Source of the DNA: Actinomycetota bacterium | GTDB taxonomy: Bacteria > Actinomycetota > Acidimicrobiia > Acidimicrobiales > Ilumatobacteraceae | Assembly (NCBI GenBank): GCA_027730505.1 | Contig: JAQCGT010000007.1 | Location: 1-46,892 of the forward strand | Reading direction: 5' to 3' | Length of the DNA stretch: 46,892 nucleotides | Part shown: positions 1-46,892 of the stretch, in pieces | How positions within the stretch are numbered: position 1 is the stretch's first letter | Layout: each line of letters begins with the position of its first letter | Made by a program: the position numbers and the translations under genes | Notes under the pieces: model-generated | Seen by the model: the letters and a program-made list of their open reading frames with translations, nothing else | Told to the model about the DNA's origin: nothing | Databases searched by the model: none

Positions 1-67
1 CTGTGGGAATCGAACCCACGACACCAGCCTTACCATGGCTGTGCTCTGCCGACTGAGCTAAGAGGGC
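1..67 (-). tRNA. tRNA-Thr(GGT), 3' end cut by window edge
   Basis: Read on the minus strand, the stretch starts with the acceptor strand GCCCTCT, then a D arm (GCTC...GAGC), an anticodon stem CAGCC/GGCTG around the loop ATGGTAA (anticodon GGT), and a T arm GTGGG-TTCGATT-CCCAC. The 3' acceptor strand and discriminator base lie before base 1. Identity follows from the anticodon and a normal cloverleaf. Confidence 0.93.
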
Positions 68-138
68 GTCGGGCGCGGCGGTGCCGCGACCGGTCGGTGA
101 GTGTATCGGCGCCACAGCCGTTCCCACCATGGAGTGAC

Positions 139-144
139 TACGCT
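139..144 (+). promoter_or_regulatory. Putative -10 (TACGCT) for the GNAT gene
   Basis: TACGCT fits TANNNT and ends 8 bases before the GTG start at 153, so transcription would begin at or near the start codon (leaderless). No -35 is obvious. The call rests on position and on repetition of the pattern at other operon heads in the window. Confidence 0.35.
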
Positions 145-152
145 CGGCGGAC

Positions 153-671
153 GTGCCCGCCGCACCCGCTCCCCGACCCGTCGAGATCCGCCAGGCGACC
201 CCCGACGACGCCGCTGAGATCGCGGAGATCTACAACCACGAGGTGTTGCATACGGTATCGACGTTCGACATCGTCCCGCGGTCGGTCGAGGAGCAGCGAG
301 AGTGGCTGGCCAGTCGTTCCGGAGCATTCTCAGCGATCGTTGCGACCGATCCCATTGATCACAGCGTGCTCGGATTCGCCGCCCTCTCGCGCTACAAGGA
401 ACGGGCCGCCTACTCGACGACGGTCGAGGATTCGGTCTACGTCGACCGAGGCCACGCCGGACGCGGTATCGGCCGACTCCTGCTCACCGAAGTCTGCGGC
501 ATCGCTCGCGCCAGCGGATTCCACAGCGTGGTCGCTCGAATTGAGGCTGAAGGCACCGCCTCGAGGGGACTGCACGCCGCCTGTGGCTTCGAGCTCGTTG
601 GCATTGAGCGACAGGTCGGCCGCAAGTTCAACCGCTGGCTCGACGTCGCTGTCATGCAACTGGTGTTCTGA
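153..671 (+). CDS. GNAT N-acetyltransferase, phosphinothricin-acetyltransferase-like
   Basis: This 172-residue protein is a single GNAT domain of the PAT/MnaT subgroup, which moves acetyl from acetyl-CoA to the amino group of small amino-acid-like substrates such as phosphinothricin or methionine sulfone. The acetyl-CoA loop is visible as RGHAGRGIGRLLL near residues 99-111. The C-terminal GRKFNRWLDVAVMQL (about 156-170) is the family signature. The GTG start is chosen because the frame closes just upstream and a TANNNT box sits 8 bases before it. It stands alone between two minus-strand tRNA genes and ends just before a strong hairpin. The real substrate cannot be told from sequence; housekeeping detoxification of an amino-acid analogue is as likely as herbicide resistance. 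Confidence 0.85.
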   Translation: MPAAPAPRPVEIRQATPDDAAEIAEIYNHEVLHTVSTFDIVPRSVEEQREWLASRSGAFSAIVATDPIDHSVLGFAALSRYKERAAYSTTVEDSVYVDRGHAGRGIGRLLLTEVCGIARASGFHSVVARIEAEGTASRGLHAACGFELVGIERQVGRKFNRWLDVAVMQLVF

Positions 672-677
672 GAACGA

Positions 678-710
678 CTCGAGCCGGTCGGAGATTCCGA
701 CCGGCTCGAG
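678..710. terminator. Perfect 14-bp hairpin between convergent GNAT gene and tRNA-Tyr
   Basis: CTCGAGCCGGTCGG (678-691) and its exact reverse complement (697-710) flank a 5-base AGATT loop. It begins 6 bases after the GNAT stop and lies downstream of tRNA-Tyr on the other strand, so it can serve both. No T tract follows on either strand, as is common for intrinsic terminators in GC-rich actinobacteria. Confidence 0.75.
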
Positions 711-760
711 ACGGGGTTGGGCTGATCCAGCTGGTGCTGAAGCAGTCACATCTGTGTTTT

Positions 761-845
761 TGGTGGGCCGGGAAGGATTTGAACCTCCGTAGGCAATGCC
801 GGCAGATTTACAGTCTGCTCCCTTTGGCCGCTCGGGCACCGACCC
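761..845 (-). tRNA. tRNA-Tyr(GTA)
   Basis: On the minus strand the acceptor arm GGGTCGG (845-839) pairs with CCGGCCC (771-765, one G-U pair), followed by discriminator A and an encoded CCA at 763-761. The anticodon arm reads GCAGA-CTGTAAA-TCTGC (anticodon GTA), and a long variable arm shows class II architecture, as expected for bacterial tRNA-Tyr. Confidence 0.95.
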
Positions 846-889
846 CTATGTCGACCTCGGAGGCTATCGGCACCGGTACGGTGTCACCC

Positions 890-1374
890 ATGCCGAGTTT
901 CGACATCGTCTCAGAGGTCGACGCCCAGGAGGTCCGCAATGCGGTCGACCAGGCGCAGCGAGAGGTGAGCACACGCTTCGACTTCAAGAACACCGACTCC
1001 TCGATCGAGCAGAACGGGATGGTCATCACCCTGCACACGGTGAGCGAAGACCGCCTCGCAGCGCTTCGCGTCGTCCTCGAGGAGCGCCTCGTCAAGCGTG
1101 GCGTTTCATTGAAAGGCGTCGACTATGGCGATGTTCAAGACGCCACGCAGAACACGGTGCGGCAGGTCGTCACCATCAAGGTGGGCATCTCCTCCGACAA
1201 GGCCAAGGAGATCAACAAGTTGATCAAGGCCGATGGCCCCAAGGGCATCTCGAGTCAGACCCAAGGCGAGTCGGTTCGGGTACAGAGCAAGAAGCGCGAC
1301 GACCTTCAAGCCGTCATCGCACTGCTCAAGGGTGCCGACCTCGGCATCCCACTGCAGTTCAACAACTTCCGCGA

Positions 1375-1378
<4 letters not shown>
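890..1378 (+). CDS. yajQ: YajQ-family nucleotide-binding protein
   Basis: The 162-residue product starts [11 protein letters not shown] and matches the YajQ (UPF0234/DUF520) family along its whole length, including the central TRFDFKNT segment and the C-terminal FNNFRD. Members are about 163 residues, have two ferredoxin-like folds, and have been reported to bind nucleotides, including cyclic di-GMP in some species. The frame stays open upstream through tRNA-Tyr, but the family start is the ATG at 890; a TACGGT box ends 7 bases before it. The TAG stop interlocks with the TAG of the convergent acs gene on a shared CTAG. The role in this organism is unknown. Confidence 0.9.
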
Positions 1379-3327
<1,949 letters not shown>

Positions 3328-3335
3328 CGTCCTCG

Positions 3336-3341
3336 ACTCTA
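3336..3341 (-). promoter_or_regulatory. Putative -10 (TAGAGT) for acsA
   Basis: On the minus strand TAGAGT lies 8 bases before the acsA ATG, inside the 34-base gap after midA. This would give a near-leaderless acs transcript independent of the nuo-2 operon. Confidence 0.35.
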
Positions 3342-3361
3342 GGACATCGGTCACATCCGAT

Positions 3362-4339
3362 TCATCGCCGCCATTCGCAGACGGTGAACCCGCCCAGACC
3401 CTCTTGGTCGCACAACGCCTCGGCTTCGGACACCCGTGAACGCATGCGCAGCGCCTCGAGTCCGGGACGCGCCGCCTGCTCCGCCCACACTGCTCGACCC
3501 TCGGCCACCAGTTCGTCGATCCCGTGCAACGCCAGCCACTGTGCCTGCGAACGAATGGTGTCCGCTGACGGCAACTGGTCGATCGGCACTTCGCAGGTGA
3601 TGTCCTGAGTGCCTGGCTCGTCGAGGTAGTGCCCACCGCGCTCGTGACCCCGGTAGGTGCGAAGCCAGTCCCGCCATGGCCGTGCCGCCAGCCCAGCCGT
3701 CGTCGGCGCGAAGTAGTCGAATAACACGAGGGTGCCCGCCAGACGCCCGAGCACGTCGCCAACCCACCGCGCCGCGGCATCGACGAGCGGCGCACGCGCC
3801 CCGTGATCAGCGACGACAGGCAATACCGATGGGACAGGATCGAAACGTGCCGAGAGCACCTCGGTGCCTCCTGCCACGAATGCCTCGCGCCACCCGCCGT
3901 CGTACACCGCCAACCGGAACGGCAGATTGTCGAGAAGTTCATTCGCCAACACGACTCCCCGCAACTCGCCTTCTGGAAGCGAGGCCAGCGATTTCACACC
4001 ATCGGGGTGTCGCTCGCGTTGCACACCCGAGATCTCGACGGCGTGATATTCGAGGGCAGGCGCGCACGCCGCACCTGCGGCGCCGATGCCACGGGCGAGA
4101 GTGCCCGGACCGGCACCGACCTCGAAGACCGCAAAGCGATCGGGCCGACCAGCTCGCTCCCACTCTGAGTCGAGAAATCGCGCCACCACAGCGGCAAAGA
4201 GCGGTCCCACCTCGGCCGATGTGATGAAGTCACCCCGACGACCAGCCGCACCCCCACTTGTGTAGAAGCCGCGCGGCCCGTAGAGGGCGTCAAACACGAA
4301 CCGGTCGAAACCGACCGGGGCGTCAGCGTCCGAGGGCAC
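3362..4339 (-). CDS. MidA/NDUFAF7-family SAM-dependent methyltransferase
   Basis: The 325-residue protein has the DUF185 (MidA/NDUFAF7) signature: [20 protein letters not shown] near residues 25-44, SAM motif I EVGAGPG near 73-79, and [12 protein letters not shown] further on. The eukaryotic relative methylates an arginine of the NDUFS2 (NuoD) subunit and is needed for complex I assembly. Here the gene follows nuoN of the 11-subunit operon directly. The start is taken as GTG at 4339 (VPSDADAP), overlapping the end of nuoN by 17 bases; no ATG is available near the domain start and no Shine-Dalgarno sequence is obvious, so translation is probably coupled. The physical link to nuo genes supports a role in complex I maturation; the target arginine is an inference treated under findings. 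Confidence 0.87.
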
Positions 4340-5831
4340 CGGTGAGATCGGGAAGGTCGGCGAAGCGCAGAACCAGGCTGGGCAGGATGCCGAGCACCAG
4401 TGTGCCACCGGCCGTGATGCCGAGCGCCAACCAGATCGACGATGCCGGGCGGATCGGCGTGGTGTCACCGTCGGGAACCGGAGCCATCCAGATCTGTCGG
4501 AGCACCCGCATGTAGTAGCCGGCGGCGATCACCGTATTGACCGCGGCGATGATCGCTAGCACGTAGGCCGAGGTCGACCCAGCGTCGATCAGGGCACGGA
4601 ATGCCTGAAGTTTCGCGATCCAGATGCCGAGCGGCGGGATACCGGCGAGTGACGCCAAGAAGATCGTCATGAGCAGGCCGAGGCCCGGTGCGTACGACAT
4701 CAGTCCGCCGAACGATGAGATCTCGCCCGAACGGGTCTTGCGCGCCACTGCGATGATCACCGCGAAGGCACCCAGGTTCGAGAATGCGTAGATCAAGAGG
4801 TAGATCACGACTGCTCGAAGTGCTGACTCGGCTGCGGACGTCGCCATGACCGCGAGTGGCATCAAGATGAATCCGCCCTGGCTGACCGACGAGTACGCCA
4901 ACATGCGCACGATGTTCGTCTGGCGCAGAGCGACCACATTGCCGACCGTCATCGTCAAAGCCGCCATCACCCAGATCATCGGCGAGTGCACTTCATCGGC
5001 ACCATGGAGGCCGAGGTAGAGCATCGTCAGGAGCGCCACGAAACCCGCTGCCTTGGAAGCCACCGACAAGAACGCCGTCACCGGCGTGGGCGCACCCTCA
5101 TAGGTGTCTGGTGCCCAGGTGTGGAACGGCACGGCCGAGATCTTGAAGGCGAATCCGGCGATAACGAACACCACGGCGAAAACCTGCATCGCCGACAGAT
5201 CGCCCGACAGCGCAGCGCCGATCTCGGTGAGCTTCGTCGTTCCCGTGGTGCCGTAGAGGAAACTCATGCCGTAGAGCAGGATCGCTGAGGCGAACACGCC
5301 CAGCAGGTAGTACTTCGCTCCAGCCTCATTGCTACGAACGTCGCGCTTGCGCCAGGCCGCCATCATGTAGGCCGGGATCGAAAGCAGTTCAAGAGCGACG
5401 AACACGCTCATGAGGTCGCGACTCGACGCCATCATGACCATGCCCAGAATGCTGACGAGCAGCAGCACATAGAACTCGCCCTGGTAGTAACCACCTTCTT
5501 CGAGTTCGTTCTGACTGAGCAGTACGACCACGTACCCGACGAGCAGGAACAAGGCCTTCAAGATCAGCGCGTATTCGTCCACGACATAACGGCCGTCGAA
5601 GATGGCGTCACGAACATCGCCGCCAAGCACGGCAAGGGTGACCACCGGGATGACCGCTCCGAGCAGCACGAATCCGGTGATCGTGGCCATCGCCCACTTC
5701 TTGGCCTCATCGAGCCACAGGTCGACCAGGAGCACGAGGTTGATCCCGACCACGAGCACCAACTCGGGAGCGATGGCGTGCCAGTCGATGGTCGGGGCCG
5801 TCCAGGCCTGGGCGAGAAGGGAGGCGATCAC
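4323..5831 (-). CDS. nuoN: NADH-quinone oxidoreductase subunit N, nuo-2 copy
   Basis: A 502-residue polytopic membrane protein of the antiporter-like ND2/NuoN family, one of the three proton-pumping modules of complex I. The family motif FHTWAPDTYEGAPTPVTAF is clear in the middle, with about 14 hydrophobic segments. It starts with GTG in a GTGA overlap with nuoM and ends inside the start of the methyltransferase gene. It is the last Nuo subunit of the 11-gene set and is clearly distinct in sequence from the nuoN at 19003-20505. Confidence 0.96.
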   Translation of the reverse strand: MIASLLAQAWTAPTIDWHAIAPELVLVVGINLVLLVDLWLDEAKKWAMATITGFVLLGAVIPVVTLAVLGGDVRDAIFDGRYVVDEYALILKALFLLVGYVVVLLSQNELEEGGYYQGEFYVLLLVSILGMVMMASSRDLMSVFVALELLSIPAYMMAAWRKRDVRSNEAGAKYYLLGVFASAILLYGMSFLYGTTGTTKLTEIGAALSGDLSAMQVFAVVFVIAGFAFKISAVPFHTWAPDTYEGAPTPVTAFLSVASKAAGFVALLTMLYLGLHGADEVHSPMIWVMAALTMTVGNVVALRQTNIVRMLAYSSVSQGGFILMPLAVMATSAAESALRAVVIYLLIYAFSNLGAFAVIIAVARKTRSGEISSFGGLMSYAPGLGLLMTIFLASLAGIPPLGIWIAKLQAFRALIDAGSTSAYVLAIIAAVNTVIAAGYYMRVLRQIWMAPVPDGDTTPIRPASSIWLALGITAGGTLVLGILPSLVLRFADLPDLTGALGR

Positions 5832-7417
5832 GGGATGCCCGCTCCCACCCGCTCAACGAGGGCGGAAACCGCCGGATCCATCACATCGAACATCAACTGC
5901 GGGTACACGCCGAAGACGACGATGGCAATGAGGAAGGGCGTCCAGGCGATCCACTCGATCGGCGTGACATCGTGGATGTCGGCACCATGGTGGTCGTCGT
6001 TGACGCCGGCACCGACAGCATGGGTGGCATGGCTGTCGAACTCAGGGTTCGGACGACCAAAGGCTGTGCGCTGGTACAGCCACAGCAGGTACGCAGCAGC
6101 CAGAACAGTTCCAAGCGCCGCAATCACCATGAGCACCCGGTAGAGCGTCTCGTCGAGACCGAAGTTGGGGTTGTAGGCCGACAAGATGGCCGGGAACTCA
6201 CCCCAGAAGCCGGCAAGACCCGGCAGGCCCAGGGACGCCATCGCCGAGAAGCCGAGGATCCAGCCGAGCCGTGGCATCTGGATGAGCATGCCCGACAGGC
6301 GGTTGATCTCGAGGGTGTGGTAGCGGTGCTTCACCGAACCGGCGATGAAGAAGAGCATGCCGGTGATGAGGCCGTGGGCGACCATGCCAAACAGCGCAGC
6401 GTTGATACCGAACTCGGTCAGGGTCGAGATACCGAGCATCACGAAGCCCATGTGCGCCACCGACGAGAACGCGATGAGACGCTTCATGTCGGTCTGTGCC
6501 AGACAGCCGAGCGCACCATAGATGATGCCGATCACGGCGAGGATGCCGATCACCGGCGCCCACGCCTTTGCTCCCTGAGGCAGCATCGGAATAGCGATAC
6601 GGACGAATCCGTAGGTACCGAGTTTGAGCAGGATGGCCGCCAGGATCACTGAGCCCTGTGTGGGCGCCTGCGTGTGGGCATCGGGCAACCAGGTGTGGAA
6701 GGGGAACATCGGCACCTTGACCGCGAAACCGACGAACATGCCGGCGAAGATCCAAATCTGCACATCCCGGTCGATCAACGCCCCAGCCTCGGCCAGGTGG
6801 GCAAATGAGAACGACTCGGCTCCGGTCTGGAAGAACAGCGCCAGGAAGGCCACCAACATGAGGGCCGATCCGAACATCGTGTAGAGGAAGAACTTGAGCG
6901 ATGCGTACTGACGCTGCTCGCCGCCCCATACGCCGATCATGAAGTACATCGGCAAGAGCACGACCTCGAAGAAGACGAAGAACAAGATGAGGTCTTGGGC
7001 AATGAACGACCCGGCCATACCCACCTGCAAGACCAGCATCAACATGATGAATGACTTCGGGTTACCGGCGTCGGGCATGTTGTCCCAGGTGTAGATCATC
7101 ACCAGCAACGTGACGATCATCGACAAGAAGTAGAGCGGCAGGCTGATGCCGTCGAGGCCGATCGTGTAATTCGAGCGAATGACCGAAATCCACTCGGTGT
7201 CGACGAAGAACTGGAGTGACTCGCTTCGGCCGAAGTCGAAACGGATCAGCGTGAGCACACCAACCGCAGCGGTGACCGCCGAGGTGATGATGCCGATCTG
7301 CTTGTGAGTGCGCTCCTCGGATGCCGGAACGAACATCATGAGCAGGACGCCCACGAGCGGCAGGAATGTGCCGACCGTGAGGATCCAGTTGTCGGTGGTG
7401 ATGGTTTCCATGTTCAT
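5828..7417 (-). CDS. nuoM: NADH-quinone oxidoreductase subunit M, nuo-2 copy
   Basis: A 529-residue membrane protein of the ND4/NuoM antiporter-like family. FHTWLPDAHTQAPTQGSV and the following GTYGFVRIA segment are typical NuoM. AGGGG lies 5-8 bases before the ATG on the minus strand, a good ribosome site after the 19-base gap to nuoL. The C-terminal tail holds an Asp/His-containing loop (residues about 475-495) not typical of short NuoM proteins. It overlaps nuoN by 4 bases. Confidence 0.96.
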   Translation of the reverse strand: MNMETITTDNWILTVGTFLPLVGVLLMMFVPASEERTHKQIGIITSAVTAAVGVLTLIRFDFGRSESLQFFVDTEWISVIRSNYTIGLDGISLPLYFLSMIVTLLVMIYTWDNMPDAGNPKSFIMLMLVLQVGMAGSFIAQDLILFFVFFEVVLLPMYFMIGVWGGEQRQYASLKFFLYTMFGSALMLVAFLALFFQTGAESFSFAHLAEAGALIDRDVQIWIFAGMFVGFAVKVPMFPFHTWLPDAHTQAPTQGSVILAAILLKLGTYGFVRIAIPMLPQGAKAWAPVIGILAVIGIIYGALGCLAQTDMKRLIAFSSVAHMGFVMLGISTLTEFGINAALFGMVAHGLITGMLFFIAGSVKHRYHTLEINRLSGMLIQMPRLGWILGFSAMASLGLPGLAGFWGEFPAILSAYNPNFGLDETLYRVLMVIAALGTVLAAAYLLWLYQRTAFGRPNPEFDSHATHAVGAGVNDDHHGADIHDVTPIEWIAWTPFLIAIVVFGVYPQLMFDVMDPAVSALVERVGAGIP

Positions 7418-7436
7418 GAGACCCCTGGGTGTTGAC

Positions 7437-9836
7437 TCAGATGTTCACGAGGATGAGGACGATCGCCCCCACCGTCGCAGCGCCGAAGAGCAGCGCGCCG
7501 TACTGGTTGACCTTGCCTGACTGGACGGGTTGAAGAGCGTGACCGGTTTCGCTGGCGATGAAACCCGATGCGTTGACCGCTCCATCGACCACCCGCTGGT
7601 CGAGATTGCGGTACACCCACTCGCCGGTTGAGCGACCGCTCCGGCCGACGCCGTTGACGATGCCGTCGAGGATGTTCTGGTTGATCCAGTAAGCGGCCTT
7701 CGCCATCGGATATGCCACAGCTCGGACGATGACCCCTTCGTAGAGATGGTCGAGGTAGTACTTGTTGACCAAGAACGCGTGCCCACGGCGAGCGATCCCC
7801 GAACGAGAGGTCAGTCCCTTCAGCGGGTTGCGGCGATCACCGAACACGCCCATCGACAACCATGCGCTGATAGAGATGCCGAACGCCACGAGCAGGATCG
7901 AGGGCGCCGCCTTCGACCACGAGAACACAGCGTGGCTGAGCTTTGGCGCGTAGCAGACCGTTCCCTCCGCCGGATCGGAGAAGCCACATCCCTCGGAGTA
8001 CCCACCCTCCTCGGCGGTCACGGCGGCTAGACCGAGGGCGTGCCCCTCGTCACCGGCGCTGTGCAAAGCGTCAGCCTCCACGGCGACACCGACGGGCTCG
8101 ACCCAATCGGTGAAGTAATGGGTTCCCACGGCTGGGGCATTGAGATAGCCGGAGAAGATGGCAAGTGTTGCGAGTATCACCAGAGGAGCCGTGATTCGCC
8201 ACGGTGACTCGTGCGGCCCGGCATGGGCATCGTGGTGATCATCGTGGCCATGTGCATCGTGGCCGTGGTCGGCACCGTGATCGTCGGCGTGATCGTCGGC
8301 GTGATCGTCATGGTGCTCCCCCGCCGCCGCGCCCCGGGCCTTGCCGAAGAAGGTGAGATAGGTCGCCCTGGTCATGTAAGCAGCGGTCATCGCCGCACCG
8401 ATCAGACCGACCCAGTAGAAGAACTGGTAGCCGTTGTGGCTCGCATTGTCGATGATCTCGTCCTTGGAGAAGAAGCCCGAGAAGAACGGGATACCGCAGA
8501 GCGCCGCCGTAGAGATCATCCAGGTCGTCGCCGTCACCGGCATCTTTCGGGCGAGCCCACCCATGTCCTTCTTCATGTCGAAGGAGTGGTGCGAACCCGA
8601 GTGGCTCACCGATCCGGCCGCCAAGAACAGCGCACACTTGAAGAATGCGTGGGTGAAAATGTGGAACACGGCCGGGAGCCACGCCCCAACACCGAGACCC
8701 AACATCATGTAGCCGAGCTGCGACACCGTGGAATACGCCAACACCTTCTTGATGTCGTCCTGAACGAACGCGAGGGCAGCCGCCGCAATGATCGTGATGC
8801 CGCCGATGATCGTGATCAGGTTGACCGCGGTGTCGAGGATGTCGAAGCCGACGAAGAACACCGGATAGACCCGCGCCACCAAGAACACACCCGCCACAAC
8901 CATGGTGGACGAGTGCAGCAGCGACGACACCGGCGTCGGGCCGGCCATGGCATCGGGAAGCCACGTGTGCAGCGGGAACTGACCTGACTTGCCAATCGCC
9001 GCAATGAACAATGCGACGCCACCCCAGAACAAGACACTGTTCGACGCCTCACCCGAGAGCGCCCACGCTGAGATCGCTCGAATCGAGAACCCGTTCGAGC
9101 CACGCTCGACGGCCCAGTCGTTGGCGCCGAAGAAGATCACAGCAGTACCGACGAGTAGTCCGACGTCGCCGACACGCACCGTGAAGAACGCCTTGAGCGC
9201 TGCCTTCGAGTTCGCCGTCTCTTCCCACCAGTGCCCGATCAACATGAACGAGCACAGACCCATGATCTCCCAGCCGAGGATCAACTGGATCATGTTCTCG
9301 GCCAAGACCATGACGAGCATGCCCGCAGAGAACAGAGTGAGGGCGGCGAAGAAGTGGGTGAACCGGCGATCGCCGGACACGTACTCGGTGGAATAGATCT
9401 GCACGAGCAACGAGATGAAGGTGACGAGCAGCAACAGCATGATCGCCAGGCCGTCGATGTGCTGTCCGACACCGAACTCGAGACCACCGGACTGCCACCA
9501 GGTCCAGGTGCGCACCACCGGTTCGACAAACGCTGCTGAGTGGCCACCCTCCTCGGTCGCCGTCGGCACGATCGCCCGGGCAAATCCGAAGAAACCACCG
9601 AGGGCATGCTCACCCTCGGCCGATGCCGAGTTCACTCGTTGAATCCACTGGACCGTGGCTCCGATCGCAATCGCCAGCGATGCCGCCATCGACACCAGAC
9701 CGACTTCGCTACCACCTTGTGGCATCCGCTTGCCGAACAGGATGATCAGCACGAAACCGATCGCCGGGATCAACGGGATCAACCATGCATTCTCGAGGAA
9801 CCAGCCTGATGAGAGGGTTGCTGCGAGCATCGACAT
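7437..9836 (-). CDS. nuoL: NADH-quinone oxidoreductase subunit L, nuo-2 copy, with His/Asp-rich loop
   Basis: A 799-residue ND5/NuoL protein, the distal proton pump of complex I, carrying the long lateral helix region at its C-terminus. FPLHTWLPDAMAGPTPVSSL near residues 287-306 marks the family. It is about 160 residues longer than the other NuoL in this window (642). The surplus lies in an acidic loop near residues 70-105, a His/Asp-rich loop at 507-543 with 13 histidines, and a C-terminal periplasmic-type segment near 590-630 with two cysteines. The start codon overlaps the nuoK stop (TGATG); a second ATG six bases further in is possible. Confidence 0.96.
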   Translation of the reverse strand: MSMLAATLSSGWFLENAWLIPLIPAIGFVLIILFGKRMPQGGSEVGLVSMAASLAIAIGATVQWIQRVNSASAEGEHALGGFFGFARAIVPTATEEGGHSAAFVEPVVRTWTWWQSGGLEFGVGQHIDGLAIMLLLLVTFISLLVQIYSTEYVSGDRRFTHFFAALTLFSAGMLVMVLAENMIQLILGWEIMGLCSFMLIGHWWEETANSKAALKAFFTVRVGDVGLLVGTAVIFFGANDWAVERGSNGFSIRAISAWALSGEASNSVLFWGGVALFIAAIGKSGQFPLHTWLPDAMAGPTPVSSLLHSSTMVVAGVFLVARVYPVFFVGFDILDTAVNLITIIGGITIIAAAALAFVQDDIKKVLAYSTVSQLGYMMLGLGVGAWLPAVFHIFTHAFFKCALFLAAGSVSHSGSHHSFDMKKDMGGLARKMPVTATTWMISTAALCGIPFFSGFFSKDEIIDNASHNGYQFFYWVGLIGAAMTAAYMTRATYLTFFGKARGAAAGEHHDDHADDHADDHGADHGHDAHGHDDHHDAHAGPHESPWRITAPLVILATLAIFSGYLNAPAVGTHYFTDWVEPVGVAVEADALHSAGDEGHALGLAAVTAEEGGYSEGCGFSDPAEGTVCYAPKLSHAVFSWSKAAPSILLVAFGISISAWLSMGVFGDRRNPLKGLTSRSGIARRGHAFLVNKYYLDHLYEGVIVRAVAYPMAKAAYWINQNILDGIVNGVGRSGRSTGEWVYRNLDQRVVDGAVNASGFIASETGHALQPVQSGKVNQYGALLFGAATVGAIVLILVNI
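8277..8310. repeat. 12-bp in-frame tandem repeat inside nuoL
   Basis: GTGATCGTCGGC occurs twice exactly and a third time for 10 bases. Read on the minus strand it encodes repeated Ala-Asp-Asp-His in the histidine-rich loop of nuo-2 NuoL. Identical codons in each unit suggest recent slippage rather than old conserved residues. Confidence 0.8.
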
Positions 9837-10135
9837 CAGCCCTTCAGTGCCGAGAGTTCATCGAGGGCGATCGAACGCCGATTGCGGTAGATCATCAGCA
9901 CCATCGCCAGACCGACGCCGACCTCGGCGGCAGCGACGGCGATGACGTACAGCGCAAAAACATGGCCCTCCGCCGAGTCGTTCATGAGCGCAAAGGCGAT
10001 GAGATTGACATTCACGGCGTTGAGGATCAGCTCGATCGACATCAGCACCATCACGGCATTACGACGAGCGATCACTCCGAACACCCCGAGGGCGAACAGC
10101 AGCGCTCCAAGTATCAGGAAGTTGACGGCGTACAC
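9836..10135 (-). CDS. nuoK: NADH-quinone oxidoreductase subunit K, nuo-2 copy
   Basis: A 99-residue protein with three transmembrane helices and the NuoK/ND4L hallmark GVIARRNAVMVLMSIELILNA (split here as GVIARRNAVM then LMSIELILNAVN), containing the membrane glutamate used in proton transfer. It starts with GTG three bases after the nuoJ stop and its stop overlaps the nuoL start. Confidence 0.95.
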   Translation of the reverse strand: MYAVNFLILGALLFALGVFGVIARRNAVMVLMSIELILNAVNVNLIAFALMNDSAEGHVFALYVIAVAAAEVGVGLAMVLMIYRNRRSIALDELSALKG

Positions 10136-10138
10136 GAC

Positions 10139-10660
10139 TCAGTCCTTCCTCGCCAGCACAATTGCGCCGATGGCGGCCGCCAGCAACACGAACGAGAGGG
10201 CGAGGAACGGCACCAAGCCCTCGCGCAAGAACACATCGGACAATGCCGTCGTCGGCATCGGACCGTCAGGAGACTCGATCACCGATGAGCCGTACTCATC
10301 GACGATCACCCAAATCATCGTGCCAGCGAGCAGGAGAGCCACCGGGATGCCGAGGCCCCAACCGCGGTTGTTCAGCCCGTCCTCGGATCCGATTGTGGCC
10401 CGGGTCAACATGATGCCGAAGAGGAACAGAACCATCACGGCACCGATGTAGACCATCACTTGCGACACCGCTACGAACTCAGCAGCTGCCAGCACGTACT
10501 GCGCTGCAACGCCACCGAGCACCAGGACCAGCCAGAGGGCAGCATGCACCACGTTGCGGGTCGAAACGATGCGCACGGCACCGTAGAGCATGACCGCAGC
10601 GATGATGTAGAAGCCGACGTTCTGGGCCACATTGACGTCGGCAGCGAACAGCGCACTCAC
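10139..10660 (-). CDS. nuoJ: NADH-quinone oxidoreductase subunit J, nuo-2 copy
   Basis: A 173-residue NuoJ/ND6 membrane subunit with about five helices; [22 protein letters not shown] is the conserved TM3 region with its pi-bulge (quoted here as [16 protein letters not shown]). I place the start at the GTG at 10660 (VSALFAAD), which overlaps the nuoI stop as GTGA. The frame is open 19 codons further up, but those codons lie inside nuoI and read as low-complexity Arg/Glu. Confidence 0.94.
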
Positions 10661-11142
10661 TTCTTCTTCTCCGCGCCGGCTTCGAGTTCGGGGGCCTCGG
10701 GAACCGTCTCCATCCACTCCCCGAGCTTCGTCTTGTCGTGGAGCAGATCAGCGATCTTCGGTTCTGAGTACTCGTACTCGGGGCTCCAGAACAACGCGTC
10801 GAAGGGGCAGACCTCGACACAGATACCGCAATACATGCACAGCGCGTAGTCGATATCGAAGCGATCGAGATGATTGACCTGACGCGGTTTGCCACCGGCA
10901 CGCCGGGGCGGCGCCAACTGCTTATGGCCCTCGATGTAGATACACCAGTCAGGACACGAACGGGCGCACAACATGCACGCTGTGCAGTTGTCCTCGCGCA
11001 GGGCGATCACGCCACGGGCCCTGACCGGCGGGGCCTCCTTGGCGTGCGGGTACTGGACGGTGTCCGCACCCTCTTTCACGGTGCGGAACAGCGTCCCCAT
11101 GGTGACGCCGAGTCCTTTGACAAGTCCGGGAACCTTGGGCAT
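10657..11142 (-). CDS. nuoI: NADH-quinone oxidoreductase subunit I, nuo-2 copy
   Basis: A 161-residue 2[4Fe-4S] subunit (clusters N6a/N6b) that passes electrons to NuoB. Cluster cysteines are C53, C56, C59, C63 and C102, C105, C108, C112, both with the normal CxxCxxCxxxCP spacing. The start MPKVPG at 11142 shares one base with the nuoH stop (TGATG). The C-terminus ends in a short lysine run. In an 11-subunit complex this subunit, or a protein docked on it, is the likely electron entry point, since NuoE, NuoF and NuoG are not encoded in this operon. Confidence 0.95.
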
Positions 11143-12194
11143 CAGATCGCAACCTTCACAATGGCGGTGACGGCGATGTTCGCCAGGGACAGCGGGATCA
11201 GCACCTTCCAGGCGAATCGCTGGAGTTGATCCTCGCGGAAGCGCGGATACGAGAAGCGGACCCACATGATGATGCCGGTCAGCACCATCATCTTGGTGAG
11301 CATGATCAGTGGGCCGCCGATGTTCATCCAATTGTCGACCTGGTCGAGTGAATCCCAGCCGAACCAAGCGAACGGAACGCCCCAGCCTCCCAAGAAGAGC
11401 ACCGAGGCGATGAATGCGAACACGCCAGCGGTGGCGAACTCGCCAATGAAGAAGATGAGGAAACGGAAACCCGAGTACTCGGTCATGTAGCCCGACACCA
11501 ACTCCGACTCAGCGATCGGCATGTCGAAGGGCACCTGAGTCAACTCGGCCTGCACCGCGATCATGAAGATGAGAAAACCGAGGAACTGGGTGATGACGAA
11601 CGGAAAGCCGATGCCGTCCCAACCGAAGATCGACCCGGTGTTCTGTGCCACGACGATGTCTTGCAGGTTCATCGAGCCGGCCTGGATCACCACGCCGACA
11701 ACAGCCAACACCATCGGCAACTCATACGCGATCAACTGACCGGCGGCACGCAGACCGCCGAGCAGCGAGTACTTGTTGGCACTCGACCAGCCGGCGACGA
11801 GGATGCCGATCACCGACACCGAGCCGATGGCCAAGGCATAGAAAACGCCCGCTGAGAAATTGGTGAACCATGCGTCGGGACCGAAGGGCACAACCACGAC
11901 GAGAAGGAACGTCGACACGAGCACGATGATCGGCGCCATCTTGTAGATGCGCTCATCAGCGTTCTCCGGGATGATGTCTTCTTTCTGCAGCCACTTGCCG
12001 ACCTCGGCGAACAACTGCATCGAACCGAACGGTCCGGCCTCCATCGGTCCGAGACGACTCTGCATGAACGACATCATCTTGAACAAGAACAGGTAGACGA
12101 TGGTTCCCGCCGGCAAGAGCACGGCGGCGATCCCTCCGAGGACCCGCAGAAGTGACTGTCCCCAGTAGGGGATCTCAACGGCGACGTGAAGCAT
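11142..12194 (-). CDS. nuoH: NADH-quinone oxidoreductase subunit H, nuo-2 copy
   Basis: A 350-residue eight-helix NuoH/ND1 protein that forms the quinone chamber with NuoB and Nuo[15 protein letters not shown] followed by [18 protein letters not shown] is the conserved cytosolic loop; [21 protein letters not shown] is the acidic second loop ([12 protein letters not shown]...). The ATG at 12194 sits in a TGATG overlap with nuoD; the longer open frame upstream lies inside nuoD and is rejected. Confidence 0.96.
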
Positions 12195-13366
12195 CAGCGA
12201 TCGATATCTCCGAGGATGAAGTACAAGCTCGCCAGAATCGTGATGATGTCGGGCACGTACACACCCTTGAGTACCCACGGGGTGATCGAGATGTTGTTGA
12301 ACGATGCCGAGCGGATCTTGACCCGGAACGGACCGAGGTCACCCTTGCTGACAACGTAATAGCCCATCTCGCCGAGCGGATTCTCCGTCGACACCCAGGC
12401 CTCACCCTCAGGCACCTTGATGATGCGCGGGACCTTGGCCATGACCGGCCCGGCCGGGATGGTCTCGATGAGTTGATCGACGATCTTGGTCGCCTCGCGG
12501 ACTTCCTGCAGTCGGATCCAACAGCGAGCCCAAGAGTCACCGTCGGGATGCGTCCACACGCGGAAGTCGACCTTGTCGTAGGCAAGCGGGAGCTTCTGGT
12601 CACGGCGAAGGTCCCAGTCGACGCCCGAGGCGCGAAGATTTGCACCCGACAGGCCGTATTCCTTGGCGACTTCAGCAGGGATGACACCGATGCCGCGGGT
12701 TCGGCTCTGGAAGATCTCATTGCCGAAGAGGAGGTCCTCGATCTCGTCACAGAAGTTGCGCAACTTCTTCATGACCTGCCGCGTCTCGTCGATCCAGCCC
12801 TTGGGAAGATCGTCCTTGAGCCCGCCGATGCGATCAAAGTTCGGGTGGAACCGCCCGCCAGTCGCCCCCTCGATGAGGTTGAGCACGTATTCACGGTCAC
12901 GGAACGCCATGAACACCGGCGTCACAGCGCCCATCTGTACGCCCAGATCGCCGAGGAACAAGCTGACGTTGGCGATCCTCGAGAGTTCGAACAGGATCGT
13001 GCGGATGTGCTGGGCACGAGGCGGGGCCTCCACCTCCATCAACTGCTCGGCAGCGAGGATGAACGGCACCTCGTTGGCGAACGACCCGAGCCAGTCGATG
13101 CGGTTGATGAGCGCTGTCACCTGCGGGTATGTACGGACCTCGGTGAGCTTCTCATAGCCACGGTGCATATAGCCCGCTACGGGCTCAGCCCAGACGACCT
13201 GCTCGCCATCGAGGCGAGCGATGATCCGAAGGGTGCCGTGGGTGGCGGGGTGCTGAGGACCGATGTTGAGGGTCATGCCCTCAGTTTCGAGTTCGACGTT
13301 GAGGCGGGCATCGGCGGCTTGGGCCGCGATGTACGAGAGTTGTTGGCGCTCCGAGAGCATGGTCAT
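12194..13366 (-). CDS. nuoD: NADH-quinone oxidoreductase subunit D, nuo-2 copy (HRG type)
   Basis: A 390-residue NuoD (49-kDa/NDUFS2) protein that lines the quinone site next to cluster N2. [11 protein letters not shown] (residues 34-44) holds the quinone-site histidines. GYMHRGYEK at 65-73 carries Arg69, which corresponds to the arginine near N2 that is symmetrically dimethylated in mitochondrial complex I; the other NuoD in this window has threonine there. The protein ends in the usual FILGDIDR. It overlaps nuoC by 4 bases (ATGA); an ATG two codons in is an alternative start. Confidence 0.97.
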
Positions 13367-13995
13367 GACTCGTCACCTCCGTCAGCAGCGGCCGGCATCG
13401 GTTCGACGTCCACGATGCCCGGCCATGGCTTCACCATGCGGGCGAGCAGTGGGAAGTCCTTGCGAAGCGGAAAGCCCTCGAAATCTCCCGGCAGATACAT
13501 GTTGCGCAGGTCAGGATGACCGTCGAAGTGGATCCCGAACATCTCGTGGGTCTCGCGCTCATGCCAGTTCGCACCGGCATGCACCGCAATCCACGACGGT
13601 GCCGTCATCACGCCGTCAGCATCGGGAACGAGATCGGCCTTGAGCGTCACCGCGACGTGCCGCCGAATGTCGTTGACCCGAGCGAGCAACTGGAATCGGG
13701 ACTCCCCACCGGCATATCCCTGACGAATCTCCGACGCCGACGGATCGTCCTCTGCTGGTTCGGCCGAGGGGTCGTCCTCGCCTCGACCGTACGGCGACGG
13801 CATCCAGTCGATCGCTGACAGAAAACAGAAGTAGTCGAAGCCCTGATCGCGCAATGCCTGACCGGCCCGACGCCATGCGTCCACCGACACTCTGACCCAC
13901 ACGTCGACCTCGGACATCAGATGGACGTCGAGTACGTCATCCCCGAGATCGGCGCGCAAACGCTCGACCACCGACTCGCGCAGGGTGTCACTCAA
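13363..13995 (-). CDS. nuoC: NADH-quinone oxidoreductase subunit C, nuo-2 copy
   Basis: A NuoC (30-kDa) subunit of about 210 residues. [22 protein letters not shown] and LRKDFPL are the family core ([20 protein letters not shown]). An acidic insert of about 20 residues rich in Asp, Glu, Pro and Ala follows the PSPYGRG segment. No ATG or GTG lies near the nuoB stop, so a TTG at 13995, overlapping nuoB by 8 bases, is the most economical start; this is inferred, and a TTG a few codons upstream is possible. Confidence 0.9.
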
Positions 13996-14536
13996 TTGGA
14001 CCGCCCCCAACCACGATGGGCTCAGACTCGGCTCGTTGCAGCGGAGTGAAACCCTCACCCCGCCAGCGCGCCGCCATGTCCTCGTTCTTGATGCGCTGCT
14101 GGAGCAGAACCACACCCTCAAGCAGTGCCTCAGGCCTCGGCGGGCATCCGGGCACATAGACATCGACCGGAATGATCTGATCGACGCCCTTCGTGACCGA
14201 ATACGAGTCCCAATACGGGCCCCCGCAGTTGGCGCATGACCCCATCGAGATCACGTACTTCGGTTCGGGCATCTGCTCGTACAGGCGCTTGACCGCCGGC
14301 GCCATCTTGTCCGTGACGGTGCCTGAGACGACCACCAGGTCCGCCTGACGGGGGCTGGCAGGCAGCGGGATCACACCGAGGCGCATCACGTCGTATCGAG
14401 GAGAGCCGAACGCTGCGCCCATCTCGATGGCACAGCACGCCAGACCCCATTGGTACACCCACATCGAGTAGGAGCGACCCAGGTTGAACAACTTGGTGAG
14501 CGGGGCCGGCAGGCGGCCACGATCGACTAGACCCAT
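13988..14536 (-). CDS. nuoB: NADH-quinone oxidoreductase subunit B, nuo-2 copy
   Basis: A 182-residue NuoB (PSST) subunit binding the terminal [4Fe-4S] cluster N2. Ligands C34-C35 (tandem, GLACCAIEM), C101 and C131 are all present. The start [10 protein letters not shown] at 14536 overlaps the end of nuoA by 10 bases; the upstream open frame lies within nuoA. The sequence differs widely from the nuoB at 32897, so the two operons are not a recent duplication. Confidence 0.96.
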
Positions 14537-14892
14537 CGGAGGAGTCCTCGCTTCCAGGCGTAGACCAGGCCGTCGAGCAGCAGCACGATGAAGGCGAGCA
14601 TGGTGACGAGGCCGAACACCCCGTATCGCTCGGTGGCAGCTGCCCACGGGAAGATGAACACAGCCTCCACGTCGAAAATCACGAACAGGAGGGCGAACAC
14701 GTAATACCGCACCTGGCTCTGCGACCAGCCCATGCCAACGGGATCAACACCTGACTCGTAAGCCAGGAGTTTTTCGGCACTCGGACGGGATGGACGGATC
14801 GCAGCGGCGATGCCCAGCAAGAGACCAGCCAGGACGATCGCCGCCAATCCGAACCAGACGACGGTGAGGTAATCGCGCAGGAAGAGCGACAT
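14527..14892 (-). CDS. nuoA: NADH-quinone oxidoreductase subunit A, nuo-2 copy
   Basis: A 121-residue three-helix NuoA/ND3 subunit, of normal family length. YESGVDPVG is the position of the mobile TM1-TM2 loop (a conserved cysteine of many NuoA proteins is replaced by valine: ESGV versus ECG-type), and [12 protein letters not shown] is the TM2 signature with its membrane acids. It is the first gene of the nuo-2 operon and is divergent from the MFS gene with a 56-base gap. Confidence 0.95.
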
Positions 14893-14901
14893 CGTCTGCC
14901 G

Positions 14902-14907
14902 AGGCTA
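14902..14907 (-). promoter_or_regulatory. Putative -10 (TAGCCT) for the nuo-2 operon
   Basis: TAGCCT on the minus strand lies 9 bases before the nuoA ATG in the 56-base divergent gap. No convincing -35 is visible. The nuo-2 transcript would have at most a very short leader. Confidence 0.35.
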
Positions 14908-14936
14908 CCAGTCGGCGCGAACCGTGTCCCAAACCC

Positions 14937-14942
14937 TAGGGT
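14937..14942 (+). promoter_or_regulatory. Putative -10 (TAGGGT) for the MFS gene
   Basis: TAGGGT is followed by exactly six bases and then the GTG start at 14949, the same TANNNT-N6-GTG layout seen at 39385 and 42339. It points to leaderless transcription. Confidence 0.45.
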
Positions 14943-14948
14943 GCCTTC

Positions 14949-16133
14949 GTGACCTCCCGCCCCGGCACCCGGATCCTTCCCCTCGTGTTCGCGGTGACGC
15001 TGACGGGCATTATGGGCAATTCGCTGGTGTCTCCTCTCATCCCCGACATCCTCGACACATTCGGACGATCCGACGCATCCGCCGGGCCCCTCGTGGCCGC
15101 CGCATCGCTCCCCGGCATCTTCCTCGCACCCTTGATCGGCATCGCCGCCGACCGTTGGGGACGCCGCCCGGTGCTCACCGGCTGCCTTGCCATCTTCGGT
15201 GCAGCGGGACTCGTGACAGCGCTCGCCCCCAACTTCACCGTGCTGATCCTCACCCGGCTGCTCATGGGAACGGGGTCCGCCGGTCTCATCAACCTCGGCG
15301 TCGTGCTCATCGGCGACCACTTCGACGGCCCTGAGCGAACCACCTGGATCGGCCGCAACGCGGCGATGCTCACCGTCGGGGTTGCGGTGGTTCCACTGAC
15401 CTCGGGCGTGATCGCTGAATTCGTCGGCTGGAGACTGGCAACGACGGGATACACGATCGGATTCCTGACCGCGATCTGGGCATGGCGACTACTCGCCGGC
15501 GAACAGCGCCGGGAGGCCAGGACGGTCAGATCTCAACTCGGAGGAATCCGGATCGCACTCAAAAACCCGGTGATCGCCACGACGCTCGGCGTCGGCACGC
15601 TCACCTTCGCCATCATCTTCGGCGTATTCCTCACCGCGATGCCCACCCACCTTGAGAACGAGTTCGACCTGTCGTCGGGGTGGCGCGGGATGATCATCGG
15701 TGTGCCGGCCTTGACCTCTGCGCTGACGGGGTTCAACCTCGGGAGGATCCGTGGTCGGTTCTCGGTGCGCTGGGTGTTGGCACTCAGCGCTGCCAGCTGG
15801 GTTGTCGGCATGTCCCTCATCGGCCTCGCCGGAACGCTCGTCGTGCTCATCATCGGCGCGCTCTCCTATGGAATCGGCGAGGGCGCTCTCATCCCGAATC
15901 TTCAGGAGGTGGCGGTGACGGCTGCGCCACCGGAACACCGCGGCGCTGTGGTTGCGACATGGGTCGGCTTCGCACGGCTCGGGCAGACCACCGGGCCACT
16001 GCTGGCCGGAGCCGTGCTCTCCACCTCTGGGGCACCGACCGTCTTCGCCGCCGGCGCTGTCGCCTCCGCCGGTGCCGTTCTCGTGTTCCTGCTGGGTCCG
16101 ATCGGCCGGACCCCCAAACCTGCGGCATCATGA
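14949..16133 (+). CDS. Major facilitator superfamily transporter
   Basis: A 394-residue protein with 12 predicted helices. The loop between helices 2 and 3 carries the MFS motif A form GIAADRWGRRPVL near residues 65-77, and helix 4 has LTRLLMGTGSAG. It resembles drug/proton antiporters of the DHA1 type, but substrates cannot be read from sequence. It is divergent from the nuo-2 operon and is followed within 4 bases by selO, so the two are probably co-transcribed. GTG start. Confidence 0.85.
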   Translation: MTSRPGTRILPLVFAVTLTGIMGNSLVSPLIPDILDTFGRSDASAGPLVAAASLPGIFLAPLIGIAADRWGRRPVLTGCLAIFGAAGLVTALAPNFTVLILTRLLMGTGSAGLINLGVVLIGDHFDGPERTTWIGRNAAMLTVGVAVVPLTSGVIAEFVGWRLATTGYTIGFLTAIWAWRLLAGEQRREARTVRSQLGGIRIALKNPVIATTLGVGTLTFAIIFGVFLTAMPTHLENEFDLSSGWRGMIIGVPALTSALTGFNLGRIRGRFSVRWVLALSAASWVVGMSLIGLAGTLVVLIIGALSYGIGEGALIPNLQEVAVTAAPPEHRGAVVATWVGFARLGQTTGPLLAGAVLSTSGAPTVFAAGAVASAGAVLVFLLGPIGRTPKPAAS

Positions 16134-16137
16134 TGTT

Positions 16138-17577
16138 GTGGTAACGGTGCCGTTCCGCCTCGAGGCAACCTATGCGAGAGCGCTCCCCGCGCTCGCCCAG
16201 TCTTGGCGGGCAACCACGCCGAGCAACCCATCAATGGTGCTCACCAACCCAGCGCTCGCCACCGAACTCGGAATCGACCCTGCCTGGCTCGGCACGCCTG
16301 AAGCCGTTGCAGCACTGTCGGGGGCTGAAGCGATCGATGGCACCGAACCAGTCGCTCTCCTCTACGCCGGGCACCAGTTCGGCTCGTATTCACCGAGGCT
16401 CGGTGACGGACGTGCGCTCCTCCTCGGCGAGATCGTGACCGATGACTCCCGTCGGTTCGACCTCCACCTGAAGGGATCGGGCCGAACCCCGTTCGCGCGG
16501 GGCGGCGATGGTCTGGCGAGCCTCGGCCCCATGTTGCGCGAGTACCTCATGGGTGAGGCGATGCACGCCCTCGGCATTCCCACCACCCGGTCACTGGCGG
16601 TGATCGAGACCGGAGATTCGGTGCGGCGCGAGACCATGCTTCCTGGCGCGATCCTTGTACGTGTCGCCTCGTCACACATCAGGGTGGGCACGTTCCAGTA
16701 CGCCGCCGCCACGGGCGACATCAACCTCGTGCGCGCTCTCGCCGACCACGCCATCGCACGTCACCACCCCCGGGCGCTCGAATCCGACCAGCCATACCTC
16801 GCCCTGTTCGACGCCGTGGTCGAGACCCAGGCTGCGCTCATCGCCGAGTGGCTGCTTGTCGGCTTCATCCATGGCGTCATGAACACCGACAACATGACGA
16901 TCTCAGGTGAGACCATCGACTACGGACCGTGCGCGTTCATGGAACGGGTCGATCCGCTCACGGTGTTCTCCTCCATCGACCAAGGTGGGCGCTACGCCTT
17001 CGGCCGTCAGCCCTCAATCGGTCAATGGAACCTCGCCCGGCTCGCCGAGACCCTGCTCGGCCTCATCGACGACGACCCCGAGCAGGCCGCCAGTGCTGCT
17101 ACCGAGGTGCTCGGGACCTTCGGCGAGCGATTCTCCGCCCGTTGGCACGCCGGCATGCGCGCACGGCTCGGACTCACCGAGCATCGAGACGGCGATGAAA
17201 CGCTGAACGAGGACCTCATCGCCACCCTGCACGAGCGCGGACTCGATCTGATTTCCACCATGCGCTCGCTGTCAACACACCTGCGAGGCGCGAGAGTCGA
17301 TCTCGGTGGCTGGACGGAACGCTGGGAGACCCGACTCGCCACCGAGGGCCGTGAACCAATGACCGTCGCCGCCGAGATGGACCTTGTCAATCCCTTCGTG
17401 GTGCCTCGGAACCTTGCCGTCCAGCAAGCGCTCGACACCGCCGTCGCCGGAGATCTGACCGAATTTCATCGGCTGATGAGTGAACTCGCCGATCCATATA
17501 CCCAGCGGGACGGTCTCGACGATCTGGCCCTGCCGGGACCGGCAGCACCCGGATTTCGGACCTTCTGCGGGACCTAG
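16138..17577 (+). CDS. selO: SelO (YdiU) protein adenylyltransferase pseudokinase
   Basis: The 479-residue protein has the SelO fold, a kinase-like domain that binds ATP upside down and transfers AMP to Ser/Thr/Tyr of proteins, reported to act in redox homeostasis. Landmarks: GHQFGSYSPRLGDGRA (about 78-93), K112 in DLHLKGSGRTPF, D251/N252 in HGVMNTDNM and D261 in DYGP, matching the catalytic base and metal-ligand pattern. The C-terminus TFCGT keeps the family cysteine near the end. GTG at 16138 is chosen because it gives the family N-terminus and follows the MFS stop by 4 bases; GTG at 16147 is the alternative. Its TAG stop interlocks with that of the convergent aldehyde dehydrogenase. Confidence 0.94.
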   Translation: MVTVPFRLEATYARALPALAQSWRATTPSNPSMVLTNPALATELGIDPAWLGTPEAVAALSGAEAIDGTEPVALLYAGHQFGSYSPRLGDGRALLLGEIVTDDSRRFDLHLKGSGRTPFARGGDGLASLGPMLREYLMGEAMHALGIPTTRSLAVIETGDSVRRETMLPGAILVRVASSHIRVGTFQYAAATGDINLVRALADHAIARHHPRALESDQPYLALFDAVVETQAALIAEWLLVGFIHGVMNTDNMTISGETIDYGPCAFMERVDPLTVFSSIDQGGRYAFGRQPSIGQWNLARLAETLLGLIDDDPEQAASAATEVLGTFGERFSARWHAGMRARLGLTEHRDGDETLNEDLIATLHERGLDLISTMRSLSTHLRGARVDLGGWTERWETRLATEGREPMTVAAEMDLVNPFVVPRNLAVQQALDTAVAGDLTEFHRLMSELADPYTQRDGLDDLALPGPAAPGFRTFCGT

Positions 17578-19001
17578 ACAGCGAACCCGATGGCCTTGGT
17601 CTCGAGGTACTCGGCAATCCCCTCGTGCGATCCCTCGCGGCCGATACCTGAGTCCTTCATGCCGCCAAAGGGCACCGAAGCAGACGTCGGGTTGACATCG
17701 TTCACGCCGATGATCCCGAAGCGCAGTCCCTCAGCCGTACGGATGGCTGTCGAGACGTCATTCGTGTACACGTAGGCCGCCAAGCCGAAATCGGTGTCAT
17801 TGGCCATCGCCACCACCTCATCGACATCGCCGTACGCGATGATCGGCGCCACCGGACCGAAGGTCTCCTCGCGGTAGATCGCCATATCGTCGCGAACGCC
17901 AGCGAGCAAGGTCGGCGCATAGAAGTGGCCGGCGGCGAATTCGCCCTCGTCCAGACGACGACCTCCGACGAGGGCCTCAGCACCCTTGGAGACCGCGTCA
18001 TCCACCTGAGCAGCCACCTTGGCCACTGCTGCCTCATTGACCAACGGTCCCACACCGACGCCTTCGGTGAAACCGTTGCCGGCGCGCACCTTCGACACCC
18101 GCTCCACCATGGTCTCGGTGAAGGCATCGGCGTGCTGTGACGGCACATAGAGGCGATTCGGGCTGATACACGCCTGGCCCGAGTTCAAGAACTTGAGCGC
18201 CGCTGCGCCCTTGGCGGCGCGCACCGGATCGGCATCGGGGAAGACGATGAACGGGGCGTGCCCGCCGAGCTCAACCGACACCCGCTTGAGATTCGCCGAG
18301 GCGCGTCCGGCGAGCAACCGTCCAACCGGCGTCGATCCGGTGAAGGTGATCTTGCGCACCCGGGGATCGTCGGTGAACACATCACCGATGGGGCGGGGAT
18401 CGCGGGCCGTCACCATGTTGATGACACCGGCCGGAATTCCAGCATCGATGAACACGTCGAACACGGCCTTCGCGCACAACGGCGTGTCCTCGGCTGGCTT
18501 CAACACCAACGTGCACCCCGCTGCAAGCGCCGGACCCATCTTGCGGGTGAGCATCGACACGGGATAGTTCCACGGTGTCACCATCGCCACGACACCAACT
18601 GGCTGGCGCAGCACCAAGAAGCGCTGATCAGCACGCTGCGAGGGCAACCATTCACCCACGACCCGGGTCGCTTCTTCGGAGTAATACCGCAAGAAGTCCG
18701 CTGCGTAATTCACCTCATTGCGGGCAGCCTTCACGGGCTTGCCCTGCTCGCGGGTCATCAAGCGAGCGATCTCGTCCGCCCGTTCGGTCATCAGACGCCA
18801 TGCTGTCAACAACAGATCCGAACGCTCACGCGCTGTCGTCGAGGCCCATGAGGAGAACGCCGTGTCGGCGGCACCGATCGCCCGTGTGGCATCAACGGCA
18901 TCGCCGTCAGGCATCGAGCCGATTACCTCCCCGGTCGCCGGGTCGGTCACCTCAAAGAAGCGACCCGAGGCCGCTTCGCACCACTCGCCATTGATGAACA
19001 T
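17574..19001 (-). CDS. NAD(P)+-dependent aldehyde dehydrogenase, succinate-semialdehyde type
   Basis: A 475-residue ALDH-superfamily enzyme closest in look to GabD succinate-semialdehyde dehydrogenases. Catalytic parts are visible: TPWNYP (oxyanion asparagine), LKPAEDTP (NAD(P) lysine), VELGGHAP (general base glutamate) and NSGQACISP (nucleophile cysteine). The ATG at 19001 starts MFINGEWCEA one base after the nuoN stop; an upstream TTG at 19022 is possible but less likely. It is the last gene of the minus-strand run and may supply reducing equivalents; the aldehyde used is not certain. Confidence 0.88.
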   Translation of the reverse strand: MFINGEWCEAASGRFFEVTDPATGEVIGSMPDGDAVDATRAIGAADTAFSSWASTTARERSDLLLTAWRLMTERADEIARLMTREQGKPVKAARNEVNYAADFLRYYSEEATRVVGEWLPSQRADQRFLVLRQPVGVVAMVTPWNYPVSMLTRKMGPALAAGCTLVLKPAEDTPLCAKAVFDVFIDAGIPAGVINMVTARDPRPIGDVFTDDPRVRKITFTGSTPVGRLLAGRASANLKRVSVELGGHAPFIVFPDADPVRAAKGAAALKFLNSGQACISPNRLYVPSQHADAFTETMVERVSKVRAGNGFTEGVGVGPLVNEAAVAKVAAQVDDAVSKGAEALVGGRRLDEGEFAAGHFYAPTLLAGVRDDMAIYREETFGPVAPIIAYGDVDEVVAMANDTDFGLAAYVYTNDVSTAIRTAEGLRFGIIGVNDVNPTSASVPFGGMKDSGIGREGSHEGIAEYLETKAIGFAV

Positions 19002-19002
19002 G

Positions 19003-20505
19003 TCAGCGAGCGTAGGCGGCAACCGACTCGGTCGCCGAGAGCAACCAGTCGGGCCACACGCCCACCGCCAGGGTGAACACTGCAGCGAGCGTCACCGCAA
19101 TCGCCGTCAATCCCGGAACTCGCTCGGCCTCGGCCCCATCGGGTGAATCCTGTAGCCACACACTGACCATGATGCGCAGGTAGAGGAATGCAGCGATGAC
19201 CGCCGCCAGCATTGCGATGATTGCGATCGCATAGCTGCGCTCGGCGACCGCTTCTTGGATGACACCCCACTTGGCGACGAAACCCGAGGTGAGTGGCACA
19301 CCCGCTTGGGCGAGCAAGAACACCGTGAGCGCAAGCGCGAGCGCCGGACGCCGCTGGGCGAGACCGGCGAACGAGTCGAGTCCGGTCGAACCGTCGTGAC
19401 TGCGACCGACCACCGTGGCAACAGCAAATGACCCGACCACGAGCACCCCATAGAGCACGAGGTACACCAATACGGCCTGCACACCCGCGCCCGCATCGGC
19501 TTCACCGGCCCGATGCCCAGCCGCCTCCACCCCGACGAGGATGAACCCGGCGTGGCTGACCGACGAGTAGGCAAGCATCCGCTTCACGTCGGTCTGCACC
19601 ACCGCCAGCACCGAACCCACCACCAATGAGAGCACTGCCAACACCCAAATCGCGGGCCGCCAGTCATCACGATGGAAGGGCAGCGCCACCACCAACACCC
19701 GAAGCATCGCAGCGAACGCCGCGGCCTTGCCGACCGAAGCCATGAAGGCGGTCACATTCGATGGCGCCCCCTGATAGACGTCGGGCGACCACACGTGGAA
19801 CGGAACGGCCGACACCTTGAAGGCAAGGCCCACCAGCAACAAGGCCACACCGGCGAGCACCAGCGCGTCATTGCGCTCGACGGTCACCGTCGTCTGGAAC
19901 CAGACGATGATCTCGCTGATCGAGGTCGACCGGGTACCTCCGTAGAGCAGTGCGATGCCATAGAGGAAGAAAGCCGAGGCGAAACCGCCGAGCACGAAGT
20001 ACTTCATGCCCGACTCCTGGCTGCCCGCCCGGCGCCGATCGCTCGCTGCCAGCACGTACAGCCCGAGCGACAAGGTCTCAAGACCGAGGAACATGACGAT
20101 CAACTCATTTGCTGCCGCCATCACCATCGCCCCGACAGCAGCCGTCAACAACAGCGCATAGATCTCCGGGCCATCGTTCGACGTCGCACGCAACTCACCG
20201 TCGGAGATCAACGCAACGAGCGCCGTGGCACCGAGAATTCCGAGGGTGACCAGCACTGCGAAACGATCATGGGCCAGCGCTCCCCCGACCAGAGTCGACG
20301 GACCTGAGTCGCCGATGTCGTCCCAGACGAACAGAGCCAGCACCGCCGAGGTGACCGTGACAGCCACCGTCGCCCATGCGTACATCCCACCACGCCACCG
20401 GGGAGTCAGCGCACCAACCACCATGAGCACGATCGCGCCACCCACCATCGCCAGATACGGCGAGAGCGCGAACCAGTCGACCTCGGGTCCGACGAACGGC
20501 ATCAC
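19003..20505 (-). CDS. nuoN: NADH-quinone oxidoreductase subunit N, nuo-1 copy
   Basis: A 500-residue ND2/NuoN antiporter-like subunit with the variant motif FHVWSPDVYQGAPSNVTAF. It starts with GTG (or the adjacent ATG at 20502), overlapping the nuoM stop, and is followed after one base by the aldehyde dehydrogenase. It is the last Nuo gene of the 14-subunit set. Confidence 0.95.
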   Translation of the reverse strand: MMPFVGPEVDWFALSPYLAMVGGAIVLMVVGALTPRWRGGMYAWATVAVTVTSAVLALFVWDDIGDSGPSTLVGGALAHDRFAVLVTLGILGATALVALISDGELRATSNDGPEIYALLLTAAVGAMVMAAANELIVMFLGLETLSLGLYVLAASDRRRAGSQESGMKYFVLGGFASAFFLYGIALLYGGTRSTSISEIIVWFQTTVTVERNDALVLAGVALLLVGLAFKVSAVPFHVWSPDVYQGAPSNVTAFMASVGKAAAFAAMLRVLVVALPFHRDDWRPAIWVLAVLSLVVGSVLAVVQTDVKRMLAYSSVSHAGFILVGVEAAGHRAGEADAGAGVQAVLVYLVLYGVLVVGSFAVATVVGRSHDGSTGLDSFAGLAQRRPALALALTVFLLAQAGVPLTSGFVAKWGVIQEAVAERSYAIAIIAMLAAVIAAFLYLRIMVSVWLQDSPDGAEAERVPGLTAIAVTLAAVFTLAVGVWPDWLLSATESVAAYAR

Positions 20506-22082
20506 TCACCCTCCCCATGGTCGACGTCGATCTCAACTGCCGCCGGCTGGGGCTCGACATAGCCCGTGCGCTCGGAGACATGCTCGATCAGTGAGTTCAC
20601 GGCCGGTTCGATGCGCTCGAGCATCGGCTTCGGGTACACACCGGTGAACACGATCACGCCGATGAATGGCAACAACGTGAGGCCTTCGCGCCACCGCAGT
20701 TCGGGGAATGAACGATTGTCGTCATCGGGCTCACCGTGGAACACCCGCTGATACGCCCAGAGCAGATAGAGCGCCGCGAGGATCACACCAGTCGCCGCGA
20801 TCACCACCCACCAACGGGCGGTCAGGAACGATCCGATCAGCACCAGGTACTCGCCGACGAAGCCGTTGAGACCGGGCACACCGATCGACGAGAGCATCAC
20901 CACCGTGAAGGCTGCCGCGAACACGGGAGCAACCTGCTGGATGCCTCGCAATTCGGCAATCTGGCGAGTGTGGCGGCGTTCGTAGATCATGCCGACCATC
21001 AAGAACAACGCTCCGGTCGACACACCGTGGTTCACCATCTGCATCACCGAACCGGTGATGGCTTGGGAGGTGAAGGCGAACGTGCCCAAGATGATGAAAC
21101 CGAGGTGGGCAACCGACGAGTAGGCCACCAGTCGCTTCAGATCCTTCTGCATCGTCGCCGCAATGGCGCCGTAGATGATGCCGATGACCGCCAGCGTCAA
21201 CCACAGGGCCCGACTCCACCGTGCGGCTTCGGGGAACAGGTACAGGCCGAAGCGCAAGAACCCGTAGGTACCCAGCTTGAGCATCACCCCGGCGAGCACC
21301 ACCGATCCGGCGGTCGGTGCCTGAGTGTGGGCATCGGGCAGCCAAGTGTGCAGCGGGAAGATCGGGACTTTGACAGCAAACGCCACGGCGAAGCCCATGA
21401 ACAGCCACCGGCCTGTCGATGCGGCGAACGACGCTCCCTCAGCCAACTCGATCAGATCGAAGGTGATTCGACCCAGACCGTTCGCACGGGCGATGAACAC
21501 CGTTGCGAGGATCGACACGAGCATGAACGCCGAGCCGACCATCGTGTACAAGAAGAACTTCGTCGCTGCATAGACCCGACCCTCGTAGCCCCATCCTCCG
21601 ATGAGGAAGTACATGGGCACCAGCACGATCTCGAAGAACACGAAGAACAAGAACAGGTCGAGGCTCAGGAATGAACCCATCACCCCGGCTTCGAGCAGCA
21701 ACAGCCAGGCGAAGTACGGCTTGTCGCGGCCGGGATCGTCATTGTGAGGATCGATCCCGACGATCGCCAACGGAAACAGCAGCCCGGTCAAGACGACGAG
21801 AAACAACGAGATGCCGTCAATCCCAAGGTGCCAAGAAATACCCCACGACTCGATCCAGGGATGGCGAGAGACGAACTGGAATCCGCCTGAGTGCGAGTCG
21901 AAGTTGCGAAGCGCCCAGAGTGACAGGGCACCGGTACCAACCGAAGTCAACAGAGCGACGAGCTTGGCGTACTCGGGACGCCGACGCGACTGCATGGTGA
22001 TGATGAGCGCGCCCGCAGCCGGAAGGAAGACCAAGACGGACAACAGCGGGAACGACATCGCGGAGGTGGCTGCTGCGACCAT
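20502..22082 (-). CDS. nuoM: NADH-quinone oxidoreductase subunit M, nuo-1 copy
   Basis: A 526-residue ND4/NuoM proton-pumping subunit with LHTWLPDAHTQAPTAGSV and GTYGFLRFG. The ATG at 22082 shares a base with the nuoL stop (TGATG); the ten extra upstream codons lie inside nuoL. The C-terminal tail after the last helix is hydrophilic and acidic (about 35 residues, ending VDHGEGE). Confidence 0.95.
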   Translation of the reverse strand: MVAAATSAMSFPLLSVLVFLPAAGALIITMQSRRRPEYAKLVALLTSVGTGALSLWALRNFDSHSGGFQFVSRHPWIESWGISWHLGIDGISLFLVVLTGLLFPLAIVGIDPHNDDPGRDKPYFAWLLLLEAGVMGSFLSLDLFLFFVFFEIVLVPMYFLIGGWGYEGRVYAATKFFLYTMVGSAFMLVSILATVFIARANGLGRITFDLIELAEGASFAASTGRWLFMGFAVAFAVKVPIFPLHTWLPDAHTQAPTAGSVVLAGVMLKLGTYGFLRFGLYLFPEAARWSRALWLTLAVIGIIYGAIAATMQKDLKRLVAYSSVAHLGFIILGTFAFTSQAITGSVMQMVNHGVSTGALFLMVGMIYERRHTRQIAELRGIQQVAPVFAAAFTVVMLSSIGVPGLNGFVGEYLVLIGSFLTARWWVVIAATGVILAALYLLWAYQRVFHGEPDDDNRSFPELRWREGLTLLPFIGVIVFTGVYPKPMLERIEPAVNSLIEHVSERTGYVEPQPAAVEIDVDHGEGE

Positions 22083-24010
22083 CAGAGGACCCCCCTCAGG
22101 ATCACGAACCACACGAGCATGAGCACCACACCGACGCCGACGATGCCGGCGTAATTACGCATGTTTCCGGTCTGAACCCTTCGTACGGCACCCGATGACG
22201 AGCGCACGAGGCTGGCAACACCATTCACCGCCCCGTCGACCACCTTGGCATCGAACCACGCAATGGCGTCGAACGCCCGCCGACCCGGGCCACCCATGAA
22301 CGCCGAGATCGCCGCGTCGTAACGCCATCCGTCGGCGAGCAACTGTGGTTCGACGGCCCTGATCCGCCGCTTGCCGTACACCAGAACCGCACCAGCGATA
22401 CCAAGAAGAGCGCACGCGATGGCGAGCAGGGCGAGCCACACCTTGGCGTCATAGACAGCGGTGCCGGATATGACGGCCTCCCCTGGTGCGACGACCGGAT
22501 GCAGCCAATCCTCCAGACGATGCCGGAGACCCTTCGGGATGATGCCGAAACTCGGGAGTTGAATGATGCCTCCCAGCACCGACAACACCGACAACACCAC
22601 CAGCGGGAACAGCATGATCGCTGGCGACTCGTGCGGTTTGAAGTCGCCGTGCGCGCCGTGCTCTTCGGCATGACTCTCCCAGCGTGCTTCGCCGAAGAAG
22701 ACCATGATCACCTGGCGAGTCATGTAGTACGCCGTGAGAATCGCCGTGATCAACCCGATGGCGTAGAGCACCGGAGAGCTGGCGAGAGTGAAGAGAAGGA
22801 TCTCGTCCTTAGACCAGAAGCCGGCGAACGGCGGAACACCGGCGATCGCCAACCATCCGATGATGAACGTGCCAGCGGTGATCGGCATCACCGCTCGCAA
22901 AGCGCCCATGCGCCGCATGTCCTGCTCGTGGTGCATCCCGTGGATCACCGATCCCGACCCTAGGAACATCAGCGCCTTGAAGAACGCGTGCGTCACCATG
23001 TGGAAGATCGCTGCAACAAACGCTCCCGAGCCAACGGCCAAGAACATGTAGCCGAGCTGCGACACCGTCGAGTAGGCCAACACCTTCTTGATGTCGGTCT
23101 GGGCGACCGCGATGGTGGCTGCGAACAGTGCTGTCACCGCACCCACCCAAGCGATGATCTGCGGCGCCCAATCGGCTGCAGCGGCGATCATCGGGTTCAT
23201 CCGGGTCATCAAGAACACGCCAGCGGTGACCATCGTGGCGGCATGGATGAGCGCTGACACCGGGGTTGGGCCCTCCATGGCGTCGGGCAGCCAGAGATAC
23301 AAGGGCAACTGAGCCGACTTGCCCATGGCACCAACGAAGAGCAACAACGCGATGCCGGTCGCCGTCGACGATGAGATCGCTCCGGACTCCGCACCGGCGT
23401 TCAGCGCCGAGTAGCTGACCGACCCGACCGCCTGGAAGCCGAGGAACATCGCCAGCATCACACCCCAGTCACCGATGCGGTTGGTGACGAACGCCTTCTT
23501 GCCAGCGGTGGCGGCCGAGTCACGGGTGTGCCAGAACGAGATCAAGAAGTACGAGCACGCCCCGACGCCCTCCCAACCGAGGAAGGTGACGAGCAGGTTC
23601 TCGCCGAGCACCAGCATCAGCATCGACAGCACGAAGAGGTTCAGGTACAAGAAGAACTTCGAGAACTTCGGGTCGCCGTGCATGTACCCGATGGCGAACA
23701 GATGAATCAGGAAACCGATCCCGGTCACGAAGAGCGCCATCGTGATCGACAGCGGGTCGGCCAACAACGCCATGTCGATGCGAAGACTCGACACCGGCAC
23801 CCATTCGAATAGCGTCACCACGTGAGAGCGATGATGCTCGTCCATAGACAACAGCTCGAAGAACGCCGCAACCGTCACGGCAAAGGAACCGAGCACCGCG
23901 GCCGCCGCCAGGAAACCCGACCCAGGCTCACCGAGTCGACGCCCGGCGAGGAGAAGGATCACAAATCCGAGCAGGGGGAACGCGGGAATCAACCAGAGCA
24001 CATCGAGCAT
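22082..24010 (-). CDS. nuoL: NADH-quinone oxidoreductase subunit L, nuo-1 copy
   Basis: A 642-residue ND5/NuoL subunit of usual length with PLYLWLPDAMEGPTPVSALI and the C-terminal lateral helix and anchor. A short His-containing loop (WESHAEEHGAHGDFKPHESP) stands where the nuo-2 NuoL has its much longer His/Asp-rich loop. One base separates its ATG from the nuoK stop. Confidence 0.96.
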   Translation of the reverse strand: MLDVLWLIPAFPLLGFVILLLAGRRLGEPGSGFLAAAAVLGSFAVTVAAFFELLSMDEHHRSHVVTLFEWVPVSSLRIDMALLADPLSITMALFVTGIGFLIHLFAIGYMHGDPKFSKFFLYLNLFVLSMLMLVLGENLLVTFLGWEGVGACSYFLISFWHTRDSAATAGKKAFVTNRIGDWGVMLAMFLGFQAVGSVSYSALNAGAESGAISSSTATGIALLLFVGAMGKSAQLPLYLWLPDAMEGPTPVSALIHAATMVTAGVFLMTRMNPMIAAAADWAPQIIAWVGAVTALFAATIAVAQTDIKKVLAYSTVSQLGYMFLAVGSGAFVAAIFHMVTHAFFKALMFLGSGSVIHGMHHEQDMRRMGALRAVMPITAGTFIIGWLAIAGVPPFAGFWSKDEILLFTLASSPVLYAIGLITAILTAYYMTRQVIMVFFGEARWESHAEEHGAHGDFKPHESPAIMLFPLVVLSVLSVLGGIIQLPSFGIIPKGLRHRLEDWLHPVVAPGEAVISGTAVYDAKVWLALLAIACALLGIAGAVLVYGKRRIRAVEPQLLADGWRYDAAISAFMGGPGRRAFDAIAWFDAKVVDGAVNGVASLVRSSSGAVRRVQTGNMRNYAGIVGVGVVLMLVWFVILRGVL

Positions 24011-24011
24011 G

Positions 24012-24317
24012 TCAGCCCCTCAGTTCCGCGAGATCATCGACGGTAGCGCCGGGTCGGTTCCGCAGGATCGACACGATGATGCCGAGGCCGACCACCACTT
24101 CGGCGGCCGCCACCACCATCACGAAGAACACCGCCGTCTGACCGTCGATATCGGTGAACGCACGTGCGAAGGCCACGAACGACAGGTTCACGGCGTTCAG
24201 CATCAGCTCGATACACATGAACATCACCAACGGATTGCGACGCACCATCAGCCCAACCGCACCGATGCCGAACAGCACGGCGGCGAGCACCAAGTACCAG
24301 GTGGTGGTCGGAGTCAT
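24012..24317 (-). CDS. nuoK: NADH-quinone oxidoreductase subunit K, nuo-1 copy
   Basis: A 101-residue three-helix NuoK/ND4L subunit with [20 protein letters not shown] and the conserved membrane glutamates. It overlaps nuoJ by four bases (ATGA). Confidence 0.95.
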
Positions 24318-24838
24318 TGGGAGACCTCCGGGCGGCGGGAGCGACGCGTCAACACGACCGTGCCGACCACCGCCACGATGAGCAGCACCGAGGTCAGTTC
24401 GAACGCCAGCACGTGGTCGCTGTAGAGGTTGCGGGCGAGCGCCCGGATGTTGTCGTCACCGGGCGCCGCCGCATCCGACATCTCGCCGAGCGTCGAACGG
24501 CCCCGGACCACGGCTGCGATCACGAGACCGGTCACCGAGGCCCCGACGATCACCGCCAGCGGACGTTGAATCTTGAACGGTTCGACGTCGAGATCCTCTG
24601 CTCGATCGACGCCGAGCAGCATGATCACGAACAAGAACAACACAACGATCGCACCGGCGTAGACGATCACCTGCACCGCCGCCAGGAAGTGCGCCTCCAT
24701 CGACACGAAGTGCACGGCCACCCCGAACAACGTGAGCACCAAGCCCAGGGCCGCATGCACTGGGTTCCGATAGGCGATCACGCCGACGGCCCCAGCGAGC
24801 ACCATGACCGAAGCGAGAACGAACACCAGCAGTTCCAT
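24314..24838 (-). CDS. nuoJ: NADH-quinone oxidoreductase subunit J, nuo-1 copy
   Basis: A 174-residue NuoJ/ND6 membrane subunit. [20 protein letters not shown] is the conserved TM3 region. The start codon shares a base with the nuoI stop and the stop overlaps the nuoK start, so translation is coupled on both sides. Confidence 0.95.
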
Positions 24839-25497
24839 CAGCGATCACGCTCCTGCTGGGAGGGCTCAGGCGCACGAGTGCCCGCGCCAAGCTCGTCACT
24901 CCACCCGACGACACCCTCAAAGTCAGCGTCGCCGGCGGGTGATGTGGCACGCATCCAACCGGACGTGAACTGCTCCTCACCGTCGCGCCAGTCCTCCCAC
25001 GGAAGCCGCTTGGGTCGACCGTCGTCATCGACGAGCAGTTCGTCCTTGGTGTAGATGGCATCGGAGCGGTTAGTGAACGAGAACTCAAAAAGCTTTGATT
25101 CGGTGATTGCCTCAGTCGGGCACGCCTCCACGCACAGGTCGCAGTGAATACAGCGCAAGTAGTTGATCTCGTAGACGAATCCGAATCGCTCACCCGGTGA
25201 GGTCGGATTCTCCGGGTCGTTGTCCGCGCCGCGGACATAGATGCACTTCGCCGGGCAGACACCAGCGCACAGTTCACAGCCGATGCACTTCTCCATGCCG
25301 TCCGCATAGCGGTTCAGCACGTGGCGACCGTGCAACCGCTCGGGCTTGGGTGCCTTCTGATCATCGTCGGCGGCGGGATCGTGCTCGCGACCTTTGCGCT
25401 TCGCGGTGCGGCCACCTGAATAGTTCGTGGTGACACGACGACCGCCGAACAAGCGGTGCTGGCGGATGGTGACGGCAAAACCCTCGAGATAGCCCAT
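24838..25497 (-). CDS. nuoI: NADH-quinone oxidoreductase subunit I, nuo-1 copy
   Basis: A 219-residue 2[4Fe-4S] subunit. Ligands are C71, C74, C77, C81 and C116, C119, C122, C126. Compared with the nuo-2 NuoI (161 residues) it has a basic N-terminal stretch before the first cluster and a long acidic tail of about 60 residues after the second domain, a common actinobacterial form. It starts at the ATG overlapping the nuoH stop. Confidence 0.96.
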
Positions 25498-26735
25498 CAG
25501 TACGCAGCCCCCTCGGATTCACGGTTACGCCGCGCCACTGCGAGGGCGGCCTGGAACAGCAGATAACACAGCACCAGCACAGCCAGACTCGCCACCACCA
25601 GGACGACATAGCCGGTCTGGCCAACGTTGCGATCACGACCCACTTGGAGCACGGCCAACAACAAGAACCAGCCGAGCGCGATCGGGATCAGCACCTTCCA
25701 GCCCAGGTTCATGAGCTGGTCGTAGCGAAGCCGTGGCAGCGTGGCGCGGAACCACACGTACACGTACAAGAAGATGAAGACCTTGGCCAACAGCCACGCC
25801 GTGCCGCCGAACGGCCCGAGGAATGCGAGTACGTCGACCCCACCCAGATAGAGCGGCTGAGGGCCACCGAGGAACAAGGTGACCAGCAACGCCGACATCG
25901 AGATGACGTTCATGAACTCGGCGAGGAAGAACAGAGCGAACCGGATCGACGAATACTCGGTGTGGAATCCACCGACGAGTTCCTGCTCAGCCTCGACCAG
26001 GTCGAAGGGTGGACGGTTCAGTTCCGCCGTCATCGCGATGAGGAAGATCACGAACGGCACGACACCGGTTGAGAGCAGGTGCCAATTGGTGATACTCGAT
26101 TGATTGGCAACGATGCCCGACGTCGACAGTGTTCCAGCCGTCATGAGCACTGCCGCGAGGCTCAACCCGAGCGCTGCCTCATACGAGATCATTTGGGCCG
26201 ACGCCCGCACCGATCCGAGCAGCGGGTACTTCGAACCGCTCGACCATCCGGCGAGCATGACCCCGTACACCGCGATCGATGACAAGGCCAGCACGAGCAG
26301 CACACCGACCGGCGGGTCGGCCAACTGCACCCGGGTGGTCTCACCAAACCACGTGACGGTCCCGTCGCGACCGCCGGTGAAGTCGCCACCGAGCGGGATC
26401 ACGGCCCAGACCAAGAATGCCGGGACGAACGCCAGGAACGGCGCGATCCGGAACACCATGCGATCAGCACGATCAGGGATCAGGTCCTCTTTGAAGAACA
26501 ACTTCGTTCCATCGGCCAGTGTCTGCAGCAAGCCGAAGGGTCCCGCCTTGTTCGGCCCAACACGGTTCTGCATGCCGGCGACAATCTTGCGTTCGAACCA
26601 AACCATGAACATGGTTCCGACGAGCCCGATGATGAAGATCACCAGCACCTTGAGCCCGACGACGGCCAGCGGTTGCCACCACCAGTCGTCAGTATCGAGA
26701 ACCGGATCGACCATGGGCACTGCGGCGATCATCAC
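25497..26735 (-). CDS. nuoH: NADH-quinone oxidoreductase subunit H, nuo-1 copy
   Basis: A 412-residue NuoH/ND1 quinone-chamber subunit. [20 protein letters not shown] and [10 protein letters not shown] form the conserved loop, and [20 protein letters not shown] the acidic loop. It is about 60 residues longer than the nuo-2 NuoH, mostly in a C-terminal helix and tail. Start is GTG at 26735 (GTGA overlap with nuoG) or the next-codon ATG at 26732. Confidence 0.96.
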
Positions 26736-29050
26736 ACCCTCTCAATCCGGATGTCGGTAACCGCTCCACCGCCGACGAGCAGACGGGGATCTTCACTGTT
26801 CTGGCCAATAGGGATCCACACCGTTCCCCGGTCAAGCCGCTCGTCGGGGCACACCCCAAGCACGATGGATCCTCGATCGGTGCTCAGCCTGACCTCATCA
26901 GCGGCCACCACGCCGAGTTGTTCCATGTCGAGCGGATGCATGCTCACACCACCGGGACCGATCAGGGCGGCGATCGAAGCCGAAGAACGAGTGGACACGG
27001 CGCCGTCGTAGAGAACTCGCGACAGCACCAGTCTCATGTCGTACCCATTCGGTGCACTCGTCCCCACGCTCACCGGCTGGCCGGGGGGAACCGAGCCCTG
27101 CCAGATTGACCCCGCAACAGCGCCGGCACCGGCCAGGCGGGCCGTGATGTCATCGACCGACGAAACGCCGAGATCATGACCGAGGGCCGACGCGAGTTCG
27201 ACCGCCACCATCCAGTCGGGCCGAGCCGTGCCGTGCACCGTCACCTTCTGCGTCACCGTCGACACTCGGCCTTCGATGTTCGTGGTGGTGCCCGACTTCT
27301 CAGCCATCACCGCAGCTGGGAGCACGACGTCGGCGAATTCAGTGCTCGACGCCGACAGGTGGCCATCGAGCGAGATCACCCTCTTGGCCCCGGCCAGACC
27401 ACGATGGGCGAGGTCAGCATCGGGGAGGTCAGCCAGCGGATCGGCACCGACGAGCACGAGCACCTCGATCTCACCTTGCGCTGCTGCTGCCAGAATCGAC
27501 CGGGCGTCTGCGTCGTCTGTCTTCGGACGCAGGCCGGCCATGAGCGCACCGACCACGTTGCCGCGCCGCAGCGCCGGGAGCACCGTCGCTGTCGGAACCG
27601 CAGCCGTGAGCGCCTGCACCGACGCCATCACCTGATCCGCAGACTCGGCAAGATTCATCCGTCCGGCAACAATGACCACCGGTCCGGACGCCAACTGTGC
27701 CGCCACCTCTGGGTCAGCGAGCGTCGCTGCGACCGTTGCCGACGTCGCACCAACCGGAGTGCGGATGGAGCGCCATGCGTGCTTGGTGAGCCCCGAACCA
27801 GTCGGCGAGAACTCGATGATCCGCGTGTTGCCCTCAACCGCCGCATGGCGCAGCCGAAGGTGCAGGATCGGCATCTCCTCTTTAAGGTCGGGTGCGACGA
27901 GCACAACCGTTGCCGCTGATGCCGCATCACGGATCGTCGCTCGCGGCATTCCGAGAATGCCCGCTGGGAGGCCGTCGTCGAGTTGGGCATCACGCCGCTC
28001 AACGCCGATGGCATCGGCGAGCGAAGCCCACGCCCACGCATCCTCGTTCGTTCCCCGAGCGCCGCCGAGCACCGCAACCGATTCCGCACCAGCACTCGCG
28101 AGCGCAGCGGAGATGAGGTCAGCGGTGATCGCCATCGCCCCGGACCAACTCGTCGGCTCCAGACGATCCGGAGCGGTGCGGATGAGCGGATCACCCACCC
28201 GGACATCAGCGTGCACCGACTCGAAGTTGAACCGACCTCGGTCACACAGCCAGCCCCAATTGACATCGTCATCATCGACGCCCTGGAATCGCAGCACACG
28301 GTCACGGCTCGAATGCACCGAGATGCGACACCCGACCGAGCACGAGGTGCACGTGCTATCGACCTGTTCGAGGTCCCATGGGCGCGCCTTGAACCGGTAC
28401 GGCGTTGCGGTGAGCGCACCCACCGGGCAGATCTGCACGGTGTTGCCGGAGAAGTGTGACGAGAACGGCTCGTCGGGATAGGTCATCACCTGGGTGGCGT
28501 TGCCGCGCTCGACGAAGTGGATGAGCGCGTCACCGGCCACCTCATCGGCGAAGCGGGTGCAGCGGTCGCACAGAATGCAGCGCTCACGGTCGAGTTTCAC
28601 CAGCGGAGAGATGTCGATCGGCTTCTCGTAGTGGCGCTTCTCCTCCACATAGCGACTCTCGCCCGGACCGTGGCTGAACGCCTGATCCTGCAACGGGCAC
28701 TCGCCACCTTTGTCACAGACCGGACAGTCGAGCGGATGATTCGCCAACAGCAGTTCGAGAATTCCCTCCTGGGCACGCTTGGTCGTCTCGGACTCGGTGT
28801 CGACGACCATGCCCGGTGCCACGGGAACCATGCACGACGGTTGAAGCATCGGGCCACGGCCTGTGTCGATCTCGACGAGGCACTGGCGGCACATGCCGAC
28901 CGGTGCCATCCGGGGGTGATAGCAGAACCTGGGAATGTGCTCGCCGGCACGATCGGTGGCGGCGATGACCATCTCGCCCTTCTTGGCAGCGATGGCCTTG
29001 CCGTTGACGGTGATCTCGACGGTGTCGACGTTCTCGCTGATATCGGTCAC
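26732..29050 (-). CDS. nuoG: NADH-quinone oxidoreductase subunit G
   Basis: A 772-residue iron-sulfur subunit of the NADH-input module. Ligands seen: [2Fe-2S] N1b C43, C54, C57, C73; N5 H105, C109, C112, C118; N4 C158, C161, C164, C208; and the optional N7 site C234, C237, C241, C269. The rest is a degenerate molybdopterin-oxidoreductase-like domain with no sign of a cofactor-ligating residue. GTG start in a GTGA overlap with nuoF. It is the only nuoG in the window; the nuo-2 operon has none. Confidence 0.97.
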   Translation of the reverse strand: MTDISENVDTVEITVNGKAIAAKKGEMVIAATDRAGEHIPRFCYHPRMAPVGMCRQCLVEIDTGRGPMLQPSCMVPVAPGMVVDTESETTKRAQEGILELLLANHPLDCPVCDKGGECPLQDQAFSHGPGESRYVEEKRHYEKPIDISPLVKLDRERCILCDRCTRFADEVAGDALIHFVERGNATQVMTYPDEPFSSHFSGNTVQICPVGALTATPYRFKARPWDLEQVDSTCTSCSVGCRISVHSSRDRVLRFQGVDDDDVNWGWLCDRGRFNFESVHADVRVGDPLIRTAPDRLEPTSWSGAMAITADLISAALASAGAESVAVLGGARGTNEDAWAWASLADAIGVERRDAQLDDGLPAGILGMPRATIRDAASAATVVLVAPDLKEEMPILHLRLRHAAVEGNTRIIEFSPTGSGLTKHAWRSIRTPVGATSATVAATLADPEVAAQLASGPVVIVAGRMNLAESADQVMASVQALTAAVPTATVLPALRRGNVVGALMAGLRPKTDDADARSILAAAAQGEIEVLVLVGADPLADLPDADLAHRGLAGAKRVISLDGHLSASSTEFADVVLPAAVMAEKSGTTTNIEGRVSTVTQKVTVHGTARPDWMVAVELASALGHDLGVSSVDDITARLAGAGAVAGSIWQGSVPPGQPVSVGTSAPNGYDMRLVLSRVLYDGAVSTRSSASIAALIGPGGVSMHPLDMEQLGVVAADEVRLSTDRGSIVLGVCPDERLDRGTVWIPIGQNSEDPRLLVGGGAVTDIRIERV

Positions 29051-30453
29051 TGTGCACTCCCCACTGCAGTCACGGGGATCCGTGTACGCACTCGAGCGGG
29101 AGCCACCCGCTCAGCGAACTCGGACGGGAACAGGGTGATCGCCGAATGCACCGGCACATAGGCCGAAGGACCGACGAAGCAGATCGTGGTCATGCGATAC
29201 GGGAACGGTGTCGCCTCGAGGCCCAACTCGGCGCTGGCCGCGTGAGGCATCGATCCGGGGCAGATCGAGCCGCCGACCTCAAGGAGCAGATCGAGATCCT
29301 CGGTAGTGCCTTGCCCCTCAACCACGCGCTCGAGAATTCGCATCAACCATGTTCCGCCCTCACGGCACGGCACACACTTGCCGCATGACTCGTGAGCGTA
29401 GAAGCGGGTCAGGGTGAGCGCTGCAGCAGGGATGTCGGTGGTCGAGTCCATCACCATGATCGCTCCGGAACCGAGCATCGAGCCGGCCGCTCCGACGAGT
29501 CGGCCCTCGAACGGAAGGTCGAGTTGGTCGGGCAGGAACCACGGAGCCGAGCCACCACCGGGCACGAAGGCCTTCAGTTCATTGTCATCGCGGATGCCCT
29601 GGCAGAACTCCTCGCCGTAGAGCAGATCACGGAATGTGGTGGTGCCATTGACGATCTCATACACGCCGGGCCGCTTCACGTGGCCCGACACCGCCACCAT
29701 GCGTGTGCCGGGGGACGACTCGGTGCCGATCGCCGTGTACGCAGCAGCGCCATTCGTGGCGATCCACGGCAGGTTGGACAGTGTCTCGACGTTGTTGACG
29801 ATGGTCGGCTTGCCGTAGAGCCCGATCGCCGCCGGGAAGTAGGGCGGCTTGAGCCGAGGCATACCGCGATTGCCCTCGAGCGATTCGATGAGCGCCGTCT
29901 CTTCGCCAACCACATATGCGCCCGCACCCCAGTGCAGGACGATGTCAACGCTGAAGTCGCTCCCGAGGATGTTCTTGCCGATGTATCCGGCTGCATACGC
30001 ATCGTTGAGGGCAGTGGCCATCCGCTCTTGCGCCAGTGCCATCTCGCCACGGATGTAGAGGAAGCAGCGCGAGAGCCCAGCTGCGTAGCACGCGATGAGG
30101 CATCCCTCGATCAGTTGGTGCGGGTCGCGCTCCATCAGCAGGCGATCCTTGTACGTGCCCGGTTCGGACTCGTCGCCGTTCACGACCAAGTAGCGCGGGA
30201 ACACACCCTCGGGCGTGAGACCCCATTTGACCCCGGCGGGGAATCCCGCTCCACCGCGCCCCAACAGCGTCGAGGAGCGAACTTCCTCGTGCACCTCGGC
30301 CGCCGGACGGGCGATCGCGGCTCGAAGACCCGCATATCCACCGGTGGCGAGGTAGCGCTCGAGGGTGAACGAGTCCTCGAACTCGAAACGGGAGGTGACG
30401 ATTCGGGGACGGTCCCCCGCTACGAATCCGGGTGCCCACGAGTAACTGGTCAT
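29047..30453 (-). CDS. nuoF: NADH-quinone oxidoreductase subunit F (NADH-binding)
   Basis: A 468-residue subunit that oxidises NADH through FMN. GRGGAGFPAGVKW (66-78) is the FMN/NADH glycine loop and GDESEPGTYKDR (93-104) binds nucleotide. Cluster N3 cysteines are C357, C360 and C363 (SCGKCVPC), with the fourth expected in TTICFVG (C425). An additional SICPG cysteine (C398) and about 25 extra residues separate the two, unlike the short segment in most NuoF. The start MTSYSW at 30453 overlaps nuoE as ATGA; the 11 codons upstream lie in nuoE. Confidence 0.96.
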   Translation of the reverse strand: MTSYSWAPGFVAGDRPRIVTSRFEFEDSFTLERYLATGGYAGLRAAIARPAAEVHEEVRSSTLLGRGGAGFPAGVKWGLTPEGVFPRYLVVNGDESEPGTYKDRLLMERDPHQLIEGCLIACYAAGLSRCFLYIRGEMALAQERMATALNDAYAAGYIGKNILGSDFSVDIVLHWGAGAYVVGEETALIESLEGNRGMPRLKPPYFPAAIGLYGKPTIVNNVETLSNLPWIATNGAAAYTAIGTESSPGTRMVAVSGHVKRPGVYEIVNGTTTFRDLLYGEEFCQGIRDDNELKAFVPGGGSAPWFLPDQLDLPFEGRLVGAAGSMLGSGAIMVMDSTTDIPAAALTLTRFYAHESCGKCVPCREGGTWLMRILERVVEGQGTTEDLDLLLEVGGSICPGSMPHAASAELGLEATPFPYRMTTICFVGPSAYVPVHSAITLFPSEFAERVAPARVRTRIPVTAVGSAQ

Positions 30454-31073
30454 GATCCGGCTCCCTCGACGGTCACGGGGATCCACGCCGGAGGTCCAAC
30501 GACATCGTCGGGATCGACAGCACCGACCGCACGGTCAGACGGGATGTGCTGACGAACGCGTGCCAGGGTCCCATGTGGCGGGATCTCGTCGTCGAGCTTC
30601 CCGGCTCGCAGGTCGTCAATCAGTTGCTCCACCCCCTCGGGGGTCATCTTGAACCGATAGCGGTAGTTCACCTGGAGGCACGGGGCCTCCGTACACGCCG
30701 CCTGACACTCAGCCTGATGAAGGGTGAACAAGCCGTCAGGCGTGGTGCCACCAGCATGGATGCCGAGCGAACGCTCCGCCGCGTGGAGGAGTTCCCGCGC
30801 CCCCATCAGCGCGCACGACATCGTGCCGCAGATGTTGATCAGATATCGCCCGGTCGGTTCGAAGCGGAACATCTCGTAGAACGAGCCGGTACCGAGTACC
30901 TCGGCCGGGGTCACGCCGACAAGTTCGGCGATCTGCCGCATCGCCTCATCGGTCACATACCCGTTTTGTTCCTGTGCGAGGTGCAACAGCGGGATCAGCG
31001 CAGACTTCGGCCGGGGATAGCGGGCGATGATCTCATGGGCGGTCGTCAGGTTGGCGTCGTTGAAGCGTGCCAT
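30450..31073 (-). CDS. nuoE: NADH-quinone oxidoreductase subunit E
   Basis: A 207-residue thioredoxin-like [2Fe-2S] subunit (cluster N1a) that works with NuoF. The ligand pattern CGTMSC then CQAAC (Cx4C...Cx3C) is intact. It has an extra C-terminal tail of about 45 residues rich in Asp, Pro and Val after the usual domain end. ATG at 31073, one base after the nuoD stop. Confidence 0.96.
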   Translation of the reverse strand: MARFNDANLTTAHEIIARYPRPKSALIPLLHLAQEQNGYVTDEAMRQIAELVGVTPAEVLGTGSFYEMFRFEPTGRYLINICGTMSCALMGARELLHAAERSLGIHAGGTTPDGLFTLHQAECQAACTEAPCLQVNYRYRFKMTPEGVEQLIDDLRAGKLDDEIPPHGTLARVRQHIPSDRAVGAVDPDDVVGPPAWIPVTVEGAGS

Positions 31074-31074
31074 A

Positions 31075-32394
31075 TCAGCGGTCCACCTCTCCGAGCACCG
31101 GGTCGACAGATGAGATGACGGCGACCGCATCGGCGACGAGGCCACCGCGCATCATGTGGGGAAGACATTGGATGTTCACGAATGACGGGGCCCGAACGTG
31201 CATGCGGTACGGCGTCGGTGAGCCATCGCTCGCTATGTAGCAACCGATCTCGCCTCGCGGACTCTCAATGGCTACGTAGACCTCGCCCTCAGGGACCTTG
31301 AATCCTTCGGTGAAGATCTTGAAGTGGTGGATCAACGCTTCCATCGACTCGTCGATTCGCGCCCGCGGCGGAGGCGTCACCTTCTTGTCCTGGATGCGAT
31401 AGTCACCCTCGGGCATCCGGTCGAGTATCTGGCGAACGATCCGCATCGACTCGCGAATCTCGGCGAGTCGGATTGCGTAGCGATCGAATGCATCGCCGTA
31501 GGTGCCGACCACCACATCGAACTCGACCTCGTCATAGCGCAGATATGGCTGATCACGTCGGAGGTCCCATTCGACACCGGTCGACCGCAGGATCGGGCCG
31601 GTGGCACCGAGCGCCAACGCTTCGGCTGGCGTGATCACACCCACACCCTGGAGACGTTCACGCCAGATCGGCTGCCCGGTCATCAAGATGTCGTATTCCT
31701 CGAGTCGCTCAGGGAGCATGTCGAGGATCCGGAGTACGTCGTCGCGCCACCCGGCCGGAAGGTCAGCTGCCAGTCCGCCCGGGCGCACGAAGTTGTGGTT
31801 CATTCGCAGGCCGGTGACCTTCTGGAAGAAGCGCAGTACCTCCTCGCGTTCTCGCCAGCCGTAGATCATCATCGACACGGCGCCGAGGTCCATGCCGTTG
31901 GTCGCCATGAACAGCAGGTGGCTGCTCATCCGGTTGAGCTCCGAGAGCAGCATCCGCATCCATTGCGCACGCTCGGGGATGTCACCGTCGATGCCGAGGA
32001 GTTTCTCGGTGGCCATTGAGAAGACAAGTTCGTTGTTCAACGGGCTCGCATAATCCATGCGGGTCACGTTGGTACCGCCCTGCATGAAGGTGAGCTGCTC
32101 CCCGGTCTTCTCCATGCCGGTGTGCAGGTAGCCGATGATCGGCTTGCAGCGCAGCACCGTCTCGCCCTGGAGCTCGAGCATCAGCCGCAACACACCATGG
32201 GTCGAGGGGTGCGAGGGTCCCATGTTGATGACCATCGTCTGGTCCTCATCGGGATCCTCGGGAAGATCTCCGAGTTTCGCGGCCTCAGCCTCAGACAGGC
32301 GCAACACGGCGCCGACCTCGCGCATGACCTCGCGGGCGGTGAGTTCGGAACGCGGGCGGAGTTCCTGCGCGCCCTCGTCGGCGATCATGGTCAC
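31075..32394 (-). CDS. nuoD: NADH-quinone oxidoreductase subunit D, nuo-1 copy (HTG type)
   Basis: A 439-residue NuoD with NMGPSHPSTHGVLRL in the quinone pocket and the C-terminal DPVLGEVDR. GYLHTGMEK places Thr92 where the nuo-2 NuoD and mitochondrial NDUFS2 have the methylatable arginine; Thr is the form I know from Thermus and mycobacterial enzymes. GTG at 32394 is chosen because an AAGGGGG ribosome site lies 8 bases upstream on the minus strand and the start overlaps the nuoC stop (GTGA); ATG at 32388 is the alternative. The N-terminus is about 40 residues longer than in nuo-2. Confidence 0.96.
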   Translation of the reverse strand: MTMIADEGAQELRPRSELTAREVMREVGAVLRLSEAEAAKLGDLPEDPDEDQTMVINMGPSHPSTHGVLRLMLELQGETVLRCKPIIGYLHTGMEKTGEQLTFMQGGTNVTRMDYASPLNNELVFSMATEKLLGIDGDIPERAQWMRMLLSELNRMSSHLLFMATNGMDLGAVSMMIYGWREREEVLRFFQKVTGLRMNHNFVRPGGLAADLPAGWRDDVLRILDMLPERLEEYDILMTGQPIWRERLQGVGVITPAEALALGATGPILRSTGVEWDLRRDQPYLRYDEVEFDVVVGTYGDAFDRYAIRLAEIRESMRIVRQILDRMPEGDYRIQDKKVTPPPRARIDESMEALIHHFKIFTEGFKVPEGEVYVAIESPRGEIGCYIASDGSPTPYRMHVRAPSFVNIQCLPHMMRGGLVADAVAVISSVDPVLGEVDR

Positions 32395-32894
32395 GTCGGC
32401 GCCCCCTTGAACTGGACAGGGATCGAACCCACCTCGTAGTCCTTGCGGAGCGGATGGCCGATCCAATCCTCAGGCATCAGGATGCGAGATGGATCCGGGT
32501 GATCGGAGAACGAGATTCCGAACATGTCGAACACTTCGCGTTCCATCGCCTCGGTTCCCGGATGAAGGTCAAACAGGCTTGGAAGAACGGCGTCTGTTTC
32601 GGAGACTTGAACCCGTGCTCTGATTCGGCGGCGCTGACCGATGTCGAGCAAATTGACCACCACCTCGAAACGCTCCGGTTCCACCCCGGCGGGCAGCGAA
32701 CGGTCCATGTAGTCGAGATAGTCGACAGCGGTGAGGTCAACACACATGGCGAAACCCTCATCAACAAGGACGCGCATGACCTCGAGGTATCGGTCCCGAC
32801 CCAGATGGATCACGACCTGTCCACGGCTGTCGGTCACCGGACAGCCGTGCATGGTCGCTGGGGCGCTCTCGTCTTCGTGGGGGGTATCGGTCAT
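32391..32894 (-). CDS. nuoC: NADH-quinone oxidoreductase subunit C, nuo-1 copy
   Basis: A 167-residue NuoC subunit. EAMEREVFDMFGISFSDHPD and LRKDYEVG are the family core. It lacks the acidic insert of the nuo-2 NuoC. ATG start three bases after the nuoB stop codon region, GTGA junction with nuoD. Confidence 0.95.
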   Translation of the reverse strand: MTDTPHEDESAPATMHGCPVTDSRGQVVIHLGRDRYLEVMRVLVDEGFAMCVDLTAVDYLDYMDRSLPAGVEPERFEVVVNLLDIGQRRRIRARVQVSETDAVLPSLFDLHPGTEAMEREVFDMFGISFSDHPDPSRILMPEDWIGHPLRKDYEVGSIPVQFKGAPT

Positions 32895-32896
32895 GT

Positions 32897-33475
32897 TCAG
32901 CGTGTCCCGAGAAGGACCGGGACGCTCGAGGCGGGTATCTCAGTCACATGGATACCGGCACCGGCGCCGGATTCAGAGCGGCGGCGCATGATCTCGCCCT
33001 GCTCGATCTTGGTGTGGAGGGTCTCGATCGCATGGATCAGTGTCTCAGGGCTTGGGGGGCAACCGGGTGCATAGACATCGACCGGGACGATCTGATCCAC
33101 GCCCTGCACAATCGCGTAGTTGTTGAACATCCCTCCGCTCGATGCGCACACGCCCATCGATATCACCCACTTGGGCTCCATCATCTGGTCGTACACCTGC
33201 CGCAGCACCGGCGCCATCTTCTGGCTGACTCGCCCGGCGACGATCATGATGTCGGCCTGGCGTGGCGAGGCACGGAACACCTCCATGCCGAAGCGGGCGA
33301 TGTCGTAGTGCGCGGCACCAGACGCCATCATCTCGATGGCGCAGCACGCCAAGCCGAATGTTGCCGGCCACGACGAGCGTGAGCGAGACCAGTTGACAAG
33401 ATCCTCGAGTCGACCGGTGATGACGTTGTGCGACAGGCCGCCGAGGCCGTCGTCGATGACGTCGGACAGGCCCAT
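32897..33475 (-). CDS. nuoB: NADH-quinone oxidoreductase subunit B, nuo-1 copy
   Basis: A 192-residue NuoB binding cluster N2 through C44-C45, C110 and C139. The start [10 protein letters not shown] at 33475 is one base after the nuoA stop; upstream codons in the open frame belong to nuoA. C-terminal residues after the domain are a short variable tail. Confidence 0.96.
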
Positions 33476-33476
33476 A

Positions 33477-33953
33477 TCAGGCCGCTTCCGTCTCAGAGGG
33501 AAGTCGACCCTCGAGTCCAACGCGACGAATCGTCGAAGACGACGACCGCTCAGGTGACACCATGGCCGCATCAGTTGTCAGGTCGCGGTATCGCTGAGTC
33601 GGACCCCAGTCGAGACCGCCACGCGCCACCTCGTAGACGAAGGTCAAGAAGAACACGGCCGAAAAGCCGATGATCGCCCACAGTCCGTAGACCCCAAGGG
33701 TTGAGCGCTCGACTGCATACGGGTACAAGAAGATGATCTCGATGTCGAACATGATGAACAGCATGGCCACCACGTAGAAACTCACCGGGAAGCGCTCGGG
33801 AGGCTCTCGACTCGGGATGATGCCGCACTCGTATGGGGCGTCCTTGGCCACCGAGGGTCGACGAGGTGCAAGCAGTTTCGAGGCGACAAGACTCAACGCT
33901 CCGAAGAGAAGCGCCAGAATCATCAGGACGACGATCGGGAGATACTGCGCCAT
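33477..33953 (-). CDS. nuoA: NADH-quinone oxidoreductase subunit A, nuo-1 copy, with C-terminal extension
   Basis: A NuoA/ND3 subunit with three helices; [10 protein letters not shown] carries the conserved loop cysteine and [12 protein letters not shown] the TM2 acids. At 158 residues it is about 35-40 longer than the family norm owing to a hydrophilic tail (Ser/Arg-rich) after TM3. The tail lies directly before nuoB with no overlap. It follows the unknown 275-residue membrane protein by one base, so nuo-1 is continuous with the bc-complex genes. Confidence 0.95.
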
Positions 33954-33954
33954 C

Positions 33955-34782
33955 TCAGGCCGTCAATTCCGCCTTGCGGGCCAGATTCTCCGCAACGAAC
34001 CGATCACGTCGGTGCAGCATCCACGCCAGAGCCAAGAACACGAGCGTCGACCCAATGGTGATCATCGCTGCAGGCTCGCGCCGTGATCCAAGGTCACGAA
34101 TCATGTAGACGTACTGAGTCGAACGGCTGTTGTCGACTTCCGGGGCCGCAGGTGCGCGTCCCGGCTCGGTGCGAAGCGGCACGTAGGGTGCCACTTCCAC
34201 CACGGTGTAGTACGGCTTGTGCAAGAACGCGATCTGATCGAGCGCATCGACACCGAAGAGCTTCGGATACGCCTCGCCGCCGATCTCGAAGACGTTCGTC
34301 ACCTTGAACTCGCCGGCGGAGAATGCTTCTTCTTCCTCCAAGAAGACAGCCGCCGATGCCGCAGCCTGACCGAAGGCGGGTTCCGACTCACCAAGCACGC
34401 GCCAGCCCTCATCGGTGAACTGTTCGAACACCGCGCTCGCCGCATCAATCGGCGACTCAGAGCCGTCAAGAACGAGACGGTTCTCAAACACGCCGGCCTG
34501 GTTCAGAGCGGCTGGCTGTTGGATCACCGTTCGGCCCGGCACCTGCACCCAGGTCGGGTCTTCGCCCTTCAACCCAATGCCGTAGATCCACCAGATCGCA
34601 CCCATCAGTGCCATCCAGCCGGCCAAGCCGGTCAGCGTCACGATGAATCCCAGCCGGGCACCGATGTTCGTGCCGAGGATCAGGTAGATCGATCCCATGA
34701 AGGCCACGAGGCCGAGGATCACCGTGAGCAGACCGCGAAGCTCAGGCTCCCAGCCGATGGCCAACAACGCCGAGATCATCAC
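33955..34782 (-). CDS. Unknown membrane protein between bc complex and nuo-1
   Basis: I do not recognise this 275-residue protein. It shows two helices near the N-terminus (about 15-35 and 43-66, with WWIYGIGLKGEDPTW after them), a hydrophilic domain of about 165 residues, and a third helix at about 237-255 followed by a basic tail. There are no cysteines for metal or heme binding. The soluble part includes an acidic run (FLEEEEAF) and KLFGVDALDQIAFLHKPYY. Its start overlaps the diheme cytochrome stop (GTGATG; GTG 34782 or ATG 34779) and it ends one base before nuoA. Constant translational coupling suggests a subunit or assembly factor of one of the two complexes; this is inference. Confidence 0.9.
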   Translation of the reverse strand: MMISALLAIGWEPELRGLLTVILGLVAFMGSIYLILGTNIGARLGFIVTLTGLAGWMALMGAIWWIYGIGLKGEDPTWVQVPGRTVIQQPAALNQAGVFENRLVLDGSESPIDAASAVFEQFTDEGWRVLGESEPAFGQAAASAAVFLEEEEAFSAGEFKVTNVFEIGGEAYPKLFGVDALDQIAFLHKPYYTVVEVAPYVPLRTEPGRAPAAPEVDNSRSTQYVYMIRDLGSRREPAAMITIGSTLVFLALAWMLHRRDRFVAENLARKAELTA

Positions 34783-35840
34783 AGCCCCCTCACGTATTCA
34801 ACGATCGCTGTGACCTGCTCATCGGTGAGCATTGTCCCGAAGCCGGGCATGCGACCGCTGCCCTGACCCTGAATGCCGTACTTGGCGCCATAGTTCGATC
34901 CGTTCTTGATGAACGAGATCATGTCGTCCTCGGTCGGGAACGCGGACGCCGCCTTGCCGCCGGTCAGGTTCCAGCCGAACGCCCCCTGTCCGGTCTTGCC
35001 CGGATCACCCCAGCTCCAGCCGGGGGTATGGCACCGTGCGCAACTGTACGCGCCCGAATTCAGGTCGAGATTGAACAAGGCCTCACCGTACGACGAGTAC
35101 GTCCCGTCGTTGACGAGCTGCCATGCCCGGGTGTCGATGTCGTCTTGGATGTCGGCTGGGATGTGACCCGACGGGCATGACTGCGGATCATCTTCACCGA
35201 CACCGCAATCCTCACGCTCGACCTGGATGCTCCACAAGTAGGAGATCAAGGTGTCGATCTGCTGGGAGTTCATCGGGCCGCCACCTTCGACACCCCACGG
35301 GCTCATCGGCGAGAACGGACGTCCGTACACCAGAATGAACCGGACTTCGTCCTCGTCGAAGCGGGAGAAGATCGTGTCGAGCGCCGGCGCCTTCCAGTTG
35401 ACGGCATTGACCTCACCGGTCGTCGAGTCGGTGATGTTCCAGGCAGCTTCACCGCCACCACCGGCATAGCCACCGTGACATCCAGCGCAGTTGAATCCAC
35501 CCTCGGCGGTCGGAGCAAAGAGACGACGGCCCCACTCGACGAATATCTCCTCTTGGGCTTCGACGGCTCCTGCCTGGCGGGCAGGCTCGAAGACCCAGTA
35601 CAGCGGCAGGCCGATTACGGTCACCGCCAACAACAGCACGCCGATCAACTGCACTCGTTCGAGCCGCGAGCCCTCAAGGGTCTCGTCGTCGTAGTACTCC
35701 TTGCGATTAGGAGCCAGTTCGATCTCAGAGCCGAGTTCCTCTCGAGCCGAGCGGATGTTCAGAACGGCGTAGACGATGAATCCAGCCGTCACGAAGACAA
35801 GCAGGATCCATGCGATGGATGTGGTGGTCAATGCGATCAT
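34779..35840 (-). CDS. Membrane-bound diheme cytochrome c of the bc-type complex
   Basis: A 353-residue protein with two N-terminal helices (about 8-28 and 65-83) and two cytochrome c domains: CAGCH at 118-122 and CARCH at 267-271. Likely methionine ligands are in RPFSPMSPWG and GSGRMPGFG. A segment between the domains has two more cysteines (C212, C222) that could form a disulfide. The helices precede the hemes, unlike actinomycete QcrC where the anchor is C-terminal. It starts with a TGATG junction after the Rieske gene. It most likely takes electrons from the Rieske protein and passes them on to an oxidase or carrier outside the membrane. Confidence 0.9.
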   Translation of the reverse strand: MIALTTTSIAWILLVFVTAGFIVYAVLNIRSAREELGSEIELAPNRKEYYDDETLEGSRLERVQLIGVLLLAVTVIGLPLYWVFEPARQAGAVEAQEEIFVEWGRRLFAPTAEGGFNCAGCHGGYAGGGGEAAWNITDSTTGEVNAVNWKAPALDTIFSRFDEDEVRFILVYGRPFSPMSPWGVEGGGPMNSQQIDTLISYLWSIQVEREDCGVGEDDPQSCPSGHIPADIQDDIDTRAWQLVNDGTYSSYGEALFNLDLNSGAYSCARCHTPGWSWGDPGKTGQGAFGWNLTGGKAASAFPTEDDMISFIKNGSNYGAKYGIQGQGSGRMPGFGTMLTDEQVTAIVEYVRGL

Positions 35841-36703
35841 CAGTGGTCACTTGCTCCAACACAGTGCGGGCCCTCGGCCTCCTGACCGGTGGTGTTCACA
35901 CCGATCGGAACACCCTGGACGATGGTGCCGGTATCAACGATCACATCGCCGGCAGCGGAGAACTCGAGCGGGAAGTGGTCCATGCCACGCGGGGCCGGGC
36001 CACCTTTCTTCTCGCCGACACGGTTGTACTGCGAACCGTGACAACCGCATTCGAACCACTGGCTCGATGCGCACTGGGGAACACGGCAACCGAGGTGTGG
36101 GCACTTCTGGTACGACGCGATCAGGCCGCGGCGCATACCGGCCAGCACCGATTCCTTGTACACGCCTTCAGCCTTGGCGATGGCGTCGACCGGATACTCA
36201 GTGATCCATGCACGAGCCTCCGGGGCGTAGAAGAAGCCCTGACCCTGGCGAATGCCTGAGACGATGTCGTCGTAGCGGCCGATCGGGACCTTGCCGCCGA
36301 AACCGCCGGTCTTGGAGGGCCAGAGGAAGCCGACGAACGACGCCGCCGCGAACGCGCCGATACCAGCGCTCATCAGCGACACGGTCGCCCGATTGAAGAA
36401 CTGGCGGCGGCTCACCCCGATTGCGTCGGGATCAGCGGGCACCCACGGCTCGGGAGCGAGATCGGTCACAGGGGCCAAAGCCGTTCCGGCTCGCACCGCT
36501 GCAGCCTCCGCTTCAACGGCGGCACCCGATGAGGCCGACACCGATCCAGCTGCCTTACGAGCCGACCGATCACGGGCAAGGGTCTCGTCGCTGAGCGCAC
36601 CAGCACCGCGCACGTCATTGCGGCGAGCGAGGGTGGCGAACGCGGCACCGGCCAGAACGACCAGTGCCACGACGGCGATGAGGATGACAGCAGTTGCACT
36701 CAT
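35840..36703 (-). CDS. Rieske iron-sulfur protein of the bc-type complex
   Basis: A 287-residue Rieske protein. The [2Fe-2S] cluster is bound by C201/H203 and C219/H222 (CPHLGC and CGCHGS) with C206-C221 as the structural disulfide. A first helix spans about 4-24, then about 75 Ala/Glu-rich residues, then SRRQFFNRATV at 98-108, a twin-arginine motif directly before the second helix (about 109-128). Rieske proteins need Tat export because the cluster is folded in the cytoplasm. The start MSATAVILI at 36703 follows the subunit IV gene by 7 bases; GAGGT lies just upstream on the minus strand. C211 and C281 are extra cysteines. Confidence 0.93.
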   Translation of the reverse strand: MSATAVILIAVVALVVLAGAAFATLARRNDVRGAGALSDETLARDRSARKAAGSVSASSGAAVEAEAAAVRAGTALAPVTDLAPEPWVPADPDAIGVSRRQFFNRATVSLMSAGIGAFAAASFVGFLWPSKTGGFGGKVPIGRYDDIVSGIRQGQGFFYAPEARAWITEYPVDAIAKAEGVYKESVLAGMRRGLIASYQKCPHLGCRVPQCASSQWFECGCHGSQYNRVGEKKGGPAPRGMDHFPLEFSAAGDVIVDTGTIVQGVPIGVNTTGQEAEGPHCVGASDH

Positions 36704-36710
36704 GACGACC

Positions 36711-37481
36711 TCACAACTCGAAGAACAGTCCGTCACGCCACGGCAGCGTGAAGTTGAAGCCCGGTCCACGGAAGAACGAGCCGATCATGACGAGCACCGC
36801 CCAGAACATGAGGTGCACAGTCATGAGGGAGGTCGCAAACTTGCGATCCTCGGGCTTGTTCGACGGGTTCCGGTCGATGTACGGGGCGAAAATCAACACG
36901 ATGATCCCGACACCCGGAATGGTCACACCTGCGACCATCGGGTGGAACATGGTGAGCAGTTCCTGCAATCCGAGGAAGTACCACGGGGCCTTCGAGGGGT
37001 TGGGAGTCTGGTTCGGGTTCGACAACTGCAACAACGGCGCATTCACCCAGATCGAGAACAGGAACAAGAACACGAGGCAGGCAAGTGAGGCGACGAATTC
37101 GGCCGCCAGCAGGTGTGGCCAGGTGTGCACCTTGTCGACCGGAGTGGCCTTGACCTCTTGGATCGAGCCCGACTTGACCACGGTCAACAAACGCTGCGTG
37201 TGTCCACCGGGGCCAGCCCCAACCGGTACACCGCCACCAACAGGTGCGGTCGCCACGGCAGCAGCCGCCTTCTCAGCGACGGCGACACCGCCACCACCGG
37301 CTTCCCCCTCAGCACCTTTGGAACGCGCTGCTTTGGTGCGCTCGAGCAGATGAGCGGGGATACGCGAGTCGGTCTGGGCAGCACCAGCATCGGCCGCCGG
37401 CTCAGCTGCCGGTTCCTCTGCAGCTGACTTCTCACGGGCAGCCTGGGCCCGCTTGAGTAGGTGTTCTGGGATCTCAGTCAT
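36711..37481 (-). CDS. Cytochrome b subunit IV-like protein with N-terminal IPEHLLKR repeats
   Basis: A 256-residue protein whose C-terminal half (about 120-256) is the three-helix cytochrome b C-terminal domain: SKAPWYFLGLQELLTMFHP at 163-181 stands in the PEWY loop region of the Qo site, here APWY. The N-terminal 115 residues are a low-complexity cytosolic region opening with TEIPEHLLKRAQAAREK (2-18) and a second copy SRIPAHLLERTKAARSK (39-55). The same motif begins the cytochrome c at 39397. GGAGG lies 10 bases before the ATG. With the preceding cytochrome b6-like gene it makes a split cytochrome b, as in b6f and Bacillus-type complexes. Confidence 0.92.
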   Translation of the reverse strand: MTEIPEHLLKRAQAAREKSAAEEPAAEPAADAGAAQTDSRIPAHLLERTKAARSKGAEGEAGGGGVAVAEKAAAAVATAPVGGGVPVGAGPGGHTQRLLTVVKSGSIQEVKATPVDKVHTWPHLLAAEFVASLACLVFLFLFSIWVNAPLLQLSNPNQTPNPSKAPWYFLGLQELLTMFHPMVAGVTIPGVGIIVLIFAPYIDRNPSNKPEDRKFATSLMTVHLMFWAVLVMIGSFFRGPGFNFTLPWRDGLFFEL

Positions 37482-37496
37482 GCGTTGAGCCTCCGA

Positions 37497-38282
37497 TCAG
37501 AGCGGGCCACTGATGCCGCCGTCCTTGCGGACACGCCAGAAGTGAATGGCCATGAAGATGACGATGATGAACGGGAAGAACAAGACGTGGAGCACGTACC
37601 ACCGAAGCAACGTCTCCGAACCGATCTCAGCGCCGCCGAGGAGCACGAAGCGCACTTCCTGGCCGAATACGGGTGTGTAGCCCATCATGTTCGTGCCCAC
37701 GGCAACCGCCCACATGGCCAGCTGGTCCCAGGGCAGGAGGTAGCCGGTAAACGACAGAAGCAGGGTGAGTGTCAGCAGAATCACACCGATCACCCAGTTG
37801 AACTCCCGAGGCGGCTTGTAGGCGCCGTGGTAGAAGACACGAGCCATGTGCAAGAACACCGAGAGCACCATCAGGTGAGCTCCCCATCTGTGCATGTTTC
37901 GTACCAACAACCCGAATGTGACCGACGTCTGCAGGTTGGAGATGTCATCCCAAGCGGCCGTGGCCTCTGGGCGGTAGAAGAACATCAAGAAGATGCCGGT
38001 CACCGTCAGCAGGATGAACAAGAAGAAGCTCAGCCCACCGAGACAGAGCGTGTACGACACCTTCACGGCGTGGCGCTTCACCTTGACTGGGTGCAGGTGG
38101 TAGAGCACCGAGTTCATGATGACGTACGAGCGATTTCGCGGGCTGTCGGTATAGCCCTTCCTGAAGATCGATCCCGGCCGGAAGATGCTGCTCCAGACCT
38201 GTGACCCCTGAACGGAGTCGACGGTCTGTTGCACACGCTCCTTCGCAGTGGGGCGAGGGGTTTCGTCGATGATCTTTGCCAT
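37497..38282 (-). CDS. Cytochrome b6-like subunit of a b6f-type quinol:cytochrome c reductase
   Basis: A 261-residue four-helix cytochrome b. Heme ligand pairs are H131/H145 (MHRWGAHLMVLSVFLH, 13 residues between) and H232/H247 (14 between); the 14-residue second spacing is the b6f/Firmicutes pattern. C80 in YTLCLGG aligns with the b6 cysteine that binds the extra heme c-n in b6f and Bacillus complexes. GYLLPWDQLAMWA is the Qo-side helix. The start MAKIIDETPR at 38282 lies 5 bases after the ferredoxin stop; upstream codons in frame are ferredoxin sequence. Role: quinol oxidation and transmembrane electron transfer in the bc complex. Confidence 0.94.
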   Translation of the reverse strand: MAKIIDETPRPTAKERVQQTVDSVQGSQVWSSIFRPGSIFRKGYTDSPRNRSYVIMNSVLYHLHPVKVKRHAVKVSYTLCLGGLSFFLFILLTVTGIFLMFFYRPEATAAWDDISNLQTSVTFGLLVRNMHRWGAHLMVLSVFLHMARVFYHGAYKPPREFNWVIGVILLTLTLLLSFTGYLLPWDQLAMWAVAVGTNMMGYTPVFGQEVRFVLLGGAEIGSETLLRWYVLHVLFFPFIIVIFMAIHFWRVRKDGGISGPL

Positions 38283-38287
38283 AGGTC

Positions 38288-38701
38288 TCAGAACCTCATG
38301 CCGTAGGCGTAGCCATGGTTGTTGGTACGGGTGTGGGAATCGCCGGCAGCGGTGGCCTGACCCACCTTGCCGAGAATGATCACGCCGGTGGGGCACCGAT
38401 CGACGCACAGCGCACAGCGGGTGCAGATGTCGTCGTCGATGATGAAGACGACGTTGTCAGACGGGTCCTCACCGGGCTTCTCGGTGCCGTCGGCCTCGCT
38501 GATGGAGGTCGGCTGCACCATGTGGATGCACTTCCACGGGCAGATGTCGACGCAGCCTTCGCACATGATGCACTCGGTCTGATCGATGTGGATGAACTGC
38601 TTGGGCTTGACCGCGCGCGTCAGATAATCCGCATCGACCTCGACGAGCGTGTACTCGTCGGTGAAGGGCATCATCGGGGGGTTGGCGTCGGTACGTGCCA
38701 T
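38288..38701 (-). CDS. 2[4Fe-4S] ferredoxin in the bc-complex operon
   Basis: A 137-residue ferredoxin with two complete cluster motifs: C44, C47, C50, C54 (CIMCEGCVDIC, followed by C58) and C93, C96, C99, C103 (CTRCALCVDRC). It has about 35 extra residues in front and about 30 behind, and an acidic linker of about 35 residues between clusters. It has no helix or signal, so it is cytoplasmic or bound to a membrane complex. It sits between the unknown 160-residue membrane protein and cytochrome b6, with gaps of 3 and 5 bases, so it is co-expressed with the bc complex. Its partner is unknown: a cytoplasmic subunit of the bc complex or a donor to the NADH-module-less complex I are both possible. 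Confidence 0.92.
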   Translation of the reverse strand: MARTDANPPMMPFTDEYTLVEVDADYLTRAVKPKQFIHIDQTECIMCEGCVDICPWKCIHMVQPTSISEADGTEKPGEDPSDNVVFIIDDDICTRCALCVDRCPTGVIILGKVGQATAAGDSHTRTNNHGYAYGMRF

Positions 38702-38704
38702 GGA

Positions 38705-39187
38705 TCAGGCCTTCTTGACGAGGGGTCGTCCGTAGGAGCTGGTCTCGAGTTCGGGTGTCGTCTCCTGACCGCGCTTTTGCCACCAGAGCCAGAGGAAGAT
38801 CAACAAGCCGAAGTAGTAGGCATGGATCACGACGACGATGATGTCGCGGATCGCCTCGTACTGCATGGTGAATGGGAACCAACCACCGAAGGCCTGCGGC
38901 TTCACGATGCCGCCCGGGCCGAAGATGATCTTGGTGCGGTCCCAACCGAGGTCTTTGTCGGCGTGGTCTATCCACTGGTGCGGCACGATGCCGAATGCGA
39001 GGAACATGACGCCGAAGGAGTAGGTCGCGCCGACCATTGCCTCACCCCACGACACCGGAGTGCCGAGCGGCCGGCGGCGCCCATACGGAATGACGGCGAA
39101 CGCAAGGATGTTCGATGCGATGAACGACACGAGAAAGGCCGTGTTCATTCCCGGCCACTCAAGCACGTTCCAGTTGAAGGCGATCAT
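38705..39187 (-). CDS. Unknown small membrane protein heading the bc/nuo-1 operon
   Basis: I do not recognise this 160-residue protein. It has three likely helices (about 15-34, 50-69 and 113-136). The loop after helix 2 reads GIVPHQWIDHADKDLGWDR, with two histidines next to the membrane, and the loop before helix 3 is Gly/Phe-rich. H122 lies inside helix 3. The start MIAFNWNVLEW at 39187 is the first ATG before the first helix; the frame runs 40 codons further up into the intergenic region but with low-complexity Arg/Gly/Ser sequence. It is the first gene of the run and is followed by the ferredoxin after 3 bases. It could anchor the ferredoxin or belong to the bc complex; that is inference only. 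Confidence 0.85.
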   Translation of the reverse strand: MIAFNWNVLEWPGMNTAFLVSFIASNILAFAVIPYGRRRPLGTPVSWGEAMVGATYSFGVMFLAFGIVPHQWIDHADKDLGWDRTKIIFGPGGIVKPQAFGGWFPFTMQYEAIRDIIVVVIHAYYFGLLIFLWLWWQKRGQETTPELETSSYGRPLVKKA

Positions 39188-39226
39188 CTCGCTCGCACAG
39201 CCTTTCTCCGGCGGACATATCTGGGA

Positions 39227-39238
39227 CGACTGTAGTCG
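39227..39238. promoter_or_regulatory. Inverted repeat over a putative -10 of the bc/nuo-1 operon
   Basis: CGACT-GT-AGTCG is a 5-bp inverted repeat. On the minus strand it contains TACAGT (39234-39229), a TANNNT box about 42 bases before the first start codon. The 5' leader would hold GAGAAAGG as a distant ribosome site. It could be an operator overlapping the promoter. Confidence 0.3.
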
Positions 39239-39364
39239 CCGACCTCCCCCAGCGAGCCATTCCTCGACGCCGGGAGAAGAACGAACCCCATTCTGCCAGC
39301 CACTCACCGCCTCGACGTCGGGTTGTGCGCAAGTTCCCCCAGACGTACCTGCCCAGAGATTCCC

Positions 39365-39378
39365 GAACGCGGGCGTTC
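39365..39378. promoter_or_regulatory. Inverted repeat GAACGC-GG-GCGTTC upstream of the cytochrome c gene
   Basis: Perfect 6-bp half-sites around two bases, ending 6 bases before the TATCGT -10 box of the plus-strand gene, where an activator or repressor could contact polymerase. The spacing between GAAC and GTTC (6) does not fit the actinobacterial LexA box (4). Confidence 0.35.
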
Positions 39379-39384
39379 ACCGTC

Positions 39385-39390
39385 TATCGT
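39385..39390 (+). promoter_or_regulatory. Putative -10 (TATCGT) for the cytochrome c gene
   Basis: TATCGT is followed by exactly six bases and the GTG start at 39397, giving a leaderless transcript. This supports the GTG at 39397 over the open codons further upstream. Confidence 0.5.
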
Positions 39391-39396
39391 GTCGGC

Positions 39397-40230
39397 GTGA
39401 CCGAGATCCCCGAACACCTCCTGAAGCGCAGCCGCGAACGCCGCAGCGCTCTCGGACAGGGTGACGGCGAGGCGGCGTCGGATGCTCCCGCAGCGTCGAC
39501 CCCGGCGACCACGACCCCCGCTGCTCCTGCTGGGGCTGCTGCGCCGACCGGGCCCCAGCCCCGCGCTGCTGCCCCGGCGCTCTCCGAGCCAACACCACCC
39601 AAGCCCGATTCGTTTGTGGTCTCCCGCTACCGAGCCCGCAAGAAAGTGCCGTTCTGGGCCATGGGTGCTCTCGGCCTGCTCCCAATCTGGATGTTCATGT
39701 ACGTGCGTTCGGTGACCGCATCCGCTGAAGAGGTCGCCGGTCCACTCGGAATGGGTGCCGAGGTCTACTCGAACTGCGCCAGCTGCCACGGAGGCAACGG
39801 CGGCGGCGGTGTCGGCTACCAGTTCTCTGAGGGAGAGGTGCTCAAGACCTTCCCGCACATCGAGGATCAACTCCGCTACGTCCTCTATGGCACCGGTGCA
39901 TACAACATTGCTGGGGTTCAGATCTACGGCAACCCCGACCGTGAGGGCGGAGCGCATGTGACCGGTGCCCGAGGCGCGATGCCGGGCTTCGAGGGATCGC
40001 TCACCGACTACGAGATCCTCGCGGTCGTGTGCCACGAGCGGTATGCACTCGGTGGCGCCGACGAGGCTGGCGACTACGCCGACGAATTCGAGACCTGGTG
40101 TTCCGCTGACTCAGAGATCTTCCTCCAGCTCGAAGAGGGTGAGCACCTCGCCGACATCCACGAGATGCACGAGGGACTGCTGCCGATCGGTGACGGGCCG
40201 GCGGCCGGCTCAGCGCCCATCGCTGGCTGA
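39397..40230 (+). CDS. Membrane-anchored monoheme cytochrome c with N-terminal IPEHLLKR motif
   Basis: A 277-residue protein. Residues 1-20 read VTEIPEHLLKR then SRERRSALG, nearly the same opening as the subunit IV-like protein on the other strand. An Ala/Pro-rich linker (about 25-70), one helix at about 84-103, and a cytochrome c domain with CASCH at 127-131 and a likely ligand M195 in GAMPGFEG follow. Further cysteines (C212, C235) may form a disulfide, and the C-terminal region is acidic. The cytosolic N-terminus and outside heme domain follow from one helix. It is divergent from the bc operon (209 bases between starts) and likely carries electrons to or from that complex. Confidence 0.9.
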   Translation: MTEIPEHLLKRSRERRSALGQGDGEAASDAPAASTPATTTPAAPAGAAAPTGPQPRAAAPALSEPTPPKPDSFVVSRYRARKKVPFWAMGALGLLPIWMFMYVRSVTASAEEVAGPLGMGAEVYSNCASCHGGNGGGGVGYQFSEGEVLKTFPHIEDQLRYVLYGTGAYNIAGVQIYGNPDREGGAHVTGARGAMPGFEGSLTDYEILAVVCHERYALGGADEAGDYADEFETWCSADSEIFLQLEEGEHLADIHEMHEGLLPIGDGPAAGSAPIAG

Positions 40231-40244
40231 CGACGAGTGCACTC

Positions 40245-41348
40245 ATGGCCCACGACGCGCTTGTCGTCGGAGGTGGCCCATCGGGCTGCGCCGCTGCAAT
40301 AGCGATCGCACACTCTGGCTCGTCGGTTGCGCTCATCGATCGCGGTCGAGGCCTCGCCCACCCGTGGGCAGCGATACTGACCCACGACGCCAGGGCCGAA
40401 CTCGAAAAGATCGGCTTCTCCACCACGATCCATGAGATCGCCCAGGTGAGAGTCGGCGATGGAGAGCGTTCGATGGTCCGCTCGCTCCCACCGGGTGACC
40501 TCGGTGTCGTGAGGCGGCCCGAGTTCGACGATGCCCTCCTCGACACCGCCCGCGCCAACGGTGTCGAGGTACTCGATCACCACGATGCCCACCGTCCGGT
40601 CATCGAGCGTGGCTTCGTGCGCGGAGCCGACGTGGTCAACGATGCGGCCGAGATAACACTGCGCGCCGAATACACGGTGATCGCCGACGGCGCCAACAGC
40701 ACGTTCGGGCGGGCGCTCGGCACCCACCGCCGACGCGACCTGCCACACCTGATCACCGCGCGCGGCACATGGTCGAGTCCGCTGAGCCGGGTCGTCGAGT
40801 GCGAAGTGCTCATCGGATTGCGCCGCAGCAGCGGAGAAGACCTGCCGGGCCACGCAACGATCATCCCCGACGGCGACGGCTCAGTGACCGTAACCGTCGT
40901 GGTCCCGTCGACGGCCCGCGATGCGGCCGCAGTCAACCCGACCAATGTCCTCGAGGAAACGGCGCGCAACATCGCCGATCGCTGGGCGTTGGATCCCGAT
41001 CAACCGATCGGCGAACTCCGGTCCGCCCGACTCCCCACCGGTCGTTCGGTCGGCCCGGTCGCCGGCCCGACATTCTGTGTGGTCGGCGATGCAGCAGCCA
41101 CCGCAGATCCGCTGACCGCACTTGGACTGGGGCCGGCCTTGGTGAGCGGAAGCCTCGCCGGACGTTGTGTTGCCGAAGCGATCGCCACGGGGGCTTCAGC
41201 GCCACTACAGGCCTATCCCGACGGCCTCGACGAGATCATCCGGCGACGCAATCGTTGGGGATCTATGGCACTCAATCTGGCGGGCCGCGAGGTGGGCAAC
41301 CGAGCGCTCAGAGCCACACTGCGGCTCGCCGCCTCAGCCCGTAGGTGA
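40245..41348 (+). CDS. FAD-dependent geranylgeranyl-reductase-like oxidoreductase
   Basis: A 367-residue flavoprotein of the geranylgeranyl reductase/FAD-monooxygenase group. The N-terminal VVGGGPSGCAAA binds FAD ADP; a second flavin motif CVVGDAAATADPLTALGLG lies near 280-298. Related actinobacterial enzymes saturate isoprenoid chains, including the menaquinone tail (MenJ). The gene follows the cytochrome c by 14 bases and converges on a polyprenyl diphosphate synthase, overlapping its 3' end by 15 bases, which favours an isoprenoid or quinone substrate. The exact substrate is inferred. Confidence 0.83.
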   Translation: MAHDALVVGGGPSGCAAAIAIAHSGSSVALIDRGRGLAHPWAAILTHDARAELEKIGFSTTIHEIAQVRVGDGERSMVRSLPPGDLGVVRRPEFDDALLDTARANGVEVLDHHDAHRPVIERGFVRGADVVNDAAEITLRAEYTVIADGANSTFGRALGTHRRRDLPHLITARGTWSSPLSRVVECEVLIGLRRSSGEDLPGHATIIPDGDGSVTVTVVVPSTARDAAAVNPTNVLEETARNIADRWALDPDQPIGELRSARLPTGRSVGPVAGPTFCVVGDAAATADPLTALGLGPALVSGSLAGRCVAEAIATGASAPLQAYPDGLDEIIRRRNRWGSMALNLAGREVGNRALRATLRLAASARR

Positions 41349-42332
41349 CAACACAGTCGACAACAGCGCCGCCGGTGCTGCACGAAGCGCCTCAAGAGAG
41401 GGTGAGTCGCCGAGTGGTTCGAGCGCTGCAACCGCTCGATCGACGAAGTCGACGGCGACGGAGACGGTGCTCTCGATCCCTGGGCCCTGCCGAACGATCT
41501 CCAATGCCGCCGAGCGCTGATCCTCATCGAGCGGGCCGCCGAGCATCGAGCGCAGACGATCACCTTCGCTGCCACCCGCTGACATCGTGTGCAGAACCGG
41601 AAGGGTGTAGACGCCGACCTGCATGTCGTGGCCTGCGGGCTTGCCGAGAGCACCGTCAGTCGAGGTGAGATCGAGGACGTCGTCAACGATCTGGAACAGC
41701 ATGCCGAAGGCATCACCGAACACCGTCAGCGACTCGATGTCGGCGCGATCGAGACCGGCCACGATTCCACCGACCCGAGCAGAGGTCGCATACAGCGACG
41801 CCGTCTTGCCCCGGATCGACGAGTGGTAGCTCTCCTCAGTGCGATCTGGGTCATAGGTGAATCGCAACTCTTCGATCTGACCTTCACAGAGCCACCCGAT
41901 GGTCCGGGCCAACAACCCAGCGACCTCGGTGCCGAGACCAGCTGCGATCTCCGACGCCCGCGCCAAGAGGAAGTCTCCGGCGAGGATCGCCTGAAGATTC
42001 CCCCAACGAGCATTCACCGTCTCCACACCCCGACGCGTCGGCGACTCGTCCATCACATCGTCGTGATAGAGCGAACCAAGGTGAACCAACTCACAGGCCA
42101 CACCGCCCAGCACCACCTCGTTCGACACGCCACTCGGACCGTCAGTGCTGGCGATCGAGCCGGTGATCACCGTCAGTACCGGACGGAGCCGTTTGCCGCC
42201 GGCGACGATGAGGTGCGAGGCCAACTCGGTGAGGTGCGCATCGGAGGTCTTCACCGAAGCGAGCATCGCCTCCTCGATCCGTCCCCGGCCATCACCGAGG
42301 AGGGTCAGCAGCGGGGAGGGGGAGCCGGACAC
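41334..42332 (-). CDS. Polyprenyl diphosphate synthase (long-chain, trans)
   Basis: A 332-residue E-isoprenyl diphosphate synthase. The two aspartate-rich motifs are present: DDVMD in YHDDVMDESPTRRG and DDVLD in QIVDDVLDLT, with GGKRLRP near the N-terminus and KTASLY in the middle. Small residues before the first motif (ACELVHLGSLYHDD) fit a long product such as the hepta- to nonaprenyl tail of menaquinone. GTG start, with a TAGCCT box exactly six bases upstream. Divergent from clpC. Confidence 0.93.
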   Translation of the reverse strand: MSGSPSPLLTLLGDGRGRIEEAMLASVKTSDAHLTELASHLIVAGGKRLRPVLTVITGSIASTDGPSGVSNEVVLGGVACELVHLGSLYHDDVMDESPTRRGVETVNARWGNLQAILAGDFLLARASEIAAGLGTEVAGLLARTIGWLCEGQIEELRFTYDPDRTEESYHSSIRGKTASLYATSARVGGIVAGLDRADIESLTVFGDAFGMLFQIVDDVLDLTSTDGALGKPAGHDMQVGVYTLPVLHTMSAGGSEGDRLRSMLGGPLDEDQRSAALEIVRQGPGIESTVSVAVDFVDRAVAALEPLGDSPSLEALRAAPAALLSTVLSPTG

Positions 42333-42338
42333 GCCCGC

Positions 42339-42344
42339 AGGCTA
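42339..42344 (-). promoter_or_regulatory. Putative -10 (TAGCCT) for the polyprenyl synthase gene
   Basis: On the minus strand TAGCCT, six bases, then the GTG at 42332: the same leaderless layout as at 14937 and 39385. Confidence 0.5.
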
Positions 42345-42407
42345 GGCCCATCTGTGCCGACGCGGGAACACCTGCCGATCCGTCGGGCGCGCCGACCACC
42401 CCACCGG

Positions 42408-42413
42408 TAGGCT
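42408..42413 (+). promoter_or_regulatory. Putative -10 (TAGGCT) for clpC
   Basis: TAGGCT lies 36 bases before the clpC ATG, giving a leader of about 30 bases with GAAAGG as ribosome site 8 bases before the start. TCGCC/GGCGA half-sites (42426-42430 and 42442-42446) flank the ribosome site but are too weak to name an operator. Confidence 0.35.
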
Positions 42414-42449
42414 CATAGTCAGCACTCGCCAACCAACGAAAGGCGACAC

Positions 42450-45026
42450 ATGTTCGAACGTTTCACCGACCGGGCTCGACGAGTCGTCGTGCTCGCCCAA
42501 GAAGAGGCTCGCCTCCTCAATCATTCATACATCGGCACCGAGCACATCCTCCTCGGACTCATCCACGAAGGTGAGGGCGTGGCGGCCAAGGCGCTCGAGA
42601 GCCTCTCGATCTCGCTCGAGGCGGTTCGCAGCCAGGTCGAGGAGATCATCGGCCAAGGCGGCTCATCGCCGTCAGGGCACATTCCATTCACTCCCCGAGC
42701 CAAAAAGGTGCTCGAGCTGTCTCTGCGCGAAGCGCTGCAACTCGGCCACAACTACATCGGCACCGAGCACATCCTCCTCGGACTCATCCGTGAGGGTGAG
42801 GGCGTCGCCGCTCAGGTGCTGGTGAAGCTCGGCGCCGATCTCTCTCGCGTCCGCCAACAGGTCATTCAATTGCTGAGCGGCTACCAGGGCCAGTCCGGCG
42901 GCCAGGCCTCAGGCGGTCGGTCCGAACAGGGCCAGGCCGCCGGCGTCGGCGGGTCATCGAAGGGCGACACCGACGACAAGGGCAGCCAGATCCTCGATCA
43001 ATTCGGGCGCAACCTCACCCAGATGGCCCGTGAGCACAAGCTCGACCCGATGATCGGCCGTTCGAACGAACTCGAGCGGGTGATGCAGATCCTCTCGCGT
43101 CGAACGAAGAACAACCCGGTGCTCGTCGGTGAACCCGGCGTCGGCAAGACCGCCATCGTTGAGGGTCTCGCCCAGAAGATCGTCAACGACGATGTGCCCG
43201 ACACCTTGCGCGATAAGCAGCTCTACACCCTTGACCTTGGCTCGCTCGTCGCTGGATCGCGCTATCGAGGCGACTTCGAGGAGCGTCTCAAGAAGGTCTT
43301 GAAAGAGATCAAGACCCGTGGTGACATCATCTTGTTCATCGATGAAATCCACACTCTCGTCGGAGCCGGAGCCGCCGAGGGTGCGATCGACGCAGCGTCG
43401 ATCCTCAAGCCCATGCTCGCTCGTGGCGAATTGCAGACAGTGGGTGCGACAACTCTCGACGAATACCGCAAGCACGTCGAGAAGGACGCCGCTCTCGAAC
43501 GCCGCTTCCAGCCGGTCAAGGTCGACGAGCCCACGCTCGCTCACACCATCGAGATCCTGAAGGGCGTACGCGATCAGTACGAGAAGCACCACCGAGTCAC
43601 GATCACCGACCAGGCGCTCGTTGCAGCGGCAAACCTCGCTGACCGATACATCAGCGATCGTCATCTTCCTGACAAAGCCATCGACCTGATCGATGAGGCC
43701 GGCTCTCGCCTGCGGATCAAGCGCATGCAGACCCCACCCGATCTGCGCGATCTCGAGCGTCAACTCGACGAGGTGCTGCGCGCAAAGCGAAGCGCCGTCG
43801 AAGAACAGCGCTTCGAAGAAGCGGGTCGCCTCCGTGATCAGGAGAAGGCACTTCTCGAGGAGAAGGCATCCAAAGAGGCCGAGGTCAAGGCCTCGGGAGT
43901 CGATCTGTTCGACGAGGTCGACGAAGAGGCGATCGCTGAGGTGCTGTCGTTGTGGACCGGCATTCCGGTCTACAAGCTCACCGAGGAGGAGACACAGAAG
44001 CTTCTGCACATGGAAGACGAGCTCCACAAGCGGATCATCGGCCAGGAAAATGCCGTGTCGGCGGTCAGCCAGTCGATCCGTCGTACGAGGGCCGGCCTCA
44101 AGGACCCGAAGCGCCCGAGCGGCTCGTTCATCTTCCTCGGACCCACCGGCGTGGGCAAGACCGAACTCGCAAAGACCCTTGCCGAGTTCCTCTTCGGCGA
44201 TGACTCGTCACTGATCACCCTCGACATGTCGGAGTACATGGAGAAGCACACCGTCAGCCGTCTGGTCGGTTCGCCTCCTGGATACGTCGGCTACGAAGAG
44301 GGCGGCCAGCTCACCGAGGCAGTGCGACGCAAGCCTTTCTCGGTGGTGCTGTTCGACGAGATCGAGAAGGCCCACCCAGACGTCTTCAACACGTTGTTGC
44401 AGATCCTCGAGGAAGGGCGCCTTACCGACTCTCAGGGTCGCTCGGTCGACTTCCGCAACACCGTGCTGATCATGACCTCCAACCTCGGCACCCAAGACCT
44501 GCGCAAGGCCAACGTCGGCTTCACCACCGATGACGCCGCCATGTCGTACGAGCGGATGAAGGAGAAGGTCAACGAAGCGCTCAAGCAGCACTTCCGACCC
44601 GAGTTCTTGAACCGCATCGACGAGACCATCGTGTTCCACGAACTCGCCAAGAACGAGGTGGTTCAGATGGTCGACCTCATGCTCAAGCGCCTGACGCTCC
44701 AGCTCGAAGGTCAGGGTCTCGGCATCGAACTCACTCAGGCGGCTAAGGAGTTGCTCGCCGACGTCGGCTACGACCCACAACTCGGAGCTCGACCGCTCCG
44801 CCGGGCCATCCAGCGTCAGATCGAGGACACCCTCTCGGAGAAGCTCCTCTACAAGGAGTTCAACGCCGGCCAGATCATCGTCGTCGATGTCGAGGATGAC
44901 CCGGATCGTCCGGGATCACGCCGCTTCACCTTCTCGGCTGTCGAGGGATTCGTACCGCCGTCGGCTGTCGAGCTGGCGACCACGGCGACGAACGACGAGC
45001 CTGAGACGCCGACCAGCAGCGACTGA
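42450..45026 (+). CDS. clpC: ATP-dependent Clp protease ATPase subunit ClpC
   Basis: The 858-residue AAA+ unfoldase has, in order, two N-terminal Clp repeats ([20 protein letters not shown] near 26-45 and its copy near 101-120), a Gly/Gln/Ser linker, AAA-1 with Walker A GEPGVGKT (227-234) and Walker B ILFIDE, a middle domain with a UVR-type coil ([18 protein letters not shown]), and AAA-2 with GPTGVGKT (564-571). It feeds unfolded proteins into ClpP. The middle domain is the short ClpC kind rather than the long ClpB coil. The end overlaps the antisense DUF1353 gene by 111 bases. Confidence 0.98.
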
Positions 45027-45548
45027 TCCAGCGATCATCCGCTCAAGCGCAACCAGTGCCGACCGTGTGCCGACCACGATGACCGTGGCCGGCAGGATCA
45101 CGATGCTCGGGATCAACGCCGACAACACGACGGTCAACGCCCGTCGCCCGCCGGCACCACCGCTCGCGACCGTCGCCAACGACACCGCGAGTCCGATCAG
45201 ATGACGTCGCCCGGCGGGTACACCGTCGGCAGCCATGAGATCGACGAACACCCGGTCGGCGGCGAGGCGGTCCCTGCACGGCCAACTCGGTCGCCCAAGG
45301 CCATGGATGAGCCAGTCGTGAACCACCGCTGCTCGCAGATGTGATCCCGTGCGGCCGACCAACCACGCGAACGGCCACGGCACCGATGCAAGGTCAGAGG
45401 CGAAACAACACCGTCCCGGTGGGATCGTGAACGTGCCGGTCAGGGGATGATGCACAACCAGCGGCTCGGTCGGCGTGAACGACTCGCGCCCGTCCACCAC
45501 CCGATGTTCGAGGACGAGCCGACCGGTGATCGCTGCTCTCAGTGCCAT
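44916..45548 (-). CDS. DUF1353-domain protein with C-terminal membrane segment
   Basis: A protein of about 210 residues. [21 protein letters not shown] followed by [15 protein letters not shown] (quoted as [11 protein letters not shown] and [13 protein letters not shown]) is the DUF1353 signature, a domain common in phage and bacterial genomes with no settled function. A hydrophobic stretch ([20 protein letters not shown]) and a basic tail follow. I choose ATG at 45548 (MALRAAITG): the earlier ATG at 45602 would leave only 10 bases to the divergent lipoprotein start. Its last 111 bases run antisense through the end of clpC; the tail codons there are Arg-rich and may not be under protein selection. 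Confidence 0.62.
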
Positions 45549-45612
45549 CACCTGATGGTCGCACCGTCGAGCCACCGCGTGCGTCGGTATTGACTTTGCC
45601 ATGATGTGACGA

Positions 45613-46374
45613 GTGCGTCTCGCCCGACTTCTCACCCTGATGCTGTCCGTTGTGCTCATCGCCACCGGATGTCGCCTCGACGTCGACGTGGCGGTGTCGA
45701 TGGCGGCGGACGGCTCCGGAACCGTGAGCCTGCGCGCCGTCGCCGATTCTGAGCTCGTCGCCGCTGCTCCAGCTGCGGCTCAACGTCCGCTCGTGGACGA
45801 CCTGGTGTCGGCGGGTTGGACCGTCGATGGTCCAACCCCGACCGATGACGGTGGCATGGTGCTGGTGCTCACGCATCGATTCGACGACGGAGGCGACCTC
45901 ACAGCGCTGCTCGCCACAATCGGCCCGCCCATCATCGACCCGGTCGTCGTGCGAGAGCTCTCCGCCGATGACGTCGGCCGTATCACGGCTGCCGACACCA
46001 CACTCTCCGCCACACTCGGACTCCCGGAGGGGTTCGCCTCGTTCTCCGACGCCGATCTCGTGAACGCACTCGGAGGCGAACCGTTCGCCGCCGATCTCGC
46101 CGGTCTCCAACCCGACGACGTGATGACGGTTGAGATGACCGTCGCATTGCCCGACACGTCGGTCGAGGGCGGGGAGAAGATCGAGACGTTCACCGCGCCG
46201 CTCGACGGCTCGACGACCGAGATCAACATGTCGGCCCAGCAGCGGACTGAACGACCTCGCAGTTTCGCCTCCGTGGCCGCCGATGTGCTGGCCGTGGTGC
46301 TCGTCGCCTGGGTGATCGCATCGGTAGGGTTCATCGCATGGGTCCTGATGGCTCGCCGGAGGCGGTACGGCTGA
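45613..46374 (+). CDS. LppM-like lipoprotein with C-terminal membrane anchor
   Basis: A 253-residue protein with a signal peptide ending in the lipobox LIATGC (lipidated Cys20), a secreted domain starting RLDVDVAVSMAADGSGTVSLR, and a C-terminal helix (about 228-247) followed by RRRRYG. The pattern matches the LppM family known from mycobacteria, where it affects phagosome traffic; in a free-living relative only a cell-envelope role can be assumed. GTG start. The end overlaps the next small gene by 37 bases. Confidence 0.78.
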   Translation: MRLARLLTLMLSVVLIATGCRLDVDVAVSMAADGSGTVSLRAVADSELVAAAPAAAQRPLVDDLVSAGWTVDGPTPTDDGGMVLVLTHRFDDGGDLTALLATIGPPIIDPVVVRELSADDVGRITAADTTLSATLGLPEGFASFSDADLVNALGGEPFAADLAGLQPDDVMTVEMTVALPDTSVEGGEKIETFTAPLDGSTTEINMSAQQRTERPRSFASVAADVLAVVLVAWVIASVGFIAWVLMARRRRYG

Positions 46375-46523
46375 ATCTCGACGAGGTCGCTGCCGAGCTC
46401 GACGCTGTGGCTGCAGCTCTTGAGCGTCTCGACACCGGCACCTATTGGACCGATGAAGTGACCGGGGCTGTGCTCGACGACAGCGTGCTCGCCGCTGATC
46501 CGACTGCTCGCCGCAATCCGTGA
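46338..46523 (+). CDS. Small TraR/DksA-like protein lacking zinc cysteines
   Basis: A 61-residue protein. LDAVAAALERLDTGTYWTDEVTG then PTARRNP follows the pattern of the C-terminal TraR/DksA zinc-finger motif (ALxRLDxGTYGxCExCGxxI...PTAR), but all cysteines are replaced (TDEVTG for CEVCG). So the fold may persist without zinc. It overlaps the lipoprotein gene by 37 bases and the next gene by 4 (GTGA). A real, translated gene is likely from this overlap chain; its role is unknown. Confidence 0.65.
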   Translation: MGPDGSPEAVRLNLDEVAAELDAVAAALERLDTGTYWTDEVTGAVLDDSVLAADPTARRNP

Positions 46524-46882
46524 TGGACATCGTCACGCTCGCCGCACAGTGCGACCAGCAGGCTGCGGTCGCAACCGCACTGTCCGACCGACTGATGGCG
46601 ACTGCCATGGCCGAGCAACCCGGTGAAACCCAACGCTCACATGTGATCGCCGCCCACTGTCTCGTCACCCTCGCTGAGCTGTGGCGGCAGCGTCGCCCGG
46701 TGATCGACGTACCCGAACAACCCGTTCACGACGAGCCTCCGACCGATGTCGACACCTACCGGCGCGATCTGATCGCCGAGCTCGCCTCATGGTCGATCGA
46801 TCCGTTTCTCGACCCGTCGACCGACCTGCTCGCCTCTCGGGTACGTGCCGAACTCGAACGGATCAAGGAGGTGCTCTCATGA
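46520..46882 (+). CDS. Unknown 120-residue helical protein
   Basis: I do not recognise this protein. It is mostly alpha-helical by composition, with a His/Cys pair (AAHCLVTLAELWRQRR) near residues 44-59 and an acidic, proline-rich middle (EQPVHDEPPTDVDTYRRD). No helix long enough for a membrane span and no signal peptide. It starts GTG-ATG overlapping the preceding small gene and its TGA overlaps the next start (ATGA), so it is part of an operon running off the window. Confidence 0.65.
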   Translation: MMDIVTLAAQCDQQAAVATALSDRLMATAMAEQPGETQRSHVIAAHCLVTLAELWRQRRPVIDVPEQPVHDEPPTDVDTYRRDLIAELASWSIDPFLDPSTDLLASRVRAELERIKEVLS

Positions 46883-46892
46883 TGCGTCGCAT
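46879..46892 (+). CDS. Start of a further gene, cut by window end
   Basis: ATGATGCGTCGC begins four bases before the preceding stop ends (ATGA overlap) and continues out of the window in the same direction. Only four codons (Met-Met-Arg-Arg) are visible; the basic start would fit a signal peptide but nothing more can be said. Confidence 0.4.

Follow-up and report, generated by a model that had tools for sequence, protein, structure and literature searches.

Why should an operon for a Rieske/cytochrome b complex include the gene of a small ferredoxin? This question is raised by a locus in an Ilumatobacteraceae-like metagenome-assembled genome (MAG) of the Actinomycetota (assembly GCA_027730505.1). 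The window, meaning the whole stretch of DNA that was analysed, comprises 46,892 nt of contig JAQCGT010000007.1. In a large part of the phylum, the genes of such a bc complex are accompanied by those of a small ferredoxin and of a partner in the membrane, which suggests that the complex may exchange electrons with the cell interior as well. On the reverse strand, the order is 160-aa membrane protein, ferredoxin, cytochrome b6, subunit IV, Rieske protein, cytochrome c, 275-aa membrane protein and then nuoA onwards. The following features are relevant here:

33955..34782, minus strand: 275-aa membrane protein, the final gene of the conserved bc cluster (ORF; no Pfam family)
34779..35840, minus strand: cytochrome c; two CxxCH motifs, hydrophobic segment at the N-terminus (ORF, Pfam)
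35840..36703, minus strand: Rieske protein (Pfam/NCBIfam; start picked by inspection)
36711..37481, minus strand: subunit IV-like C-terminal cytochrome b with two IPxHLLxR motifs in its N-terminal tail (Pfam/NCBIfam, motif)
37497..38282, minus strand: cytochrome b6-like subunit, the heme c_n cysteine being Cys80 (Pfam/NCBIfam, alignments)
38288..38701, minus strand: 2[4Fe-4S] ferredoxin of 137 aa (ORF, Pfam Fer4 families, alignments)
38705..39187, minus strand: 160-aa membrane protein, upstream of the ferredoxin and conserved as its partner (AF2 model with three long helices; without a Pfam family)
39397..40230, plus strand: divergent cytochrome c with IPEHLLKR at its N-terminus, as in subunit IV (start picked by inspection)
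40245..41348, plus strand: geranylgeranyl-reductase/MenJ-like flavoprotein beside the operon (below both NCBIfam cut-offs)

Since the genes for b6 and subunit IV, the Rieske protein and cytochrome c lie together, the window encodes a b6-type Rieske/cytochrome b complex. No NAD(P)/FAD oxidoreductase was found by Pfam among the ten ORFs of the bc cluster. The ferredoxin gene is separated by 3 bases from the 160-aa ORF and by 5 bases from cytochrome b6 (start 38282), exactly as given in the preliminary description of this DNA. Beside the operon, positions 40245-42332 hold the MenJ/geranylgeranyl-reductase-like gene and a polyprenyl diphosphate synthase-like gene, the latter assigned by inspection. 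A full nuo cluster with EFG is located at 19003-33953 and a second one, in whose ORF translations no NuoEFG was seen, at 4323-14647; both were identified by reading the translations, and family models were run for NuoA and NuoB of the 19003-33953 cluster. The cluster at 4323-14647 may take its electrons from another donor than NADH. For a NuoEFG-less complex I locus of Caldithrix, a donor such as ferredoxin was suggested in the part of the source consulted (PMC5317091).

The ferredoxin itself carries two C-x2-C-x2-C-x3-CP motifs and thus two complete [4Fe-4S] ligand sets in 137 aa. Its terminal extensions, pointed out earlier, are real: 43 residues stand ahead of the first cysteine and 34 past the last, they are largely conserved in alignments, and the linker between the clusters reads as acidic. 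In a 16-row alignment, the cluster cysteines are invariant, and so are seven residues near the C-terminus (D121, R125, G130, Y131, Y133, G134 and R136); two sequences of family f27, whose starts were assigned in this analysis, have a shorter N-terminal tail. NuoI/FwdF/RnfB-type 2[4Fe-4S] proteins have the cluster-binding motif in common with the operon ferredoxin and are among its best PDB and NCBIfam sequence matches, with scores far under the family cut-offs; an assignment as NuoI was rejected at 41.7 bits against an NCBIfam cut-off of 113.05. Among the matches listed, the closest named relatives come from Ilumatobacteraceae/Acidimicrobiia MAGs. The scan of genome contigs for relatives kept the best 80 loci, which were filled by close relatives, and the survey covers one phylum. 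On viral contigs no relative was confirmed, and plasmids gave one weak match in Variovorax, 33% identical across 58% of the query. AF2 modelled the ferredoxin poorly (pLDDT 40.4).

Whether the ferredoxin belongs to the operon can be judged from gene order in a class sample of 148 genomes and a phylum sample of 296 genomes that includes the class members. In the class, the ferredoxin was detected in 122/148 genomes (E <= 1e-10), some cytochrome b in 142/148 (E <= 1e-10) and the 160-aa protein, which evolves faster, in 95/148 (E <= 1e-3). Strong b6 matches (E <= 2.6e-125), here called type I, occupy 125 places in 124 genomes, and at 121 of these a ferredoxin in the same orientation lies no more than 450 bases upstream. 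The four exceptions are one contig edge (G121) and three clean absences (G146, G074 and G057). Among the 24 class genomes without a type I b6, 22 are also without the ferredoxin; in the other two (G113 and G166), it adjoins the 160-aa gene at contig ends. As the class genomes are related, a Fisher value for this linkage is not a probability.

Throughout the phylum sample, the ferredoxin profile matched 95/296 genomes (E <= 1e-15), one of them (G268) through a fusion only, and b6 matched 100/296 (E <= 1e-60). Outside the class, 79 type I places in 78 genomes were counted, ten paralogous places being excluded, and 71 of them have the ferredoxin directly upstream; three contig edges (G204, G401 and G193) and five clean absences (G234, G289, G299, G319 and G338) account for the others. 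Taken together, 192/204 type I places, or 192/200 assessable ones, have the ferredoxin immediately upstream in the same orientation, the remaining 12 being 4 contig edges and 8 clean absences. This gene order is far beyond chance. Many families of the phylum share the arrangement membrane protein, ferredoxin, b6, subunit IV, Rieske, cytochrome c, and the ferredoxin is retained even in family f27 genomes of about 0.6-1.1 Mb. The membership in the bc operon that the preliminary description had read from a single locus therefore extends over a wide range, and operons without the ferredoxin, which it had named as speaking against its view if they were common, are few. In one genome outside the class (G220, contamination estimate 5), a class-like (L221) and a family-typical (L222) ferredoxin operon occur side by side, and a mixed bin is possible.

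The ferredoxin might instead be the reductant of the adjoining geranylgeranyl-reductase/MenJ-like flavoprotein and serve to saturate menaquinone side chains. Ferredoxin-dependent geranylgeranyl reductases are known in archaea, and the flavoprotein gene adjoins the operon in the window and in several class loci. However, tblastn matched the flavoprotein in only one of 20 other-family loci of limited length, the class-like L221, whereas ferredoxin and cytochrome b stay together. We regard this explanation as highly improbable.

Another explanation is a general soluble 2[4Fe-4S] ferredoxin that is merely co-transcribed and serves cytoplasmic enzymes. A possible client is present, as the window genome encodes an indolepyruvate ferredoxin oxidoreductase-like gene, a ferredoxin-linked enzyme. 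Moreover, this genome has no FdxA-family match above cut-off, and of the 13 places listed as Fer4_7 matches (E <= 0.01; longer frames inspected in part), the operon ferredoxin is the sole one in an open frame below 220 aa. Absences from the operon and second gene copies elsewhere, described below, point in the same direction. Against a general soluble ferredoxin stand the very strong linkage to bc genes over many families, the lack of the gene in nearly all class genomes without type I b6, the conserved tails and the fusion of a related domain in the operon of a paralogous bc complex. It is a possible but doubtful explanation.

The eight ferredoxin-less operons are spread over five families, and all of them keep b6 and the membrane protein, which was recognized by profile in seven cases and by tblastn in G289. 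In G146, G074 and G057, the stop of the membrane protein is followed by a short gap and then by cytochrome b6, and no remnant of a ferredoxin was seen. For G074, faulty assembly could explain why the gene is missing; in its congener G133, two ferredoxin copies broke the assembly. Five class genomes (G143, G133, G147, G166 and G173) have a second, unlinked ferredoxin gene at a site common to them. The genes to its left and right are similar among these genomes and were assigned by inspection as lgt- and ABC-transporter-like on one flank and Fpg- and ABC1-like on the opposite flank. In G143, both genes are identical over 414 bases from start to stop, while their flanks are unrelated (second copy at 7491-7904 of L086). 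For the other four genomes, the copies are comparable over contig-end pieces only (fragments in L091, L092 and L095-L100), with identities of 123/123 and 123/123 in G133, 123/123 in G147, 170/174 in G166 and 129/138 in G173. Judged from the sequences, this looks like gene conversion or concerted evolution.

Because identical or near-identical copies are unlinked, the same ferredoxin can also be made apart from the operon, and such a second gene fits a mobile carrier. Together with the eight absences in five families, this indicates that the ferredoxin is not simply an obligate structural subunit. The preliminary description had expected a complex-bound subunit: operon membership and conserved extensions remain in favour of a bound protein, but an obligate structural role is weakened.

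If the ferredoxin binds to the complex, the 160-aa protein is a candidate for a partner. The upstream membrane-protein gene looks homologous at 21/21 loci tested (weakest E 0.019) in a small 21-sequence search with ORFs chosen for hydrophobic segments. The AF2 model of the 160-aa protein is fair (80.9), gave no Foldseek match at E <= 0.001 and obtained VIA-align scores usual for helical bundles; its profile found no PDB sequence match at E <= 1. A C-terminal G-Y-K/R or Y-G-R tail is present at 44/49 ferredoxin-bearing loci and at 5/7 ferredoxin-less loci scored, where one miss (L307) is a wrong-frame pick and G289, with GGRT in its tail, lies outside the scoring. This tail does not track the ferredoxin and was rejected as its dock.

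A second candidate is the motif IP(E/A)HLL(K/E)R, found twice in the tail of subunit IV (37339-37361 and 37450-37472, minus strand) and once in the divergent cytochrome c (39406-39428, plus strand). The corresponding DNA pattern has only these three matches in its own genome and none in a reversed control, and it may be a short docking motif of the bc complex. At least one strict IPxHLLxR occurs in 109/109 distinct subunit IV tails with a ferredoxin in the same locus, a sample pre-selected by a loose match to the motif. The ferredoxin-less G146 and G074 have no strict motif in the subunit IV tail, ferredoxin-less G057 has one by eye, and the motif is absent from subunit IV of the other families examined. 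As a dock for the ferredoxin, it does not clearly track the gene, since G057 keeps it, and is suggestive at most.

Weaker matches of the ferredoxin profile led to open frames of about 600-800 residues. At locus L232, a 696-aa ORF encodes a GltD-like flavoprotein (Pyr_redox_2, Fer4_20) with a C-terminal 2[4Fe-4S] domain, the closest NCBIfam model being PRK12771 (459 bits, below the cut-off of 516), and is followed directly by cytochrome b, subunit IV, Rieske and cytochrome c. All seven loci found via the ferredoxin profile (L232-L238) have the ferredoxin domain followed by cytochrome b, subunit IV and Rieske, although the L238 contig begins inside the fusion and that of L233 ends within Rieske. 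When loci were chosen by the paralogous cytochrome b alone, the fusion stood immediately ahead of cytochrome b at 16/20 class loci (a sample of those listed) and at 3/3 further loci outside the class (L280-L282). The other four class loci are without it, and L254 and L255 have a fusion operon plus another cytochrome b without a fusion. Fusion-type operons thus amount to 26 loci (L232-L238, L240-L255 and L280-L282; one cut by a contig start); the domain assignment by Pfam and NCBIfam comes from a single locus among these 26. In the class, such operons were seen in 16 genomes, and 13 of these possess a window-type b6 place as well. The HMM of type I ferredoxins scored a median of 58.8 bits on 20 fusion domains, and that of the fusion domains a median of 68.7 bits on 139 type I domains. 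Applied to the 4Fe-4S frames of the window genome, a small control with 9 scoring frames from one genome, the latter HMM ranked the operon ferredoxin best (68 bits), with two NuoI at 40 and 27. By these profile scores, the ferredoxin domains of type I and fusion operons are related.

The two kinds of operon also differ in the heme c_n cysteine of cytochrome b. When aligned to solved b6f chains, Cys80 of the window b6 falls on Cys35, the residue that bears the heme; the corresponding heme c_i is located at the Qi site of b6f according to the part of PMC9162462 consulted. In an alignment of 240 cytochrome b places, many of them from overlapping loci and with L280-L282 outside the count, this cysteine is present in 211/211 type I rows (150 distinct sequences), in 0/23 fusion-type rows (13 R, 7 Y, 3 F) and in 0/6 other rows. 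The ferredoxin-less operons L088-L090 retain it. The window complex would be of the menaquinol:cytochrome c type, with menaquinone as the probable quinone.

Operon linkage, the c_n cysteine and the fused paralogue make a cytoplasmic iron-sulfur entry or exit point plausible. To this extent the ferredoxin-quinone branch into b6 suggested in the preliminary description gains ground, while binding and flow along it stay at the level of a proposal. Its other suggestion, a ferredoxin that feeds the complex I without NuoEFG, found no link in these data. With a probability of roughly 55%, we favour the view that the ferredoxin serves a menaquinol bc complex as an electron module on the cytoplasmic side, with heme c_n/menaquinone as the most likely acceptor. 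This reading builds on the observed gene order, its conservation, the relation of the two sets of ferredoxins and the cysteine pattern. The 160-aa membrane protein would hold the ferredoxin close to heme c_n and the quinone-reducing site, perhaps helped by the n-side tails of subunit IV and of the divergent cytochrome c. Reduced ferredoxin-type donors in the cytoplasm would most likely feed it, and it would hand electrons to heme c_n and menaquinone, so that the complex could double as a ferredoxin:menaquinone oxidoreductase. The direction from ferredoxin to menaquinone is the more likely one, because heme c_n and menaquinone are natural downhill acceptors in type I. In the fusion-type complex, in which the cysteine is lost, electrons could instead travel from heme b to NAD(P) or back. 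Such a loss is not a general rule, since the anammox models, as far as the part of the source consulted goes, are reported to combine an NAD(P) oxidoreductase with a retained heme c_n (PMC12954380). Several observations count against the electron-module reading: the ferredoxin model is of low confidence, eight operons do without the ferredoxin and keep the membrane-protein gene and b6, five genomes have the second gene off the operon, L088-L090 keep the c_n cysteine, and both docking ideas fail to follow the ferredoxin clearly. In addition, b6f complexes have heme c_n and, to our knowledge, no such ferredoxin gene.

Electrons might also flow outward, with menaquinol oxidation bifurcating and the low-potential electron reducing the ferredoxin, which would supply reductant as proposed for anammox NAD(P)H. 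Fusion-type paralogues indeed place an NAD(P)H oxidoreductase beside cytochrome b, and for the complexes of Kuenenia there are a proposal and AlphaFold3 models in the consulted part of PMC12954380. Type I, however, keeps the heme c_n cysteine, and the same partial source discusses heme c_n as a higher-potential site, which would render the route partly uphill (PMC12954380). Outward flow is therefore unlikely in our view.

An assembly or cofactor-insertion factor, for instance for the Rieske cluster or heme c_n, would be no electron carrier at all. It would agree with operon linkage and with a ferredoxin that is missing in places without loss of the complex. Yet the cysteine ligands of both clusters are invariant in the 16-row alignment and a flavin/NAD(P) enzyme carries a related domain in fused form, and we consider such a role quite improbable. 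Returning to the electron module, a wider reading may be put forward tentatively: a widespread class of menaquinol bc complexes with a built-in, exchangeable ferredoxin port on the cytoplasmic face, through which one complex would accept electrons from menaquinol as well as from ferredoxin by way of heme c_n, and a sister class that would have converted this port to an NAD(P)H module and given up c_n.

Among the listed titles and abstract openings of the open-access literature searched, we found neither a description of a ferredoxin gene in the bc operons of this phylum nor a bench test of electron exchange between a bc complex and the cell interior. The nearest parallels by description are two Rieske/b complexes of Kuenenia (Kuste4569-4574 and Kustd1480-1485), which, in the part of PMC12954380 consulted, have a b6-like four-helix cytochrome b, an SUIV-like protein, a Rieske protein and an NAD(P) oxidoreductase with [4/3Fe-4S] clusters. 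The latter is a putative cytoplasmic-side module in which FeS clusters connect the b/c_n hemes with FAD, and it was proposed to serve the production of NAD(P)H (PMC12954380). By gene content, the fusion-type operons are comparable to these complexes, their cytochrome b being adjoined by an NAD(P)/FAD oxidoreductase. The window cytochrome c has two hemes, whereas those of Kuenenia are hexa- or octaheme proteins (PMC12954380). In the window operon, a free-standing ferredoxin and its membrane partner replace the NAD(P) oxidoreductase.

Within the same phylum, the actinobacterial bcc complex (QcrCAB) has a quinol:cytochrome c function. Its cytochrome b is unsplit and distant, unlike the b6 and subunit IV of the window. 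Fourteen class genomes (f18, f20 and f21) have a distant cytochrome b match only (E 1e-21 to 1e-29), likely that of a bcc, and no ferredoxin match.

Cytochrome b6f resembles the window complex in its split cytochrome b (b6 and subunit IV) and in the heme c_n (c_i) cysteine, and it differs by cytochrome f in place of the two-heme cytochrome c and by plastoquinone. For b6f, an n-side electron entry from ferredoxin has been proposed for cyclic flow, although we know of no dedicated ferredoxin subunit. The site at which ferredoxin feeds the quinone pool in b6-type complexes and the purpose of heme c_n are debated. If the ferredoxin port is real, nature would offer in it a non-photosynthetic test case of the proposed route from ferredoxin to heme c_n in cyclic electron flow. 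The complexes with ferredoxin and c_n-type b6, the lineages without the ferredoxin gene and the sister fusion complex without the c_n cysteine form a natural comparison set. Compared with the known systems, the arrangement is a conserved, apparently undescribed variant of the Rieske/b complexes rather than a categorically new system.
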